A stretch of 64,000 nt of DNA from NCBI GenBank assembly GCA_017508485.1, contig JAFVYV010000017.1, forward strand, positions 1 through 64,000, written 5' to 3'. Both the position numbers and the translations under genes were made by a program. Under the pieces are notes generated by a model, which saw nothing but the letters and a program-made list of their open reading frames with translations, was not told the origin of the DNA and searched no databases. Below, piece after piece: positions 1-64,000 of this stretch. The DNA is from Clostridia bacterium. GTDB lineage: Bacteria > Bacillota > Clostridia > Christensenellales > Borkfalkiaceae. Each line of letters begins with the position of its first letter. Within the stretch, counting starts at the first letter, position 1.

Positions 1-14
1 CCTTTATATACCAT

Positions 15-130
15 TGCGGTGACGATGGCGGTGAGGTCCCACCTGTTCCCATCTCGAACACAGAAGTTAAGCTCACTTGCGCCGACAATACTTTGCTGGT
101 GACGGCACGGGAAGATAGGTAGTTGCTGCA
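15..130 (+). rRNA. rrf: 5S ribosomal RNA
   Basis: The conserved 5S core is present: CCCATCTCGAACACAGAAG followed by TTAAGCTC, with a later GGGAAGATAGGTAG. The first nine bases (TGCGGTGAC) pair with the last nine (GTTGCTGCA), allowing wobbles, which closes helix I and sets the ends. A rho-independent terminator follows seven bases later. It is presumably the last gene of a 16S-23S-5S operon lying left of the window. Confidence 0.95.
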
Positions 131-136
131 TCCATT

Positions 137-170
137 AAAAAGAACTAATCAAACGATTAGTTCTTTTTTT
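137..170 (+). terminator. rRNA operon terminator
   Basis: AGAACTAATC and GATTAGTTCT pair around the loop AAAC, followed by a run of T. It ends the rRNA transcript. Confidence 0.9.
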
Positions 171-172
171 AT

Positions 173-213
173 GTTAAATTCGCAAATTTTAACAGCAACT
201 ACCATCTTCCCTA
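173..213. repeat. 5S-proximal repeat, copy 1
   Basis: About 40 bases beginning TTAAATTCGCAA and ending CAACTACCATCTTCCCTA recur at 3330-3370 in the same orientation. The end of the repeat is also the reverse complement of the 5S 3' arm (GGGAAGATaGGTAGTTGCTG) apart from one missing base. The function is unknown. The rest of 214-414 has a small CATCG/CGATG hairpin near 321-334 and no gene that I can support. Confidence 0.6.
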
Positions 214-414
214 CGGGAAAGAGCCACAGTTTAAAAGCGAAAATAATTGCTTTTATACTGTGTAAGCCTAAAGCGACTATAATTAGAACTTACAAATTTA
301 AAAACGAAGTTGAATTATAACATCGTGAACGATGCATTATAGTTTGTTGCACTCACGTTATAAAACTTTGTAATTGCTACGTAATTAAATGGTTTTTATT
401 AAAATTAATTAAAA

Positions 415-450
415 TTTAACAAAACTTGTCATTTGTTTAACAAATGTTGG
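415..450 (+). promoter_or_regulatory. tandem TTTAACAAA operator-like pair
   Basis: TTTAACAAAACTTGTC starts at 415 and TTTAACAAATGTTGG at 436. They are 21 bp apart, on the same face of the helix, and 18 bp upstream of the -35 box for the phosphoesterase gene. The same paired motif precedes the SGNH hydrolase gene at 43893. Confidence 0.5.
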
Positions 451-467
451 TTTTTTTTAAAAATATA

Positions 468-496
468 TTGAAAAGGTTGAGTGCTTATGTTACAAT
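468..496 (+). promoter_or_regulatory. promoter of phosphoesterase gene
   Basis: TTGAAA (468-473) and TACAAT (491-496) with a 17-bp spacer, about 75 bp before the start codon. Confidence 0.6.
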
Positions 497-573
497 AAAA
501 CATATATTTTTTTAAAGGTTTAGTTAAGAACTTTTAAAATTTATTAGGAAGAAGTTTATAAAAGGAGATAGAT

Positions 574-2586
574 ATGAGAAAGTTATTAAGCATAATTTTG
601 GTACTAATGATGATGGGCTCAATGTTAGGTTTGTTTGCTTGTAAACCAACACCACCAGATCCAGGTCCAGACACGTCAACGGTATTTGATGAAAACAATA
701 TAGTCTTCTCATTTGCTTCGCTTTCAGATGTACACTTTACTTCAGTAGGAGATTACAAGTATAATAGAGAAAAGAACGACAAGGCATATAATTATTTATT
801 AGCAGAAGCTGCTAAATTAGATGCTGACGGCCTTGATGCAATCGGTGTTGCAGGGGATATAACAAATACGGGTACAAGTGGTCAAGTTGGTTATTTAAAA
901 GAAGCATTACAAAAGTTAGAATCTACTTCAGTAGGTAAAAACTATTTTATGACTACGGGTAACCATGACGTTTGGTATCCAGAAAGTTATTATAGAGCAG
1001 ATAGTGAAGCAACGCTTGAAAACTTATATAAGAATTTAGGTGATGAATATTTCCCAGACGTTGAAAAGGATTTAACACGTGGTGGATACCGTCATATAGT
1101 GCTTGACGGCGTACATATGATATTTATGGAACCAACTGATTACGGTTATGGTCCTGACGGTAGTAATACTAAAAACCCAATTTTCTGTCCATTTAAACAA
1201 GGAGCAATAGACTGGTTAGATGAAACGTTAGAAGAAATAACTACTGAAAATCCTAATGATTTTGTATTTATTTATACTCACCCAATGATGTATGATACCG
1301 TTTACGGCAGTCAACCTGAAAACTATGAAAACGAAGTAGAAACTTCAAGATGGACTACGAAATCTTTAGCACCAGTTTTAGAAAAGTATCCACAAGCAGT
1401 AAGTTTTAGTGGACACTCACACTTCCCAATAAACGATGACCGTTCAGTATGGCAAGGTGATTATACTGCATTTGGTTGTGGCTCAGTAGTAAGTGTAGGT
1501 ACTGAATATGGTGCTATTAAGCCTTATAATTACACACCGGAAGCTTCTTCTGGTTGGCTTATTCAATTAGACGGCAATGGAAATATGAGAGCAACTCGTT
1601 TAAATTTTGCAAAAGAAGAACATTACGGTGCTCCTATTGAAATTTCACATCCAACGGCTGACAAATCACATTTAGAAAAATATAATTTTGAAAATAGAAA
1701 AGAAGAAAATAAAGCGCCAACGCTTTTAGGAGAACTTAGCGTTCAACGTTCTGAAGATAGTTTAACGAGTGCAAAACTTACTATTCCAGCAGGTGTTGAC
1801 GATAGTTTCGTTCATCATTATTTAGTAAAAGTAGAAGACGCTTTAACGGGTGCGTTAATTAGTGAAAACAAGTACGTAACTGACTATTCAGTTCACTCTA
1901 ATCCTACAGAAACTATGACCACTCCTTATGAGTGTTATATTACGGTAAATGCTGAAGAATGTAAAGTTACGACATATGCAGTAGACTGTTGGGGAGTAAA
2001 GAGTGGTGCGTTGACAACTACTATAGAAGAATCAAACGCAACTATTTTACCTGCAACAACTGATTTTAGCGCACTTAACGCAGGGGATAAAATTGGTTAT
2101 GGTGAAGCTAACGGCTTAAGCGTAAAAGGTCCTGGCATACAATATCAAGGTGGCGTAACGCTAGTATCTACTTATGGTACTGAAAGTAGTTGTGATGCAG
2201 AAATAAAACAAGATGCAAACGGAGATAAATATGCAGCGTTTAGAGTAGCAAAAGAATCAAAAACTCGTGCATTAAAATTCCGTGTAGCTGAAAGTATTGC
2301 AACTGGTGAAAGAATTAAAATTACGTTAGTATTTAGATTAACTGAAAACTTTGAACTTCAAAGTGGTCAAACAAAGTCAATTTTCTTAAGATTACAAACT
2401 CAAGGTGGTGCAAACAACAACGTATATAGTGCAATAAATAATTTAACACCAGACGCTAACGGTTGGATGACTTATGAATTTGAAATGACAACTACGGCTG
2501 ATACAACTGCATTCTTATTCTATACTTATGCAGCACAAGGTCACGGCTTTGACGTAAAATCATTTACAGTTCAAAAAGCAAATTAA
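574..2586 (+). CDS. secreted metallophosphoesterase lipoprotein
   Basis: A 670-residue calcineurin-like phosphoesterase exported as a lipoprotein. Residues 1-23 are a lipoprotein signal with lipobox LFAC (lipidated Cys23), followed by a Pro/Asp-rich linker. The metal-binding motifs appear in order: SDVHF near residue 51, GDIT near 93, GNHDVW near 129, YTHPM near 234 and GHSHF near 280. The C-terminal 140 residues form a separate module (NGWMTYE...FDVKSFTV) resembling modules in the three secreted proteins at 33577, 36544 and 44006. The substrate is unknown; a cell-surface nucleotide or phosphate ester is plausible. The start is set by AAAGGAGA eight bases upstream. Confidence 0.85.
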   Translation: MRKLLSIILVLMMMGSMLGLFACKPTPPDPGPDTSTVFDENNIVFSFASLSDVHFTSVGDYKYNREKNDKAYNYLLAEAAKLDADGLDAIGVAGDITNTGTSGQVGYLKEALQKLESTSVGKNYFMTTGNHDVWYPESYYRADSEATLENLYKNLGDEYFPDVEKDLTRGGYRHIVLDGVHMIFMEPTDYGYGPDGSNTKNPIFCPFKQGAIDWLDETLEEITTENPNDFVFIYTHPMMYDTVYGSQPENYENEVETSRWTTKSLAPVLEKYPQAVSFSGHSHFPINDDRSVWQGDYTAFGCGSVVSVGTEYGAIKPYNYTPEASSGWLIQLDGNGNMRATRLNFAKEEHYGAPIEISHPTADKSHLEKYNFENRKEENKAPTLLGELSVQRSEDSLTSAKLTIPAGVDDSFVHHYLVKVEDALTGALISENKYVTDYSVHSNPTETMTTPYECYITVNAEECKVTTYAVDCWGVKSGALTTTIEESNATILPATTDFSALNAGDKIGYGEANGLSVKGPGIQYQGGVTLVSTYGTESSCDAEIKQDANGDKYAAFRVAKESKTRALKFRVAESIATGERIKITLVFRLTENFELQSGQTKSIFLRLQTQGGANNNVYSAINNLTPDANGWMTYEFEMTTTADTTAFLFYTYAAQGHGFDVKSFTVQKAN

Positions 2587-2599
2587 CAAGTATAAAAAA

Positions 2600-2632
2600 G
2601 AAAAAAGGCATTTTATTAAATGCCTTTTTTTA
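2600..2632. terminator. bidirectional terminator
   Basis: GGCATTT and AAATGCC form a stem with A-rich sequence to the left and a T run to the right. It separates the converging phosphoesterase and XRE genes. Confidence 0.8.
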
Positions 2633-2833
2633 ATATTTTTTTCTATCAAATAGTTCATCAAGGGTTACGTCGTAAAAGTCGGCTATTTTAATTAGTGTTT
2701 CGTAATCAGGGTTAACTTTTCCGTTTTCATATCTTGTGTAATTTACCCTTGAAATACCAAGTTTAATAGCAAGGTCGGTTTGAGTTAAATTATAAGAAAG
2801 CCTAAGTTCTTTTAATTTTTTACCTAAATCCAT
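2630..2833 (-). CDS. XRE-family transcriptional regulator
   Basis: A 67-residue single-domain Cro/CI-type helix-turn-helix protein. The recognition region reads TQTDLAIKLGISRVNYTRYE, followed by the usual LIKIADFYDVTLDELF end of small XRE proteins. I start at MDLGKKLKEL (ATG at 2833) because AAGGAAA lies upstream of it; an upstream in-frame ATG lacks such a site. It is divergent from the membrane protein at 2947 and the shared spacer has repeated TGTAC boxes, so it probably represses that gene and itself. Comparable two-gene units encode phage-type or stress-type regulators; the signal is unknown. Confidence 0.85.
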   Translation of the reverse strand: MDLGKKLKELRLSYNLTQTDLAIKLGISRVNYTRYENGKVNPDYETLIKIADFYDVTLDELFDRKKY

Positions 2834-2874
2834 TGTTAATAATTTTCCTTTTTCAAAATTTACTTTTTTATTTA

Positions 2875-2936
2875 TTGACATTGTACACAATATGTACTAT
2901 AATATGTAAAAATGTACAAAATATGTACAACGCAAA
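2875..2936 (+). promoter_or_regulatory. promoter with TGTAC operator repeats
   Basis: A consensus promoter, TTGACA (2875-2880) and TATAAT (2898-2903) with a 17-bp spacer, reads toward 2947. TGTAC occurs four times in 2882-2930, inside the spacer and downstream of the -10 box, with one ATGTAA variant between. This arrangement fits binding of the divergent XRE repressor. Confidence 0.7.
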
Positions 2937-2946
2937 GGAGAAAATT

Positions 2947-3333
2947 ATGAAAAAAAGAGTTTATTATACAAAAGAAGAAAGTGAAAAATATGTAACAAGG
3001 TTTTTTGAAGGAAAAAAACTTCCTGACGGAATTTTTCTAGAGGGAAATGCAAAAGATGATATGAGGGCTTATTATTTTGTAGAAGAAGAAACTATAACCT
3101 ATGAAAAGAAAGAAGAAAGTGGGGTGAAAGTTGTACAATATCTACCAAATGATACGGGAAACAATCAAGCAAAAATGGATGAAATGTTAGAAACCGTTAA
3201 ATCAATAAAAACACATACTGGTTTTTTCTTTGTGCTTGGAGTAATTGGACTTGTTATATCATTGCTTGGTGGTTTAATGGTACTTGTAGCTGGTGGTTCT
3301 TGTATATCTGCTTGTAGTTCTTTTTTTAGTTAA
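2947..3333 (+). CDS. small membrane protein of unknown function
   Basis: A 128-residue protein I do not recognise. The first 90 residues are charged and soluble, then residues about 97-122 form a hydrophobic glycine-rich membrane segment (FFFVLGVIGLVISLLGGLMV), ending in a Cys/Ser-rich tail. The start at 2947 has AAAGGAG seven bases upstream; a longer reading from 2833 would run through the operator and has no site. It lies behind the XRE-controlled promoter, so it is probably the regulated partner of that gene. Confidence 0.65.
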   Translation: MKKRVYYTKEESEKYVTRFFEGKKLPDGIFLEGNAKDDMRAYYFVEEETITYEKKEESGVKVVQYLPNDTGNNQAKMDEMLETVKSIKTHTGFFFVLGVIGLVISLLGGLMVLVAGGSCISACSSFFS

Positions 3334-3370
3334 ATTCGCAAGTATTTAACATCAACTACCATCTTCCCTA
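3330..3370. repeat. 5S-proximal repeat, copy 2
   Basis: Direct imperfect copy of 173-213 (TTAAATTCGCAA ... CAACTACCATCTTCCCTA). It starts at the stop codon of the preceding gene. Confidence 0.6.
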
Positions 3371-3389
3371 TAAATAATTTTTTATTATA

Positions 3390-3418
3390 TTGAAAATAAA
3401 TAGTATATTTGTTATAAT
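3390..3418 (+). promoter_or_regulatory. promoter of zinc-ribbon nuclease gene
   Basis: TTGAAA (3390-3395) and TATAAT (3413-3418), spacer 17 bp, 31 bp before the TTG start. Confidence 0.65.
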
Positions 3419-3448
3419 AAAATAAAAAAGTTGCAATAAGAGGTTTTT

Positions 3449-5353
3449 TTGAAGAAAGTATATATTGTTGAACATAAAGAAATGTATGATTCATGGAACT
3501 GGGAAAAAAACAACGAATTAGGTTTTTATCCAGAAAAGATTACTATTGGGAGTGAAAAAAAAGTTTGGTGGAAATGTCCAGTATGTGGGCATGAATGGAT
3601 TACTGAACCATATCATAGGAAGGCTGGACGAAGTTGTCCTATGTGTGCAAAAGAGAAACGCCTCGAAAATTTTCAAAAGACAATTTTAAATAAAAGGGGT
3701 TCTTTGTTACAAGACAATCCAGATTTGTGTATAGAATGGGATTACGAGAAAAACATTGGTATATACCCAAGTGAAATTTCCCCAAGGGCTCCACAAATTG
3801 TTTGGTGGAAATGTTCAAAATGTGGACATGAGTGGAAAGCGAGTATATCTAATAGGAATTCTAAAAATTTTCCTACTGGTTGTCCGAGCTGTTCATTAGT
3901 TTATCAATCATCTATTCCTGAAAAAATAGTTTTATATTATGTTAGAAAAATCTTTTGCGATTCTCTTGAAAATCAAAAGCTTGGTGAAGATAATAATTTT
4001 GAACTAGATATTTATATTCCGTCTTTACAATTAGGGGTAGAATATGACGGGTCTTTATGGCACAAAGATATTGCAAGAGATTTGAATAAAGAGAAACTTT
4101 GTCAAGAAAAAGGGATACATTTAATCAGATTAAGAGAAAAAGGGTGTGAAAATATAGATAGTAAGGCTAAAATAATTAACATCCCTAAAATAAGAACGAA
4201 CTATAAACAATTGTATGAACCGTTGGTCGAACTGTTTGAGTACATTAAGCAAAAATTTGGATTAAATTTTAGAATAGTTATTGATATAGAAAAAGATATA
4301 TATGATGTTTATAAAAATATAAACTTTAACAAAGTAGAGAATTCTATTATAAATGCAGAGTTTTTTTCAGAGTGGGACTTTGAGAAAAACACAATTTTAC
4401 CAGAAAATGTTTCAATACATTCAAACAAGGTTTTTTGGTGGAAATGTAAGCATGGGCATGAGTGGAAGTCCTCAGTAAATAATAGGGCAAATGGAAACAA
4501 ATGTCCAGTTTGTTCTAATAAAAAAATCCTTAAAGGCTATAACGATTTAGCAACAACTCATCCAGAATTTTTAAAGGAATGGAATTATGAAAAGAATAAG
4601 GATATTCAACCCGACGCCATTTTTGCTGGGGCTAATAAAAAAGTCTGGTGGAAATGTGAAAAAGGACATGAATGGCAAGCATCTCCAAATACTAGGATTG
4701 GACAAAAAACAAGCTGCCCTATTTGTTCTAACCATAGAGTGCTCAAGGGATATAATGATTTAGCAACAACTCATCCTAAACTTTTAAAAGAATGGAACTA
4801 TGACAAAAACAAGGCTGTTCAACCTGACGCTCTTGTTGCAGGGTCAAATAAAAAAGTTTGGTGGATATGTAGAAAATGTGGGTATGAATGGCAAGCCCCA
4901 CCAACTGCAAGGGTTTATGCGAAAAGGGGTTGTAAAAAATGTGCGCACAGAAAAATTGGACTTATTAACGCGAAGCCTATTGCTGGTAAAAGTTTTGCGG
5001 ATTTATATCCTGAACTTTTAGTTTTATGGGACTATGAAAAAAACAAAATATCGCCATATGAAATAGCTCCATCATCAAATAAAAAAGTTTGGTGGATATG
5101 CGAAAACGGACATAGTTATCAAAGAAAAGTTATTGACCAAAAGAAACGACAAACTTGTCCGATTTGCAAGCCAAGAATGAAAAAGATAGCTTGCGTGGAA
5201 ACGGGAATTGTTTATGATAGTTTGGTAAGTGCGGCTAAGGCGTTTGGATATAAAAAATCTAACAATATATGGGCTGCTTGTAATGATAATAAAAAAACCT
5301 TTTGTGGCTATCATTGGCAATATGTGGAAGATGAAGAAGGAGCAAAGGTATGA
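3449..5353 (+). CDS. zinc-ribbon repeat protein with Vsr-like nuclease domain
   Basis: A 634-residue protein of repeated domains. Six copies of a roughly 55-residue unit (W.YEKN ... P..I......KVWWKC..GHEW......R....CP.C) match the probable zinc-ribbon family PF14311. Two lie before and four after a PD-(D/E)XK/Vsr-like nuclease domain at about 154-235 (SIPEKIV, ELDIYIP, GVEYDGSLWH, HLIRLRE). In later copies the first zinc pair is eroded (CKHGH, CEKGH, CENGH). The last 50 residues (VETGIVYDSLVSAAKAFG) resemble a NUMOD1/IENR1 DNA-binding element of homing endonucleases. TTG start with AAGAGG six bases upstream. It overlaps mazG by four bases. It is probably a selfish or defence-type DNA endonuclease; the target is unknown. 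Confidence 0.75.
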   Translation: MKKVYIVEHKEMYDSWNWEKNNELGFYPEKITIGSEKKVWWKCPVCGHEWITEPYHRKAGRSCPMCAKEKRLENFQKTILNKRGSLLQDNPDLCIEWDYEKNIGIYPSEISPRAPQIVWWKCSKCGHEWKASISNRNSKNFPTGCPSCSLVYQSSIPEKIVLYYVRKIFCDSLENQKLGEDNNFELDIYIPSLQLGVEYDGSLWHKDIARDLNKEKLCQEKGIHLIRLREKGCENIDSKAKIINIPKIRTNYKQLYEPLVELFEYIKQKFGLNFRIVIDIEKDIYDVYKNINFNKVENSIINAEFFSEWDFEKNTILPENVSIHSNKVFWWKCKHGHEWKSSVNNRANGNKCPVCSNKKILKGYNDLATTHPEFLKEWNYEKNKDIQPDAIFAGANKKVWWKCEKGHEWQASPNTRIGQKTSCPICSNHRVLKGYNDLATTHPKLLKEWNYDKNKAVQPDALVAGSNKKVWWICRKCGYEWQAPPTARVYAKRGCKKCAHRKIGLINAKPIAGKSFADLYPELLVLWDYEKNKISPYEIAPSSNKKVWWICENGHSYQRKVIDQKKRQTCPICKPRMKKIACVETGIVYDSLVSAAKAFGYKKSNNIWAACNDNKKTFCGYHWQYVEDEEGAKV

Positions 5354-5769
5354 GAGAGATTAACGGTAAAGTTTATATTGAAAAGGATAAGCACGACTTA
5401 AAGGAACTTATAGAAATTGTTTCTATCCTTCGTTCAAAAGATGGTTGTGAGTGGGACAGGGCGCAAACTTTTGAAAGTATGAAGACCTGCTTAACAAACG
5501 AATCTAACGAAGTTTTAGATGCAATTGACAATAAAGATTACGAAAACTTAAAAGAAGAGTTAGGGGACGTGCTACTTCAAGTTATTATGAACGCAGAAAT
5601 TGCAAAAGAACAACAACTTTTTGATATAAACGACGTTGTGCAAGTTTTGTGTGAAAAGTTAATTCGCCGTCATCCACACGTTTTTGGTGATGAAAAAAGA
5701 CCAACTAACGACCAAGAAGCCCTTGCTCTTTGGAAAAAGGTAAAAGAAATTGAAAAAAAGTCTAAATAA
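5350..5769 (+). CDS. mazG: MazG-like nucleotide pyrophosphohydrolase
   Basis: A 139-residue single MazG domain. It shows the all-alpha NTP-PPase signature: LRSKDGCEWDRAQTFESMKTCLTNESNEV then LKEELGDVLLQVIMNAEIA, and HPHVFGD near the end. Metal-binding acidic residues are in the ESNE and EELGD parts. It hydrolyses nucleoside triphosphates to monophosphate and pyrophosphate, typically to clear aberrant nucleotides. One MazG domain is about half the E. coli length and is common in Bacillota. The ATGA overlap with the upstream nuclease gene indicates translational coupling, although mazG may also be the older chromosomal gene. Confidence 0.9.
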   Translation: MREINGKVYIEKDKHDLKELIEIVSILRSKDGCEWDRAQTFESMKTCLTNESNEVLDAIDNKDYENLKEELGDVLLQVIMNAEIAKEQQLFDINDVVQVLCEKLIRRHPHVFGDEKRPTNDQEALALWKKVKEIEKKSK

Positions 5770-5770
5770 A

Positions 5771-5800
5771 AGCACGGAAAAAACCGTGCTTTAACTTTTA
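5771..5800 (+). terminator. terminator after mazG
   Basis: AGCACGG and CCGTGCT around AAAAAA, then TTAACTTTT. Confidence 0.75.
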
Positions 5801-5817
5801 TTAAAAGGTTTATTTAG

Positions 5818-5846
5818 TTGAAATAGATTTTATATTGTGTTAAAAT
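5818..5846 (+). promoter_or_regulatory. promoter of fumC-malic enzyme operon
   Basis: TTGAAA (5818-5823) and TAAAAT (5841-5846), spacer 17 bp. Confidence 0.65.
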
Positions 5847-5877
5847 AATAAAAAAGTTATAAACAAAGGGAAAAATT

Positions 5878-7251
5878 ATGGAATATCGCATTATGCACGA
5901 CTCTATGGGAGAAGTAAAAGTGCCAAAAGACAATTATTGGGGAGCGCAAACGCAAAGAAGTTTAGAAAATTTTGCAATAGGCACGGAAACTATGCCTGAA
6001 AGTTTAATTTACGCGCTTTCAGTAATTAAACTTGCGTCAGCAAGGGTAAACAATAAACTAAAAAATGATAAAATGACTGATGAAAAGTTAAGGACCATTG
6101 AAACGGTTATTATAGGCGATATTTTAAATGGCGAACTACTTTACACGGAATTTCCTTTATCGGTATGGCAAACGGGTAGTGGTACGCAAACTAATATGAA
6201 CGTTAACGAAGTTATTGCAAACCGTGCTAACGAACTATTAAAAAAAGAACTACTTCACCCTAACGACGATATAAATATGTCGCAAAGTTCTAACGACGTT
6301 TTCCCTTCAGCAATGCATATTTCAGCAGTTTTAGAACTTGCCGACCTTATAACTGAACTAAAAGTGTTGATAACTGCTTTTAAGAAGTTAGAAAGTCAAA
6401 ACAAAAAAGTTGTAAAAAGTGGTAGAACGCACCTTCAAGATGCAACGCCTATTAGTTTTGCGCAAGAAATTAGTGGTTGGAGAAGTTCGCTTGAAAAAGA
6501 TTTAGAACTTATTTTAGAAGCAAGAAAGCACCTACTTTCTTTAGCGATAGGTGGCACGGCAGTTGGTACTGGCTTAAACGCACCTAAAGGTTTTGACCTA
6601 GCCGTTTGCGAAGAACTTTACGCAATAACCGGTTATAAATTTAAACCTGCAAAAAACAAGTTCCACGCACTAACTTCTAAAGATGAAATGGTTTATGCGC
6701 ACGGTGCGTTAAAGGCTTTAGCCGTTGATTTAATGAAAATTGCTAACGATATAAGATGGCTAAGTAGTGGTCCAAGATGTGGCTTAGGGGAAATTTCTAT
6801 ACCAGAAAACGAACCTGGTTCTTCAATAATGCCAGGCAAGGTTAACCCTACTCAATGTGAAGCAATTTCTATGATAGCCGTACAAGTTTTAGGTAACGAC
6901 GCTACCATTGGATTTAGTGCATCACAAGGGAACTTTGAACTTAACGTGTTTATGCCTGTTATAATTTACAACTTCGTTCAGTCTGCAATTTTACTTAGCG
7001 ACGGTATGTATTCTTTTACGGAAAATTGCGTAAAAGGTATAAAAGCAAACAAAAAAAAGATGAAGGAAAACTTGACTAACTCACTTATGTTAGTAACGGC
7101 GCTTTCACCTTATATCGGGTATGAAAAGTGTGCAAAAATTGCTAAACTTGCTCACCAAAAAAACCTTTCTTTAAAGGAAGCAACCCTGTCGCTTGGCTAT
7201 TTAACGGAAGAAGAATTTGATAAATACTTTCATCCTGAGGAGATGATTTAA
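5878..7251 (+). CDS. fumC: class II fumarate hydratase
   Basis: A 457-residue soluble homotetrameric enzyme that interconverts fumarate and malate without an iron-sulphur cluster. Family marks are WQTGSGTQTNMNVNEV, NDVFPSAMH, GRTHLQDATPI and the signature GSSIMPGKVNPTQ. Length matches the family (about 460). It is followed two bases later by malic enzyme, so the pair converts fumarate through malate to pyruvate and NADH. Aspartase is the closest alternative, but WQTGSGTQTN and the absence of aspartase-specific features favour fumarase. Confidence 0.95.
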   Translation: MEYRIMHDSMGEVKVPKDNYWGAQTQRSLENFAIGTETMPESLIYALSVIKLASARVNNKLKNDKMTDEKLRTIETVIIGDILNGELLYTEFPLSVWQTGSGTQTNMNVNEVIANRANELLKKELLHPNDDINMSQSSNDVFPSAMHISAVLELADLITELKVLITAFKKLESQNKKVVKSGRTHLQDATPISFAQEISGWRSSLEKDLELILEARKHLLSLAIGGTAVGTGLNAPKGFDLAVCEELYAITGYKFKPAKNKFHALTSKDEMVYAHGALKALAVDLMKIANDIRWLSSGPRCGLGEISIPENEPGSSIMPGKVNPTQCEAISMIAVQVLGNDATIGFSASQGNFELNVFMPVIIYNFVQSAILLSDGMYSFTENCVKGIKANKKKMKENLTNSLMLVTALSPYIGYEKCAKIAKLAHQKNLSLKEATLSLGYLTEEEFDKYFHPEEMI

Positions 7252-7253
7252 TA

Positions 7254-8426
7254 ATGAACGTAAAGGAAGAATCACTAAAAAAGCATTTTGAGTGGAAGGG
7301 CAAAATTGAAGTTGTTTCAAGGGCAAAAATAAATTCAAAAGAAGACCTTTCTTTAGCATATACTCCAGGGGTTGCAGAGCCTTGCCTTGTTATAAATAAA
7401 GATGAAAGCAAGTCTTTTGAATTAACAAGAAGGGCAAACCTTGTTGCCGTTATAACCGACGGTACTGCCGTTTTAGGGCTTGGCGATATAGGTCCACTTG
7501 CAGGTATGCCCGTTATGGAAGGCAAGTGTGCGTTGTTTAAGGAATTTGCCGACGTTGATGCCTTTCCTATTTGCGTAAAGTCAAAAGACGTTGATGAAAT
7601 TGTTAGAACAATTGAACTTATTTCCGGCTCTTTTGGTGGAATAAATTTAGAAGATATTTCTGCGCCACGCTGTTTTGAAATAGAAAAAAGGTTAAAAGAA
7701 GTTTTAGACATACCAGTTTTCCACGACGACCAACACGGCACGGCGATAGTGGTGGCGGCTGCCTTAATTAACGCGTTAAAGGTGGTTAAAAAGAATATTG
7801 ATTTAGTTAAAGTTGTAATAAACGGTGCAGGGTCTGCAGGTATTGCAATTTGTAAACACCTACTTAATATCGGTGTTAAAAATATCGTAATGGTTGATAA
7901 GTTTGGCGTTATTTGTGAAAAGGACGAAAGTTTAAGTAATTCGCATAAAGAAATTGCAAAACTTACTAATAAAGAACTGCTAACTGGTAGTTTAGCAGAT
8001 GCACTAAAAGGTGCCGACGTGTTTATAGGTGTTAGCGCACCTAATATCGTGACCGAAGATATGGTTAGGTCAATGAATAGCGATGCTATCGTTTTCCCTA
8101 TGGCTAACCCTACGCCTGAAATTATGCCTGACTTAGCACTAAAGGCAGGGGCAAGAGTTGTTGGTACGGGTAGGTCAGACTTTCCTAACCAAATAAACAA
8201 CGTTTTAGCCTTTCCTGGTATTTTTAGGGGTGCGCTTGACTCAAGGGCGACCACCATTAACGAAGAAATGAAGGTTGCTTGTTCTTTTGCACTTGCTAAC
8301 TTAATTGATGAAAAAGATTTAAGAGAAGATAATATAATTCCAAACGCACTTGATAAAAGGGTGGCGGTAGAAGTTGCTAAAGCGGTAACCACCGCCGCTA
8401 AAAAAACGGGTGTAAATAGAATATAA
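7254..8426 (+). CDS. NAD-dependent malic enzyme
   Basis: A 390-residue short-form malic enzyme (oxaloacetate-decarboxylating), making pyruvate, CO2 and reduced cofactor from malate. It has LAYTPGVAEPC near residue 35, TDGTAVLGLGDIGP, the metal and substrate region ISAPRCFEIE, HDDQHGTAIV, the nucleotide-binding INGAGSAGIAI and a late GRSDFPNQINNVLAFPGIF. Length matches the bacterial short form. It is coupled to fumC with the ribosome binding site inside the fumC end. An acidic DK rather than an NADP-type basic residue after the Rossmann turn suggests NAD use, but this is inference. Confidence 0.92.
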   Translation: MNVKEESLKKHFEWKGKIEVVSRAKINSKEDLSLAYTPGVAEPCLVINKDESKSFELTRRANLVAVITDGTAVLGLGDIGPLAGMPVMEGKCALFKEFADVDAFPICVKSKDVDEIVRTIELISGSFGGINLEDISAPRCFEIEKRLKEVLDIPVFHDDQHGTAIVVAAALINALKVVKKNIDLVKVVINGAGSAGIAICKHLLNIGVKNIVMVDKFGVICEKDESLSNSHKEIAKLTNKELLTGSLADALKGADVFIGVSAPNIVTEDMVRSMNSDAIVFPMANPTPEIMPDLALKAGARVVGTGRSDFPNQINNVLAFPGIFRGALDSRATTINEEMKVACSFALANLIDEKDLREDNIIPNALDKRVAVEVAKAVTTAAKKTGVNRI

Positions 8427-8431
8427 AAAAT

Positions 8432-8468
8432 CAAAAACACTAATCTAAAAAGGTTGGTGTCTTTTGTT
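8432..8468 (+). terminator. terminator after malic enzyme
   Basis: CACTAATC and GGTTGGTG pair with wobbles around TAAAAA, followed by TCTTTTG. Confidence 0.5.
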
Positions 8469-8537
8469 AAAAAGGTGCATTTTTATTAAAAGGTAGGGGC
8501 TTTTGTTAAGAAAATCAAAAAAAATTAATTTTGGTTA

Positions 8538-8566
8538 TTGAAAAATAAAAAAGTGTAGTATATAAT
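8538..8566 (+). promoter_or_regulatory. rubrerythrin promoter
   Basis: TTGAAA (8538-8543) and TATAAT (8561-8566), spacer 17 bp, 34 bp before the start codon. Confidence 0.7.
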
Positions 8567-8599
8567 AGTGTTGTAAATTTTTTATTAAGGAGACAAATT

Positions 8600-9136
8600 A
8601 TGAACAAATATAGTGGAACTAAAACTGAAAAGAACTTAGAAGCCGCTTTTGCAGGGGAATCACAAGCAAGAAATAAATATACTTACTTTGCATCAGTTGC
8701 TAAAAAGGAAGGTTATGAACAAATTTCAGCATTATTCTTAAAAACTGCTGAAAACGAAAAGGAACACGCAAAACTTTGGCTAAAAGAATTACAAGGTATT
8801 GGCAATACTGCTGAAAATTTACTTCACGCAGCTGAAGGTGAAAATTACGAATGGACTGATATGTATGAAACTTTTGCTAAAGAAGCCGAAGAAGAAGGCT
8901 TTAAAGAATTAGCTGCTAAATTCCGTTTAGTTGCCGCTATTGAAAAGCACCACGAAGAAAGATACAGAGCACTTCTAAATAACGTAGAAACTGCTACTGT
9001 ATTTGAAAAGAGTGAAGTTAAGGTTTGGGAATGCAGAAACTGTGGACACATTATCGTTGGTAAAAAAGCACCTGACCTTTGCCCAACTTGTGCACACCCT
9101 AAAGCATATTTTGAAATTCATTTAGAAAATTATTAA
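8600..9136 (+). CDS. rbr: rubrerythrin
   Basis: A 178-residue peroxide-scavenging protein of anaerobes, with a four-helix di-iron domain and a C-terminal rubredoxin domain. Ligand motifs visible are ESQARNKY near residue 20, [10 protein letters not shown] near 52, EEGF and [11 protein letters not shown] near 113-123. Two CxxC rubredoxin pairs (CRNCG and CPTCAHP) bind the single iron. Its own strong promoter and AAGGAGA site indicate high expression. It is the last host gene before the integrated element. Confidence 0.95.
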
Positions 9137-9155
9137 AATTAAAAGTAAACCTAAA

Positions 9156-9182
9156 AACGCCTCTAAAAAGGGGCGTTTTTTT
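9156..9182 (+). terminator. rubrerythrin terminator
   Basis: AACGCC and GGGGCGTT around TCTAAAAA with a trailing T run. Confidence 0.85.
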
Positions 9183-9255
9183 ATGCAAAAATCTAACCCG
9201 TTAGTGGCTATCTTTTTTAAAGGCACAATATATGGAAAAACCTTTAAAAAACTTT

Positions 9256-9274
9256 ATAAAAAATGTAAAAAACC
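9256..9274. repeat. possible left attachment repeat
   Basis: ATAAAAAATGTAAAAAACC recurs in direct orientation at 22500-22519 with one extra A, flanking the whole element. It is AT-rich, so chance similarity is possible. Confidence 0.35.
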
Positions 9275-9315
9275 TGTAAATGTCAAGAGTAAATTACACA
9301 TTTAAATAAAAAATA

Positions 9316-10383
9316 TTAACAAATAGCTTGAAAATGAAAATTAAAAACGTTTTGAGGGGTATCATAACCTAAAATTCCACGTGGATAATTATTTAACCAC
9401 TCTTCAACTTCAGCAACGTCTTTAAGACTTACTGAAGTAAAATCAGTTCCTTTAGGGAACTTTCTACGAATTTCACGGTTCATACGTTCATTAGTTCCAC
9501 GTTCAGAAGAACAGTAAGGATGACAATAATAAATTGTCGTCCTTTTTTTATTACCATATCGAGAACGTTGCATAGAAAAATAATCAGAAAATTCAGCGCC
9601 GTTATCTACCGTTATAGACTTAAACAGTTTAGGAAAGATTTTTCCATAACGACGTTCCAAAGAATTAAGACACTTAACAACAGATAAAGACGTTTTATCT
9701 GGTATCTTAAAGATTATCTCACGTCTTGATAATCTTTCAGACAAACAAAGTAACGTTGCTTTCTTTTTTTGTGAACTTTCAATACAGTACATTTCCCAAT
9801 GGCCAAACTCTAAACGATTAGAAACTTCCACCGGTCTTTTATCAATACTAATACCACGCGGTAATTTTTTAATTACAAGTTTTTTATGAGTACGTTTTTC
9901 TTTATTAGCATAAGGAAGATGCTCCATAGACAAACGCAAGAAAACACCGTTTCTAATGTAGTTATATAAAGTCTGAACACAAATAGTTGTATTAAAAACC
10001 AAACCTTTCTTTTTAATTTCACCAAGAACTGCAAGTGGTGTTAAACCATCATCAACTATTCTTTTTTCAATATAATTAGCAAATTCAAAGTCTTTACCGA
10101 TTTTTAATTCAATACCGTGACCACGAACATTATTCTCATAAAGTTCTTGTCCTTTATTTGGACTATATGAAGTTATCCGTTTATATTTTTTGCCATACCA
10201 AAAATTATCACTAACTTTAGTATGCTCATACTCACCACGTTTAAGTTCATTATAAATTGTCTTAAACGAGCATCCAATTTCTTGAGCAATTCTTCTAGCT
10301 TTATATCCAACACGATATAAAGCTTCTATCTGAAGTCTATCGTTCCACGTTAAATGCTTAAAAGTCCTTTTTTTAGTTTCCAT
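9316..10383 (-). CDS. IS30-family transposase, probably catalytically inactive
   Basis: A 355-residue DDE transposase. The N-terminus has the IS30 helix-turn-helix (LQIEALYRVGYKARRIAQEI and FKTIYNELKRGEY). The core has GHWEMYCI near residue 195, ITVDNGAEF near 262, CHPYCSSERGTNERMN and the end EEWLNNYPRGILGYDTP. IS30 transposases normally read GHWE.D at the first site; here codon 199 (9787-9789, complement TAC) gives Tyr where Asp is expected, a one-base change from GAC. The second Asp and the Glu look intact. No matched inverted repeats hug this gene, so it may have served the larger element. Spiroplasma plectroviruses are known to carry IS30-type transposases. Confidence 0.85.
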   Translation of the reverse strand: METKKRTFKHLTWNDRLQIEALYRVGYKARRIAQEIGCSFKTIYNELKRGEYEHTKVSDNFWYGKKYKRITSYSPNKGQELYENNVRGHGIELKIGKDFEFANYIEKRIVDDGLTPLAVLGEIKKKGLVFNTTICVQTLYNYIRNGVFLRLSMEHLPYANKEKRTHKKLVIKKLPRGISIDKRPVEVSNRLEFGHWEMYCIESSQKKKATLLCLSERLSRREIIFKIPDKTSLSVVKCLNSLERRYGKIFPKLFKSITVDNGAEFSDYFSMQRSRYGNKKRTTIYYCHPYCSSERGTNERMNREIRRKFPKGTDFTSVSLKDVAEVEEWLNNYPRGILGYDTPQNVFNFHFQAIC

Positions 10384-10401
10384 TTTTTATACCCCTTGTG
10401 G

Positions 10402-10478
10402 TTTAATGTCCGAAAAGGGAAAGGATGAACGGCTATACCGCCTCGTTCTATCCTTTTCCTTTTTTCGGACATATTAAA
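10402..10478. promoter_or_regulatory. large imperfect hairpin, candidate phage intergenic signal
   Basis: ATGTCCGAAAA (10406-10416) pairs with TTTTCGGACAT (10462-10472), extended inward by GGAAAGGAT/ATCCTTTTCC and AACG/CGTT around a TATACC-centred loop. About 65 nt fold almost end to end. It lies upstream of the transposase. Filamentous phage genomes use such hairpins as packaging signal or complementary-strand origin; that role here is inference. Confidence 0.5.
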
Positions 10479-10524
10479 AACCAATTTAAAAATAAAAAAG
10501 AGCTGTAAACTCTTTTAACCCCTA

Positions 10525-10551
10525 CTTGACGAACTGCCTTTTATGTGCAGT
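10525..10551 (+). promoter_or_regulatory. left arm of inverted repeat flanking toxin gene
   Basis: CTTGACGAACTGCCTTTTAT and the following GTGCAG match, in inverted orientation, the antisense promoter at 10676-10705 (about 21 of 25 bases). In a toxin transcript starting upstream, the two arms could pair 5' to 3', as in other type I toxin messages. It could also be a degenerate sense promoter (TTGACG, poor -10). Confidence 0.45.
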
Positions 10552-10569
10552 TAAAAAAGAAAAAAAGGA

Positions 10570-10670
10570 GGTTGCGAACTATGTCGACATTTGAAACAAT
10601 ATACATAGTTTTAACAATAATTGAAATTGCAGTTTCAATTATTGCAATATTTCGCTAACCACCTTTTCAC
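10570..10670 (-). ncRNA. putative antitoxin antisense RNA
   Basis: The promoter is TTGACT (complement of 10699-10704) and TATACT (complement of 10676-10681) with a 17-bp spacer. Transcription would begin near 10670 and run leftward through the toxin gene and its ribosome binding site. The left end is not defined by a clear terminator, so 10570 is only a minimum guess. Confidence 0.5.
10581..10658 (+). CDS. small hydrophobic peptide, putative type I toxin
   Basis: A 25-residue peptide (MSTFETIYIVLTIIEIAVSI and then IAIFR) with a single membrane helix and a basic end. It has a very strong ribosome binding site (AAAGGAGG) at good spacing. It resembles short holin-like toxins of Bacillota type I toxin-antitoxin systems, which begin M.TFE. 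A near-consensus promoter on the opposite strand starts just beyond its stop codon and would make antisense RNA. An alternative is a phage tip protein of pVII/pIX size, but the antisense promoter favours a toxin. Its place in the element suggests a maintenance function. Confidence 0.6.
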   Translation: MSTFETIYIVLTIIEIAVSIIAIFR

Positions 10671-10753
10671 AAGGTAGTATAGCACATAAAGAGAAGTTAG
10701 TCAAGCCGTTGATTTTATCAATACCACTATTATAAAAAGCCACCCCTAACCAT

Positions 10754-10864
10754 AGGTATATACGTTGCGTATGTTTTTTCCCTTATCGTAGCCCGGTCCA
10801 AAAAGTTGAGAAAGGACTTTTTAGGACCTTATCGTTATTCCAAAAACATACTTACGTATATACG
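10754..10864. promoter_or_regulatory. nested hairpin region
   Basis: Outer arms GTATATACGT..GTATGTTTTT (from 10756) and AAAAACATAC..ACGTATATAC (to 10863) pair over 20 bp with a small internal mismatch. An inner stem pairs GGTCC-AAAAAGT (10795 on) with ACTTTTT-AGGACC. CCTTATCG is repeated directly in both internal loops (near 10781 and 10827). No gene is present. Candidate replication or packaging element. Confidence 0.45.
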
Positions 10865-10901
10865 TACGTATAAGTTTTAAAAAACTAACTTTAAAGAGAT
10901 A

Positions 10902-10930
10902 TTGACAAAACGTATAAAAAATGATACACT
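10902..10930 (+). promoter_or_regulatory. promoter of zinc-finger nuclease gene
   Basis: TTGACA (10902-10907) and TACACT (10925-10930), spacer 17 bp. The predicted start near 10937 coincides with the left arm of the 86-nt leader hairpin. Confidence 0.65.
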
Positions 10931-10935
10931 CTTTA

Positions 10936-11086
10936 TGTTCACGCAACTAAATAAATTTTCATATGTGTAATATCAAAAACGATATTTCTCTATTTTTACA
11001 TATGAAGATTTTGCGTGAACAACAAAATTAAACTTAAAAGAGAAATATTTAGTTTTATGCGTTCTCTTTTAGAGGACGCATTTTTT
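10936..11086 (+). promoter_or_regulatory. structured leader with attenuator
   Basis: The leader opens with a long hairpin: TGTTCACGCAA (10936-10946) pairs with TTGCGTGAACA (11011-11021), and inner TTCATATG/CATATGAA and ATATC/GATAT stems continue it. Then TGCGTTCTC and GAGGACGCA with a T run (11057-11086) make a terminator. TTAAAAGAGAA (11034-11044) can instead pair with TTCTCTTTTAG (11062-11072), breaking the terminator. This is a classic two-state attenuator layout; the ligand or factor is unknown. Confidence 0.55.
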
Positions 11087-11106
11087 ATTTCAAAGGGGTA
11101 ATTATT

Positions 11107-11793
11107 ATGGGAAAATGTCAAGTATGTGGAAAACCAACCAAATTAAACTTTCCTTTATGTAAGGAACATTATGAATTAAAAGAACAAGGAAAAATAGTTC
11201 AATGCGCCGACTGTGGTAAATGGAACGAAAAAGACGTTGTTTGTGATTGTAAAAAAGTAAAAGAAGAAAGTAAGCCCGAAAACGAACTTACTTGTATTAT
11301 TTGTGGCAAACCATCTAACGGACAACATTTTTGTTTTGATTGTTGGAAACAATTTAACAACAAAGTAGTATACATACAAGTAAAAAAATGTAAAGAGTTT
11401 ACAAAACTAGATGCAGAATATGAAAGTGAATTAACTTGTGATGATGGACATTTAGTAAAAAGTCCTTATGAAAAAATTATTGATAACTGGTTATATTCTG
11501 AAGGAATAAAACACGCATACGAAAAGAAAATAGACGTGGATGAAACACACGAACTGACTCCAGACTTTTTTATTCCAGAATATAATGGAATAAAAAATAT
11601 TTATGTCGAATTTTGGGGTTATGGAGAAGACAATATTAAATATCAAAGAATTAAAGAATACAAATTAAAAATTTATCCTGAATTAGTAAAAAGAGAAAAC
11701 ATCGCAGTTGTTTATCTTAACAAAAAAGAAGTTGATACCGACAAGTATAAGACAAAAATAAAATATGCTAAACAAGGGGATATAAAACAATAA
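11107..11793 (+). CDS. zinc-finger protein with PD-(D/E)XK nuclease-like domain
   Basis: A 228-residue protein. Residues 1-95 have several small zinc-finger motifs (CQVCGKP, CADCGKW, CDC, CIICGKP, CFDCW). Residues about 115-210 look like a PD-(D/E)XK fold: SPYEKIIDNWLYSEGI (helix with Glu), LTPDFFIPEY (the PD) and YVEFWGYGED (the E strand, with no obvious Lys), then the helix and VVYLN strand usual in this fold. It faces away from the phage operon and has its own promoter and attenuated leader. Cargo, defence or genome-processing nuclease are all possible. SD is AAAGGGG. Confidence 0.6.
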   Translation: MGKCQVCGKPTKLNFPLCKEHYELKEQGKIVQCADCGKWNEKDVVCDCKKVKEESKPENELTCIICGKPSNGQHFCFDCWKQFNNKVVYIQVKKCKEFTKLDAEYESELTCDDGHLVKSPYEKIIDNWLYSEGIKHAYEKKIDVDETHELTPDFFIPEYNGIKNIYVEFWGYGEDNIKYQRIKEYKLKIYPELVKRENIAVVYLNKKEVDTDKYKTKIKYAKQGDIKQ

Positions 11794-11820
11794 AAAAAAG
11801 AGCCATCTGGCTCTTTTTTA
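11792..11820. terminator. bidirectional terminator
   Basis: AGAGCC and GGCTCT around ATCT, with A run left and T run right, between converging genes. Confidence 0.85.
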
Positions 11821-12174
11821 TTACATACGTTTATTACATTTTACAATTTTAAAATCATAATATGAATGGTCTTGAGAATTAAACATATTTAAAGTACCAG
11901 CTTTTGCTTTTCGCAATACAGATTCTTTTTGATATTTCTCTCTTTTTATAGCTTTATTTAAGGCTGTTTGAGCAGATTTTTTTGTTTTATGATAAGAAGA
12001 ATAGATTTCAACATCTTTCATACGATGTTCAACCCTATTATCATTATTCATATAAACAGAATCTACAGATACTTTATACTTCATCAAAGGATGTTCTTTA
12101 TTATATTGATGTTTTCTACCAATTACATATGCTCGTTTTTCTGCAGATGTTTTAAATAAATTAAATTTTGCCAA
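11821..12174 (-). CDS. hypothetical basic protein of the element
   Basis: A 117-residue, strongly basic protein with no membrane segment and no motif I recognise. It is rich in Lys and Tyr, with KTKKSAQTALNKAIKREKYQKE in the middle likely helical. The start is TTG at 12174 with AAAGGA upstream; the next ATG would remove 32 residues. It is the last gene of the leftward phage operon. A DNA-binding or packaging role would fit its charge, but that is a guess. Confidence 0.5.
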   Translation of the reverse strand: MAKFNLFKTSAEKRAYVIGRKHQYNKEHPLMKYKVSVDSVYMNNDNRVEHRMKDVEIYSSYHKTKKSAQTALNKAIKREKYQKESVLRKAKAGTLNMFNSQDHSYYDFKIVKCNKRM

Positions 12175-12243
12175 AAAATAATTCCTTTTCCCTTAACGCT
12201 GGGAGCAACGTATTTTTAATTTTTAATTTTACTGCGCTAAAAT

Positions 12244-12335
12244 TTGTATCATATGATACAATTAACTTCCGGCAACTATTTTTGTATAGCGCCATACAAA
12301 TTTTCCTGCAGTAATTTTTGTATGACGTCATACAA
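12244..12335. repeat. three spaced TTGTAT-N6-ATACAA palindromes
   Basis: Perfect 18-bp inverted repeats at 12244-12261 (centre CATATG), 12282-12299 (centre AGCGCC) and 12318-12335 (centre GACGTC), spaced 38 and 36 bp. The arms are identical and the centres differ. They overlap the end of the preceding gene. They look like operators or iterons for an unknown dimeric protein. Confidence 0.65.
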
Positions 12336-12542
12336 TTCTTTAAGAGTAGATATACTCTCACGATAATAAATGTTTTGAGTATCATAGAAAAAACATTTAA
12401 TATCATATCGATGATTATGATATTTGCTTATATAAATAACGCAGATATCTTCAACAAGAATTTTTTTAAAATTAGAAATGCGAAAAGTTAAATAATAAAC
12501 ATGAGTAATATTTTTTTTATCTTTTATGTAAATAGACTTCAT
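12276..12542 (-). CDS. hypothetical protein of the element
   Basis: An 88-residue protein beginning MKSIYIKDKKNITHVYYL, with AGGAG six bases upstream of ATG 12542; a longer reading from 12569 has no site. It is rich in Ile, Tyr and Lys and has no motif I recognise. Its final residues (KLLQENLYGAIQK) are coded by the TTGTAT palindromes, so the C-terminus may be an accident of the repeat. Its function is unknown. Confidence 0.45.
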   Translation of the reverse strand: MKSIYIKDKKNITHVYYLTFRISNFKKILVEDICVIYISKYHNHRYDIKCFFYDTQNIYYRESISTLKELYDVIQKLLQENLYGAIQK

Positions 12543-12575
12543 AATTATTCTCCTAAAAAAATTTTTCATAAAACG

Positions 12576-12604
12576 TTGACTTTTTTATGAAAGTTGCATA
12601 TAAT
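12576..12604 (+). promoter_or_regulatory. promoter of small RNA 1
   Basis: TTGACT (12576-12581) and TATAAT (12599-12604), spacer 17 bp, pointing right against the flanking leftward genes. Confidence 0.6.
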
Positions 12605-12610
12605 AATACT

Positions 12611-12676
12611 AACGAAAGTAAATATTATTTCTTTTTCCCACAAGGTATATTGTTACTTGTGGGAATTCTTTTTATT
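12611..12676 (+). ncRNA. candidate small RNA 1 of the element
   Basis: About 65 nt lie between the promoter at 12576 and an intrinsic terminator (CCCACAAG 12637-12644, CTTGTGGG 12656-12663, then AATTCTTTTTATT). No reading frame of note. It is antisense to the 3' end of the gene at 12653-13030, whose stop codon sits in the terminator loop. Confidence 0.5.
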
Positions 12677-13030
12677 ATAATCTCTTTTTGCAAAAGATTT
12701 AAGAAAAGCAGACTGCTTTTTAGGTAAATGATTTTTACCAAATGGAAATACGTGTTTCTTATCTTTCACGTCAATCTTATCACCATTAATATTTTTAGAG
12801 TAATAGTAATTTTGTACACCAGTAGGAACGTCAAATTCCTTAAACTTAGTTACGGCTATATTTCCTTTAGACACTTGTCTAAAACGCTTATCATCTTTTA
12901 CGTATAAATGAGTAGTAGCAATTGCTTTATACTCTTTATTTGTTCTATCATAATATACTGCATACGTATGAATGCCTTCAGGCTCTTTACTATTAAACAA
13001 ATATTTATTTTTTATTTTATAAAGTTTCAT
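12653..13030 (-). CDS. hypothetical protein, paralogue of the 13589-14053 product
   Basis: A 125-residue basic protein with no membrane segment. Its middle (HTYAVYYDRTN, then ATTHLYV, PTGVQNYYYSKNINGDKIDVKD) matches the protein at 13589-14053 (HTYIVYYDNNN, ETTHYV, PTTVNRSYYTKDIDGKSFNLKD), so the two are paralogues. ATG 13030 is chosen because GATAAGGAG precedes it; the same GATAAGGAGTAAATTTATG junction precedes the paralogue. I do not recognise the family. Its last codons overlap the small RNA 1 terminator. Confidence 0.55.
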   Translation of the reverse strand: MKLYKIKNKYLFNSKEPEGIHTYAVYYDRTNKEYKAIATTHLYVKDDKRFRQVSKGNIAVTKFKEFDVPTGVQNYYYSKNINGDKIDVKDKKHVFPFGKNHLPKKQSAFLKSFAKRDYNKKNSHK

Positions 13031-13034
13031 AAAT

Positions 13035-13406
13035 TTACTCCTTATCAAAATTAACGTTAAAATCGTTAACTGCAATATCTTTAACAATTTGCAGTACGTC
13101 TTTTTTTGTAAAACTGTCATCATCCTTATCATAGGCAAAATAACTTTCAAGTTTAAATATAAAATCTTTGATTATTTCTTTATTTTTACAAGATATTTCA
13201 TACATTTCGTCATTTAAATTTATTAAGTAGTTTCTTGTTGTTTCAATAATATTAGCACAGTCAAGATAATGTTTTTTTATAATTTTTAGAAGATTTTCTT
13301 TTTCTAAATTATTTAAATTCTCTAATATATGGCTTGATACATATCTTAGTGTGCTTTCTTTTTTTTGACTTTCTAATAATATTTTTTCAAATACTTTTTT
13401 TTCCAT
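13035..13406 (-). CDS. hypothetical helical protein of the element
   Basis: A 123-residue, acidic-to-neutral protein predicted mostly helical from its Leu/Ile/Glu/Lys pattern (for example NLEKENLLKIIKKHYLDCANII). No motif recognised. AAAGGAGAAAAACT precedes the ATG. It ends in DKE-stop with the ribosome binding site of the next gene inside the stop region, so the two are translationally coupled. Confidence 0.5.
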   Translation of the reverse strand: MEKKVFEKILLESQKKESTLRYVSSHILENLNNLEKENLLKIIKKHYLDCANIIETTRNYLINLNDEMYEISCKNKEIIKDFIFKLESYFAYDKDDDSFTKKDVLQIVKDIAVNDFNVNFDKE

Positions 13407-13456
13407 AGTTTTTCTCCTTTTTTATAATAGTTTTTTAATATTTTTTTCTAAAATAG

Positions 13457-13485
13457 TTGATTTTTACATAATTTTAGATTATACT
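13457..13485 (+). promoter_or_regulatory. promoter of small RNA 2
   Basis: TTGATT (13457-13462) and TATACT (13480-13485), spacer 17 bp, rightward. Confidence 0.55.
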
Positions 13486-13491
13486 AATTAA

Positions 13492-13590
13492 TGCCAATTG
13501 AAAATATTCTTGGTGTCATGCTAAATAGCTGGCGAAGACAGTAAAGAAAATTTTTTTCTTGCCCCTCACAAATTGTGGGGGATTTTTTTT
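13492..13590 (+). ncRNA. candidate small RNA 2 of the element
   Basis: About 98 nt end at a strong terminator (CCCCTCACAA / TTGTGGGGG plus eight T). Upstream hairpins are visible: CCAA/TTGG, TGTC/GACA with an inner GCT/AGC, and AAGAAAA/TTTTCTT. No reading frame of note. It runs opposite to the phage operon and abuts the stop codon of the gene at 13589-14053. Layout matches small RNA 1. Confidence 0.5.
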
Positions 13591-14053
13591 ATCTACGTTT
13601 ATTATCAGCAAAAAAATATATATTTTCAACATCACAAGTTCTAACACGAGAATTTTTCAATTTAAAGTCTTTCAAATTGAATGATTTACCATCAATGTCT
13701 TTAGTATAATAACTTCTATTTACAGTTGTAGGAAAATGTTCTCCAGACAATTGAAATACTCGTGCTTCTTTCGCTTTAATTTTTTTACTTACCTTAGGGT
13801 CAACATAATGAGTTGTTTCAACAACTTTATCTACAAAATTATTATTATCATAATAAACTATATAAGTGTGTCGTTTTTTATCATCTTTCTTATAAATTTT
13901 ATTTCCAAGTATCTCAAAAACTCCACAACTTAAACTAAAAGGTTTTTTAGAAGATTGTTTAATTGAAGAAAGATTATCATGTTTAGAGACAGACTTTCTT
14001 ACAACAGTCTTTTTATTTTTCGTAAAAGAATTTCTTTGTTTATAATTAGACAT
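13589..14053 (-). CDS. hypothetical protein, paralogue of the 12653-13030 product
   Basis: A 154-residue basic protein. The first 45 residues are a Ser/Lys-rich, probably disordered tail absent from the paralogue; the rest shares HTY.VYYD..N, TTH, PT.V...YY.K.I.G and KD.K. ATG 14053 has AAGGAG seven bases upstream, inside the end of the Zot-like gene, so translation is coupled to it. Position directly after the ATPase suggests an assembly or DNA-packaging accessory, but no family is recognised. Confidence 0.55.
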   Translation of the reverse strand: MSNYKQRNSFTKNKKTVVRKSVSKHDNLSSIKQSSKKPFSLSCGVFEILGNKIYKKDDKKRHTYIVYYDNNNFVDKVVETTHYVDPKVSKKIKAKEARVFQLSGEHFPTTVNRSYYTKDIDGKSFNLKDFKLKNSRVRTCDVENIYFFADNKRR

Positions 14054-14057
14054 AAAT

Positions 14058-16268
14058 TTACTCCTTATCAATATCGTGTTTGTTATTTAAATCTTGTATA
14101 AAATAACTGTTTTGTAAATTTAGTTCTTCAATAGATGCTTTAACGTCTGCATATTCTTCTAAGTCTAAAAGTCCTATTTCAGAACGTAGCGCACGTTGGA
14201 AATAATAATCGCTAAAACAGTCAGTAGAAAAACGGTTAGAATAAACTTTTTTGTGCATAATGTAATAGCGCTTAGCGTTTAATTCGCCGTCTTGAGTTCC
14301 AGCTTCTACGCCTACATTTAAGGCGCAGTAACCAAAAGTATTATAAGTTCTTACGTAATAATTGTGAAAAAACGAAAATACGTTTTTTATCAAGTACATA
14401 AAAAGAGTGTTGTCAGAACGATTAAAACGGTATCTATAATAAATATCGTTAAAACGTTTTGCTAAAAAAGCATGAAAAAGCTCATATAAACTAAAGAACG
14501 GCATAGCTAAACGTGTTTCAGAAGACTCTTTAATATGTATAATTTCGCAAAGGTCACGCGCATCAGCGCCCCAGCTTTCCGGACGTTGCTCATCCGTTAT
14601 AATTTTTACAAACGGAAAGTTACATACCGTTGCGCTATGACGTATCATTTTAAGTGAATCATTAAAACCGTCGTTCTTTTGATTTGCTAATAATTCTTTA
14701 ACTTTAGTTTCTAAAAGAGTTAAACTATTCTTACGTTCTTTACCGATTTCCGTAACGGATACTACACCGAACTCAAAAAAGTTAGATTTAGGGTTGTCCG
14801 GAAGAACTTTTTTCCCAAGTCTAAACATATCAAAGTCAATAATCTTTGCGTGGCGACTATATGCGTTTTGATAACGTACATCACGGCTAAAGAAATCAAA
14901 ATTCCAAAAAGGAAAGTTGCCTAAATCTTCTTTTATGTTATCTGAACGAACGGAATAGTTAGAAATAATTAAACTACTTTCAACAACGTAGATAAAATAA
15001 AGTTTTGCATAATCAATTAAAACTTCTGGCAGTTCAACCATTTTTAAACAGTCGTTATAATAAAAGTCATAACGTTCAAAATCATAATCAAAGAAAGGTT
15101 TATCATAGTCTAAACCAAACTTTTTCAAACGGCGCTTAACAGCCTTTAATAACATAACGTCATCCGTTTGAACTGACCAAAGGAAAAACAAATGATTAAA
15201 ATGCTTTTTAATCGTTGCTAAGTTATAAACCCAATGGTTAGAAATTGCCTTTTTAAGGTGATTTTCAAGGTTTATCCAAGGAAAATTAGGAAACTTCAAA
15301 TCACACTCTAAAATAAGTTCAAAAGCCTTTCTACGTAAAAGCACTTCTTCAGATAGCGCTATATCAGTTAACATTGTTGTTTTCTTTTTTCCCATAGTTC
15401 CACAAATAAAAGATAAAATAGGTCGTTCATTGATAAAACCACAGTTCTTACGTTCCATATGTTGTAAGCGCTGAAAACCGATTTTTTTACGTACAATACG
15501 TAAAACAACGTAGCCAACGATAGCCCAAATAAACACCGGCACAAAATCAAGCATAGGGGCAAGGTCCATTAAAAGCTTAAGGACTTGTCTATAAATACTT
15601 AAAAAATCAAATGAAAGTACAAAGTAAAAATAGAAAGCTAAAAACTCTACAAAAATAGAAATAACGTTAAAATTAAAAGCCCAAATAAAAAGCCATATCT
15701 GATAATAACGTTTATTGTTTTTTATAAAATCAAAAAAACTTAATATCCAGTTTTTCACCGGAAGAACAACTTTAGAAATAAAATGCTTAAATCTAATTAA
15801 AGCCTTGGTATCTTTATTGTAATCATTATTTTGCTTATCAAAATAGCGCCTAAAAAGAAAAACAAATAAAATTATTAACGGTAAAAGTAATAATAGCGCC
15901 ATAGCGATATAATAAGCTTTATCGCCTAAATAATTAAAATAAGATTTTAAGTTATCTACCGTAAAAACTTTATCCCAGTAAGCACTCCAAAGAACCTTGA
16001 ATTCTTCCCACGTTTCCGGAAGACCAAACGGCATTTCAAACGGTAGTTTAGAAAAATCATTTACCGTAACGTTAATACCAACGTCAAACCCTAAAAGTTC
16101 AGTAAAGTAATACGCAATAGATAGACCGAAGTCTTTAAAACTTTCGGCCAATCTACGTAATGCGTATGGAAAACAAAAAATGCTACACAGTATAAAACCT
16201 ACCGTAATCAAAATACAAATATAATGTCTATAATTTATCTTTCTTAATTTTTTAAAAACCCTTTTCAT
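14058..16268 (-). CDS. Zot-like membrane ATPase (filamentous phage assembly)
   Basis: A 736-residue protein. Several membrane segments lie in the first 270 residues (near 15-33, 118-137, 190-215 and 245-265). A P-loop follows at 290-298 (GTMGKKKTT), then a long insert, and ITDEQRP near 557-562 followed by SWGADARDLCEIIHI, which matches the Walker B-like and Q.P...D...R region of Zot/pI ATPases of the FtsK-HerA group. Zot-type proteins assemble and extrude filamentous phage at the inner membrane. Known Zots have one membrane segment after or before the ATPase domain and are shorter, so this is a large variant. Start overlaps the upstream stop as TAATG. Confidence 0.65.
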   Translation of the reverse strand: MKRVFKKLRKINYRHYICILITVGFILCSIFCFPYALRRLAESFKDFGLSIAYYFTELLGFDVGINVTVNDFSKLPFEMPFGLPETWEEFKVLWSAYWDKVFTVDNLKSYFNYLGDKAYYIAMALLLLLPLIILFVFLFRRYFDKQNNDYNKDTKALIRFKHFISKVVLPVKNWILSFFDFIKNNKRYYQIWLFIWAFNFNVISIFVEFLAFYFYFVLSFDFLSIYRQVLKLLMDLAPMLDFVPVFIWAIVGYVVLRIVRKKIGFQRLQHMERKNCGFINERPILSFICGTMGKKKTTMLTDIALSEEVLLRRKAFELILECDLKFPNFPWINLENHLKKAISNHWVYNLATIKKHFNHLFFLWSVQTDDVMLLKAVKRRLKKFGLDYDKPFFDYDFERYDFYYNDCLKMVELPEVLIDYAKLYFIYVVESSLIISNYSVRSDNIKEDLGNFPFWNFDFFSRDVRYQNAYSRHAKIIDFDMFRLGKKVLPDNPKSNFFEFGVVSVTEIGKERKNSLTLLETKVKELLANQKNDGFNDSLKMIRHSATVCNFPFVKIITDEQRPESWGADARDLCEIIHIKESSETRLAMPFFSLYELFHAFLAKRFNDIYYRYRFNRSDNTLFMYLIKNVFSFFHNYYVRTYNTFGYCALNVGVEAGTQDGELNAKRYYIMHKKVYSNRFSTDCFSDYYFQRALRSEIGLLDLEEYADVKASIEELNLQNSYFIQDLNNKHDIDKE

Positions 16269-16351
16269 TAATTACAACCCGAATAAAAAAAATAACCTAC
16301 AAATAAAACTAAAATAAAACCTAAAATAACGTATAAAAATTTTTTAAACAT
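16268..16351 (-). CDS. 27-residue membrane peptide
   Basis: Encodes MFKKFLYVILGFILVLFVGY followed by FFYSGCN, a basic N-terminus and one membrane helix. The stop overlaps the Zot-like ATG by one base (TAATG), which supports translation. The size resembles pVII/pIX tip proteins of filamentous phages. The ribosome binding site is weak, so it may depend on coupling. Confidence 0.5.
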   Translation of the reverse strand: MFKKFLYVILGFILVLFVGYFFYSGCN

Positions 16352-16355
16352 ATTG

Positions 16356-18257
16356 CTATTTTTTGCCACCACCTTTGAATAAACCTATAATCCATTTAAC
16401 AAATTTAAACGGCGCAGTTACAACAAATACAAGAACGTTTCCAATTAATTTAAATCCACCAAAAGCAGAAAGAATCCAGAATAATACAAAGACTAAAATA
16501 ATTGAAAATAATGTAGTTAACAATCTATTTTTTTGACAACCATTATTGTTTAACGGGGGTGTTGCATCTGGAATAATATCCATAGGGTCCATAATAACTG
16601 GAATAACTGTTTTAACGTTATCTTTTACGAAAGTTATATCAATAATGTCAAACTCTAAATCAATTTCTTCTTGGAAAAAATAAGCATCAAGATTAACAGT
16701 ATTATTCCAACCCAATAAACCACCTACCAAAGCCCAAAAATCACTAGAGCTAAAAGAAGTAGCTGCTTGTGAAAAATAACTACTTTCACGATATCTAAAA
16801 AGATAAATTGTATTATTATTTTTATTAGCTTCATAAAATTTTATAAAATTATCAACATCATGTAATCCAATTTTAAGTTTAAATGCTATTTCTTCTTCAT
16901 CACCAATTAAATCATTTGGCTGAACGGCATATATTGCTTGTATATTAGAGAATTCACTAGAATAATCTTCTTCTAAATTCCATAATTTTTTCCAAAAACT
17001 ATCACCAACCTTAAAACTTTTTAATTTATATTCATAATCAAATGATATGTTCTTGTCGGTAAATTCTGAATCAACAGAAGAAAACATACAACGTGCATAT
17101 TTATCTAAAACAAGTTCGCCATCATATATATCCTTACTTTCAAGAAGTTTAGTTCTAATTTTTTCACTATCTAAAACATATTTATCAATACTAGAAGAAT
17201 TAGATGCATCAAATAATAAATATAAAGGATTTATATTTTTTTCACCATGCGCATTAAAAGACCAATCCCAAAAAAATTCAGTAGAATCTAAATCTCCATA
17301 TTTTCTAAAATTTCCACAATAAATATAATCTAAATTATCATCAGTAGAGATTTCCTTACCAACAAATGGTTCAATAGCATTAAAAGCTTCTTTATTTGCT
17401 GTAACTAAACCGGGAGCAAGTTTTGCAACAAGCCATCTTGCATGAATCGCATTAATTGCACCATACACGTCATAATCATTACTAACGGCAAAATAAACAC
17501 TATGTAAACTATCTTGTGTAAATACACTTTCACTATTATGACCATCTGGGCGATATACAGTATCATAAACGTCTAACTTCATAGTGGTTAAATAATCACT
17601 AACTACAGTTAACGTGCTTTCAGCATTTTCATTAGCGCCACAGCCTTTTGCATAACCAGAATATTTATATGTTAAAGCGTTTTTATAATCATGCGCATTT
17701 GATTTGTCTTTTTCTAAAAGTTCAAAGCTACTTACGTTATAAACTCGTGTTTCAGAATTTAACGTCTTTAAAAAATATTCTTTTTGCGCTTCTGATAATT
17801 TAACTTTAAATTTGAAAAACAAATTTTCATAATTTGGTCTATTACAAACATCAATAAGAATTAAATTATATTTATTATAATCTTTATCAGCCTTACCAGT
17901 TATAGAAAATTCAATATTATTTGAAGCACTATTTAAATCAAATTTTAAATTTCTTGGATTATAAATATAAACATAAAGAGAATAATCTTCTTGCTTATCT
18001 GCAAAAGGACTATAACAATATTCCATAAAAGAAAGAATTTGTGTTTCTTTTTTTTCGTTATAACTATATTCTTCTAAACTAAATGGTTTACCGTCTATAG
18101 ACATATCTTCTAAATCTTCAAGAACGTCGGTTTCTTCAATTATAGGAACAGAACTATTAGCCAAAACATAATTAGGGCCAATAGTAGAAAACAACGTTAA
18201 CAAACACAAAGAAATTAAAATCAAAAACGTTACCGTTTTATTTTTCATTAGTTTCAT
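16356..18257 (-). CDS. large membrane-anchored secreted protein, candidate adsorption/tip protein
   Basis: A 633-residue protein with an N-terminal signal (TVTFLILISLCLLTLFSTIG, cleaved near VLA-NS), about 540 exported residues, and a C-terminal hydrophobic segment (LLTTLFSIILVFVLFWILSA) followed by further hydrophobic and basic stretches ending GGGKK. This topology matches pIII-type adsorption proteins of filamentous phage, and the position just before the Zot-like gene fits. I start at ATG 18257, six bases after AGAGGTG. No sequence family recognised. Confidence 0.6.
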   Translation of the reverse strand: MKLMKNKTVTFLILISLCLLTLFSTIGPNYVLANSSVPIIEETDVLEDLEDMSIDGKPFSLEEYSYNEKKETQILSFMEYCYSPFADKQEDYSLYVYIYNPRNLKFDLNSASNNIEFSITGKADKDYNKYNLILIDVCNRPNYENLFFKFKVKLSEAQKEYFLKTLNSETRVYNVSSFELLEKDKSNAHDYKNALTYKYSGYAKGCGANENAESTLTVVSDYLTTMKLDVYDTVYRPDGHNSESVFTQDSLHSVYFAVSNDYDVYGAINAIHARWLVAKLAPGLVTANKEAFNAIEPFVGKEISTDDNLDYIYCGNFRKYGDLDSTEFFWDWSFNAHGEKNINPLYLLFDASNSSSIDKYVLDSEKIRTKLLESKDIYDGELVLDKYARCMFSSVDSEFTDKNISFDYEYKLKSFKVGDSFWKKLWNLEEDYSSEFSNIQAIYAVQPNDLIGDEEEIAFKLKIGLHDVDNFIKFYEANKNNNTIYLFRYRESSYFSQAATSFSSSDFWALVGGLLGWNNTVNLDAYFFQEEIDLEFDIIDITFVKDNVKTVIPVIMDPMDIIPDATPPLNNNGCQKNRLLTTLFSIILVFVLFWILSAFGGFKLIGNVLVFVVTAPFKFVKWIIGLFKGGGKK

Positions 18258-18269
18258 AAAAAACACCTC

Positions 18270-19424
18270 TTAATTTTGAACAACTTTTAAGTTAAAAATT
18301 TCTATAGTATCGTATAAATCAGCATATAGATATAATCCGATAGAATTTATATTTTCAGTTGCTTCAAAAGTTATTTTTTTAGTTGTTACGTTACAAGAAT
18401 GAAGAGAAATACCGTCATATACAATAAAATCTTCATAAGAAATAAATTTATCTTCAAAATCACCAACACGTAAAAAGATATCTTTATTCATAGCATTTGG
18501 TATACCAAGCCAATTTGTTGTGTTATTAAAATTAACACTATCAATTTCACCATTTCTAATTGCATAAGTTAATTCAATTGTATAAGAATTATTAACTAAA
18601 AAATAATCATAAAAAGAGAAACGAATTAATGATGCAGTTGAAAGAGAAGAACGCGCTTGAAAAATTAAAGAGTTAGAATAGTTAGGTTGATTAGAATTGT
18701 CAAATTTAGCAAAAGCATTACTTAAAGCCCTATTACAAGAAATAGACTTAAATCCACCACCAACAACAGAAATATCTTCTGTAAAAGTGATAAGATGTGG
18801 TGAATTAAAAGAATAATAATTATCTGCAATATCATCAAACTTAGCTACATTTAAAAAATCAGAAGTCTTAAAATCTAATTCTGCTAAAGATTGCTTAAAA
18901 GAAAAATCAATAGTATATTTTATTGAACCATTAAAATTTGAAACTTCTAACGTATAAAGATAAGTTGATGGTAATGTTTCTTCAATAACAACGTTATCAT
19001 AACCAGTTGCTTCTTTTAATAAATCTAAAACGGTAAAAGGCGAACCAAAAGATAAAACAAAATAATTTTCTTGTTTATCAATTTTAAAACAAGATAAATT
19101 ATTTAAATTCACATTAATCCATTTTTTAGCAGCACCATCTACTGTAAAAGAAAAATTAGAATCAACGTTAGGTTTAACGTCTATAAAAAAAGAATTATCT
19201 TTAGGTTCTACAAAATATTTAACATCAAAACGATATTCTTCCGTAAAATAAAAATCCATTTTATTATCATAAGTAACGATATCTTTATCACCATACTTTA
19301 AATAAAACGTTTTAAAATCTTCATTAAATCCGTTAGTAAACTTAATTACAACCCCAACAACAAAACAAACAATTAAAACAGATAATAAACCCAAAATTAC
19401 ATTACCTTTTCTTTTCTTACTCAT
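18270..19424 (-). CDS. membrane-anchored exported protein of the element
   Basis: A 384-residue protein with one N-terminal membrane helix (ILGLLSVLIVCFVVGVVI) after a basic start and a long exported part rich in Phe, Asn and Asp and probably beta-structured. No motif recognised. ATG 19424 is favoured by GGAGGT six bases upstream; the longer TTG start overlaps that site. It lies between the candidate coat protein and the large tip protein and has twelve bases to the next start, so it is probably a virion surface protein. Confidence 0.55.
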   Translation of the reverse strand: MSKKRKGNVILGLLSVLIVCFVVGVVIKFTNGFNEDFKTFYLKYGDKDIVTYDNKMDFYFTEEYRFDVKYFVEPKDNSFFIDVKPNVDSNFSFTVDGAAKKWINVNLNNLSCFKIDKQENYFVLSFGSPFTVLDLLKEATGYDNVVIEETLPSTYLYTLEVSNFNGSIKYTIDFSFKQSLAELDFKTSDFLNVAKFDDIADNYYSFNSPHLITFTEDISVVGGGFKSISCNRALSNAFAKFDNSNQPNYSNSLIFQARSSLSTASLIRFSFYDYFLVNNSYTIELTYAIRNGEIDSVNFNNTTNWLGIPNAMNKDIFLRVGDFEDKFISYEDFIVYDGISLHSCNVTTKKITFEATENINSIGLYLYADLYDTIEIFNLKVVQN

Positions 19425-19435
19425 AAATACCTCCA

Positions 19436-19474
19436 AATAAAAAACGGATAGCGAACAAACGTCGCTTATCCGCT
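19436..19474 (-). terminator. terminator between coat-position gene and distal genes
   Basis: Leftward CGGATAAGCGA and TCGCTATCCG pair around CGTTTGT, then TTTTTTATTT. A terminator after the abundant coat gene is a known feature of filamentous phages. Confidence 0.75.
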
Positions 19475-19503
19475 TTTACAAACTATGAAAAAATTATTAA
19501 TTA

Positions 19504-19977
19504 TTATTTATTAACAGAAACTGTTAATTGACGTGCATATCTACCAATTTCACCAAAAGAAACTTCTGCATCATTAGTAGGAGTAACTACAATTCTAAAG
19601 AATTCAGCATCTTCTGGAGTTGACGTTCCGTCAAAATCAACGTCTAAAACGTCTGTTGCGCTGATAAATTCTTCATCTGCATTATAGAAGTAAACCTTAT
19701 AGGTAACGGTTGCATCTTCTTTAATGTCAACGTTAAGACCATCAACTTCCTTTAACTCTTTTAAGTAAATAGAAGTAGTGCCTTGTTCGTACTCACCAGT
19801 TTCATCAAGTATACCTATAGAATAATTGAAAACGTTAGAGCCAATAGTCTTAGTGTCTTCAGTCTTATTAATTTTTGAAAAAGTAAAAAGAACGGCAACT
19901 AATAAAACAGCAATTAACGAAAAGGCGATAATAAACATAAGTTTATTCTTATTCATTTTTCTTTTAAAAGTACTCAT
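19504..19977 (-). CDS. membrane-anchored protein in major-coat position
   Basis: A 157-residue protein with a basic N-terminus, one membrane helix (LMFIIAFSLIAVLLVAVLF) and an acidic, probably beta-rich exported domain of about 120 residues. It has a strong ribosome binding site (GGAGG) and is followed by the only strong terminator of the leftward operon, which suggests high expression. Inovirus major coats are usually under 80 residues, so this may be a distinct structural protein instead. No family recognised. Confidence 0.5.
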   Translation of the reverse strand: MSTFKRKMNKNKLMFIIAFSLIAVLLVAVLFTFSKINKTEDTKTIGSNVFNYSIGILDETGEYEQGTTSIYLKELKEVDGLNVDIKEDATVTYKVYFYNADEEFISATDVLDVDFDGTSTPEDAEFFRIVVTPTNDAEVSFGEIGRYARQLTVSVNK

Positions 19978-20040
19978 AAAATTTTATCCTCCACTTTTTT
20001 TATTTTTACTACAAAAAAATTTTCATAGTTTTTTAATATT

Positions 20041-21153
20041 TTACTTTCCAAAAAGTTCATCATCCAAATCAAACGTTTCTTCTAAAACAAAGTTAGAAAC
20101 AGAATACGTTTCAACCGGTTTACAAATCTTATCAAAAATATTTGAAACGGTTTCTTTCTTTGGTGCTGTCTTTTTCAAATCATAAACTTCGTTATAATAA
20201 CGTTTTGGCTTTCCAGCCGGTTTACCTTCACTATCCAAACTGTTATAAACTAAAATCTCTTTATCTTTAACTTCTACGTAAACACTAATTCTACGATATA
20301 ACTGGTCTAAAGTATCTATTTGATTATAACGATACTTTTTATACCAGTAATGAATAGGAACGGAACTTGTTAAAATAATAACTTTGCCGTTAAATACCTT
20401 GTTAGCAAAACGGCTACGTACACTTGAACTTGTATTATTATCAAGAATTTTAAGTAGGTCTGAAAGGTCTTCAAATGCCGTATCGCGCATATCATCTAAT
20501 ATAATGGCGCGTTGACCAAGATAATCTTGGAACGGATCGTTAGAAGAAGAACTGATACAATAGTCATATCCTAACTCTTCTAAAAGTTTTTTTGCATAAT
20601 ACGTTTTGCCCGTTCCACCTTTGCCGGAAATAAAAATAACGTCAATATTTCTATCTGGATTAAAGGTGAGCATAGAACACTCAATTTTCCAAAGACGTTC
20701 AAGTTGACGATGCGCCGTACACTTTTCCGATATAGGCAACGTGTCTATGTATTTAAGCATCTGCGCAAAGCTATATTCCTTAAAGTTACCTATAATCTTT
20801 GACTTTTGAATTTCCGTTTCAAAAGAAAAGTTTGCAACAACTTCAGACGGGTCGTATTGGTGCTTATATTGTTGACTATCATTACCGTGAGTAAGATATT
20901 TCAACATATCAGTTTTACGGCCCTTAACCTTTGATACAAGGTTAGGGGGAACTTCAAACCAACTTGCAACCAATTCGTGAGAAACACCGTTATTTCCAAA
21001 ATTTACGTAAATATGATAATGATTACGTGTATCATCCTTATCGTGTAAGATATAAGCATACTGCTTAATTGTTTTATATTTCATACAAGTTTCTTGTATA
21101 TCAACAGTCAACTTGTCTTCATTAATTACTATTTCATACTGCTTTAATTGCAT
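20041..21153 (-). CDS. rep: rolling-circle Rep: HUH endonuclease plus superfamily 3 helicase
   Basis: A 370-residue replication initiator of CRESS-DNA type. The nuclease domain has the HUH motif HYHIYV (His45, His47) and a catalytic-type Tyr86 in YLTHGND. The helicase domain has Walker A GKGGTGKT near residue 180, a Walker B-like AIILDDMRD near 221-229 and motif C ILTSSVPI. It would nick one strand at the origin, stay linked to the 5' end and drive unwinding. Related Reps occur in bacterial plasmids, phytoplasma replicons and eukaryotic CRESS viruses. Start has AAAGGGG upstream. It follows the stand-alone HUH protein gene by 34 bases. Confidence 0.85.
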   Translation of the reverse strand: MQLKQYEIVINEDKLTVDIQETCMKYKTIKQYAYILHDKDDTRNHYHIYVNFGNNGVSHELVASWFEVPPNLVSKVKGRKTDMLKYLTHGNDSQQYKHQYDPSEVVANFSFETEIQKSKIIGNFKEYSFAQMLKYIDTLPISEKCTAHRQLERLWKIECSMLTFNPDRNIDVIFISGKGGTGKTYYAKKLLEELGYDYCISSSSNDPFQDYLGQRAIILDDMRDTAFEDLSDLLKILDNNTSSSVRSRFANKVFNGKVIILTSSVPIHYWYKKYRYNQIDTLDQLYRRISVYVEVKDKEILVYNSLDSEGKPAGKPKRYYNEVYDLKKTAPKKETVSNIFDKICKPVETYSVSNFVLEETFDLDDELFGK

Positions 21154-21187
21154 TTATTTTACCCCTTTGCGACAAAGCAAGTTTTAA

Positions 21188-21529
21188 TCAATATTTATTA
21201 CAACGTTTTCTTTTAGCTTCTTCTTTATATTTTTTATAAAAACCATCACTATGAAAAACTTCTAAAGCATCTTTAATAAAATAATTGTAAATTGAAAAAT
21301 AATCGCTTTTACATATTTCTATAAAACTTTCTAATAATGAAAAAGCACGTGATACGTCTTCTTTGCTTTTTAAATCATTAAATTCTAAAAAGAAATGATA
21401 ATGTAAAGACTCATCTAAACAATGCTTTGCATAAAGCCAATTTTCAATTTTAAAGTTATTACATTTTTTTAACATTACAGAAAGAGTTGATTCTTCCTTA
21501 AAAACAAAACAAAATTTTCTACTTCTCAT
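21188..21529 (-). CDS. stand-alone HUH mini-Rep
   Basis: A 113-residue protein of HUH-domain size. HYHFFLEF carries His43 and His45, nearly the same positions as in the full Rep, and YNYFIKD gives Tyr83, matching Rep Tyr86. No helicase domain follows. ATG 21529 with AGGGG upstream is used; the longer reading crosses the iteron and hairpin region. It may process the origin, terminate rounds of replication or act as a dominant regulator of the full Rep. Confidence 0.6.
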   Translation of the reverse strand: MRSRKFCFVFKEESTLSVMLKKCNNFKIENWLYAKHCLDESLHYHFFLEFNDLKSKEDVSRAFSLLESFIEICKSDYFSIYNYFIKDALEVFHSDGFYKKYKEEAKRKRCNKY

Positions 21530-21564
21530 AAAATACCCCTTGTAGGCAATAAGTTTTTGCCTAA

Positions 21565-21740
21565 TTTTTCCACCTTTTTTCTTATTTTTTCCACCTTTTA
21601 AAGTGGTTTTTCCACCTTTTGCCAAACGCGCTTGGACAAGCCCCAAGCGCGTAGGCATAAAAGTGAGAATTTTATTAGAGATTTCCACTAATGCCAACAA
21701 ACAAAAGTTATCAACATTTTTACTATTTTTTCCACCTTTT
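21565..21740. repeat. Rep iterons
   Basis: TTTTTCCACCTTTT occurs at 21565, 21586 and 21607, exactly 21 bp apart, and again at 21727. The tandem set adjoins the GC-rich hairpin at 21621. Such phased repeats beside a hairpin are the usual Rep binding arrangement. Confidence 0.75.
21621..21656. promoter_or_regulatory. candidate double-strand replication origin hairpin
   Basis: ACGCGCTTGG (21626-21635) and CCAAGCGCGT (21643-21652) form a perfect 10-bp stem around ACAAGCC, extended by GCC/GGC. It is the most GC-rich structure in an AT-rich element, lies beside the iterons and upstream of both Rep genes. The loop or stem base would hold the nick site. Confidence 0.65.
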
Positions 21741-21758
21741 GCCTAAATTAAAAATTTT

Positions 21759-21929
21759 TCAAGTTAAAAGTGCAAAAATTTCTTTAACCGTTTCTTTAAC
21801 GGTAAAATAAACGAATTCATCAATATAAACGACTGAACCGTCCTTTACTTCGCCAATATAAAGTATTTTTGAAATGTTGCAAAGGACGATTTCGTTTTTT
21901 ATAGTATGTAAAGATATAAACTTGTCCAT
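21759..21929 (-). CDS. 56-residue hypothetical protein
   Basis: Begins MDKFISLHTIKNEIVLCNIS and continues ILYIGEVKDGSVVYIDEFVYFTVKE in part. The ATG is one base after the stop of the OB-fold-like gene, so it is coupled. It looks like a small beta-rich protein; the pattern (short strands, ending in VKETVKEI) is loosely like FlbD-type small proteins. Function unknown. Confidence 0.45.
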   Translation of the reverse strand: MDKFISLHTIKNEIVLCNISKILYIGEVKDGSVVYIDEFVYFTVKETVKEIFALLT

Positions 21930-21930
21930 G

Positions 21931-22251
21931 TTATACAATTAAATCACTTTCTTTATAAGCAGATTCTTTAACTAAAGAAACATCCATTATAAAAGGTTTT
22001 TGAGTAAATTCGTTTAAAGAATAATCTACGTTAACAACGTCACCAATTTTTAAGTTCTTATACTTATTAAACTTATCTGGTGATTTTAAAGCACCACCTA
22101 CTGTGCTAACACAAACGGAAGTACTTTTTGGGTAATAAAGATTACCGTTACTCATCTTAGTTGGCATAATAGCCATAGTTAACCAAACTTGGTCTTCATT
22201 TGTCTTACTATCTTTTGATTGTCTTACAGATACTACAATTGCTCTTTTCAT
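21931..22251 (-). CDS. putative ssDNA-binding (OB-fold-like) protein
   Basis: A 106-residue protein, first gene of the leftward operon, with a very strong AAAAGGAGG site. It begins MKRAIVVSVRQSKD, then QVWLTMAIMPTKM, a central GDVVNVDY and QKPFIMDVSLV end, compatible with a small five-strand OB fold. Filamentous phages place their ssDNA-binding protein (gene V type) next to Rep, and size and place fit. The assignment rests on context and pattern, not on a named family. Confidence 0.5.
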   Translation of the reverse strand: MKRAIVVSVRQSKDSKTNEDQVWLTMAIMPTKMSNGNLYYPKSTSVCVSTVGGALKSPDKFNKYKNLKIGDVVNVDYSLNEFTQKPFIMDVSLVKESAYKESDLIV

Positions 22252-22330
22252 TTTAAATACCTCCTTTTGGGATGAAAAAAACCCAACTAAAAAATAAAAA
22301 TATATTTATTAACCCTAAAAAGGGGATAAC

Positions 22331-22374
22331 TCAAGGGGAGATGGTATTTATATAGCACCCCATCTCGGGTGCAC
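22331..22374. promoter_or_regulatory. overlapping hairpins upstream of the phage operon
   Basis: GAGATGG and CCATCTC can pair, or GCACCC and GGGTGC can pair around CATCTC; the two are mutually exclusive. This GC-rich island lies 80 bp upstream of the first operon gene, in its leader or operator region. Most of 22252-22624 otherwise holds no gene; it contains the element's right end and the rpmG promoter. Confidence 0.45.
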
Positions 22375-22411
22375 TAAAAAATTTTCTAAAGGAGAATTTG
22401 TGCCAATAATA

Positions 22412-22420
22412 CTTGACATT
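22412..22420. repeat. candidate right terminal inverted repeat core
   Basis: CTTGACATT is the complement of AATGTCAAG at 9279-9287; inward of both, matches continue through a CACA/TGTG about ten bases further in. Confidence 0.4.
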
Positions 22421-22499
22421 AAGTTCGACTATCATGAGTAATTTATTTATTCATGTTACAAAAAATCCCCAACAGCTTTGTGTAATTTGATTATAGAAT

Positions 22500-22519
22500 A
22501 TAAAAAAATGTAAAAAACC
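22500..22519. repeat. possible right attachment repeat
   Basis: Direct copy of 9256-9274 with one extra A in the first A run; 21 bp upstream of the rpmG -35 box. Confidence 0.35.
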
Positions 22520-22540
22520 ATTAAAAATTGTGAAAAAAAC

Positions 22541-22569
22541 TTGACATACTTAAATATAAATGGTAAAAT
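22541..22569 (+). promoter_or_regulatory. rpmG-secE-nusG promoter
   Basis: TTGACA (22541-22546) and TAAAAT (22564-22569), spacer 17 bp. Downstream, AATTAGCAC and GGTGTTAATT with a T run (22571-22604) form a terminator-like hairpin that overlaps the expected start site. Confidence 0.75.
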
Positions 22570-22624
22570 CAATTAGCACTTCGAGTACGGGGTGTTAATT
22601 TTTTGATGTTCAAAAGGTGATAAA

Positions 22625-22789
22625 ATGGCTGCAAAAGGTGTAAGAAATAAGATTACTTTAGCATGTACTGAATGCAAACAAAGAAACTATGACACGTTCA
22701 AAAACAAGAAGAACGACCCAGATAGAATCGAAATTAAGAAGTATTGTAAATTTTGCCAAAAGCATACTGTTCATAAAGAAGCTAAATAG
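22625..22789 (+). CDS. rpmG: 50S ribosomal protein L33
   Basis: A 54-residue protein ([20 protein letters not shown]...). It has the zinc-type pairs CTEC and CKFC, so it is the zinc-binding L33 form. It belongs to the large ribosomal subunit near the exit site. AAAGGTG precedes the start. It opens the rpmG-secE-nusG-rplKA order normal in Bacillota. Confidence 0.95.
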
Positions 22790-22837
22790 TTTTATTTAGT
22801 TAATTTATTTTCGGTTTGTTTTTGATAAGGAGCAAAA

Positions 22838-23110
22838 ATGAGTAAAGAAGAAAAAAAGGCAGTTGAACAAACTGCAAAACAAAAAGCGAAAAAGTCAAGC
22901 GCAAAGAAACCAAACGTTTTCGTTCGTTTTGGCAGAAAGATGAAAGAAGTTTTTTCAGAACTTAAAAAAGTTTCTTGGCCTACTTTTGGCAAGGTATTAA
23001 AAGACACGGGCATAGTTATTGCCGTTGTTTTAGTATTCCTTGTAGTAATTGCGTTATTCGATATGGGGTTAACAGAATTGTTAGCACTATTAACGGGTAT
23101 GAAAATATAG
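22838..23110 (+). CDS. secE: preprotein translocase subunit SecE
   Basis: A 90-residue protein with a Lys/Ala-rich N-terminus, the conserved KEVFSELKKVSWPTFGKVLKDT and one membrane helix (IVIAVVLVFLVVIALFDMGL). It clamps SecY in the protein export channel. AAGGAG eight bases upstream sets the start. Gene order with nusG downstream is standard. Confidence 0.95.
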   Translation: MSKEEKKAVEQTAKQKAKKSSAKKPNVFVRFGRKMKEVFSELKKVSWPTFGKVLKDTGIVIAVVLVFLVVIALFDMGLTELLALLTGMKI

Positions 23111-23122
23111 TAGGTGATAAAT

Positions 23123-23656
23123 ATGGCAGAAAACGAAGCAAGATGGTACGTTATCCACACTTACTCTGGCTATGAAGCTATGGTAAAGGATAGCCTTGAA
23201 AAGCTTATAGAAAACAACAATTTACAAGAAAACATTTTTGAAATACAAATTCCTATGGAAGAAACGTTAGAGGAAAAGGCAAACGGCAAGAAAAAACTTG
23301 TTGAAAGAAAAAAGTTCCCTACGTACGTATTCTTAAAAATGATTTACTCAAACGATATTTGGTATCTAGTTACTAACACTAAAGGTGTTACAGGTTTCGT
23401 AGGTCCTCAAGGAAGACCACTTCCACTAAAGGAAGATGAAGTTATGCGTATGGGCTTAGAAACTGTGGTAGTTGACGTTGACTTCGTAGTAGGCGACGAC
23501 GTTCAAATCGTATCAGGTCCACTAGAATCATTCGTAGGTAAGATTGTTGAAATGAACGTTCCTACGCAAAAAGCAAAGGTTAACGTTGTAATGTTTGGCA
23601 GAGCAACTGACGTAGAAGTTGACTTTGTTCAAATTAAAAAAGTAAAAATCGGTTAA
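23123..23656 (+). CDS. nusG: transcription antitermination factor NusG
   Basis: A 177-residue factor that binds RNA polymerase and couples or paces elongation. The NGN domain starts ARWYVIHTYSGYEAMVKDSL; the KOW domain reads VQIVSGPLESFVGKIVEMN near residue 128. ATG 23123 is chosen over the GTG nine bases earlier because of AGGTG spacing and the usual start. A short CGGTT/ACCG hairpin with T run overlaps its end. Confidence 0.95.
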   Translation: MAENEARWYVIHTYSGYEAMVKDSLEKLIENNNLQENIFEIQIPMEETLEEKANGKKKLVERKKFPTYVFLKMIYSNDIWYLVTNTKGVTGFVGPQGRPLPLKEDEVMRMGLETVVVDVDFVVGDDVQIVSGPLESFVGKIVEMNVPTQKAKVNVVMFGRATDVEVDFVQIKKVKIG

Positions 23657-23669
23657 AAACCGTTTTTAA

Positions 23670-23714
23670 GTGGGAGTGGTGTTAAATTTTTCTATGACAC
23701 TACGGTAATACCAC
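23670..23714 (+). promoter_or_regulatory. L1-binding-like leader before rplK
   Basis: GTGGGAG ... ATACCAC enclose an AGTGGTGT/ACACT stem. The same GTGGGAG ... TACCAC frame occurs before rplA, which fits autoregulation of the L11 operon by protein L1. Confidence 0.55.
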
Positions 23715-23735
23715 AAAATACAAGGAGATAATAAG

Positions 23736-24161
23736 ATGGCTAAGAAAGTTACAGCGATTGTAAAGTTACAATTGCCAGCAGGAAAAGCTACCCCGGGCCC
23801 ACCAGTTGGTTCAACGTTAGGTCCTCACGGTATCAATATCCCGGGATTTACTAAGGAATTCAATGCAAAGACACAAGACCAAGCAGGTTTGATAATACCG
23901 GTTGTTATGACCATTTATCAAGACCGTTCATTCACGTTCGTTTTAAAGACGCCACCTGCACCTGTTTTAATTAAGAAGGCTTGCGGAATTGACAAAGCAA
24001 GTGCTAAACCAAACAGAGATAAGGTTGCTAAACTTACTAAAGCGCAAGTTGAAGAAATCGCAAAATTAAAGATGCCAGACCTAAATGCAGCATCTTTAGA
24101 AGCCGCTATGAGCATGATTGCAGGTACTGCAAGAAGCATGGGCGTAACGGTGGAAGACTAA
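23736..24161 (+). CDS. rplK: 50S ribosomal protein L11
   Basis: A 141-residue protein of the GTPase-associated centre, binding 23S rRNA near L7/L12 stalk. The Pro-rich N-terminus ([20 protein letters not shown]) and C-terminal [14 protein letters not shown] are typical. AAGGAGA precedes the start. It is coupled with rplA downstream. Confidence 0.97.
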
Positions 24162-24177
24162 TCGGTCTATAATTAGT

Positions 24178-24205
24178 GTGGGAGAGGAAACTCGTTCGTA
24201 CCACC
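24178..24205 (+). promoter_or_regulatory. L1-binding-like site before rplA
   Basis: GTGGGAG and GTACCACC enclose GAGGAAACTC; the last bases lead straight into the rplA ribosome binding site, so bound L1 would block translation. Confidence 0.6.
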
Positions 24206-24216
24206 TGGAGGTTATA

Positions 24217-24903
24217 ATGAAACACGGAAAGAAATATACAGAAAGTACAAAGTTAATTGAAAAAGCAAAACAATACGATGCTGCTGAAGCTATTGAAAAG
24301 GTTTTAGAAACAGCAAAGGCAAAGTTTGACGAAACAATTGAATTACACGTAAGACTTGGTGTTGACCCAAAACAAGCTGACCAACAAGTTAGAGGCGTTT
24401 TGGTTCTTCCTAACGGAACTGGTAAAACTGTTAAGGTTTTAGTTCTTGCTAAAGGTGCTAAAGCTGATGAAGCTAAGGAAGCAGGTGCTGACTTCGTTGG
24501 TGCTGAAGAATTAGTTCAAAAAATTCAAACAGAAAACTGGTTTGATTACGACGTAATTATCACAACTCCTGATATGATGGGCGCTGTTGGTAGAATCGGT
24601 AAGTTATTAGGTCCAAAAGGTTTAATGCCTAACCCTAAATCTGGTACCGTTACTATGGACGTTGCAAAAGCAATCAAAGATACTAAAGCAGGTAAAGTTG
24701 AATACAGACTTGACAAAACTGCTATTATCCATTGCCCAATCGGAAAGAAGAGTTTCGGTAAAGACAAGATTTTAGAAAACTACGAAGCATTAATTGATGC
24801 AATCGTAAAAGCAAAACCTGCAGCTGCTAAAGGTCAATACGTTAAGAGTGTATCTATCGCAAGTACGATGGGCCCTGGCGTAAAAGTTGCAGCAAAAGTA
24901 TAA
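24217..24903 (+). CDS. rplA: 50S ribosomal protein L1
   Basis: A 228-residue stalk protein and translational repressor of its own operon. KHGKKYTES start, then [20 protein letters not shown] and [14 protein letters not shown] are typical. ATG 24217 with GGAGG is the start; the longer frame from 24178 would translate the regulatory stem. Length is normal (about 230). Confidence 0.97.
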
Positions 24904-24910
24904 AAAATCG

Positions 24911-24940
24911 TTGACAAACGGTTTATTAAAGTGATATAAT
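24911..24940 (+). promoter_or_regulatory. rplJL promoter
   Basis: TTGACA (24911-24916) and TATAAT (24935-24940), spacer 18 bp. Confidence 0.75.
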
Positions 24941-24954
24941 CACAAAGTAAAAAA

Positions 24955-25070
24955 TTAATAGCCCAAGACAGTTGGTTTTAAGTTACTTAAAGTAACACCC
25001 GCCGAGGCAAATAAAAGTAAAGACTTTAACTTAAGTCCTTTTATCCTTGGCGATGAAAGGGCTTTTTTAT
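24955..25070 (+). promoter_or_regulatory. L10 leader with terminator
   Basis: The leader contains CCCAAGACAG and CGCCGAGGC features of the L10(L12)4-binding ribosomal leader and ends with a terminator pairing AAGTCCTTTTATCC with GATGAAAGGGCTT plus T run (25033-25067). Excess L10-L12 would favour termination. Confidence 0.8.
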
Positions 25071-25094
25071 TAAATAAAGGAGGTATATATCAAG

Positions 25095-25583
25095 GTGTCA
25101 GCTAATTTTGAAATTAAAAAGCAAGTCGTTGAAGATATTAAAGAAAAAATCAACAATTCAAAATCTATCGTATTAGTTAGCTTTAATGGTTTAACCGTTC
25201 AAGAAGATACTGAACTTAGAAGCGAATTTAGAAAAAACGGCGTAGAGTATAAAGTATTAAAGAACACTTTGGTAAGAAAGGCTTTTAACGACTTAGGCGT
25301 AAAAGACTTCGATGATGACTTAAACGGCCCAACTTCAGTAGCATTTGGCTCTGATGAAACTGGTGCATCAAAAGTTGTATTTGAAGCAACTAAAAAGTAC
25401 GCAGACAAAGTAAGTATTAAAAGTGGTTTCGTAAACAACGCAAAGGTTGACGTAAACGGCATCAAAGCGTTGGCAGCAATCCCATCAAGAGAACAATTAT
25501 TATCAATTCTTGTTGGTACGTTATCTGGCTTCCCAAGAAGCCTTGCAGTTGCTCTTAACAGAGTTGCTGAACAAAAAGCTTAA
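25095..25583 (+). CDS. rplJ: 50S ribosomal protein L10
   Basis: A 162-residue protein that anchors L7/L12 dimers to the ribosomal stalk. N-terminal [28 protein letters not shown] and [13 protein letters not shown] are typical. GTG start after AAAGGAGGTATATATCAAG. The C-terminal helix binds L7/L12, encoded next. Confidence 0.95.
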
Positions 25584-25615
25584 TTAAGCAAAAAATTATC
25601 GGAGGAATATTAAAA

Positions 25616-25984
25616 ATGGCAGATATTGCAAAAATGATTGAAGAAATCAAATCAATGACAGTTTTAGAATTAAACGATTTAGTAAAAGCTATCGAAGAAG
25701 AATTTGGTGTTAGTGCAGCAGCTCCTGTAGCAGTTGTAGCTGGTCCTGCAGCTGATGCAGCTCCAGTAGAAGAAAAGACAGAATTTAAGGTAACTCTTAA
25801 AGAAGTTGGTCCAAAGAAGATTGACGTTATCAAGGCAGTTAGAGAATTCACTGGTCTTGGTCTTGTTGAAGCTAAGAACCTTGTTGAAGGTCTTGGCGTT
25901 ATCAAGGAAAGCGCAACTAAAGAAGAAGCTGACAAAATGGCTGAAAAGTTCAAGGAAATCGGCGCTGCAGTTGCTATCGACTAA
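25616..25984 (+). CDS. rplL: 50S ribosomal protein L7/L12
   Basis: A 122-residue acidic stalk protein that recruits translational GTPases. N-terminal dimer helix ([20 protein letters not shown]), Ala-rich hinge, and the globular [20 protein letters not shown] ... [11 protein letters not shown] domain are visible. GGAGG precedes the start. Confidence 0.97.
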
Positions 25985-25997
25985 TTTTATTAGTAAA

Positions 25998-26030
25998 AGA
26001 GAAGGTGGTTTTTTACCACCTTTTTTTATT
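25998..26030 (+). terminator. rplJL terminator
   Basis: AAGGTGGT and ACCACCTT around TTTTT, then a T run. Confidence 0.85.
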
Positions 26031-26138
26031 TTTAAACGATATTCCATTAAAAAAGGCAAATAAAAGATATTTTTAATTGACAATATTGGTGTTTACTTGT
26101 AAAATATAAAGGTAAATTATATATAAGGAAACAAAAAA

Positions 26139-26987
26139 ATGAAAAAGGTTTTTACTAAAATTTTATTATTAGCGCTTGTAGTAGTTTTTTCACTAGCAAC
26201 TTTTGGTTGTGGCAAAACTAAGGAAGCGACCATTACTTTCACAGTATATACTGCAGACGGCAGTATGGCTGAATCAAAAGACGTTGAATTAAAAATTGAT
26301 TTATATAAGCGTTCTGCTCCAAAAACTGTTGAACAATTTATTTCTTTAGCAAAAGAAGGTTATTATAACGACACTTTCTTTTATATGATTGGTGAAGACG
26401 GTTATGATGCTCAACTAATGATTGGCGACTTAAAGTATACTGGCGAATTCACGCAAGAAGGTACTAACAAAATTTACGAAGTAATTAAGAATAAAGAAAT
26501 TGCACCTATCAAAGGCGAATTTGAAAATAACGGTGTAAGTGGTTCTGAACTAACTAACGACAAATACTCTATCGGTTTATGGAGAAGATTTGATTTAACT
26601 ACAAGCGACTATACTGCTTTTGGTGAAAAGACTTACGACACAGGTTCATCTACTTTATACTTCTTAAATCAAACAGAATCTTCTTATAACGGTAGTTTTG
26701 CAGTATTTGCACAAATTCAAGAAGATTATCAAGATGACTTTGACGGTATTTTTGAACAAGTTAACGATAGTGAAAATTATGAAGAATACACAATTTACTA
26801 CACCGGTACTGATGCTGAAAACTTAACTTTCAACATCGCTTTAACGGAAGATTTTGAAGAAATGAAAGATAGTATTGCCGACCTTTTTGAACCAGAAAAG
26901 GGTAGCAAGTACTATTACTTAGCAGAAACAACCGTTTTATTACCAGTTGCAGGTAAGAGAGTTGTTGTAAAATCAATTGAATTTTAA
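26139..26987 (+). CDS. cyclophilin-like lipoprotein (peptidyl-prolyl isomerase type)
   Basis: A 282-residue lipoprotein with signal and lipobox FGC (Cys24). The body resembles cyclophilin: ELKIDLYKRSAPKTVEQFISLAKEGYYNDTFFYMI near residue 60, later FAVFAQIQEDY. The usual cyclophilin catalytic Arg (RVI) seems replaced (FFYMI), so isomerase activity is uncertain and it may bind peptides only. A monocistronic surface or periplasm-facing foldase is likely. AAGGAAAC precedes the start. Confidence 0.65.
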   Translation: MKKVFTKILLLALVVVFSLATFGCGKTKEATITFTVYTADGSMAESKDVELKIDLYKRSAPKTVEQFISLAKEGYYNDTFFYMIGEDGYDAQLMIGDLKYTGEFTQEGTNKIYEVIKNKEIAPIKGEFENNGVSGSELTNDKYSIGLWRRFDLTTSDYTAFGEKTYDTGSSTLYFLNQTESSYNGSFAVFAQIQEDYQDDFDGIFEQVNDSENYEEYTIYYTGTDAENLTFNIALTEDFEEMKDSIADLFEPEKGSKYYYLAETTVLLPVAGKRVVVKSIEF

Positions 26988-27018
26988 TTAAAAACTTAAA
27001 AATTTTTGGTAAATTAAA

Positions 27019-27045
27019 GGGTAACGAACTTTCGTTATCCTTTTT
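27019..27045 (+). terminator. terminator
   Basis: GGGTAACGAA and TTCGTTATCC, then T run. Confidence 0.8.
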
Positions 27046-27161
27046 ATTTTTGATAAAATAGGGTTATAAACGGCTAAGTTGAAGCAAAATTATTAAAAAA
27101 AGCCTTAACCACTTGCAAAAATACGCATTTTTGTTTATTATAATTAGTAAGGGATATTATT

Positions 27162-28220
27162 ATGAAAAATAAGGCTTTAATTAACGAACTAAAAGAATAT
27201 TTGTTTTATGACGGTAGTCTATCTAAAGAAGATAAGGAAAGGCTACTTAATTTAGACTACAATTCTTTAAGCCCCTTTGCAAAAACCGTTTACGATTATT
27301 TTTATAGCCACCTAAGTGAAGAAGGACAACCTATTTCACTAAATCAATTTTTAGAAAGTTGTGACTGTGATAAAGATTATTATAAAAAGGTTGATAAAGA
27401 GTTTACCACTCATTTATTCAAAATGCAAAAACCACTTTTCTTTTTTGACGTGGACAACACCTTGACGAACTGGGGTGTTTTAAGCAAAGAAAAGATAGAT
27501 TTTATAAAAAACTTTGACCAAAAAAATCGCATAATATTAACAACGGGCAAAACTTACGACTCTATTAAAGACGTTGTAGATGCTTGTGAACTTCATCAAA
27601 ATTACGCAAGTTGCATAAACGGTTCAATTTTGGTAGAAAATGATGAGTTTACCATTTTAGAAGGTATAGGCGCAATAAGTGAAGAAATTGTTTCTCATTT
27701 TGAAAACGCACCTTTTGACACGGTTGTTTATTACCCTGACAATATTAGAATTTTAAGACCACTTAGAGAAAAGACCTTAAAGTACTTAAAAAAGTATAAC
27801 GAAACCTATTTTGAAGAAGAAAAAATTGATTTTAGCAAGGTCGTAAAGGTGTTGTTTTTTATTTACGAAGGGGAAGACGATTACGAAAAAATGGTACAAG
27901 AAGTAGTTAAAAACTACCCTGATTTTGTTTGTATGCGTACGGCTGAACACACTTACGAAATATTAAAGAAAACACAACACAAAGGCAACACGGTTAAAGC
28001 AATTACAAAACTACTTGGTAGGCATTACCGTGCAACCATAGGTGTTGGCGACAGTATGAACGACGGTCAACTACTTAGCCACGTAGGTAGGCCTTACGTT
28101 GTTTCAACTGCAAGTGATGAACTTAAAAGTTTTGGTTACGATATTTTAGAAGAGAATAGAAACGTAGATATAGTTAATTTAATTAAGCACTACGTAAAGG
28201 GGGAAACTGATGAACAATAG
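27162..28220 (+). CDS. HAD-superfamily phosphatase (Cof-like)
   Basis: A 352-residue protein. A 95-residue helical N-terminal extension precedes a Cof-type HAD domain: FFFDVDNTLTNWG near residue 97 (nucleophile Asp), ILTTGKTYDSI, a cap region, HKGNTVKAITKLL with the Lys, and GVGDSMNDGQLL near 293. It probably dephosphorylates a small sugar phosphate or cofactor. It overlaps the next gene by eleven bases, so the two are co-translated. The N-terminal extension is unusual for Cof proteins. Confidence 0.8.
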   Translation: MKNKALINELKEYLFYDGSLSKEDKERLLNLDYNSLSPFAKTVYDYFYSHLSEEGQPISLNQFLESCDCDKDYYKKVDKEFTTHLFKMQKPLFFFDVDNTLTNWGVLSKEKIDFIKNFDQKNRIILTTGKTYDSIKDVVDACELHQNYASCINGSILVENDEFTILEGIGAISEEIVSHFENAPFDTVVYYPDNIRILRPLREKTLKYLKKYNETYFEEEKIDFSKVVKVLFFIYEGEDDYEKMVQEVVKNYPDFVCMRTAEHTYEILKKTQHKGNTVKAITKLLGRHYRATIGVGDSMNDGQLLSHVGRPYVVSTASDELKSFGYDILEENRNVDIVNLIKHYVKGETDEQ

Positions 28221-29688
28221 ATTTAGCGAACTAGTGGCGTTAATTATGCCCGTGTTAGGTATTGTTATCACGATTTTTGCAGATATTGAAGACACTTTAA
28301 CAAAAGGTATTTTAATTGCCATTTTAGTTTTACTTGCTATTGCGTTTGCTTTCATAAGTGCTTTCAAAGGGAACAAAAATATAAGCAACACTCAAGTTTT
28401 AGACAAGAGTAGAAGATACACGAAGCACCTAGTAAAAATTGTTAAAACTAATGCGCGTGTACTTGCAAAAGACTTTAACTTAACCGAACTTGCTGAAACT
28501 AAAAAGAAAATTAACGTTGTTACTAAAAAAATTAACCGTTCATACGCAAATCATAGACAAATTGAACTTGACAAGTTGATTAAAGAAAAGAACGCATTAC
28601 TTGATAAGTATTACGACCAAAGCCACGGCTATGCAGACGCTGAACTTTTAGAAGTAAACAAACCTATCAAGAAGATGGTTGCACTTGCTAATTTTGAAGA
28701 ATCACAAAAGGTATTCAACCTAATTTACGGCACGGTAAAAGATATGGAAAGAATACTTTTACAACTAGAACAACACGAACTACGCATTAAACTTGGTAAA
28801 TACGTTGTAAAATACAGTACGGATATTGACAAAACAATTCACGCATACGTAGATTACCTTGGTTGGACTTACGTTTTACTTGGTGAAAACAAAAAAGGGT
28901 TCCAAGCAATTCAAAACGGTTTACACTTAATTGATTATAAAATTAACGTTAGTAAGCCAGGTCACGATAGATACTGTGAACTTAAAGCAAAAGGGGAAGA
29001 AATACCTGAAATTGTTTTAAGACAACACAAAGACTACTGTGAATACACACTTCAAAAAGCCCGTGCGCTTAGGCACTTAGGCACAACCTATTATACTTAC
29101 CGTTCATTTAAAGATAACTTTGTAAAGGAAACTTTCAAAAAAGAAGAACTTGGCAAAAAAGGTGTATGGAATTTTGACAACACGGTAAACCCTTACGTTA
29201 AGTATAAGTTAGCTGAAGGTCTTAAACTAATGGAAGAAGAAAGCGTTATAGAATATTTTTCTGAAACGGTTAAAAAGCAAGAAACTTATTCTAAAATGGT
29301 TTTCGGTATAAAGTATAACGACCTACTTTACGACTATTACGTTGCAGTTTACAAAAATATTCAATCAATTGAAACTTACGTTCAAATGAGAAACAAACTT
29401 AACGAATTGATTGAAGAAATTGACAAGTCAGAATTTGACGACAACCATCGTTTAATTAAAATTCTTACCCTTAAAAACCAACTTAAGCACAAAATTTACA
29501 ACCAACAAGATGAAAGTGGTATGAAAATTGAAGGGGCTGACAAGTGGGATGAATTACTTGCAAAAGACCTTAAAACGATAGAGTCTGTTTTTAACCAAAA
29601 CATCTATTTTGACGAAGCAATGGAAGTTTACGTTTGTCAAAAAATTCGTAAACTTTACACCGATATAGAAAAGGTTTTTGACAAATAA
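28210..29688 (+). CDS. membrane-anchored helical protein of unknown function
   Basis: A 492-residue protein I do not recognise. Two membrane helices lie in the first 55 residues (LVALIMPVLGIVITIFA and LIAILVLLAIAFAFISAF); the remaining 430 are charged, long-helical and cytoplasmic by the positive-inside pattern. Stretches such as AYVDYLGWTYVLLGENKKGFQAIQNGLHLIDYK look like TPR-type helix pairs. GGGGGAAAC site and overlap with the HAD gene suggest a functional pair. Confidence 0.55.
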   Translation: MNNRFSELVALIMPVLGIVITIFADIEDTLTKGILIAILVLLAIAFAFISAFKGNKNISNTQVLDKSRRYTKHLVKIVKTNARVLAKDFNLTELAETKKKINVVTKKINRSYANHRQIELDKLIKEKNALLDKYYDQSHGYADAELLEVNKPIKKMVALANFEESQKVFNLIYGTVKDMERILLQLEQHELRIKLGKYVVKYSTDIDKTIHAYVDYLGWTYVLLGENKKGFQAIQNGLHLIDYKINVSKPGHDRYCELKAKGEEIPEIVLRQHKDYCEYTLQKARALRHLGTTYYTYRSFKDNFVKETFKKEELGKKGVWNFDNTVNPYVKYKLAEGLKLMEEESVIEYFSETVKKQETYSKMVFGIKYNDLLYDYYVAVYKNIQSIETYVQMRNKLNELIEEIDKSEFDDNHRLIKILTLKNQLKHKIYNQQDESGMKIEGADKWDELLAKDLKTIESVFNQNIYFDEAMEVYVCQKIRKLYTDIEKVFDK

Positions 29689-29703
29689 ATAGTATAAAAA
29701 TTA

Positions 29704-29737
29704 AAAGACTATCAAAATTTTTGGTAGTCTTTTTTTA
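29704..29737. terminator. terminator between converging genes
   Basis: AAAGACTA and TAGTCTTT with T run, A-rich on the left. Confidence 0.8.
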
Positions 29738-29743
29738 TAAAAA

Positions 29744-30670
29744 TTAGTCTATTTTTAGGTTGATTATTTTGCCGTTTGATAGTTCAAAAGATATATAATT
29801 AACAAAATAATTATTCTCACTTTTTTTGTAAATTAGCCCTATTTTATCCCTTTCCACAAACGGCGGTGGCGGGGTTATTCCTAAAAAATTGCCTAAATAA
29901 TCTTTTAATAAATCTTTCTTTTCCTTTAACGTGTCGTCTAAATATTCTTCCACGTTATCGTTAACTAAAAAGTCTTCTAAAAAAAGATAAGGTATAATTT
30001 TTTGGTTTACTAGCGATAGGTTTATATCTTTATTTTTAGTAGCAATTTCCTGTACTTTTTTAAGGTGGTCGCCTTCAAAATTCCAACTTGTTTTTACCGT
30101 GTGTTTTTTAATATCTAGCACCCTTTTTTCGGTTATAAAAAGGTCGGTCATTTCATACTTAAAAGCATCAACGGTTAAAATATTTTCAATTTTAGGGAAT
30201 AGCGAGTAAACAGAAACAAAACTTTCTTCCCCTAAAAAAGAAACCACCAAAAGTTCTTTATTAAAAAATATTTTTTCTATCTTTACTTCCTTAACTAACG
30301 CAAAAATATTCTCAATAAAAAAGTCTTCTTTAGTTTCTATTGAAACTTTTAACCCGTTTTCTTCATACACGGTGATGATAGCATTTTCAAAATTTTGTTG
30401 TGTTAAAACGTTTAACCCTTTAGAAGAAAAATCTTTTTTAAAATAAATAAAATATCCACCTTTTAGGTCGGTTATAACCACCTTTTCACTTCCGTTTTTT
30501 AAAAAATTCTCATCTAAAATAAAGTTTATATTTTTTTCTTCACCTAAACTACAAACTTCAATAAATGGTGTGTCGTTAAACTCAAATGCAAGGGGGTTAT
30601 CAAGTTTTCCTTTTAACTCTCCGTTAATTTTCATAACGGCAGAAAAGTTAGCGCCAAAATAAAAATACAT
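29744..30670 (-). CDS. hypothetical protein
   Basis: A 308-residue soluble protein without signal or membrane segments, alternating short beta-like and charged stretches (for example KVVITDLKGGYFIYFKKDF and EILTVDAFKYEMTDLF-like parts). A PPPPF run lies near residue 283. No family recognised. It is divergent from the putative regulator at 30740, sharing a 69-bp spacer. Confidence 0.5.
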   Translation of the reverse strand: MYFYFGANFSAVMKINGELKGKLDNPLAFEFNDTPFIEVCSLGEEKNINFILDENFLKNGSEKVVITDLKGGYFIYFKKDFSSKGLNVLTQQNFENAIITVYEENGLKVSIETKEDFFIENIFALVKEVKIEKIFFNKELLVVSFLGEESFVSVYSLFPKIENILTVDAFKYEMTDLFITEKRVLDIKKHTVKTSWNFEGDHLKKVQEIATKNKDINLSLVNQKIIPYLFLEDFLVNDNVEEYLDDTLKEKKDLLKDYLGNFLGITPPPPFVERDKIGLIYKKSENNYFVNYISFELSNGKIINLKID

Positions 30671-30739
30671 AATAAATTATACGTATATTTTGTAATTTAT
30701 ATGTCAATAAATAGCCTAAAAGAAAAGGAGACTATATTT

Positions 30740-31396
30740 ATGGAAATTTATGGTATAAGTAAACAAGAGATGATAAAATTTATTGATTTTTTTAAGGGAA
30801 AAGAAGTTTTTAACCTTTCTACGCTTTTTTTAGAGTACGCAAAAAAGACGGGAAAATCTGAAGGCACTATAAGAAATATGTACTACAAAATTGCAAAAAA
30901 AAGTAGGGAAGATAAATTGTTTTGCGATAAGTATTTAAGTGGCGTACCTTTAACGGTAAAAACTAAAAAAGAGTTTTCTACCGAAGAAGAAAGAAGGGTT
31001 ATAAAAGAAATATTAAAAAAGAAAATGGAAGGGCACTCGGTTAGAAGCGCCATTTATGAAATGACAAAAAACGATTTTAAGTTAGCCCTTCGCTACCAAA
31101 ACAAGTTTAGAACGGCAGACCTTAAACTTATTGAAGAACTAGTTAAAGAAATTAAACTTGAAAACCCAACTTTCATAACCTTTTTAAGTAAAGAAAAAAG
31201 TAAAAACACCCTTTCTTCTATAGAAAAAGAAATCAATGCGTTGGTCGAAAAAATAGGCAAAAATTTAAGGAAAGAAAATTCACTTTTAAGGCTAAAAATT
31301 GAAGAATTAGTAAAAGAAAATAGACTACTTAAAGGGGAAGAAGAAAAAAGCAATTTGCTATATTTTAAAATAGATACTTTAAAAGAAAATTCTTAA
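30740..31396 (+). CDS. putative HTH and coiled-coil DNA-binding protein
   Basis: A 218-residue basic protein. Near residues 20-60 the text EVFNLSTLFLEYAKKTGKSEGTIRNMYYKIAK looks like a helix-turn-helix; residues about 150-205 are a heptad-rich coiled coil (IEKEINALVEKIGKNLRKEN, LRLKIEELVKENRLLKGEEE). The layout resembles RsfA-type sporulation regulators, but no signature match can be claimed. ATG 30740 has AAAAGGAGA at good spacing; the earlier ATG at 30701 has none. Confidence 0.5.
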   Translation: MEIYGISKQEMIKFIDFFKGKEVFNLSTLFLEYAKKTGKSEGTIRNMYYKIAKKSREDKLFCDKYLSGVPLTVKTKKEFSTEEERRVIKEILKKKMEGHSVRSAIYEMTKNDFKLALRYQNKFRTADLKLIEELVKEIKLENPTFITFLSKEKSKNTLSSIEKEINALVEKIGKNLRKENSLLRLKIEELVKENRLLKGEEEKSNLLYFKIDTLKENS

Positions 31397-31415
31397 AATA
31401 CCCTATTAAAAACAA

Positions 31416-31445
31416 TTGACAAAGTGCGCAAAATAAGGCTATAAT
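31416..31445 (+). promoter_or_regulatory. promoter of Rrf2-nifS-nifU operon
   Basis: TTGACA (31416-31421) and TATAAT (31440-31445), spacer 18 bp, 30 bp before the start codon. The regulator probably acts here. Confidence 0.7.
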
Positions 31446-31475
31446 AAATTGCAACTAATTTAGTAGGAATTAAAA

Positions 31476-31868
31476 ATGAAGTTATCGTCAAAAACAAGGT
31501 ACGGGCTACGTGCTTGTCATCTTTTGGCAAGTAGTTACCCAAAAAGTTTATCTGCAACAAGTATAGAAGAAACGCTAAACGTTTCAGCAAAATACGTTGA
31601 ACAAATTATGCGTTCACTAACTTTGGCAGGGTTAGTTAAAGCAACAAGGGGCGCAAGTGGTGGCTATTTTTTAGCAAAAGACCCTGGCGTAATTACGGTA
31701 GGCGATATTGTAAGGGCGTTAGAAACCATTGAACTTGTTGAGTGTTTATCTAAAGACGCTACTTGTAAATGTTGTCCATCTTCAAAGGTATGGAAAAAAC
31801 TTTACGACGGTATTAACCAAGTTTTAGACGGTATGACCTTAAAAGAAATGACGGAGGGAAGGGTTTAG
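31476..31868 (+). CDS. Rrf2-family iron-sulphur regulator
   Basis: A 130-residue winged-helix repressor (MKLSSKTRYGLRACHLLA, SAKYVEQIMRSLTLAGLVKATRGASGGYFLA). CLSKDATCKCC near residues 90-100 gives Cys ligands for an iron-sulphur cluster as in IscR. It heads the nifS-nifU operon and overlaps nifS by zero bases (stop then ATG), so it most likely represses cluster synthesis when cluster supply is sufficient. Confidence 0.9.
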   Translation: MKLSSKTRYGLRACHLLASSYPKSLSATSIEETLNVSAKYVEQIMRSLTLAGLVKATRGASGGYFLAKDPGVITVGDIVRALETIELVECLSKDATCKCCPSSKVWKKLYDGINQVLDGMTLKEMTEGRV

Positions 31869-33053
31869 ATGAAACCTATATATTTTGACCACGCCGCAAC
31901 CACTCCTTTAGATAAAAGAGTGCTTGAAAAGATGATGCCTTATTTTACCGATATTTTTGGTAACGCAAACAGCCAACATATGTTTGGTAGGGAAGCAATC
32001 AAAGGCGTTGACACGGCAAGGGACACAATTGCAAAATTAATAAACTGTAAACCAAGTGAACTTTACTTTACTTCAGGTGGTACGGAAGCAGACAACTGGG
32101 TACTTAAAGGGGTTGCAGATGCTTATAAAGAAAAGGGCAAACATATTATCATAACTCAAATTGAACACGCCGCTATGCTTGAAACGGCAAAAGCGCTTGA
32201 AAAGAAGGGATTTGAAGTAAGTTTTGCTAAGCCAACGACTGAAGGTATTATCACACCAGAAGAAATTGAAAGTTTAATTAGACCTGACACAATTTTAATA
32301 GGTTGTATGTTCGCTAATAACGAAATAGGAACTATTCAGCCTATAAAAGAAATTGTTGAAGTTGCCAAAAAGTACAAAATTTTAACCTTTACCGACGCAG
32401 TTCAAGCAGCAGGGGTTATTAAACTTGACGTAAAAGAACTTGGCGTTGACTTTATGTCGTTTAGTGCACACAAGTTTTACGGACCAAAAGGTATCGGCGC
32501 ACTTTACGTAAAAAACGGCGTAAAGATTGCAACAATGATGACTGGTGGCCATCAAGAAAGAACAAAACGTGGTGGAACAACCAACGTTCCTGCCGTTATC
32601 GGTTTTGCTGAAGCATTTAGAATTGCTAACGAAGAATTAGAAGAAAACGCAAAATACGTAACTATGCTACGCGATAGATTTATTGACGGAATATTAAAAG
32701 AAGTTCCGTTCGTTAGACTAAACGGACATAGAACAAAAAGGCTACCTGCAAACGCAGACTTTTCTTTTGAATATATTGAAGGCGAATCAATTTTGTTTAG
32801 TTTAGACTTAGCAGGAATTGCAGTATCAAGTGGTTCTGCTTGTAGTTCAGGTTCACTTGACCCTTCACACGTGCTACTCGCAATAGGCGTACCTGTTGAA
32901 GTTGCGCACGGTTCTATAAGATTTACTTTTGGTAAGCATAACACGGTAGAAGAAGTTGACTACGCAATTAAAAGCGTAAAAGAAATTGTTGAAAGATTAA
33001 GGGCGTTATCGCCACTATTTAATGCAAAGGACGGAGAAATTAAAAATGTATAA
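31869..33053 (+). CDS. nifS: cysteine desulfurase
   Basis: A 394-residue PLP enzyme of IscS/NifS type that takes sulphur from cysteine for cluster assembly. It starts YFDHAATTPLD; the PLP Lys is in FSAHKFYGPKG near residue 204; the active-site Cys lies in SSGSACSSGS near 327. Length fits the family. It overlaps the scaffold gene by eight bases. Confidence 0.95.
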   Translation: MKPIYFDHAATTPLDKRVLEKMMPYFTDIFGNANSQHMFGREAIKGVDTARDTIAKLINCKPSELYFTSGGTEADNWVLKGVADAYKEKGKHIIITQIEHAAMLETAKALEKKGFEVSFAKPTTEGIITPEEIESLIRPDTILIGCMFANNEIGTIQPIKEIVEVAKKYKILTFTDAVQAAGVIKLDVKELGVDFMSFSAHKFYGPKGIGALYVKNGVKIATMMTGGHQERTKRGGTTNVPAVIGFAEAFRIANEELEENAKYVTMLRDRFIDGILKEVPFVRLNGHRTKRLPANADFSFEYIEGESILFSLDLAGIAVSSGSACSSGSLDPSHVLLAIGVPVEVAHGSIRFTFGKHNTVEEVDYAIKSVKEIVERLRALSPLFNAKDGEIKNV

Positions 33054-33417
33054 TGAAAAGGTAATGGAAGCATTTGCAAATCCAAAAAACGTAGGTGAAA
33101 TTGAAAATCCAGACGGCGTTGGTCTAGTAGGTAACGCAAGTTGTGGCGACATAATGCAAATAACTTTAAGAATTGTTGACGAAGTTATCGTTGACGCTAA
33201 ATTTAAAACTTTCGGTTGCGCTGCTGCAATTGCAACAAGTTCAACTGCAACGGAAATGGTTAAGGGTATGACCGTTGACGAAGCGCTAAAATTAACAAAC
33301 AAAAAGGTTGTTGAAGCGTTAGAAGGTTTACCACCACAAAAACTACATTGTTCAGTACTCGCTGAAGAAGCAATCAAAAAAGCGATAGAAGACTACCGTT
33401 CAAAACAAGCAAAATAA
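33046..33417 (+). CDS. nifU: iron-sulphur scaffold protein NifU/IscU type
   Basis: A 123-residue scaffold. MYNEKVMEAFANPKNVGEIENPDG, NASCGD, KTFGCAAAIATSS and LHCSVLAEEAI give the three cluster Cys residues. ATG 33046 is chosen because the start motif Y.EKVM.HF.NPRNVG is conserved. It works with the overlapping desulfurase. The text uses AF where many members have HF. Confidence 0.95.
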   Translation: MYNEKVMEAFANPKNVGEIENPDGVGLVGNASCGDIMQITLRIVDEVIVDAKFKTFGCAAAIATSSTATEMVKGMTVDEALKLTNKKVVEALEGLPPQKLHCSVLAEEAIKKAIEDYRSKQAK

Positions 33418-33429
33418 TTAAAAATTAAA

Positions 33430-33457
33430 AGCGACTAGAAAAACTGGTCGCTTTTTT
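33430..33457 (+). terminator. nifU terminator
   Basis: GCGACTAG and CTGGTCGC with T run. Confidence 0.85.
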
Positions 33458-33467
33458 ATTTTTAAAA

Positions 33468-33501
33468 TTAGCAAAGATTGACATTTTTGCGAATAATTGA
33501 C
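33468..33501 (+). promoter_or_regulatory. divergent copies of the TTTAACAAA-type motif
   Basis: TTAGCAAAGATTGAC (33468) and TTGCGAATAATTGAC (33487) are 19 bp apart, just upstream of the -35 box (TTGGCT 33519) and TATAAT (33541). They resemble the better pairs at 415 and 43893. Confidence 0.35.
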
Positions 33502-33576
33502 CTCTTTTAAAAATGCTATTGGCTTTTTTTTGAAAAATGCTATAATCTAATTAAAAATAAAAAAAAGGAGATAGAT

Positions 33577-36315
33577 ATGAAAAGATTGGTAATTTTATTT
33601 AGCGTTCTTTTAGCGTTATCAACGACGTTGTTTTCACTCACTATAACGGGTGCCGGAGTATCTGCTACGGAACAACAAAGAACGGCTGAAACTGATTTTA
33701 GCACGTTTAGTACTGATTATGAAATTGGAACTAGCAAAAGAGACTTAAAAATTAGCAGTACTGACTTACTTGGTGGTTTTGCAACCGTTGCATCAAACGT
33801 TTCTTCTGCTACTGGTAACGGCGCTGTTATAGTTAAAGAAGATACTGACGGTAGTAAATATCTTGAAGCAAGAAATTATACGAAATCTGGCTCTTCAAGT
33901 GGGTTTATAAATATTACTTTTATATTAGGTGCTGGATTAGAAGCAGGTAGAGAATACGACCTTTCTGTAACCTATAGAGCATCTAGTGGTTTTGAACCTG
34001 CTGGTTCTACGGAAGAAAAAAGTATTTTCTTAAGGAACAAAGACGGTGAAGTTGGTTTTAGTGATATTCCTTTATACGGAGTTTATAAAACTGGTGAAAA
34101 GACTAACGGCTGGTACACTTACAATACTAAAGTAACGCCAAAAGCAGACGGTATTGCAAAGGTTATGTTTATATTTTATACAACTCCAAATACTGACTGT
34201 AGTTCAGGGGTTGATTTAAAATCTATTAAATTAAGTGGTGTAGAAGACGTACCTGAAGAAAATACTACGCTTACGACCGTACGTATAAATTATTATAATC
34301 CAGAAGACACAAAACAACCTGAAATTGCTCTATATAAAGGTGTTCATACTGACACGGATAACACTTATAGGGAAACTTTGTATAGTTTAGCCTTAAACGT
34401 TACGGGTGATTTTGTAACCGGTGTTGAAGAAAACAAGCCTTATATTCAATCTGAATTAAGACAAGGCGTTTATTACGCTAAGGTTTACTATCGTAACTAT
34501 AAGATTAGCGGTGATGATTGTATTTATAAATATTTCTACGTTCCTGGTGATGGAGAACCTATAACCATTGATATTGAATTAAAAACGATAGAAGAAAACA
34601 ACTTTGCTGATAAGTCTGCTATCTATCAAACGGATGAACTTTTAGAATTAGTAGGAACTGACGACTTAGTAGGTTTTGAGCCACTTGACACGCCAACTTT
34701 TACAAAACACACGGATAATTCTAAACAATTCTTAACAAACGCAGACGTTTGCGAATATATTACTAATTTAGAAAATAAAACGGACTATTTAAAAATATAT
34801 TATCCATACGGCTTAACACCTAGAGGATTAAAGTGGCCTGTAATGGTATTCACAAACCTTTCTTTTGAAGAAGATATGGATACTATGGGTGCTAACATTC
34901 AAGCATTAAAGAAAGAAGTATTAATGGTATCAGGTGGCGTACACGGTAACGAACCTGCAGGGGAAGAAGGCGTACTTGCTTTCTGTAACGAACTTTGCAC
35001 AGAATATGGCGAAAATCTTTTAGATTTCTTTGGTGCAATCGTAGTAATGCCAACAGTTCAACCAGATAACCGTCAAGCATTCCTTCGTTTAGACCCAGTA
35101 ACTAACGTAAACCACAACCGTGATATAATGGAAGCAACCTTATATTCAAGTAGATATCAATTAGCAACATATTATACCTTTATGCCAACCGTTTATATTG
35201 ACTGTCACGAAGACGAAGGTAGAATGTTGCTTGATGAAAAAGGTTTATATACTGATAACTTAGACGACGTATGTATTCGTTATTCTACAGTATCAAATTC
35301 ACCATTAGTAACACCTGATGCAGAAGGGTTTGTAGCAAAGAAAGAAACGAGAATGCATCAAATGATGCTTGGCACTATTTCTAATTTAAGAACTACCGGA
35401 CTTAGACCAACCATATATTTTATGGGAACTTCTAACCCTAACAATATTAAGGACTATCCTATGGCAACGGGTGCATACAACTTCCTTATTGAAGTAATGA
35501 GAATATATACGGGTAAAGCACGTTACGAAAGAGCAGTTTGGGCAATGAAAACAGCGTTAAAAGAAATAGTTGCGCAAGTTGTTTCATACGATGGAAAGAT
35601 TGCTGAAGAAGTTTATGCAAACAGAGAAAGAACTGCAGCAATCACAAAGTTTGATGAAAACCGTATGTTTATATTAGATACTACAGCATCAGGCGTATTA
35701 AAGGAAGTAATGCCAAGACCAACTATGTACGCTTGGGGTGAATACAAAGATGCAAACGCAACGAAGACTTATTATTTTAACGATAAAATATCAAAATCTC
35801 GTGCTATGCCAACTGCATACGTTGTTGATGCTAACCACCCTAATATTGATAAGATTTTAGACATATTAGACGTTCATAGAATTAAATACACAAAAATCAA
35901 AGACGGCAGTAGTTTATTATTAAAGAAATATACTGGTGGATATGAAAATACAGCGTTAACAAGCGCGCAAGAAACTACTTTTGAAAACGGTGCATACGCC
36001 GTAACGTTAAACTGTGCAAACGCGTACGTAATAGGTTATTTATTTGAACCGGATAGTCACGACTATACACCACCTGTAGAAGAAGGAAAGGTAAGTGAAA
36101 CAAGAGTAAGTTTTGCGCATATGGGACTTGTAACTAACGAAAACACAATTTACCGTTCAGAAGTAGATGATATTTACCTAACAATTGAAGGTTTAAGCGT
36201 TGACAATCCAACTGATGACAAGGGTGGTTGTGGCTCAGTAATTACAGTAGGAAGCACACTTCTTTCTATAGTACTACTTGCAGGTAGCATAGTTGTACTT
36301 AAGAAAAAAGACTAA
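33577..36315 (+). CDS. secreted M14 zinc carboxypeptidase-like protein, copy 1
   Basis: A 912-residue exported protein. A signal peptide (LVILFSVLLALSTTLFSLTI) is followed by a beta module (ending near residue 225), a second beta region and an M14-type domain. HGNEPAGEE near 456 gives the HxxE zinc ligands, DCHED near 543 the third His, and FLIEVMR near 638 the catalytic Glu. The tail DDKGGCGSVITVG, a hydrophobic stretch and KKKD form a membrane or sorting anchor. It may trim peptidoglycan peptides or dietary peptides outside the cell. It is a tandem paralogue of 36544. Confidence 0.75.
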   Translation: MKRLVILFSVLLALSTTLFSLTITGAGVSATEQQRTAETDFSTFSTDYEIGTSKRDLKISSTDLLGGFATVASNVSSATGNGAVIVKEDTDGSKYLEARNYTKSGSSSGFINITFILGAGLEAGREYDLSVTYRASSGFEPAGSTEEKSIFLRNKDGEVGFSDIPLYGVYKTGEKTNGWYTYNTKVTPKADGIAKVMFIFYTTPNTDCSSGVDLKSIKLSGVEDVPEENTTLTTVRINYYNPEDTKQPEIALYKGVHTDTDNTYRETLYSLALNVTGDFVTGVEENKPYIQSELRQGVYYAKVYYRNYKISGDDCIYKYFYVPGDGEPITIDIELKTIEENNFADKSAIYQTDELLELVGTDDLVGFEPLDTPTFTKHTDNSKQFLTNADVCEYITNLENKTDYLKIYYPYGLTPRGLKWPVMVFTNLSFEEDMDTMGANIQALKKEVLMVSGGVHGNEPAGEEGVLAFCNELCTEYGENLLDFFGAIVVMPTVQPDNRQAFLRLDPVTNVNHNRDIMEATLYSSRYQLATYYTFMPTVYIDCHEDEGRMLLDEKGLYTDNLDDVCIRYSTVSNSPLVTPDAEGFVAKKETRMHQMMLGTISNLRTTGLRPTIYFMGTSNPNNIKDYPMATGAYNFLIEVMRIYTGKARYERAVWAMKTALKEIVAQVVSYDGKIAEEVYANRERTAAITKFDENRMFILDTTASGVLKEVMPRPTMYAWGEYKDANATKTYYFNDKISKSRAMPTAYVVDANHPNIDKILDILDVHRIKYTKIKDGSSLLLKKYTGGYENTALTSAQETTFENGAYAVTLNCANAYVIGYLFEPDSHDYTPPVEEGKVSETRVSFAHMGLVTNENTIYRSEVDDIYLTIEGLSVDNPTDDKGGCGSVITVGSTLLSIVLLAGSIVVLKKKD

Positions 36316-36332
36316 TTAAATAAAAAAACTAA

Positions 36333-36367
36333 AAACGGTTTAAAGGTTTCTTTAAGCCGTTTTTTTT
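36333..36367 (+). terminator. terminator
   Basis: AACGGTTTAAAG and TTTAAGCCGTT, then a T run. Confidence 0.85.
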
Positions 36368-36368
36368 A

Positions 36369-36446
36369 TTTAACAAATCTTGTCGTTAGTTTTTGTTTTT
36401 AGCAAAAAAGAGTATTTAAAGGGAAATATATTTAACAAAAGTTGTT
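36369..36446 (+). promoter_or_regulatory. TTTAACAAA-type motifs
   Basis: TTTAACAAATCTTGTC (36369) and TTTAACAAAAGTTGTT (36431) lie 62 bp apart, close to three times 21, upstream of TTGCAA (36475) and TATAAT (36499). Confidence 0.4.
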
Positions 36447-36474
36447 TTTGACCTGCTTTTTTTTAAAAAAATAG

Positions 36475-36504
36475 TTGCAAAAAAAGGGGACAGTGGTTTA
36501 TAAT
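36475..36504 (+). promoter_or_regulatory. promoter of second M14 gene
   Basis: TTGCAA (36475-36480) and TATAAT (36499-36504), spacer 18 bp. Confidence 0.6.
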
Positions 36505-36543
36505 AAATATGAAATAACAAATATAATAAAAGGGAGAAGGTTT

Positions 36544-39168
36544 ATGAAAAAAAGACTTACAATTTTATTTGTAGTTTTAATGCTTGTATCAAGTGCTTTG
36601 TTTGCTCTTTCAATGACAAGTTTTGGTGTAGGCGCTGCGACTTTAACTACTAATTTTGATTCAGTTACCGACTCAACTGGCGACATAGGTACTAACAAAG
36701 TTAACGTTGGTAGTTTTGACATATCAGTAGCAAGTACTTATACTTCTAAAGGTGGTATTGAAGTCGTTGTAGAAAGTGATGAATCATTTATAAGAGTTAC
36801 AAGTAAGATAGATTCAGGCTCAACTTTCGTGTATCTTAACACAGACCTTACAAAAGGTACTTATAAAGTTAAGGCACAAATTAGACTTAGTGATAACTAT
36901 GAAACAACAACTTCAAGTTCAGGTAAGTACATTATTTTTAGAATAGGTAACGACCCTACTATGGACGTTGTATGGTATAACAACAGTACTGTTCCTACAA
37001 CTGAATGGACTACTATTGAAAAGACTGTAGAAGTTACTAAAGACGTTTCTTCAAACAGATTATACTTCTATGCAAAGGCTGGTTCTTACTTTGATATTAA
37101 AGAACTAACAATTGAAGGTGGTTCAGACGTACAAGGCGAACAAACTGCAGGTGATATTCCAGTAAAAATTACCTACTACAATCCGTTAGAAAACGCAACA
37201 AAGCAACCAACTATAGTCGTTTATAAAGGTATTCATAACGAAGCCGCTTATAGAACGGAAGTTAAGGGTACAACAACTACTGAAGACGGAAAGAAAGTAT
37301 TTACTGCTAATTTAGTTGAAGGTTTATACTGCGCTAAAGTTTCTTACGGTGGAAGATACGTTGCAAAATACTTTAACGTTAAAACTGGCACTCCAGTAGA
37401 CCTTGATATTCCATACGACCCAAGTTATGCACAAAACTGGTCAGAAGATATGTCTATAATTCAAACTGATGAGTTTATGGCAAAATTAAGGGCAGAAGAT
37501 ATCGTTGGTTATGAACCAGTTGATACTCCAACTTTCACAAAACACGCAAATTCTATGCAAGAATTTATGACGAATAACGAACTTGTTGAATACGTAAATA
37601 ACTTAGATGCTAACTCAACAAACTTAAAGGTTTACTATCCGTTTAACCTTTCTAAACTTCAAAACAAAACACCAGTTTTAGTATTTACTAAAAATGCAGA
37701 TGAATTACCTAACGACTTAAAGGAAGCAGGAACTAAAATTCAAGCATTAAAGAAAGAAGTTTTAATGACAACCGGTGGTATCCACGGTAACGAACCAGGT
37801 GGCGCAGAAGGTAACGTTGCTTTTGCAAAAGAACTTGCTGGTAGCTATGGTAACACAGTTTTAGATTTCTTTGGTGCAATCGTTTTAATTCCAAGTGTTG
37901 AAGTAGATAACTTCCAACTTTTCGTACGTAATTCTCCAAAAGAATATACAAGAAAGGGAACGGAAGCATTAAACTCAAACAGAGATGCAATGCTTGTAGA
38001 ACTTGAAGCAACAGAAAACAGACACTTCGTATACAATGCGTTTAACCCAACAGTTTGTATTGACTGTCACGAAGACTTCTCTAAATATACTTTAAATCCA
38101 AGCACTCTAATCACTAAAGACGACCAAATGAACGATATAGCGATTAGACACTCAAGTATTGGTAACTCTTCTTTCTATGACAGAGACGGTGCTTACTATC
38201 AAAGCAAAGATTCTATCCAAAGCAAAATAATGATGGATTCTATTGATGCCTTAAATGAAAGGGGCTTTAGAACGACTATTTATTATTCAGAAGGTAGCAC
38301 TCCTGCAGTTGCTAACGGATACTATACTGCAAACGGTTCACTAAGTTTCTTAATTGAAGTAAGACGTATCAATTCTGGTAGGTCACACTACGAAAGAGCG
38401 GTATTCGGTATGAGAGAAGCGTTAAAGACTATAACTAACCAAGTTATGTCTTATGAAGGCGAAATTGCTACTAAAGTTTACGCTGGTAGAGAAAGACTTG
38501 CTTCTATCACTAAGTTTGATGCAAACAACACTTTTGCTTTAGATGCTGTTTCAGAAAACTTTAGTTATACCGTTGTTAACCCAACAATGCACGCAAGTGG
38601 CGAATGGGCAAACGAACACGGCACAAGACAACTAACTGTAAAGAACAAAATTACTAAGACACGTGCAATGGCTACTGCTTACGTAATTGATGCAAATCAT
38701 CCTTACCTAAACGAAATGTTAAGAATTTTAGACGTTCAAAATATTTCTTATACAAAAATTAAAGCAGGCTCAACCCTATCTTTAAGAAAGTATTTAGGTG
38801 GATATCAAAACACTACTATAGGTGATGCTACTGACGTAACGTTTACTGACGGCGCATACGTAGTAACGTTAAATAGTGCAAAAGCATATTTAATTTCTTA
38901 CCTATTTGAACCAGACGTTTGCAATAGCAATCCATACACAACTTTTGCTCACGCAGGTTACGTTACAAATGAAAACACCATTTACCGTTCAGAAGTAGAT
39001 GATATGCACTTAGTTGTTGAAAGCCTAAAAGAAGGTTCTTCAACCGATACTCCTGACAATCCAACTGATGACAAGGGTGGTTGTGGCTCAGTAATTACAG
39101 TAGGAAGCACAATTCTTTCTATGGTACTACTTGCAGGAGCAACCTTTGTACTTAAGAAAAAAGACTAA
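36544..39168 (+). CDS. secreted M14 zinc carboxypeptidase-like protein, copy 2
   Basis: An 874-residue paralogue of the preceding gene with the same architecture: signal peptide (LTILFVVLMLVSSALFALSM), beta module ending YFDIKELTIEGG, second beta region, M14-type domain with HGNEPGG near 413, DCHED near 507 and FLIEVRR near 604, and tail DDKGGCGSVITVG with KKKD end. ATG 36544 follows GGGAGAAGG; the longer TTG start runs through the promoter. The zinc and catalytic residues are intact, so both copies are probably active with different specificity. Confidence 0.75.
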   Translation: MKKRLTILFVVLMLVSSALFALSMTSFGVGAATLTTNFDSVTDSTGDIGTNKVNVGSFDISVASTYTSKGGIEVVVESDESFIRVTSKIDSGSTFVYLNTDLTKGTYKVKAQIRLSDNYETTTSSSGKYIIFRIGNDPTMDVVWYNNSTVPTTEWTTIEKTVEVTKDVSSNRLYFYAKAGSYFDIKELTIEGGSDVQGEQTAGDIPVKITYYNPLENATKQPTIVVYKGIHNEAAYRTEVKGTTTTEDGKKVFTANLVEGLYCAKVSYGGRYVAKYFNVKTGTPVDLDIPYDPSYAQNWSEDMSIIQTDEFMAKLRAEDIVGYEPVDTPTFTKHANSMQEFMTNNELVEYVNNLDANSTNLKVYYPFNLSKLQNKTPVLVFTKNADELPNDLKEAGTKIQALKKEVLMTTGGIHGNEPGGAEGNVAFAKELAGSYGNTVLDFFGAIVLIPSVEVDNFQLFVRNSPKEYTRKGTEALNSNRDAMLVELEATENRHFVYNAFNPTVCIDCHEDFSKYTLNPSTLITKDDQMNDIAIRHSSIGNSSFYDRDGAYYQSKDSIQSKIMMDSIDALNERGFRTTIYYSEGSTPAVANGYYTANGSLSFLIEVRRINSGRSHYERAVFGMREALKTITNQVMSYEGEIATKVYAGRERLASITKFDANNTFALDAVSENFSYTVVNPTMHASGEWANEHGTRQLTVKNKITKTRAMATAYVIDANHPYLNEMLRILDVQNISYTKIKAGSTLSLRKYLGGYQNTTIGDATDVTFTDGAYVVTLNSAKAYLISYLFEPDVCNSNPYTTFAHAGYVTNENTIYRSEVDDMHLVVESLKEGSSTDTPDNPTDDKGGCGSVITVGSTILSMVLLAGATFVLKKKD

Positions 39169-39186
39169 TCAAAATTTGTTAAACAA

Positions 39187-39214
39187 AAAAGGACTTGAAT
39201 TTTCAAGTCCTTTT
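39187..39214. terminator. bidirectional terminator
   Basis: AAAAGGACTTGAA and TTCAAGTCCTTTT between converging genes. Confidence 0.85.
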
Positions 39215-39229
39215 AATTTTACTTTTTTA

Positions 39230-40327
39230 TTAAACGTTAAATCTAAATAGTACTACGTCGCTATCTTTCATAACGTATTCTTTACCTTCTACTCTAACCT
39301 TGCCCTTTTCCTTTGCTTGAACGAAGCCACCAAGTTCAACAAGGTCATCATAGTCAACGACTTCTGCTCTAATAAATCCCTTTTCAAAGTCGGTGTGAAT
39401 TTTACCTGCCGCTTGTGGCGCTTTAGTACCTTTCTTAATAGTCCAAGCCCTAACTTCCTTTTCACCGGCAGTTAGATAACTGATAAGTCCAAGTAGTGAG
39501 TAAGATGCTTTAACAAGTCTATCAAGACCACTTTCTTCAAGACCAAGTTCAGAAAGGAACATAAGTTGTTCTTCCTTTTCAAGCATAGAAAGTTCTTCTT
39601 CCGTTTTAGCGCAAATAACAAGCGTTTCAGCATCTTCATTTTTTGCGTATTCAATAACTTTCATAACGAAAGGTAGTTCTTCGTTAGTTTTGCCCATATC
39701 GGCTTCTTTAATGTTCGCCGCATAAATTACAGGCTTATTCGTAATTAAGAAAAGGGTGTTTATATATTCCTTTTCTTCTTCCTTACAAGGGAAGTTTCTA
39801 GCAAGTTTTCCTTCTTCCATAAAGGCGATTAAGCGCTTTAATAGGTCGGCTTCAATTTGATACTTTTTATCACCGGTTTTTACCATATTTTCTGCCTTAG
39901 CAAGTTTTTTAGCAAGAGATTCAAGGTCAGAAAAGATAAGTTCTAAGTTAATTGTTTCAATATCACGGATAGGGTCAATTGATGCTTCAACGTGCGTTAT
40001 ATTTTCATCTTCAAAACATCTAACAACGTGAACTATTGCATCAGTTTCCCTAATGTTTGCTAAAAATTTATTTCCAAGACCTTCGCCACGAGATGCGCCT
40101 TTTACAAGACCTGCAATATCAACGAATTCAATAACGGCAGGAGTAACCTTTTTTGCGTTATACATTTTTTCAAGCACGGCTAATCTTTCATCTGGAACGG
40201 CAACGATACCAACGTTTGGTTCAATAGTACAGAAAGGATAGTTAGCGCACTCTGCACCTGCGTGAGTTATTGCGTTAAATAAGGTTGATTTACCTACGTT
40301 AGGAAGTCCTACTACACCTAATTTCAT
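39230..40327 (-). CDS. ychF: ribosome-associated ATPase YchF
   Basis: A 365-residue Obg-family protein that prefers ATP. GLPNVGKSTLFNAIT at the start is the P-loop, NYPFCTIEPNVG switch I, DIAGLVKGASRGEGLGN switch II, and a C-terminal TGS domain holds GTKAPQAAGKIHTDFEKGFIRAEV. It binds ribosomes and responds to oxidative stress in other bacteria. Length is normal. Confidence 0.97.
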   Translation of the reverse strand: MKLGVVGLPNVGKSTLFNAITHAGAECANYPFCTIEPNVGIVAVPDERLAVLEKMYNAKKVTPAVIEFVDIAGLVKGASRGEGLGNKFLANIRETDAIVHVVRCFEDENITHVEASIDPIRDIETINLELIFSDLESLAKKLAKAENMVKTGDKKYQIEADLLKRLIAFMEEGKLARNFPCKEEEKEYINTLFLITNKPVIYAANIKEADMGKTNEELPFVMKVIEYAKNEDAETLVICAKTEEELSMLEKEEQLMFLSELGLEESGLDRLVKASYSLLGLISYLTAGEKEVRAWTIKKGTKAPQAAGKIHTDFEKGFIRAEVVDYDDLVELGGFVQAKEKGKVRVEGKEYVMKDSDVVLFRFNV

Positions 40328-40459
40328 AATTTATCTCCATTTGTATTTCTTTTCTTACCTATTATATACTAAAATATTTAAAAATACAATAATTTTTGGT
40401 TTGCCAAACGGTATAAAAATGTGATAAAATAAAAATGAACTAAAAAAGGAGCCAAAAAA

Positions 40460-42142
40460 ATGGATTACAAAGGTTATATTGCAAGTAAAATTAAAATTGA
40501 AGGGGTAGAAACGGAAACGATATCTTCTTTTATTGAAGTTCCACCAACTAACGAAATGGGGGATTTTGCTCTACCTTGCTTTAGATTTTCTAAAATTATG
40601 AGAAAGTCACCTATAGAAATTGCTAACCTTTTAAAAGACGCTTTCACTACTGATGACGTTATAAATGAAGTAAACGCAGTTAACGGATACTTAAATTTTA
40701 AAATAAACCGTGGTGGTTTTAGCCAAAAACTTATTGAAGAAATTTTAGAAAAAGGGGAAAATTTTGGTAGTAGTGATATAGGTAACGGCAAAACTATTTG
40801 TATTGACTATTCTTCAATCAATATTGCAAAACCTTTCCACATAGGTCACTTAAGCACCACCGTAATAGGTAGCGCACTTTGTAAAATTTTTAGATTTTTA
40901 GGCTACAAAGTAGTAGGTATAAACCACCTTGGCGACTATGGTACGCAATTTGGTAAACTAATCGTTGCCTTCAAAAAATGGAGCAGTATTGAAAAGGTAC
41001 AAAAAGGAAGACTAACTGAACTTACTTCTATTTACGTAAAATACCACGAAGAAGCAGAGAAAGACCCTTCTTTAGATGATGAAGCAAGGCATTATTTTAA
41101 ACTTATTGAAGACGGCGACAAGGAAGCAAACGAACTTTTCAATTTATTTAAGCAAATAACTTTAGAAGAAGTTGAAAAGATTTATAAACTACTTAACGTT
41201 GAGTTTGACTCTTACGCAGGGGAAAGTTTTTATAACGACAAAATGGGCGTTGTTATAGACGAACTAACTGAAAAGGGTTTACTAAAGACAAGCGACAAGG
41301 CAAAAATCGTAGACCTTGAAAAGTACGATATGCCACCTTGCTTAATATTAAAGTCTGACGGCTCATCACTTTACGCAACGAGAGATATGGCTGCGGCAAT
41401 TTACAGAAAGAACACTTACGATTTTTATAAATGCTTATACGTTGTTGCTTACCAACAAAACTTACACTTTAAGCAATTCTTTAAGGTTTTAGAACTTATG
41501 GACAAGCCTTGGGCAAAAGACCTAGAACACGTTGCTTACGGTATGGTTTCTTTAACGGACGGCGCTATGAGTACAAGAAGTGGTAGGGTTGTTTTACTTG
41601 AAGACGTTATAAAAAAATGTATTGAAAAGGCACAAAATATAATTGAAGAAAAAACCCCTGACCTAGAAGGCAAAGAAGAAGTTGCAAGAAAGGTTGGTAC
41701 TGGCTCAGTTATTTTCGGTGCACTTTGTAACAATAAAATTAAAGATATCGTGTTTAGTTACGACAAAGTATTAAACTTTGACGGGGAAACTTGCCCTTAC
41801 GTTCAATACACCGTTGCAAGATGTAACAGCGTTTTACAAAAGGGTGGCGAAATCGGTGAGTTTGACACTAATAACTTAAACGAAGATGAATACGCTTTAG
41901 TTTCAGTTTTAGGTAGATTTAAGGATACCGTTTTAGATGCAGGGGAAAAGAGAGAACCTTCATTTATTACAAGATACGCACTAGAACTTTCTTCAGTATT
42001 CAATAAGTTCTACTTCAACTGCAAAATTATGGGTAGTGAAGAAAAGGTTAAAAACTTAAGACTTGCCCTAACCAAAGCCGTTCAAACGGTATTAACTAAC
42101 GCGTTTACTTTACTTGGAATTGAAATTCCAGAAAAAATGTAA
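40460..42142 (+). CDS. argS: arginyl-tRNA synthetase
   Basis: A 560-residue class I synthetase charging tRNA-Arg. N-terminal Add1 domain, then SSINIAKPFHIGHLSTT with the HIGH motif near residue 130, catalytic fold, MSTRSGR in place of KMSKS near 375, and a DALR anticodon-binding domain ending the protein. AAAGGAG precedes the start. The HAD gene begins two bases after its stop. Confidence 0.95.
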   Translation: MDYKGYIASKIKIEGVETETISSFIEVPPTNEMGDFALPCFRFSKIMRKSPIEIANLLKDAFTTDDVINEVNAVNGYLNFKINRGGFSQKLIEEILEKGENFGSSDIGNGKTICIDYSSINIAKPFHIGHLSTTVIGSALCKIFRFLGYKVVGINHLGDYGTQFGKLIVAFKKWSSIEKVQKGRLTELTSIYVKYHEEAEKDPSLDDEARHYFKLIEDGDKEANELFNLFKQITLEEVEKIYKLLNVEFDSYAGESFYNDKMGVVIDELTEKGLLKTSDKAKIVDLEKYDMPPCLILKSDGSSLYATRDMAAAIYRKNTYDFYKCLYVVAYQQNLHFKQFFKVLELMDKPWAKDLEHVAYGMVSLTDGAMSTRSGRVVLLEDVIKKCIEKAQNIIEEKTPDLEGKEEVARKVGTGSVIFGALCNNKIKDIVFSYDKVLNFDGETCPYVQYTVARCNSVLQKGGEIGEFDTNNLNEDEYALVSVLGRFKDTVLDAGEKREPSFITRYALELSSVFNKFYFNCKIMGSEEKVKNLRLALTKAVQTVLTNAFTLLGIEIPEKM

Positions 42143-42144
42143 AA

Positions 42145-42777
42145 ATGAACATAATTTTTGATTTAGACGGAACGCTAATTGATTCTGCCTTTGATATAGC
42201 AAAATATATAAATATTACAAGAAAAAAGTGTAATTTACCACCCGTTTCAGTTGATTTTGTAAAGCAAAATTTAGGTAACGGTGCAGAAAGGCTTGTTAAA
42301 GGTTGTATGCCTGAAGTTCCTTTTAGCAAAGAAATTTTAGACTATTATAACGAAATTTACACGGCTTGTGATTTTTCTTTAACCGTTTTATTTGACGGCG
42401 TAAAAGAAATGCTTGAAAGATTAAAGGGCAAGCACAATTTAGTTGTAATAAGCAACAAACCACAACAAACGGTAGATGAAATTATAAAAAAATTTTTTGA
42501 TGGCGTGTTTAACCTAGCGCTAGGTGGAAGGGAAAACGCACCGTTAAAACCACAAAAAGAACTTTTTTTAGAAATAAATAAGTATATAACTTTAGACCCT
42601 AAAGAAACGGTTATGGTAGGCGATGGCGACACCGACTATCTATTTGCAAAAAACTGTGGACTTAACTATATTTTAGTTGACTGGGGTTATAGAAAGGTAG
42701 AAGACTTAAAAGCGCTTGGTGGGGAAAATTTTGCACATACCACTAATGATATTATAAATTTTATAGAAAGTTTGTAG
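42145..42777 (+). CDS. HAD phosphatase, phosphoglycolate phosphatase-like
   Basis: A 210-residue HAD hydrolase. NIIFDLDGTLIDSAFDIA is motif I, VVISNKPQQT motif II, PQKELF the Lys motif and MVGDGDTDYLFAKNCG motif III. It resembles Gph-type phosphatases that remove phosphoglycolate or related phosphates; the exact substrate is not readable. It is coupled to argS. Confidence 0.85.
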   Translation: MNIIFDLDGTLIDSAFDIAKYINITRKKCNLPPVSVDFVKQNLGNGAERLVKGCMPEVPFSKEILDYYNEIYTACDFSLTVLFDGVKEMLERLKGKHNLVVISNKPQQTVDEIIKKFFDGVFNLALGGRENAPLKPQKELFLEINKYITLDPKETVMVGDGDTDYLFAKNCGLNYILVDWGYRKVEDLKALGGENFAHTTNDIINFIESL

Positions 42778-42823
42778 TATAAAAAAGTAAAACTTGCCTA
42801 AAATAGTTAAAGGAGGCAGTTTT

Positions 42824-42985
42824 ATGAATAAGGCTTTTGGTATTGGTATGATTTTAGGTTTAGGCGTTGGCGCTTTAATTGTGGCAAACTCAGTTAAAGC
42901 AAGAAGTTTTATTAAAACTAAGCAACAAGACGCCATAGATGAAGTTAAAAAAATGACCTCAAAATCAACAAAAACAAGTAAATAA
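42824..42985 (+). CDS. small membrane protein, YtxH-like
   Basis: A 53-residue protein with one glycine-rich membrane helix (AFGIGMILGLGVGALIVANS) and a Lys-rich cytoplasmic tail, as in YtxH-type proteins. ATG 42824 has AAAGGAGG at good spacing; the earlier frame start lacks one. Function unknown. Confidence 0.65.
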   Translation: MNKAFGIGMILGLGVGALIVANSVKARSFIKTKQQDAIDEVKKMTSKSTKTSK

Positions 42986-43051
42986 TAAAAGGGGGAAAAT
43001 TTTTCTCCCTTTTTTATTGTTAAAAACAAAAAAATATGGTAAAATAAGTTT

Positions 43052-43471
43052 ATGAGAATTTTAGCGTTAGATATAGGCGACAAAAGAATAGGTTTAGCAA
43101 TTAGCGACCCGTTTAACAGTTACGCATTACCACTTAAAACTTATTTTAGAAAAAACTTAAAGACGGATTTAGTTGAACTTTCTAAAATCATTAAGGAAAA
43201 GGAAATAACCAATATCGTTTGTGGTTTACCCGTTAATTTTGACGGCTCACCAAGTATACAAACGCAAAAAACGGGGTATTTTATTGATAGGTTAAAAGAA
43301 ACCGTTAACCTGCCTATAGAAACGGTAGATGAAAGATGCACCACCGTAGAAGCCGAAAGGGTGCTTATTGAAGAAAATATGAGTAGGGAAGATAGAAAAA
43401 AGGTTGTAGATGCTATTGCCGCCACTTATATTTTAGAAGGATACTTAAACAAAATCAAAAAGGAGATATAA
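43052..43471 (+). CDS. ruvX: YqgF/RuvX-type Holliday junction resolvase-like protein
   Basis: A 139-residue RNase H-fold protein (RILALDIGDKRIGLAISDP, GLPVNFDGSPSIQT, VDERCTTVEAER, KVVDAIAATYILEGYL). Conserved acidic residues Asp7, Glu/Asp in VDER and DAIAA are present. It is implicated in 16S rRNA 5' end processing. It is followed by a DUF1292 gene as in many Bacillota (with mutS/alaS nearby there). Confidence 0.95.
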   Translation: MRILALDIGDKRIGLAISDPFNSYALPLKTYFRKNLKTDLVELSKIIKEKEITNIVCGLPVNFDGSPSIQTQKTGYFIDRLKETVNLPIETVDERCTTVEAERVLIEENMSREDRKKVVDAIAATYILEGYLNKIKKEI

Positions 43472-43473
43472 AA

Positions 43474-43842
43474 ATGGAAGAAAAGAAAACTTGTAATTGT
43501 GGATGCGAACACGAAGATTGTAATTGTGAACACGAAGATTGTTCATGCGAAAACGTTGTAGAATTTTTTGATGAAAACGGAAAGTCAATCAAGTGTGCGT
43601 TAATTGAAACTGTTGACTATAAAGGCAAAACTTACGCTGCTTTTGAAATGGTAGAAGAGGTAGAAGATGAAGAAGCCGACACCGTTTATATTTACGAAGT
43701 GGTTGATAACGAAGACGGCGAAACTTCTGACCTTGTTCCTGTTGAAGACGAAGCACTTTTAGACGAAGTGTTTGAAGAGCTTTGCAGACTAATTGAGCAA
43801 GAGGAAGAAGAAATGGAAGCCGAAGAACAAAACAGCCTATAA
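43474..43842 (+). CDS. DUF1292 protein with Cys-rich N-terminus
   Basis: A 122-residue acidic protein. Residues 28-100 match DUF1292 (VVEFFDENGKSIKCALIETVDYKGKTYAAFEMVE, VYIYEVVDNEDGE). It has an added N-terminus with the repeat CEHEDCNCEHEDCSCEN, nine Cys in about 22 residues, resembling a metal-binding clasp. Standard DUF1292 proteins such as YrzB lack this extension. AAGGAGA before the start and three bases after ruvX. Confidence 0.85.
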   Translation: MEEKKTCNCGCEHEDCNCEHEDCSCENVVEFFDENGKSIKCALIETVDYKGKTYAAFEMVEEVEDEEADTVYIYEVVDNEDGETSDLVPVEDEALLDEVFEELCRLIEQEEEEMEAEEQNSL

Positions 43843-43857
43843 TTAAATTAAAAACTA

Positions 43858-43892
43858 AAACGGTTTAAGATAAATCCTTAAGCCGTTTTTTA
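43858..43892 (+). terminator. terminator
   Basis: AACGGTTTAAGA and CCTTAAGCCGTT, then T run. Confidence 0.8.
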
Positions 43893-43929
43893 TTTAACAA
43901 ATATTGTCTTTTGTTTAACAAATATTGTC
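43893..43929 (+). promoter_or_regulatory. tandem TTTAACAAATATTGTC pair
   Basis: TTTAACAAATATTGTC is repeated perfectly at 43893 and 43914, 21 bp apart, upstream of TTGAAA (43946) and TAAAAT (43969, spacer 17). Best example of the motif shared by the secreted-protein genes. Confidence 0.6.
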
Positions 43930-44005
43930 CTTTTCTCAAAAAATGTTGAAAAATACAAAAGGCAGAATTAAAATAAATTTTGATAAAATTTATTAGGAGA
44001 AAGAA

Positions 44006-46432
44006 ATGAAAAAGAAGTTAACAACCTTATTTTTGGTTTTACTAATACTTTCAACCTTTGCGTTTATGATGAACTCGCTTGTAGGTAGTGCTACTACTGA
44101 TACCGGCAGGCTTACGTTTGACGGTTTTACGGTAGGCGCAGTTAGTGAAGCAAGAACTTACAACGGCGATAACTATTTTAGCAATATTTCAAAAATGGGT
44201 AACGGCGTTAGTTATGAAATTGTGGAAGATGGTGGCGTAAAAGTTTATAGAACCACTTCTCTTTCAGATAGCGCTGCAGGTGGGCATTATATCGGTCTTA
44301 AAAATATTACTGCAGGTAGATACTCTTTTGCTTTAACCTTGCGTTTTTCAGACGGGGCAACTTTACCTACTGGTAAAATTCTTAACACTCGTTTAGATAG
44401 CGAATCATACACCGATACTCAAATTGATACCTTGTATGAACAAGCAAGTCTAAACGCAGACGGATTTAAAACGATTACTTACGAACTTGACCTTGTAAAA
44501 TCTCATACAAAGTTAAGACTATACAACCGTTTTAAGACGGGTGGTTATATTGACTTAAAAGAAATTACAATAACTAAATTAGCCGACCCTGAACCACCAA
44601 GCACTAACGGGGAAATTGCCTTTGACGGCGAAGAAGGTGCGTTAACGGAAATAACTTATACCGACAATATGGTTAGCAAAATAACCGACTACGGCACGGG
44701 TGGAAGTGCAAATATCGTTAAAGATAGCGAAACTTTTGTAAAACTTACTGCAACTGGCGATAAGTTTATCGGTATAAACGGATACTTTAGTTTAAATGCG
44801 TTAGAAGTAAACGCAACTTACGACTTTAAGATTGCGCTAAGAATTGGTAGTAACGATTCTAACGGTCAATTCAAAATACAAGAAGGCGGTCGTTTTGCGT
44901 TTAGACTATATAATTCAACAACCGTTCAACAAGAAGTGGTTTTAACGGAAGAATATTACGATATGGATATTACCACTTGGCAAACGGTAGCATTTAAAAT
45001 AAAGACTAATACTTCTTATACAAACTTCCACCTATTTATGTACGGAACTGAAAATAGTTTTATTGATATAAAATCTATTTCTATAACTAAAGGGGAAGAA
45101 GATGAAACCCCAACCATTGAAACTCCTGCGCCTGAAACGGAAGGGGAACTTTTATTTAACCTTTCTGACTATACAATCGTTTACGGCGAATACGAAGCAG
45201 AACACCTTATGGAAAAATATACAAAGGCTGCAAGTTTTACCGAGTGGGATTTTAACAGACTAATTGCTGAAGAATTAAAAGATAATATTAAAAATACTTT
45301 CGGCGTAACCTTGCCTATCGTAAAAGATACGGAAAGCCAAATAACCGATAAAGAAATTTTAATTGGCAATACGAACAGAAAGGATTATCAAGGCTATTTA
45401 GGTTTAACTTTTGTTAAAGATTTAACCTTTATTCCTGAAGGGGAAAGTTATGCAGGGGCAGTAAACAACTTTGAATATTCTAAAGTTGACCCGTTTAAGT
45501 ACGCATACGGCGTACAAGGAAACGATATTTATATCGTTGGTGGATGTCCTGCAACTACTTATTCTGCATCTAACTACTTCTTTGAGTATTTAAAGAAAAA
45601 CTTAACGGACAACAAAACTACAATTACGGCATCTTGGAAGAAGGTAGGCACGGAAGATATTGAAGTTATAGGTTGTATCGGCGACAGTATCACTCACGGC
45701 GTTAAGGCTGATGCTTACGATAGAGGCACGGTTGATACTTACAGTTATTTTTCATATCCAGCATACCTACAAAGACTAAACTGGAAAACTACTTACGTAT
45801 ATAACTTTGGCTATACCGGTAGAACTATGAGAAGCGACTGTGATAAAAATTACCAAAAGGCTTCAAGATGGACAAAAGCAAAGGAAATGATAGAAGTTTT
45901 AGACACGGTTGTTATTTCGCTTGGTGCAAACGATACCTACGTATTTGACCCTAACAACGGCTACCACGCTTGGAATGATAACGACAAACAAGCCTTTTAC
46001 GACAGTTTCTTTGAAATTATTGACACTATAAACGATAAGAATAAAGAAGTTAACTATTTATTCGTTAACTGTACTAAATCGCTTAGAACTCAACCTACGG
46101 GTTGTCAAGACTTTATTTTACCTATACAAGCAAAGTGCGTGGAATTAGCAAAAGCAAGGGGTTATAATATTGAACTATTTGATATGAGAGCGCTTAACGA
46201 AGAAAAAATACCATCTTCATTATACGGCGATTACACCCACTTTACTTCAGAAGGCTACTTTATTATGGCTAACGGCATTAACGAAGCGTTAAAAGTAGAA
46301 ACACCTATTCCTGATGCGCCTTCCACTCCTGACGACAAGGGTGGTTGTGGCTCAGTAATTACAGTAGGAAACGTAATTCTTTCTATGGTTTTACTTGCAG
46401 GTTCAGTAATTGTGTTAAAAAAGAAAGACTAA
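44006..46432 (+). CDS. secreted SGNH hydrolase with two beta modules
   Basis: An 808-residue exported protein. Signal peptide (LTTLFLVLLILSTFAFMM), two related beta modules (about 35-190 and 205-370; each ends W.T or F.T... and IDIK/IDLK..I), a linker, a middle region, then an SGNH/GDSL esterase: CIGDSITHG near residue 556 with Ser nucleophile, GYTGRTM, LGANDTY near 638 and DYTHFTSEG near 743 with Asp/His. The tail DDKGGCGSVITVG plus hydrophobic segment and KKKD matches the M14 proteins. It probably deacylates a surface or dietary glycan. Confidence 0.75.
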   Translation: MKKKLTTLFLVLLILSTFAFMMNSLVGSATTDTGRLTFDGFTVGAVSEARTYNGDNYFSNISKMGNGVSYEIVEDGGVKVYRTTSLSDSAAGGHYIGLKNITAGRYSFALTLRFSDGATLPTGKILNTRLDSESYTDTQIDTLYEQASLNADGFKTITYELDLVKSHTKLRLYNRFKTGGYIDLKEITITKLADPEPPSTNGEIAFDGEEGALTEITYTDNMVSKITDYGTGGSANIVKDSETFVKLTATGDKFIGINGYFSLNALEVNATYDFKIALRIGSNDSNGQFKIQEGGRFAFRLYNSTTVQQEVVLTEEYYDMDITTWQTVAFKIKTNTSYTNFHLFMYGTENSFIDIKSISITKGEEDETPTIETPAPETEGELLFNLSDYTIVYGEYEAEHLMEKYTKAASFTEWDFNRLIAEELKDNIKNTFGVTLPIVKDTESQITDKEILIGNTNRKDYQGYLGLTFVKDLTFIPEGESYAGAVNNFEYSKVDPFKYAYGVQGNDIYIVGGCPATTYSASNYFFEYLKKNLTDNKTTITASWKKVGTEDIEVIGCIGDSITHGVKADAYDRGTVDTYSYFSYPAYLQRLNWKTTYVYNFGYTGRTMRSDCDKNYQKASRWTKAKEMIEVLDTVVISLGANDTYVFDPNNGYHAWNDNDKQAFYDSFFEIIDTINDKNKEVNYLFVNCTKSLRTQPTGCQDFILPIQAKCVELAKARGYNIELFDMRALNEEKIPSSLYGDYTHFTSEGYFIMANGINEALKVETPIPDAPSTPDDKGGCGSVITVGNVILSMVLLAGSVIVLKKKD

Positions 46433-46447
46433 TTTAATAAAAACTAA

Positions 46448-46476
46448 AAACGGCTAGTGTCTCTAGCCGTTTTTTG
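46448..46476 (+). terminator. terminator
   Basis: ACGGCTAG and CTAGCCGT, then T run. Confidence 0.85.
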
Positions 46477-46548
46477 TTGCAAGAAATTGTGTGTTTTTAC
46501 TGGTTATATATAAATATATATAAAAATTTAAAAAATGCTTAAAAATCG

Positions 46549-46577
46549 TTGCAAAAAAATTCGTGGTGTGTTAAAAT
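46549..46577 (+). promoter_or_regulatory. rpsB promoter
   Basis: TTGCAA (46549-46554) and TAAAAT (46572-46577), spacer 17 bp. The 115-nt leader has CGGTT/AACCG and CTTTGAA/TTCAAAG stems, possibly an S2 autoregulatory leader. Confidence 0.6.
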
Positions 46578-46699
46578 CATAAGGCAAAAAAATTCACACC
46601 TATTTAGTTTCGGTTTTCGTTCTTTGAAAAATCTATTCTAATTCAAAGTATTAACCGTGCTTAAAAACTGGTAGGGAGGATTAAACGGAGGATTTTAAA

Positions 46700-47509
46700 A
46701 TGGCAGTTATTTCAATGAAGCAATTGCTTGAGGCCGGTGTTCACTTCGGTCATCAAACAAGAAGATGGAATCCAAAAATGAAGAAGTACATTTTTGGTGA
46801 AAGAAACGGTATTCACATCATTAACTTAGAAGATACAGTTAAGTTAATTGAAGAAAAGGCTTACAAATTTGTAGTTGACGTTGTTAAAGAAGGTAAATCA
46901 ATTCTTTTCGTTGGTACTAAAAAACAAGCGCAAGAAGCCGTTCAACAAGAAGCAGAAAGATGTGGTATGTACTACATCAATTCTAGATGGCTTGGTGGTA
47001 CTTTAACTAACTTCAAAACTATTAGAAGTAGAATTGAAAGACTAAACAAGCTTAACAACATGGAAAAGATGGGTGAATTTGACCTTCTTCCTAAAAAAGA
47101 AGTTATCGGCTTAAAAGCAGAAAGAGATAAGCTAGAAACTAACCTTGGTGGTATTAAGGAAATGAGAACTCTTCCTGGTGCAATGTTTATCGTTGACCCA
47201 AGCCACGAAGATATCGCAGTTTTAGAAGCAAGAAAACTTCATATTCCTATCGTAGCAATTACAGATACTAACTGTGACCCTGACCTAGTTGATTACGTTA
47301 TCCCTGGTAACGACGACGCTATCAGAGCAGTTAAGTTAATCGCATCAGTTATTGCTGACGCTGTTATTGAAGCAAAGCAAGGCGAACAAATGGACGCTGA
47401 ACCAGTTGCTGAAGAAATCGCAAAGGTTGAAGAAGAAGTAGTAGAAGAAAAGAAGCCAGCTAAAAGAGCTACAAAAAAGGTAGCTAAAGAAGCTGAAGTT
47501 CAAGAATAA
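46700..47509 (+). CDS. rpsB: 30S ribosomal protein S2
   Basis: A 269-residue small-subunit protein. [41 protein letters not shown] and [16 protein letters not shown] are typical. The C-terminal 35 residues are an extra alternating acidic and basic tail ([18 protein letters not shown]) beyond the usual end. AACGGAGGA precedes the start; tsf follows as usual. Confidence 0.97.
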
Positions 47510-47534
47510 TTTTTAAGTAAAGGAGATAAAAATT

Positions 47535-48182
47535 ATGTTTACAGGAAACGACGTTGTAGCATTACGTCAAAGAACGGGTGCTGGTATTCTAGATTGTAAA
47601 AAGGCATTAACAGAAACTAACGGCGATATGGAAAAGGCTGTTGATTTCTTAAGAGAAAAAGGTATTGCAACTGCTGCTAAAAAAGCAGGTAGAATTGCTG
47701 CTGAAGGTGTTGTAGAAAGTTATATCCACATGGGTGGTAAAGTTGGTGTTTTACTAGAAGTTAACTGTGAAACTGACTTCGTTGCAAGAGGCGACCAATT
47801 CAAAGAATTAGTACACGATATCGCATTACACATCGCTGCTGCTAAACCTGAATACGTTTCAAGTGAAGAAGTTCCAGCTGACGTATTAGAAAAGGAAAAG
47901 GAAATTTTAAGACAACAAGCTTTAAACGAAGGCAAGCCTGAAAAAATCGTTGACAAGATGGTTGAAGGTAGAATTAAAAAGTTCTATGAAGATTTCTGTT
48001 TATTAAACCAAAAATTCGTTAAAGATAGCGACAAGACAATTGAACAAGTTGTTATTGAAGCAACTGCAAAAATCGGTGAAAAGATTTCTATTAGAAGATT
48101 CGTTCGTTACGAAATGGGCGAAGGCTTACAAAAGAGAAACGACGATTTCGCTGCAGAAGTAGCCGCTCAAACACAAAAATAA
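47535..48182 (+). CDS. tsf: elongation factor Ts
   Basis: A 215-residue nucleotide exchange factor for EF-Tu. It opens [27 protein letters not shown] and has [17 protein letters not shown], the Asp-Phe that opens EF-Tu. It is shorter than the E. coli protein (283), matching the compact form without the second core subdomain seen in several Gram-positives. Confidence 0.96.
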
Positions 48183-48201
48183 TTTATTAAATTGTTTTAT
48201 A

Positions 48202-48235
48202 AAATGCAAGTAAATTACTACTTGCATTTTTTTTA
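48202..48235 (+). terminator. rpsB-tsf terminator
   Basis: AAATGCAAGTA and TACTTGCATTT, then T run. Confidence 0.85.
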
Positions 48236-48298
48236 TATTTATAGTACAATATTAAAGATATAAAATATAAATTCTGTACGGGGGATTTTTAGGGTATT

Positions 48299-49006
48299 AT
48301 GGCAAATTTAGCATACAAAAGAGTTATTATTAAACTTTCTGGTGAAGCCCTTTCAGGCGAAGCCGGTCGTGGAATTGACAACACGGTTGTTTCTAACATA
48401 ATTTCACAAATCAAAAAGATAAAAGAACTTGGCGTTGAAGTTGGTATTACCGTTGGTGGTGGTAACTTCTGGCGTGGTAGACAAGGGGCTGAAATGGACA
48501 GAGTTACAGCCGACTATATGGGTATGATGGCAACCGTTATTAACGCACTTGCGCTTCGCGATGCTTTTGAAAGACAAGGCGTACCTGCAATGGTTATGTC
48601 TTCAGTTAACATTTCAAAGATTGCCGAACCTTTTGAAACTAAAAGGGCAAACAAACTTCTTCGTGACGGCACGGTTTTAATTTTTGCTTGTGGAACGGGT
48701 AACCCTTTCTTCACAACGGACACAGGCGCTGCGTTAAAGGCAATTGAACTTGAAGCAGACGTGCTACTTCTTGCAAAGAACGTTGATGGAATTTATACAG
48801 CCGACCCTAAAAAGGACAAAAATGCAATAAAATACACCGACATTTCTTATATGGATTTTATTAGACAAGACTTAAAAGCAATGGATATTACAGCCGTTTC
48901 AATGTGTAAAGAAAATAATATGAAGGTTTTAGCCTTTGCGTTATTTGAAGACAACGCATTACTTCGCGTAATCAACGGTGAAAAAATAGGAACGCTTATA
49001 AAATAA
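48299..49006 (+). CDS. pyrH: uridylate kinase
   Basis: A 235-residue UMP kinase of the amino-acid kinase fold, making UDP. YKRVIIKLSGEALSGE, GGGNFWRG, ADYMGMMATVINALALRDAFE and TGNPFFTTDTGAALKAIELEAD are typical. ATG follows AGGGTATT weakly; a GGGGG lies eleven bases up. Standard rpsB-tsf-pyrH-frr order. Confidence 0.96.
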   Translation: MANLAYKRVIIKLSGEALSGEAGRGIDNTVVSNIISQIKKIKELGVEVGITVGGGNFWRGRQGAEMDRVTADYMGMMATVINALALRDAFERQGVPAMVMSSVNISKIAEPFETKRANKLLRDGTVLIFACGTGNPFFTTDTGAALKAIELEADVLLLAKNVDGIYTADPKKDKNAIKYTDISYMDFIRQDLKAMDITAVSMCKENNMKVLAFALFEDNALLRVINGEKIGTLIK

Positions 49007-49018
49007 AGGAGATTAGTT

Positions 49019-49594
49019 ATGGCAATTGAAAACGAACAATACGATTTAATAATGATGGACACAATGGAAAGAACGGAAAAGACCGTTTCAGTACTTAAGG
49101 CAGATTATGCAGTAATTAGAGCAGGTAGAGCAAACCCACACATTTTAGACAAAGTGTTAGTTGACTACTACGGAACACCATCTCCTATCAACCAAGTTGG
49201 TAACATTTCCGTTTCAGATGCAAGATGTTTAGTAATTGCACCTTGGGACGTTAATATGCTTAAAGTTATTGAAAAGCAACTTTTAGCAGAAAATTTAGGT
49301 ATAACACCAACTAACGACGGTAAGGTTATTAGACTTGTATTCCCACAACTTACTGAAGAAAGAAGAAAGGAATTAGTTAAACAAGTTAAGAAGATGGCAG
49401 AAGATGCAAAAGTTGCAGTTCGTAATATTAGAAGAGATGCAATGGACGCATTAAAGAAAATGAAGAACAATAAAGAACTTTCTGAAGACGACCACGCTAC
49501 TTGTGAAAAGGAAATTGAAAAGGTTATTTCAAAGACTATTGAACAAGTTGAAGCCGTTTGTGCAGAAAAGGAAAAGGACGTTTTATCTGTATAA
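49019..49594 (+). CDS. frr: ribosome recycling factor
   Basis: A 191-residue factor that splits post-termination ribosomes with EF-G. TVSVLKADYAVIRAGRANPHILDKV, YGTPSPINQVGNISV, LTEERRKELVKQVKKMAEDAKVAVRNIRRDAM are typical. Stop overlaps the uppS ATG (TAATG). Confidence 0.97.
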   Translation: MAIENEQYDLIMMDTMERTEKTVSVLKADYAVIRAGRANPHILDKVLVDYYGTPSPINQVGNISVSDARCLVIAPWDVNMLKVIEKQLLAENLGITPTNDGKVIRLVFPQLTEERRKELVKQVKKMAEDAKVAVRNIRRDAMDALKKMKNNKELSEDDHATCEKEIEKVISKTIEQVEAVCAEKEKDVLSV

Positions 49595-50286
49595 TGAGTA
49601 AAGGCGTTTTTCCTACTCACGTTGGCATTATAATGGATGGCAACGGCAGGTGGGCGACAAAACAAAACAAAAAAAGAACGGAAGGGCATAAGGCAGGTGC
49701 AAAAAACGTTGAGTTAATAACTAACGTTGCTTTTTCTATGGGAATTAAAACCATAACCCTTTTTGCCTTTTCTTCTGAAAATTGGAAAAGACCTAAAGAA
49801 GAAGTTGACCTTCTTTTCGGGCTACTCAAAAGATATTTTAAAACGCATATAAAAAAGATAATCAAAAACAAAATTAAGTTAAACGTAATGGGCGACTTAA
49901 CGGCGCTTCCTACTGACCTTAGAGAAATTATTGAAAAACAAATGGAAGAAACCAAGTGTTTTGATGAGCACGTTCTAAATATCGCCATAAATTACGGTGG
50001 CAGGGCAGAAATCGTAAAAGCCGTTAAAGAAGTTATAAGTAACGGGGAAGAAATAACTGAAGAAAGTATTTCAAAACACCTTTACACTTACGATTTTGGC
50101 GAACCTGAACTTATAATAAGAACAAGTGGAGAAAAGCGACTTTCAAACTTTATGCTTTATCAATCAGCCTACTCTGAATTTTATTTTACCGACGTTTTAT
50201 GGCCGGACTTTAACGAAGAGTGTTTTAAAAAGGCTATTGATGACTATATGGGTAGAGATAGGCGCTTTGGTAATATAAATGCTTAA
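49594..50286 (+). CDS. uppS: undecaprenyl diphosphate synthase
   Basis: A 230-residue cis-prenyltransferase making the lipid carrier for cell wall synthesis. THVGIIMDGNGRWATKQNKKRTEGHKAG holds the catalytic Asp and GNGRW; FAFSSENWKRP and LIIRTSGEKRLSNFMLYQSAYSEFYF are typical (E for usual GG.E..RISNFLLWQ). ATG 49594 overlaps frr, and cdsA starts eight bases before its end. Confidence 0.95.
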   Translation: MSKGVFPTHVGIIMDGNGRWATKQNKKRTEGHKAGAKNVELITNVAFSMGIKTITLFAFSSENWKRPKEEVDLLFGLLKRYFKTHIKKIIKNKIKLNVMGDLTALPTDLREIIEKQMEETKCFDEHVLNIAINYGGRAEIVKAVKEVISNGEEITEESISKHLYTYDFGEPELIIRTSGEKRLSNFMLYQSAYSEFYFTDVLWPDFNEECFKKAIDDYMGRDRRFGNINA

Positions 50287-51109
50287 AAGAACAATCACGG
50301 GCGCTTGTCTTGTAGCCGTTGTAGTCGGCTTTTTCTTTTTAAGACAAGTAGATATAAGACTTTTTGATATTTTACTTGCGCTTTTAATGGCGGTAGGTAC
50401 TTTTGAAATGCTAAGAGCCTATAAAAATAGTGGCTTCCTGTTTGGCGAAAGCAAAAATAAAAACAACCTTGCCGTTATATTAGGGGTGCTTTTTTCTTTA
50501 TCGGTAGTTCCTATTTATTTATTTTTAGATATTTTTTATTGTTTAATAGCCTATATATTATTTATCTTAATATATTTAGTACTACACCTAATATTTAAAG
50601 AAGGCAGTATCAAAGGATTTAGAAGCAGTTTACTATCAATAACCTATCCAAATGCGCTCGTGTTATTTATAGTTTTAACAAACCATTTAGAAAAAAATAG
50701 CCTAATGGCTTTAATTTTAACCTTTGTTATATCATCAGCGACCGACGTTTTTGCATATTTAGTAGGCAGTTTAATAGGTGGCAAAAAACTTTGTCCAAGA
50801 TTAAGCCCTAAAAAAACGATATCAGGCGCAGTAGGTGGACTTTTAGGTGGCATAATTTCTTGCCTAATTATTTACTTTATATTTAAGCCAACCATTTCAT
50901 TTATGCACCCTATAGTGTTTTTTGTAATCCTTGGCGTAATATCTTCAGTTTTAACGCAAATAGGCGACCTTTTTGAAAGTGGTATAAAAAGAAGATTAGG
51001 CATAAAAGATATGGGCAAAATTTTACCTGGACACGGTGGAATTTTAGATAGAATTGACGGCATTTCTTTTAACGCCGTTATTATATGGATAGCCTTTTTA
51101 TTGGTATAA
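50279..51109 (+). CDS. cdsA: phosphatidate cytidylyltransferase
   Basis: A 276-residue integral membrane enzyme that forms CDP-diacylglycerol. Seven to eight hydrophobic segments, the family signature SPKKTISGAVGGLLGG with downstream DIGDLFESGIKRRLGIKDMGKILPGHGGILDRIDG (here QIGDLFES) and catalytic acidic residues. It overlaps uppS by eight bases. Confidence 0.95.
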   Translation: MLKRTITGACLVAVVVGFFFLRQVDIRLFDILLALLMAVGTFEMLRAYKNSGFLFGESKNKNNLAVILGVLFSLSVVPIYLFLDIFYCLIAYILFILIYLVLHLIFKEGSIKGFRSSLLSITYPNALVLFIVLTNHLEKNSLMALILTFVISSATDVFAYLVGSLIGGKKLCPRLSPKKTISGAVGGLLGGIISCLIIYFIFKPTISFMHPIVFFVILGVISSVLTQIGDLFESGIKRRLGIKDMGKILPGHGGILDRIDGISFNAVIIWIAFLLV

Positions 51110-51127
51110 AAGGAAAGAAAAAAGAGT

Positions 51128-52261
51128 ATGATTAAAATAGCGTTAATAGGTGGTTTAGGGTCTATAGGAAAACAAACCCTAAACGTAGTTAGAAGACATA
51201 GCGATAAATTCAAAATAATATCTTTAGCAACTGGTAGAGCCACTAAAGAGTTTTTTGATGTAGTTATGGAATTTGCTCCTTTAGTTGCTACGGCTGAAAC
51301 TATGGTAGACGAGCCTATTAAGGTGGACGGCACGGAATTTTATTTTGGCAAGGACGCATACCTTAACGCAATTATAAAAGAAGCAGATATTTTGGTAATT
51401 TCAGTAGTTGGTTTTATCGGCTTAAAAGCCGTTCTTAAAGGACTTGAAACTAACAAAAAAATTGCCTTAGCAAACAAAGAGTGTTTAGTTTGTGGTGGCG
51501 ACCTTGTTATGAAAAAGGCTTTAGAAAATGGCGTTACCATTATACCTATTGATAGCGAACATTCTGCAATCTTTCAAGCACTTTCTTTTGACAAAAACAG
51601 AAAGTACAAAAACCTTATTTTAACTGCATCAGGTGGTGCGTTTAGGGATAAAAATAGAGAAGAGTTAAAAACGGTTAAAGCAAAGGACGCCTTAAAACAC
51701 CCTAACTGGGATATGGGCGCAAAAATAACCATTGACTCTGCAACTATGGTAAACAAAGGCTTTGAGTTTATTGAAGCAAAACATTTATTTAACGCAACAA
51801 ACGACCAAATAAAAGTGGTACTTCATAGGGAAAGTATAATTCACTCTATGGTAGAGTTTGAAGACAACGCAATTATCGCTGAACTTTCTTATCCATCAAT
51901 GGAAATTCCTATTAGTTTAGCCTTAACCTATCCTGAAAGGGTAACGGGGGACGTAAACAGTTTAGACTTTACAAAATTAGGAACACTTACTTTTGAAGAA
52001 TTAAAAGAAGGCAGATACCCTTGCTTTGATATAGTAAAAAGATGTGCGTTAGAAGGTAAAGGTTATCCTTTAGTGGTAAACGCATCAAACGAAGTTTTGG
52101 TTAAAGCCTTTTTAGAAGATAGGATTGCCTTTTTAGATATTGAAAGATATTTAGAAGAAACGATAAACGGATTTAGTGGAAAAGACCTTTCTTCTTTTGA
52201 AGAAATGGAAGAACTTGATTTATTGATAAGAGAAAAAACAACAAAAATTATAGAGGCGTAA
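51128..52261 (+). CDS. dxr: 1-deoxy-D-xylulose 5-phosphate reductoisomerase
   Basis: A 377-residue MEP-pathway enzyme that supplies isoprenoid units. NADPH loop IALIGGLGSIGKQTLNVVRRH, KEC LVCGG (ANKECLVCGG), PIDSEHSAIFQ, LTASGGAFRD, HPNWDMGAKITIDSATMVNKGFE and LHRESIIHSMVEF are typical. Its product feeds the uppS pathway encoded just upstream. Stop abuts rseP start. Confidence 0.97.
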   Translation: MIKIALIGGLGSIGKQTLNVVRRHSDKFKIISLATGRATKEFFDVVMEFAPLVATAETMVDEPIKVDGTEFYFGKDAYLNAIIKEADILVISVVGFIGLKAVLKGLETNKKIALANKECLVCGGDLVMKKALENGVTIIPIDSEHSAIFQALSFDKNRKYKNLILTASGGAFRDKNREELKTVKAKDALKHPNWDMGAKITIDSATMVNKGFEFIEAKHLFNATNDQIKVVLHRESIIHSMVEFEDNAIIAELSYPSMEIPISLALTYPERVTGDVNSLDFTKLGTLTFEELKEGRYPCFDIVKRCALEGKGYPLVVNASNEVLVKAFLEDRIAFLDIERYLEETINGFSGKDLSSFEEMEELDLLIREKTTKIIEA

Positions 52262-53368
52262 ATGACTTATTTATTATATGCAAACGCAGGAGAAGTGTTT
52301 TCTTATATAGGATATATTCTTCTTGCGATACTCGTTCTTCTCGTAATGATAACCGTTCACGAACTTGGACATTATATTACGGGAAAAATTTTTAAATTTG
52401 GAATAAACGAATTTGCAATAGGCTTTGGCCCTGCAATATTCAAGAAAAACTTAAAATCTGGGGAAAAGTTTTCTTTAAGAATTTTTCCTTTAGGTGGCTT
52501 TTGCGCATTTAAAGGGGAAGATGAAGAAATGGATGCCCCTGATGCCTTTAACAAACAAAAACCGTGGAAAAGGTTTTTAGTTTTAATTTCAGGCGCTCTT
52601 ATGAACTATTTACTTGCTTTTTTAATAATAGCAATTTCTTTTGGCGTTTACGGTCAAGCGCACCTAACAACGCACTTCGTTGAAGGGCCTACTAGCGAAT
52701 ACACGGCAGAATATTCTTTTAGTACGGACGACGTTATTTTGGAAGTTGAAGGAAAAGACGTTTATATGGTTACCGGACTTATAAAAGAACTTGACGGCAA
52801 AAAACAAGGCGACAAAGTTGACTTTGTAATTTTAACTAAAGTTAACGGCGAATATCAAAAGGTAGAAAAGCAAATAGTTTTAAGAAAGAACGCAGACTTT
52901 AAAAACATAGAACAAGTTGACCTACTTTACGAAGTTTTAGGTATTACGCCTAACGGTTTATATTCGGTTGGAATAAAAATGGGCTTTTTCAAAACAATCG
53001 GTAGGGCGTTTATGCACTCTATAGAAATTGCAGGTACAATTTTTATGGTACTTGGTCAACTTCTAACGGGTAAACTTGGTTTAGGCGCAATGGGTGGAAC
53101 GGTTACCACGATAACTGCAACTGCCGACGTAATAAAACAAGGTGGACTGTATAGCCTATTACAAATGGGCAGTTTTATAGGCGTAAACCTTGCCGTGTTC
53201 AATCTTTTACCTATACCTGCGCTTGACGGCTCAAGGGCAGTATTTACAGTAATTGAAGGTATAAGGAAAAAGCCGTTAAATAGAAAGGTTGAAAATATAA
53301 TTCACACGGTTGGTTTAGTTTTACTTTTAGCATTTGCCATACTATTAGATTTACAGCAATGTTTTTAG
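52262..53368 (+). CDS. rseP: site-2 membrane metalloprotease RseP
   Basis: A 368-residue intramembrane zinc protease. VHELGHYITGK near residue 33 has the HExxH ligands; a PDZ-like region (STDDVILEVEGKDVYMVTGL) lies near 155-195; LPIPALDGSR near 317 supplies the third ligand. It cleaves membrane-bound anti-sigma factors or leftover signal peptides. Standard location after dxr. Confidence 0.93.
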   Translation: MTYLLYANAGEVFSYIGYILLAILVLLVMITVHELGHYITGKIFKFGINEFAIGFGPAIFKKNLKSGEKFSLRIFPLGGFCAFKGEDEEMDAPDAFNKQKPWKRFLVLISGALMNYLLAFLIIAISFGVYGQAHLTTHFVEGPTSEYTAEYSFSTDDVILEVEGKDVYMVTGLIKELDGKKQGDKVDFVILTKVNGEYQKVEKQIVLRKNADFKNIEQVDLLYEVLGITPNGLYSVGIKMGFFKTIGRAFMHSIEIAGTIFMVLGQLLTGKLGLGAMGGTVTTITATADVIKQGGLYSLLQMGSFIGVNLAVFNLLPIPALDGSRAVFTVIEGIRKKPLNRKVENIIHTVGLVLLLAFAILLDLQQCF

Positions 53369-53388
53369 CAAAACACATAAAAAAATTG

Positions 53389-53418
53389 TTGACAATAAAA
53401 AAATAAGAGTGATATAAT
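53389..53418 (+). promoter_or_regulatory. gdhA promoter
   Basis: TTGACA (53389-53394) and TATAAT (53413-53418), spacer 18 bp. Confidence 0.75.
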
Positions 53419-53454
53419 TTATTTCGTTAAATTGATTATTTAGGAGAAGGAAAA

Positions 53455-54807
53455 ATGGCTATTAAAAATGAATATTTATTAAAGCTTTTAGAAGACGTAA
53501 AAAAACGTAACCAAAACGAACCAGAATTTATTCAAACTGTTACAGAAGTTTTAACAACTATTGAACCAGTTATTGAAAAAAGACCAGACTATATCAAAGC
53601 AGGTGTACTAGAAAGAATAGTAGAACCTGAAAGACAAATTATGTTTAGAGTTCCTTGGGTTGACGACAACGGTAACGTTCAAGTTAACAGAGGTTATAGA
53701 GTACAATTCAACTCTGCAATCGGTCCATACAAGGGTGGTTTAAGATTCCATCCATCTGTAAACTTAAGTATCATTAAGTTCTTAGGTTTTGAACAAACTT
53801 TCAAAAACAGCTTAACTACACTTCCTATGGGTGGTGGTAAAGGTGGCGCAGACTTTGACCCTCAAGGCAAGTCTGATGCAGAAGTTATGAGATTCTGTCA
53901 AAGCTTTATGACTGAACTTACAAGACACATTGGTCCTAACACAGACGTTCCTGCAGGGGATATCGGCGTAGGCGCAAGAGAAGTTGGTTATATGTTCGGT
54001 CAATATAAGAGATTAGCAAACGAATTCACAGGCGTTTTAACTGGTAAGGGTATTCCTTACGGTGGTTCACTAATCCGTCCTGAAGCAACAGGTTTTGGTG
54101 CAGTTTACTACACGGTAGAAATGTTAAAACACTTTGGCGATACAATTAAGGGCAAGACTGTTGTAGTATCAGGCTTCGGTAACGTTGCTTGGGGTACTGC
54201 TAAAAAGGTTGCTGAACTTGGTGGTAAGGTTATCGCTATTTCAGGTCCTGACGGATACGTATATGATGAAGAAGGTGTTGTAACTCCTGAAAAGATTGAC
54301 TACATGTTAGAAATGAGAGCATCTTGCAGAAACAGAGTTCAAGATTATGCTGATAAGTTTGGAGTTCCTTTCTTCGCAGGTCAAAAACCTTGGGGCTTAA
54401 AGGCTGATATCTTAATGCCTTGCGCAACTCAAAACGAAGTTGATATGAAAGAAGCAAAAGAAATCGTTGCAAACGGTATCAAGTACTACGTAGAAGTTTC
54501 AAATATGCCAACTACTAACGAAGCAGTTGCATACTTAAAAGAAAACGGCGTTATCGTTGCTCCATCTAAAGCAGTTAACGCAGGTGGCGTAGCAGTTTCA
54601 GGTTTAGAAATGAGCCAAAACTCAATGCGTTACAGTTGGTCAGCTGAAGAAGTTGATGAAAAGTTAAAGTCAATTATGGCTAACATCTTCGCAAACAGCA
54701 TTAAGGCTGCAAACGAATACGGCTTAGGTGACGATTTAGTAGCAGGTGCAAACATTGCAGGCTTTATTAAAGTTGCTGAAGCAATGAAGGCACAAGGTTG
54801 TTGCTAA
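53455..54807 (+). CDS. gdhA: glutamate dehydrogenase
   Basis: A 450-residue hexameric enzyme linking 2-oxoglutarate and ammonium to glutamate. GYRVQFNSAIGPYKGGLRFHPSVN, PMGGGKGGADFDPQGKSD with the catalytic Lys, DVPAGDIGVGAREVGYMFG and GFGNVAWGTAKK nucleotide loop are typical. The 450-residue length and sequence match the NADP-type biosynthetic class I form. Strong AGGAGAAGG site. Confidence 0.97.
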   Translation: MAIKNEYLLKLLEDVKKRNQNEPEFIQTVTEVLTTIEPVIEKRPDYIKAGVLERIVEPERQIMFRVPWVDDNGNVQVNRGYRVQFNSAIGPYKGGLRFHPSVNLSIIKFLGFEQTFKNSLTTLPMGGGKGGADFDPQGKSDAEVMRFCQSFMTELTRHIGPNTDVPAGDIGVGAREVGYMFGQYKRLANEFTGVLTGKGIPYGGSLIRPEATGFGAVYYTVEMLKHFGDTIKGKTVVVSGFGNVAWGTAKKVAELGGKVIAISGPDGYVYDEEGVVTPEKIDYMLEMRASCRNRVQDYADKFGVPFFAGQKPWGLKADILMPCATQNEVDMKEAKEIVANGIKYYVEVSNMPTTNEAVAYLKENGVIVAPSKAVNAGGVAVSGLEMSQNSMRYSWSAEEVDEKLKSIMANIFANSIKAANEYGLGDDLVAGANIAGFIKVAEAMKAQGCC

Positions 54808-54842
54808 TATATACATTATATATAATATAAGGAGAAACAAAA

Positions 54843-55037
54843 ATGGGAAAGATTACTGAAAACACAACTATTTTTGAAGCATTACAAATAAATCCAAATG
54901 CAGGTACCATTTTACAACAATATGGTATGCATTGTTTAGGTTGCGCTTTAGCACACGGTGAAACTGTTGGCGAAGCAGCTGGTGTTCACGGCGCCGACCT
55001 TGAAGATTTACTTGAAAAGTTAAACGACGTTGAATAA
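54843..55037 (+). CDS. DUF1858 protein
   Basis: A 64-residue protein with the DUF1858 pattern (ITENTTIFEALQINPNAGTILQQYGMHCLGCALAHGETVGEAAGVHG). The CLGC pair may bind a metal or be redox active; related domains sit beside hybrid cluster or ScdA-type proteins. Same transcript as gdhA is likely (35-bp gap with a good site). Confidence 0.9.
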   Translation: MGKITENTTIFEALQINPNAGTILQQYGMHCLGCALAHGETVGEAAGVHGADLEDLLEKLNDVE

Positions 55038-55059
55038 TTAACTATTAAAAAGAATAAAA

Positions 55060-55097
55060 AGTAGTAGTCAAATCGGCTACTACTTGTTCTTTTTTTA
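55060..55097 (+). terminator. terminator
   Basis: AAGTAGTAG and CTACTACTT, then TGTTCTTTTTTT. Confidence 0.75.
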
Positions 55098-55198
55098 ATA
55101 ACAAAAGCATTTTATTGTGGTGTAGAAAGGGGCAAAAATACAACATATTGTGCCCTAAAAAATATTTAAAAAAAATTAAAAAAACAGCTAAAAATCAG

Positions 55199-55227
55199 TT
55201 GACTTATATTGACAAGTTTTGTATAAT
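55199..55227 (+). promoter_or_regulatory. S10 operon promoter
   Basis: TTGACT (55199-55204) and TATAAT (55222-55227), spacer 17 bp; a second TTGACA at 55209 is too close to the -10 box. Confidence 0.7.
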
Positions 55228-55233
55228 GAACAA

Positions 55234-55402
55234 GCTGTGTAATATGGGTTGAAGCGGAAAGTTACTTCAAATTACTTTGTAAAAGATAATTTCTGCTGAC
55301 AAATGTAGGGGCTAGACTCCTGCGACTAACTTCAAATAAAGGAAATTTTGGTCATTCGCAGCGACTTAAAAAAGTTTTAAGTATCAGCGAATGATTTTTT
55401 TA
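55234..55402 (+). promoter_or_regulatory. S10-operon leader with attenuator
   Basis: About 170 nt of structured leader end in a terminator: TCATTCGC (55352-55359) with GCGAATGA (55387-55394), an inner ACTTAAAA/TTTTAAGT stem, then seven T. L4 control of the S10 operon by leader attenuation is known in other bacteria; here the regulator is inferred. The rest of 55038-55466 has no gene. Confidence 0.65.
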
Positions 55403-55466
55403 TTTTCTAAGTTTGACACACACGGCAAAGTTTACGAAACGTTAGTATAAATGGAGGAATCAAAAA

Positions 55467-55766
55467 ATGGCAAGTCAAAAAATTAGAATTAAGCTTGTAT
55501 CTTACGACCACGAAATGGTTGACCAAGCAGCACAAAAGATTATTACTGTAATGAAAGAATCTGGTGCAAAAATTAGTGGACCTATTCCACTACCAACTGA
55601 GAAGGAAATAATAACTATTCTTCGTTCTCCACACAAATATAAGGACAGCAGAGAACAGTTTGAAATTAGAACTCATAAAAGACTTATCGATATTTACAGC
55701 CCTAACATTAATCTATTAAATAGCATTAATTTACCAGCAGGCGTTGATATTAAGATAAAACTATAA
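55467..55766 (+). CDS. rpsJ: 30S ribosomal protein S10
   Basis: A 99-residue small-subunit head protein, also NusE in antitermination. [60 protein letters not shown] are typical. First gene of the S10 operon after the attenuated leader. Confidence 0.97.
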
Positions 55767-55799
55767 CAATTATATATTATATGGAGGTGAACTTTATCT

Positions 55800-56432
55800 A
55801 TGAATAAAGCAATCATTGGAAAGAAGTTGGGGATGACACAATTGTTCGCCCCAGACGGTACGGTAATTCCCGTTACTGTTGTTGAGGCAGGTCCATGCCC
55901 AATCGTTCAAGTTAAGTCATTAGAAAGAGACGGTTACACAGCAATAAAGCTCGGTTTTGACGAAACTAACGAAAAGAAGCTTTCTAAACCAGCAATGGGT
56001 CAATTTAAGAAAGCAGGCGTAGCTCCTCAAAAAGTATTAAAGGAATTCAGAGTAGAAGATACTACTGAATACGAAGTAGGTAAGATGATTACTGTTGAAA
56101 CTTTCGCAGCAGGCGACAAGGTTGACGTATCAGGTTTAACAAAAGGTCACGGTTTCACAGGTGTTATCAAAAGATGGAACAACCACAGACTTAAGGAAAC
56201 ACACGGTGTAGGTCCTGTACACAGAGAAGTAGGTTCTATGGGTGCAAACAGCTCACCATCAAGAGTTTTCAAGGGCAAGAAGATGGCTGGTCAATACGGT
56301 CATGAAAAGGTTACAATCCAAAATCTTGAAATAGTAAAAGTCGACGTAGAAAGAAACGCACTTTTGATTAAGGGTGCTATCCCAGGTCCAGTTAAGGGTA
56401 TAGTAACTATCGAAACTAGCGTAAAGGCTTAA
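55800..56432 (+). CDS. rplC: 50S ribosomal protein L3
   Basis: A 210-residue protein near the peptidyl transferase centre. [28 protein letters not shown] and [11 protein letters not shown], then [23 protein letters not shown] are typical. Standard second gene of the operon. Confidence 0.97.
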
Positions 56433-56445
56433 GGAGAAAAGAGTT

Positions 56446-57072
56446 ATGCCACAAGTTAAATTATACAACATGAACGCAAAGGAAGTTGGTACGCTTGAAT
56501 TAAACGACGAATTATTCAACATTGAATATAACGAATCAGTTATTCACCAAGCAGTAGTAACAAGACTTGCAAATGAAAGACAAGGCACAAAGAGCACCTT
56601 AACCCGTAGCGAAGTAAGAGGCGGTGGTGCAAAACCTTGGAGACAAAAGGGTACAGGTAGAGCAAGACAAGGTTCAATCAGAAGTCCACAATGGGTACAC
56701 GGTGGCGTTGTATTTGCTCCAAAGTCAAGAGACTTCTCAAAGAAGATGAACGTAACTGCAAGAAGAATTGCTATTTTCTCAGCACTTTCTCAAAAAATCA
56801 GAGATAATGAAGTTATCTTTATCGACGATATTAAAGTAAGCGCACCAAAGACAAAGGAAATGGTAGCTTTCTTAAAAGCGTTTAACCTTGACAAAACGGT
56901 ATTGATGGTTATGAACAATAACGACGAAGCAGTATTAAGAGCAGCATCTAACTTAGAAAAGCTTAGCACTCTTCCAGTTGAACAACTCAATACTTATGAT
57001 ATCGTAAAAAACAACAAGCTTGTAATTTCTAAGCAAGCAGTAGAAAAGTTAGAGGAGGTTTACGGAGAATAA
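56446..57072 (+). CDS. rplD: 50S ribosomal protein L4
   Basis: A 208-residue exit-tunnel protein and likely operon regulator. RGGGAKPWRQKGTGRARQGSIRSPQWVHGG is the conserved loop. The last base of its stop is the first base of rplW (TAATG). Confidence 0.97.
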   Translation: MPQVKLYNMNAKEVGTLELNDELFNIEYNESVIHQAVVTRLANERQGTKSTLTRSEVRGGGAKPWRQKGTGRARQGSIRSPQWVHGGVVFAPKSRDFSKKMNVTARRIAIFSALSQKIRDNEVIFIDDIKVSAPKTKEMVAFLKAFNLDKTVLMVMNNNDEAVLRAASNLEKLSTLPVEQLNTYDIVKNNKLVISKQAVEKLEEVYGE

Positions 57073-57362
57073 TGAACGCTAGAGATGTTATTATTAGACC
57101 GTTGCTTTCAGAAAAAAGCTATGCGGGAATACAAGAAAAGAACTATGCATTTGTAGTTGCAAAGAGCGCAAACAAAACTCAAATCAAACTTGCAATTGAA
57201 GAAATCTTCGGTGTAAAAGTTGCAAGAGTTAACACAGTTAACGTAATGGGTAAGTTAAAGAGAATGGGAAGAAACGAAGGTTTTACTCCAGCTTACAAAA
57301 AGGCAATCGTGCAATTAGCAAAAGACAGTAAGTCAATCGAATTCTTCGATTCGTTATCATAA
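57072..57362 (+). CDS. rplW: 50S ribosomal protein L23
   Basis: A 96-residue exit-site protein that docks trigger factor and [28 protein letters not shown] and [27 protein letters not shown] are typical. Confidence 0.97.
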
Positions 57363-57381
57363 AAACGGAGGAAAACTTAAA

Positions 57382-58209
57382 ATGGCTATTAAAAGATATA
57401 AACCGACTTCATCAGCGCGTCGTTTTATGACGATTAACGCTAAAACTGAAGTTACTACAGATAAGCCTCAAAAGTCTTTATTAGAAGACCAAAGACACTC
57501 TGGTGGTAGAAACGCCGCTGGTAGAATCACCGTTAGACATATCGGTGGAGGCAACAAGAGAAAGTATCGTATCATAGATTTCAAAAGAAATAAGGACGGA
57601 ATTCCAGCAACGGTTAAAACAATCGAATACGATCCAAACCGTAGCGCAAACATCGCACTTCTTTTCTACGCTGACGGCGCAAAGAGATATATCTTAGCTC
57701 CAGTAGGCTTAAACGTAGGCGACGTTATTATGAGTGGTGAAAATGCAGATATCAAAGTTGGTAACGCACTTCCACTAAACAATATTCCAGTAGGTACGGT
57801 TATCCACAATATCGAAATGCAACCAGGTAAAGGTGGTCAAATTGCAAGATCTGCAGGTATGGCTGCTCAACTAATGGCAAGAGAAGGTAAGTACGCAACA
57901 ATCAAAATGCCAAGTGGTGAAATGAGATATATTTTAGCAACTTGTAAGGCAACAATTGGTCAAGTTGGTAACTTAGAACACGAAATCGTAAGAATTGGTA
58001 AAGCAGGTAAGACGAGACATATGGGTATTCGTCCTACAGTAAGAGGTTCAGTTATGAACCCATGCGACCACCCTCACGGTGGTGGTGAAGGTAAGTCACC
58101 AATCGGTAGACCAGGCCCAGTTACTCCTTGGGGTAAACCAGCACTTGGCTACAAGACTAGAAAACATAAGAAAGCTTCTGATAAGCTTATTATTACAAGA
58201 ATTAACTAA
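57382..58209 (+). CDS. rplB: 50S ribosomal protein L2
   Basis: A 275-residue subunit-interface protein. [36 protein letters not shown] and [16 protein letters not shown]-like [19 protein letters not shown] are present; the Cys in place of Val/Ala before DHPHGG is a common variant. Confidence 0.97.
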
Positions 58210-58223
58210 AGGAGGGAGATAAA

Positions 58224-58502
58224 ATGAGTAGAAGTATTAAAAAAGGTCCATACGTGGAAGCAAAACTCTTAAAGAGAATTGAAGAACTTAACGCTCAAAA
58301 CGACAAGAAAGTATTAAAAACTTGGTCAAGAGCATCTACAATATTCCCTCAAATGGTTGGTCATACAATTGCCGTTTACGATGGAAGAAAACACGTTCCA
58401 GTATACGTAACGGAAGATATGGTTGGTTGCAAATTAGGTGAATTCGCACCAACAAGAACATTTAAGGGACACGCCGGTGATAAATCAACCGGTGGCAAAT
58501 AG
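58224..58502 (+). CDS. rpsS: 30S ribosomal protein S19
   Basis: A 92-residue head protein. [50 protein letters not shown] and [14 protein letters not shown] are typical. GGAGG precedes the start. Confidence 0.97.
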
Positions 58503-58514
58503 GAGGTCTAAGTC

Positions 58515-58901
58515 ATGGCTAAGAATACAAAATTAAAGGCTCAAAAGAGAGCAGAAAATAAAGACAATAGACCAAAGGCAATAGCAAAGCACGTAAGAAT
58601 TTCTCCTTACAAAGTAAGAATCGTTCTTGACTTAATTAGAGGCAAGAGCTATAGAGAAGCTGAAGCTATTCTTGCAAACCTTTCTAAATCATCAGCAGAA
58701 CCAATTAAAAAGGTATTAGATTCTGCTGCAGCAAACGCAGAACACAATTTAGGAATGGATAAGGAAAACTTATTCGTTGCGGCATGCTTTGCGGACCAAG
58801 GTCCTACATTAAAGAGAGTAATGCCAAGAGCACAAGGCAGAGCCTTCAGAATTTTAAAGCGCACAAGTCACATCACCGTGATTTTAGATGCAAAGGCTTA
58901 A
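58515..58901 (+). CDS. rplV: 50S ribosomal protein L22
   Basis: A 128-residue tunnel protein. [29 protein letters not shown] and [21 protein letters not shown] are typical. A 15-residue Lys-rich N-terminal extension precedes the usual start region. Confidence 0.97.
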
Positions 58902-58910
58902 GGAGGAATT

Positions 58911-59579
58911 ATGGGACAAAAAGTTAATCCACACGGCTTAAGAGTGGGCGTTATAAAAGATTGGGATACGCAATGGTTTGCGTCTAAAAAAGATTTTGCT
59001 GCATTCATTAAGGAAGACTACGAAATTAGAACTTTCTTAAAGAAGAAGTACTATCAAGCTGCAATTTCAAAGATTATCATTGAAAGAGCTGCTCAAAAAC
59101 TTGTTATCACAATTCACACTGGTAGACCAGGCGTTCTAATTGGTAAACAAGGTAGCGAAATTGAAGTAATTAAAAAGGGCGTTGCAAAATTATCAGCAAG
59201 CAAACAAATTTCAGTAAACATTATTGAAGTTAAAAAGCCTGATAGTGATGCACAATTAACAGTAGAAGCAATTGCTGCTCAAATTGAAAAGAGAGTATCT
59301 TTCAGAAGAGCAATGAAACAAGCAATTTCAAGATCTATGAGAAGTGGTATCAAGGGTATCAAAGTAATGGTAAGCGGTCGTCTTGACGGTGCAGAAATCG
59401 CAAGAAGTGAAAGTTACCATGAAGGTTCAATTCCTCTTCAAACACTCCGTGCAGACATTGATTACGGTTTTGGTGAAGCGCATACTACTTTCGGTGTAAT
59501 CGGTATCAAATGCTGGATTTATAAAGGCGAAGTTATCGGTGCACCAAAGAAGAAACTAGCTGAAGGAGGCGAAGCATAA
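58911..59579 (+). CDS. rpsC: 30S ribosomal protein S3
   Basis: A 222-residue protein with a KH domain. [41 protein letters not shown] and [31 protein letters not shown] are typical. Standard location. Confidence 0.97.
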
Positions 59580-59581
59580 TT

Positions 59582-60025
59582 ATGTTAATGCCAAAAAGAG
59601 TTAAAAGAAGAAGAGTACACCGTGGTAGAATGACGGGTAAATGTAATAAGGGTAATCAAATAGCTTACGGCGAATACGGTTTAGTAGCTTTAGAACCAGC
59701 TTGGATTAAATCTAACCAAATCGAAGCAGCACGTATTGCTATGACAAGATTTATCAAGAGAGGCGGTAAAGTTTGGATTGATATATTCCCTCACAAACCA
59801 ATAACAAAGAAACCTGCTGACAGCCGTATGGGTAGTGGTAAAGGTTCAGTTGAATATTGGGTAGCAGTAGTAAAACCAGGTAGAGTTATGTTCGAAATGT
59901 CAGGCGTACCTGAAGATATTGCAAAAGAAGCTATGAGACTTGCAGGTAGCAAACTTCCAATCAAAACGAAGTTTGTTAAGAGAGAAGTAGCACAAGAAAT
60001 AAAAGAAGAAGGCGGTGAAGGTTAA
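59582..60025 (+). CDS. rplP: 50S ribosomal protein L16
   Basis: A 147-residue protein near the A-site tRNA elbow. [20 protein letters not shown] start is the conserved form, then [24 protein letters not shown] and [20 protein letters not shown]. Stop overlaps rpmC ATG. Confidence 0.97.
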
Positions 60026-60219
60026 TGAAAGCAAAAGAACTTCATGGTTTAACAAATGAAGAATTAAATACAAAGCTTGGCGAATTAAAGGAAGAATTAT
60101 TTAACCTTCGTTTCCGTCATGCAACCGGTCAATTAGAAAATCCGGTAGCCTTAAGAACTTGCAAAAAAGATATTGCAAGAATTCAAACAATTCTCCGTCA
60201 AAGAGAATTAAAGGCTTAA
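60025..60219 (+). CDS. rpmC: 50S ribosomal protein L29
   Basis: A 64-residue two-helix exit-site protein ([37 protein letters not shown]). Standard order. Confidence 0.96.
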
Positions 60220-60232
60220 GGGGAGGTTTAAT

Positions 60233-60487
60233 ATGGAAAGAAATTTAAGAAAAGAAAGAGTAGGAATTATTGTTTCAGATAAAATGGATAAAACGGTAGT
60301 AGTTGCTATCGAAGAAAAGTTTAAACATCCTCTATACAAAAAGACAGTAAAAAGAACTAAAAAGTTTAAGGCGCACGATGAACAAAATAGTTGCGGAATA
60401 GGCGATAAGGTTCGTATAGTCGAAACCAGAAAACTTTCTAAGGATAAGAATTGGAGAGTTGCTGAAATTATCGAAAAGGCTAAGTAG
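60233..60487 (+). CDS. rpsQ: 30S ribosomal protein S17
   Basis: An 84-residue OB-fold primary binding protein. [32 protein letters not shown] and [20 protein letters not shown] are typical. Confidence 0.97.
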
Positions 60488-60499
60488 GAGGACACGATA

Positions 60500-60868
60500 A
60501 TGATACAACCACAAACAAGATTAAAGGCTGCTGATAACTCAGGAGCAAAAGAATTAATGTGTATCAAAGTTTTAGGCGGTTCATTCCGTAAAACTGGTAA
60601 CATCGGCGACGTTATCGTAGCAAGTGTTAAGACTGCAACTCCTGGTGGAGCAGTTAAGAAGGGTGAAGTAGTAAAGGCAGTTATCGTTAGAACTTCTAGC
60701 GGTATCAGAAGACCAGACGGAACCTACATTAAGTTTGACGAAAACGCAGCAGTTATCATTGACTCAAACAAACAACCAAGAGGAACACGTATCTTTGGGC
60801 CAATCGCAAGAGAACTCAGAGAAAAGGATTACATGCGTATAATTTCCCTTGCACCGGAAGTTTTATAA
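60500..60868 (+). CDS. rplN: 50S ribosomal protein L14
   Basis: A 122-residue subunit-interface protein. [20 protein letters not shown] and [29 protein letters not shown] are typical. Length is the family standard. Confidence 0.97.
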
Positions 60869-60880
60869 GGAGAAACTATT

Positions 60881-61384
60881 ATGAAAATTAAAAAGAACGA
60901 TACAGTTTTAATTTTAACCGGTGACGACAAGGGTAAGACCGGTAAGGTTTTATTTGCAGACCCAAAAGCAAATAAAGTAGTCGTTGACGGTGTAAACATT
61001 CAAAAGAAACATAAAAAGGCAAGACGCGCTCAAGAAACAAGCGAAATCGTATCTCAATCAGGACCAATCAATGCATCTAACGTAATGGTTGTTTGCCCAG
61101 TTTGCGGTAAAGCAACAAGAGTTGGATACAAGACTGAAGGCGATGCAAAAGTTCGTTTCTGTAAGAAGTGCGGTGCAGTTATCGGAACTCAAAAGGACGT
61201 AAAAGAAGCTGAAAAGCCAGTAAAGAAGGCTACAAAGAAGGCTGAAACTGCTGAAAAGGCAGAAGCTCCTGCAGAAAAGAAAACTGCAAAGAAAACTACA
61301 ACAACTAAAAAGTCGACTACTACTAAGAAGGCTGACGGCGAAAAAGCTCCAGCTAAAAAGAGTAGCACTAAGAAGGAAGCGTAA
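60881..61384 (+). CDS. rplX: 50S ribosomal protein L24 with extended tail
   Basis: A 167-residue L24, about 60 longer than usual. The KOW core (KNDTVLILTGDDKGKTGKVL) is followed by two CxxC pairs, CPVCGK and CKKCGA, a zinc-ribbon type end. Residues about 108-167 are a Lys/Ala/Thr-rich, low-complexity tail (KKTAKKTTTTKKSTTTKKAD), histone H1-like and probably disordered. L24 starts large-subunit assembly; the tail may contact rRNA. Confidence 0.95.
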   Translation: MKIKKNDTVLILTGDDKGKTGKVLFADPKANKVVVDGVNIQKKHKKARRAQETSEIVSQSGPINASNVMVVCPVCGKATRVGYKTEGDAKVRFCKKCGAVIGTQKDVKEAEKPVKKATKKAETAEKAEAPAEKKTAKKTTTTKKSTTTKKADGEKAPAKKSSTKKEA

Positions 61385-61405
61385 GCTTAAACGGAGGATA
61401 GATAA

Positions 61406-61954
61406 ATGGCAGAAAACAGAGTTAAGACAAGATATAAAGAAGAAGTTGTTCCTTATCTTGTTAAAAAGTTTGGTTATAAGAACGTTAATGAAGTTCCAAA
61501 GCTCGTTAAAATCACCATCAATTCAGGTTTAGGCGACGTTAAGGATAACGCAAAGAGCGTACAACAAGCAGAAGCTGAACTTGCTTTAATTGCTGGACAA
61601 AAGCCTGTATTAACAGTTGCAAGAAAGTCTATTGCAAACTTTAAAGTAAGAGAAGGTCAAAACGTTGGTGTAAAAGTTACTTTAAGAGACATCAGAATGT
61701 ACGAATTCTTCGACAAGTTCGTATCAATCGTATTACCACGTGTTAGAGACTTTAGAGGTGTTTCTACAAAGTCTTTCGACGGAAGAGGTAACTACGCAAT
61801 GGGTGTTAAGGAACAATTAATTTTCCCTGAAATTTCATACGACCAAGTAGAAAAAGTAAGAGGTTTTGATATTTGTTTCACAACAACTGCTAAAACTGAT
61901 GAAGAAGCAAAAGAATTGTTAGCAGCAATGGGCATGCCTTTTGCTACGAAGTAA
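61406..61954 (+). CDS. rplE: 50S ribosomal protein L5
   Basis: A 182-residue protein binding 5S r[46 protein letters not shown] and [18 protein letters not shown] are typical. Confidence 0.97.
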
Positions 61955-61976
61955 TTGGATATAAGGAGTTAATAAA

Positions 61977-62162
61977 ATGGCTAAAAAAGCAATGATAAAT
62001 AAACAACAAAAACCAGCAAAGTTCTCTACAAGAGCATATACAAGATGTTCAATTTGTGGAAGACCACACGCAGTTATTCGTAAGTATGGTATTTGCCGTA
62101 TTTGTTTTAGAAATTTAGCATATAAAGGTCAAATTCCTGGCGTTAAAAAGGCTAGTTGGTAA
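61977..62162 (+). CDS. rpsZ: 30S ribosomal protein S14, zinc type
   Basis: A 61-residue short S14 with four zinc Cys (CSICG, CRICF) and the ending [17 protein letters not shown]. The zinc form is usual in Bacillota. Confidence 0.97.
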
Positions 62163-62176
62163 AAGGAGAAAAAATC

Positions 62177-62566
62177 ATGACAGATGTAATTGCAGATATG
62201 CTTACAAGAATTAGAAACGCTCTTCTTGCAAAGCATGAAACAGTAGAAATTCCTGCTTCTAACTTAAAAAAGGCAATCGCTAACATCCTACTCAAAGAAG
62301 GATATGTTAATGATGTACAGTTTGAAGAAGGTATTCAAGGCAAAATCATAATCACTTTAAAATATAGTGCAAATGGTGAAAAAGTTATCACTGGTTTAAA
62401 AAGAGTAAGTAAGCCAGGTCTTAGAATTTACGTTGGTGAAAGCGAAATTCCACAAGTTTTAGGCGGAATGGGTATCGCAATCCTATCAACTTCTAAGGGA
62501 ATTATGACAGGTGCAGAAGCTCGTAAAGCTCATCAAGGCGGCGAAGTTCTAGCATACGTTTGGTAA
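62177..62566 (+). CDS. rpsH: 30S ribosomal protein S8
   Basis: A 129-residue protein, autoregulator of the spc operon in E. coli. [27 protein letters not shown] and [31 protein letters not shown] are typical. ATG 62177 after AAAGGAGA; the earlier start overlaps rpsZ. Confidence 0.97.
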
Positions 62567-62581
62567 GGAGGATTAGGTATT

Positions 62582-63121
62582 ATGTCAAGAATAGGTAATG
62601 CTCCGGTGTCAATTCCACAAGGCGTACAAGTTACAACTGCTAACGGCGTTTTAACTGTAAAAGGACCAAAAGGAACTTTAACACAAGATTATGATACAAA
62701 AATAACAATCACAGTAGACGGTAACGTTGCTCGTTTAACAAGAGCAAACGAAGAAAAGGCTACTAAAGCAAAGCACGGCTTATACAGAGCTTTATTAAAC
62801 AACATGGTTAAGGGTGTAACTGAAGGTTTCCAAAAGACTTTAGTTGTTAACGGTGTAGGTTATAAAGTTGCAAAACAAGGTAACAAAGTCGTATTAAACG
62901 TTGGTTACTCTCACCAAGTAGAAGTTGCTGAAGTTGACGGCATTTCTTTAGATTGTCCAAACCCTAACGAAATCGTTGTAAAAGGTATTGACAAGGTAAA
63001 GGTTGGTCAAATGGCTGCATCTATTAGAAGTATCAGAGAACCAGAACCTTATCACGGTTACGGAATTCATTACAGTGACGAAGTCATTGAAAGAAAAGAA
63101 GGTAAGACTGCTGGTAAGTAA
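62582..63121 (+). CDS. rplF: 50S ribosomal protein L6
   Basis: A 179-residue protein near the sarcin-ricin loop. SRIGNAPVSIPQGVQV, LYRALLNNMVKGVTEGFQKTL and EPYHGYGIHYSDEVIERKEGKTAGK are typical. Confidence 0.97.
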   Translation: MSRIGNAPVSIPQGVQVTTANGVLTVKGPKGTLTQDYDTKITITVDGNVARLTRANEEKATKAKHGLYRALLNNMVKGVTEGFQKTLVVNGVGYKVAKQGNKVVLNVGYSHQVEVAEVDGISLDCPNPNEIVVKGIDKVKVGQMAASIRSIREPEPYHGYGIHYSDEVIERKEGKTAGK

Positions 63122-63195
63122 TTTAAATAACTTTTGGTGGAAAATCTGCCAACAGTACCTATGGGTACGAAAAGTATTAAATTAGGAGAAGTAAA

Positions 63196-63564
63196 ATGAT
63201 TACTAAAATTAATAAGAACGAAGACAGACAAAAGAGACATAGAAGAGTTAGAAAGAAGGTTTCTGGTACTGCAAGCGCACCAAGACTTTGCGTTTACAGA
63301 AGCTTAAACCACATCTATGCACAAATTATTGACGATACTGTAGGTAATACTTTAGTTGCTTCATCAACTTTAGATAAAGAAGTTAAGGCGCAAATTGAAG
63401 GAAAGACAAAGAAAGAAGAAGCTAAAATCGTAGGCGAAGTTCTTGCTAAAAAAGCATTAGCAAAAGGCATTGAAAAGGTAGTTTTCGATAGAGGCGGATA
63501 CATCTATACGGGTCGTGTAGAAAGCTTAGCAGACGGCGCTAGAGAAGCCGGCTTAAAGTTCTAA
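63196..63564 (+). CDS. rplR: 50S ribosomal protein L18
   Basis: A 122-residue protein binding 5S r[37 protein letters not shown] and [26 protein letters not shown] are typical. Confidence 0.97.
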
Positions 63565-63587
63565 AATAATTAAGGAGAGAAATTAAA

Positions 63588-64000
63588 ATGGCAAGAGAAG
63601 GAAGTAGAGCACCTAGAAAGGCCGATGAAAACGACGGTTTAATTAAAAAGCTTATCGCTGTTAACCGTGTAACAAAGGTTGTTAAAGGTGGTAGAAATAT
63701 GCGTTTTTCTGCTCTCGTAGTTATTGGCGACGGAGCAGGTAGAGTAGGCTGTGCAATGGGTAAGGCTAACGAAGTACCTGAAGCAATTGAAAAGGCTACA
63801 AACAGAGCAAAGAAGGATATGGAATTATGTTCATTAGTAGGAACAACTATTCCACACCAAGTTGTAGGTAAGTTTGGCAGAGGTTCAGTATTAATGATGC
63901 CTGCTGAAGAAGGTACCGGTGTTATCGCTGGTGGTCCAGTACGTGCCGTAATGGAAGCTGTTGGTATTAAAAACATCAGAACAAAGTCACACGGAACGAA
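63588..64000 (+). CDS. rpsE: 30S ribosomal protein S5 (partial)
   Basis: The first 137 residues of S5, cut by the window end. [38 protein letters not shown] and [26 protein letters not shown] are typical. AAGGAGAG precedes ATG 63588. Confidence 0.96.

Follow-up and report, generated by a model that had tools for sequence, protein, structure and literature searches.

Most of what is known about free-standing homing genes comes from phages. Those designated seg and mob in T4 are intergenic, and some of them have displaced the promoter of the next gene; the endonuclease is said to be retained more readily when promoters of essential genes are embedded in its gene, and SegB is located between tRNA genes (PMC2988022). 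In the group II introns of phages, homing genes have been described in which CapR/DUF4379-like units are combined with an EDxHD/Vsr-like nuclease, the name EDxHD for this class of nuclease being taken from published papers. As far as that description extends, each of these genes encodes a C-terminal nuclease together with three to five units, and lies inside an intron (PMC12350094). Thousands of matches to DUF4379-like/EDxHD-type domains were reported in 2025 within the same account, and since it joins DUF4379-like units with EDxHD/Vsr-like nucleases, the kind of gene described below is, to that extent, already known (PMC12350094).

Domain layout of the nuclease

The gene under study is located in the window, the whole stretch of 64,000 nt from a Clostridia bacterium that was analysed. 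By ORF reading it is an uninterrupted frame of 634 codons starting at TTG, and it is preceded at a distance of 5 nt by an AAGAGG ribosome site (3438-3443). A promoter match lies further upstream and, as a single match, constitutes weak evidence, given that the scan found 18 sites compared to the 14.4 expected. The features of the gene are listed here, with the borders of the DUF4379 units set by eye on the Pfam stretches.

3390-3418, + strand: promoter match TTGAAA-17-TATAAT of the nuclease gene (promoter scan)
3449-5353, + strand: DUF4379-array EDxHD/Vsr-type nuclease gene, 634 aa, TTG start
3473-3658, + strand: DUF4379 unit 1, WWKCPVCGHEW...CPMC
3716-3898, + strand: DUF4379 unit 2, WWKCSKCGHEW...CPSC
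3911-4156, + strand: EDxHD/Vsr-type nuclease domain with E185, D187, E198, D200, H205, D211 and K214 (alignment and fold)
4343-4531, + strand: DUF4379 unit 3, C-x3-H form
4553-4738, + strand: DUF4379 unit 4, C-x3-H form
4766-4951, + strand: DUF4379 unit 5, extra Cys, GY replacing GH
4991-5170, + strand: DUF4379 unit 6, C-x3-H form
5174-5326, + strand: NUMOD1-like C-terminal element (phrog_4538 and a sub-cut-off NUMOD1 match)

Six stretches of PF14311 (DUF4379) were recognized by Pfam in the 634-aa protein (E 4.3e-103; 337.9 bits against a cut-off of 24.5), two on the N-terminal and four on the C-terminal side of the nuclease domain, which bears out a preliminary description of six PF14311-like units around a nuclease. 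The same description held that the later units had lost part of the first zinc pair, and in this it was mistaken. The WWxC motif is present in 318 of the 365 units of the nuclease-bearing relatives, and among these 318 the C-x3-H form accounts for 246 and an extra Cys for 67 (57 without and 10 with a His at the scored place). A loss of zinc ligands in units 3, 4 and 6 was consequently rejected, the C-x3-H form being the commonest; judged from these alignments, C-x3-H...CxxC is the usual predicted zinc pattern of the family, and units 1, 2 and 5, with an additional Cys, have its rarer form.

The nuclease domain occupies residues about 155-236, between units 2 and 3. No Pfam family matches it in the window protein; with ten relatives, several match MTES_1575 below its cut-off, one matches Vsr weakly, and DUF559 is matched weakly, rising above its cut-off in one (L071). 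The PHROGs family phrog_3339, annotated as 'homing endonuclease', covers the domain, and the best solved chain for the nuclease profile is 3r3p ('Mobile intron protein', E 4e-4), identified in the fold comparison as the catalytic domain of I-Bth0305I. Of the residues in the list (window numbering), D187, E198, H205 and K214 are invariant in 52 aligned rows, comprising the window protein and 51 relatives, and E185, D200 and D211 are kept in at least 90% of them; their residue-by-residue assignment to the putative catalytic positions of the EDxHD class is that of the present analysis. A structure model of residues 90-365, encompassing units 2 and 3 and the nuclease (mean pLDDT 90), was aligned by VIA-align in a second look with I-Bth0305I (3r3p; Z 9.8, 93 residues, rmsd 2.5) and Vsr (1cw0; Z 8.8 over 102 residues). 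Profile, fold and conserved residues thus agree in placing the window protein among the EDxHD/Vsr-type nucleases, and the preliminary call of a PD-(D/E)XK/Vsr-like domain was sound. The modelled fold does not by itself single out homing enzymes, as other rows of PD-(D/E)XK type tie: a Neisseria endonuclease-like protein (3hrl), the CRISPR ancillary nuclease Can2 (8bao) and Bax1, as well as mitoribosomal proteins, fall within 1 Z of I-Bth0305I and Vsr, and because the first three score so closely, structure alone is insufficient for assignment to the homing class. The top rows of Foldseek, in contrast to this second look, were kinetoplastid mitoribosomal proteins. Given that the model matches two of these (7pua Fd and 6yxx E2), the fold of the nuclease region may bind RNA too.

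The C-terminal end was earlier termed NUMOD1-like. The resemblance stands, phrog_4538 matching residues 576-626; membership of the Pfam family does not, NUMOD1 scoring E 0.14 with the whole protein and E 0.013 with the tail alone, where its 16.2 bits fall under the curated cut-off of 22.8. Similar tails occur in four relatives (L078, L089, L101 and L121).

The putative insertion and the mazG leader

Comparison with the sister species G001, the single congener compared, delimited a block in the window that comprises the nuclease gene and two further ORFs.

2636-5348, no strand: block of 2,713 bp, absent from G001, which has 56 bp instead (blastn and junction letters)
2630-2890, - strand: XRE-type HTH regulator (PF01381, E 1.7e-18); a start at 2833 would give 67 aa
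2882-2928, no strand: a pair of near-identical 16-nt boxes, TGTACA(C/A)AATATGTAC, located where the HTH and membrane-protein genes diverge (repeat search)
2947-3333, + strand: small ORF, probable membrane protein, 128 aa from ATG, no Pfam family above cut-off
5337-5342, + strand: AAGGAG ribosome site for mazG, inside nuclease codons; G001 has AAGAGGT in the spacer
5350-5769, + strand: mazG, single-domain, 139 aa (PF03819, E 4.5e-28), 97% identical in G001

Positions 208-2635 and 5349-5786 of the window align by blastn with one contig of G001 at 98 and 95%, respectively, and are separated there by 56 bp; that both flanks align and adjoin in G001 argues against a chimeric contig. No nuclease match was found anywhere in the G001 genome. 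The block replaces 56 bp of spacer, and the spacer letters of the two genomes are unrelated; this is neither a clean insertion nor a textbook homing product. No direct repeats were seen by eye at the junctions, and with a GC content of 31.5% against 33.7% for the window, the block is not marked by composition. Rfam listed no intron family in positions 1-12000 of the window (E up to 1), and the insert is intergenic, not inside a gene. The stop codon of the XRE regulator falls in the old flank, outside the block, and the small membrane ORF has one weak match outside its own genome, in 1 of 60 relatives. The boxes are likely operators, to judge by their placement, and a TTGACA-17-TATAAT promoter match was found at 2875-2903; with the boxes between them, the divergent regulator and membrane ORF (2630-3333) look like an autoregulated pair of their own within the block.

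In G001, a phosphoesterase gene precedes mazG, with 106 bp between its stop and the mazG ATG; in this interval come, in order, a terminator, a promoter (TTGCCA-17-TATAAT) and a ribosome site (AAGAGGT), the last two read by eye. In the window this leader is displaced: the right edge of the block sits on the mazG ATG, leaving mazG without a spacer of its own, and the promoter and ribosome site of the G001 type are absent. The stop codon of the nuclease gene and the start of mazG share ATGA (5350-5353), a 4-nt overlap that the preliminary description had recorded correctly, and no terminator-like site was found on the + strand between 3449 and 5350. Judged from this arrangement, mazG would depend on the transcript of the nuclease gene, if it is dependent at all. 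The earlier proposal, by which the nuclease gene had adopted mazG expression, is not supported, because the ribosome site of mazG lies within the nuclease gene and the mazG promoter seen in G001 is absent; dependence, if any, would run in the opposite direction. The suggestion of a selfish insertion fares better in that a homing-type mobile insertion still fits, with the amendment that what was inserted exceeds the gene, extending over 2636-5348 and three ORFs.

A conserved nuclease upstream of mazG, which would speak against insertion, was looked for at 29 mazG loci (G001 and 28 relatives; about 1.5 kb on each side), and neither a nuclease nor a zinc-unit match was present at any of them, in keeping with the expectation that relatives have mazG without this neighbour. 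In the four other genomes with a match whose mazG was also located (G002, G003, G008 and G072), the two are on separate contigs. Since mazG of the other genomes lies in frames of 285 to 610 codons, as opposed to 140-144 in the window genus, they provide no usable outgroup at this locus. A second variable spot adjoins mazG: G001 has a 683-aa gene (L061, 7556-9607) between mazG and the fumarase gene that was not seen there in the window.

A DUF4379 gene likewise replaces a leader in a phage, flush on the next start codon. Matches to the protein occur in 125 of 50,697 phage records, and one DUF4379 protein, ORF50 of Sporosarcina phage Lietuvens (QIG62564.1; 348 aa), has two Pfam unit stretches and a weak DUF2726 nuclease-like match at its C-terminus. 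Its gene begins 14 bp downstream of the helicase gene and shares four bases, AAATGACG, with the start of the primase gene. In Bacillus phages phi18-2 and KLEB27-1, whose helicase DNA is related to that of Lietuvens (63 and 67%), the gap between helicase and primase is 110 and 122 bp, respectively, with no such gene annotated. Such overlaps are not a general rule, as a start within the stop codon, with an ORF of at least 90 codons, was found at 4 of 89 loci; two of these four are nuclease-bearing, and doubtful.

Elsewhere in the window, a minus-strand block at 12653-21700 encodes a replication protein with Rep_OBD and helicase domains (20041-21153) and large proteins without a Pfam match (14058-16268 and 16356-18266); it is probably an integrated rolling-circle phage or plasmid. 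A transposase with HTH_38 and a weak rve integrase core, which we take to be IS30-like, is encoded at 9316-10383. The product of 11107-11793 matches a double zinc ribbon weakly and has, by eye, a nuclease-like DFFIPEY stretch.

Relatives at tRNA and tmRNA 3' ends

The 3' ends of tRNA genes are usually credited to integrases as insertion sites, and no report of a tRNA-end habit of nucleases such as these was found in the literature searched for tRNA-end islets. A match was present in 15 of 101 genomes, that of the window included. The first set of loci was composed of 58 from GTDB contigs, nine from viral contigs and 16 stretches from relatives (L062-L077); after removal of redundant loci (L088, L107, L108, L118, L122, L126, L130, L133, L138 and L143) and of those without two units or a nuclease (L073, L074, L076 and L077), 69 were left. 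Fifty-five of these carry the nuclease, and on either side of it the array has anything from none to seven units. At 18 of the 69 loci, the end of a tRNA or tmRNA gene of the same strand lies no more than 700 bp upstream; the full 700-bp flank on both sides is available for 58 of the 69, and all 18 are nuclease-bearing (18/55 with the nuclease vs 0/14 without). Within that distance a tRNA on the other strand was seen upstream at one locus (L099, which also has a facing one), and none of the 69 has a tRNA or tmRNA within 700 bp downstream; L067 has a facing one at 882 bp. Rfam, applied to 16 of these loci and G001, added a tmRNA at L080.

For an independent test, 396 genomes sampled evenly across the order were searched with the nuclease profile. 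Matches, many of them weak, were obtained in 65; the set taken from them comprised the 20 places with E 2e-15 or lower that were new, the first set already containing four others of this strength. A tRNA or tmRNA 3' end faces the nuclease within 1 kb at 12 of the 20, compared to 0.78 tRNAs expected (Poisson 3e-12), an expectation derived from far flanks that hold only four tRNAs, and at none of the 20 does a tRNA face away within this distance. For loci with DUF4379 arrays of three or more units, the count is 11/17; non-DUF4379 arrays stand at L212, L213 and L210, L212 and L213 having one unit by our own profile and none by Pfam. Control loci facing a tRNA end within 1 kb numbered 0/28 for mazG and 1/9 for HTH genes, and for the defence genes DpnII and Abi_2, of which 20 of 36 and 15 of 16 matches were fetched, 0/20 and 0/15. 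Within 4 kb a tRNA end is faced by the nuclease at 13/20 loci (two of the 20 also having a tRNA that faces away), by DpnII at 6/20 and by Abi_2 at 2/15. The excess of the nuclease over DpnII is modest at this islet scale, and the DpnII and Abi_2 counts imply that tRNA-end sites serve defence genes too.

Inheritance of the target together with the protein was not supported, tRNA identity changing 25 times on a quick tree in which 34 rows carried labels and 19 of the 32 inner branches are open (L112 and L127 left out); L085/L123 and L080/L103 are pairs of close proteins whose tRNA sites differ. The nearest row to the window protein is L211 (42%), located at tRNA-Pro; the window copy itself is not at a tRNA, none having been found in the 64 kb.

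Direct repeats of the tRNA end on the far side of the gene were clear of shuffles at five loci in the first set (L068, L079, L086, L098 and L127), out of 24, and at two in the second, out of 12: L204, with 15 nt, and L210, with 36 nt that include 3 mismatches. At L218 the repeat is marginal (13 nt vs 12 in shuffles) and the tRNA tail is repeated at both ends; further marginal repeats (L082, L091, L110, L209 and L211) were left uncounted. Beside the nuclease, the L098 and L218 islets have no ORF of 90 aa or more that does not overlap it. Other islets add one gene, the product being of 221, 227, 243, 265 or 1,005 aa or a DUF4062 ATPase, which adjoins a truncated nuclease. No recombinase domain was found in six islet accessory proteins, ORFs of 60 aa and more being covered; near other relatives, serine recombinases occur at 396 bp (L112) and 527 bp (L066).

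At L210 (6830-9460, in G352), the nuclease core is fused to ten HA (PF03457) repeats, with no DUF4379 units. This gene faces the tRNA-Trp end at 304 bp, in a 3.9-kb islet, and the kind of array thus seems exchangeable on the same nuclease core. The empty site is seen in G449 and G453, where the CCA of tRNA-Trp is directly followed by ATAAAAAGCGGAT, which stands after the islet in L210. Other genus-mates have different tails (L252 and L254) or a contig that ends 180 bp behind the tRNA (G451), and a search of 12 genus-mates gave no DNA match to the interior of the nuclease gene of L210. A clean empty site for L218 was not obtained, the region being rearranged in its genus-mates. At the same tRNA-Ser, G030 has the nuclease and G014 a DpnII-type system between 98-bp repeats; the latter islet (L167, 2290-7380) consists of DpnII-type restriction-modification (R-M) genes, a further methyltransferase and an OLD-like ATPase, with no recombinase among four proteins scanned.

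Palindromic tails, about 120 to 180 bp long, were observed behind tRNA genes at L218 (6850-7000), L255, L246, L245 and L068 (5086-5642). In L218, L255 and L246 each tail includes the tRNA 3' end and the reverse complement of that end, with a hairpin and T run in the middle, and the tails are repeated in tandem, L246 having about six. They could be attachment or cassette sites; no recombinase for them was identified. Clustering of 651 neighbour proteins gave HTH proteins at 11 loci, serine recombinase/ParB-like proteins at 7, response regulators at 4, SmpB at 3, and others. A recurrent partner gene was rejected, the clusters being generic with the exception of one three-locus family, related proteins of 237-282 aa near the nuclease with no Pfam match (L062, 434-1147; L105, 1481-2293; L206, 5289-6137); by eye, those of L062 and L206 have a nuclease-core-like G(E/Q)CDA...DFK motif.

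Origin of the window gene and comparison with known systems

The window gene is, with moderate probability, a free-standing homing-type endonuclease of the EDxHD/Vsr class that arrived between the phosphoesterase gene and mazG. By homology, the treble-clef units on both sides and the NUMOD1-like tail would hold the nuclease on a long DNA target; as in its family, the enzyme would cut alleles without the insert, and recombinational repair would copy the insert in. The nuclease presumably came together with, or next to, the XRE regulator and small membrane ORF. Presence and absence of the block are observed, and the patchy distribution suggests gain. As expected of an intergenic insertion, G001 lacks the insert and has contiguous flanks, minus 56 bp of differing spacer. 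If mazG, as the arrangement suggests, is transcribed along with the nuclease gene, losing the element would silence mazG, so that retention would be favoured, as argued for T4 seg/mob in the passages concerned with them (PMC2988022).

The homing reading is tempered by the presence of two other ORFs in the block and by the tRNA-end islets of the relatives, which, with DpnII-type systems in the same position, suit a cargo gene equally. Such cargo could be an anti-phage or anti-plasmid nuclease, the array recognizing foreign DNA and the EDxHD domain cutting it, which we consider unlikely. It would account for the sharing of tRNA-end sites with DpnII-type systems (tRNA-Ser of G014 vs G030; 6/20 within 4 kb), the DUF4062 ATPase in one islet, Can2 among the fold matches, and a weak match of the window protein to PDC-S69 (E 0.0029), the one PADLOC model that it matched. 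Among 89 immediate neighbours, single proteins match PADLOC REase_I, AbiJ, AbiEi, RTasHel (DRT), GajB and PDC candidates, these being among 25 of 162 families listed, of which the GajB and RTasHel models may catch ordinary helicases. Set against this, homing nucleases are represented both by the top solved chain of the profile search and by a matching phage family, phages themselves carry matches, the L098 and L218 islets are devoid of a partner gene of 90 aa or more, and no window neighbour has a defence-type Pfam name. The absence of such partners bears equally on the idea that a recombinase encoded elsewhere moves islets into tRNA ends, the window copy being a chance-carried relic with no role in mobility, for these two islets are essentially the nuclease gene. 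Conservation of the catalytic residues, the location of the window copy away from any tRNA, and the retention of both nuclease core and tRNA-end site at L210 despite a different array make this improbable. It draws on the tandem tRNA-tail palindromes of genus-mates without the nuclease, the R-M islet at the same tRNA-Ser site, also without it, the seven-locus cluster of ParB-like and serine-recombinase proteins, whose L112 member lies 396 bp away from the nuclease gene, and the tRNA target that does not follow protein descent.

That the block was ancestral in the genus, and that G001 deleted it and regained a spacer promoter, is very unlikely. A single congener was available for comparison and the spacer letters of the two genomes are unrelated, as such a loss would allow; against it, promoter and ribosome site are both complete in G001 and lacking at this place in the window, 86 of 101 genomes have no match, and none of the 29 mazG loci has the nuclease or zinc units of the block.

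At the tRNA-end islets, the nuclease may ride or drive. A bolder proposal is that EDxHD nucleases with exchangeable arrays, of DUF4379 units or in one case of HA repeats, would define mobile islets at tRNA and tmRNA 3' ends that require no integrase of their own. The array would read the DNA around the cut, shuffling or exchange of arrays would retarget the enzyme to new tRNA genes, cutting of an emptied end would keep islet and cargo in place, and the window copy would be an escape to the leader of a protein gene. We regard this as speculative and rather doubtful. The relatives form a chromosomal branch in which a modular treble-clef array surrounds a nuclease, often at tRNA 3' ends, and if the array sets the target, they would provide a natural collection of re-targetable nucleases that could be decoded from their known host sites. 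The copy in the window shows a route to becoming hard to lose, in that it carries the ribosome site of the downstream gene.

Compared with the systems described, the window protein shares with I-Bth0305I (3r3p) a Vsr-like fold, the E/D...E..D..H...D pattern and extra DNA-binding modules; unlike that EDxHD enzyme, it has no intron found with it and its nuclease is central among six DUF4379 units. ORF50 of Lietuvens is similar in its DUF4379 units, nuclease-like match, ATGA overlap and the existence of related phages without the gene, and dissimilar in its length of 348 aa, C-terminal nuclease-like part and location in a phage replication module. T4 seg/mob genes, in the portion of the source that treats them, differ from the window gene in having GIY-YIG or HNH catalytic domains and in residing in a phage rather than a host chromosome (PMC2988022). 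The intron homing genes, as far as their published description covers them, share units of about 60 aa of the DUF4379-like type and an EDxHD/Vsr-like nuclease with the window gene, which departs from them in its units on both sides of the nuclease, its free-standing state, its place in a bacterial chromosome and its NUMOD1-like tail (PMC12350094).
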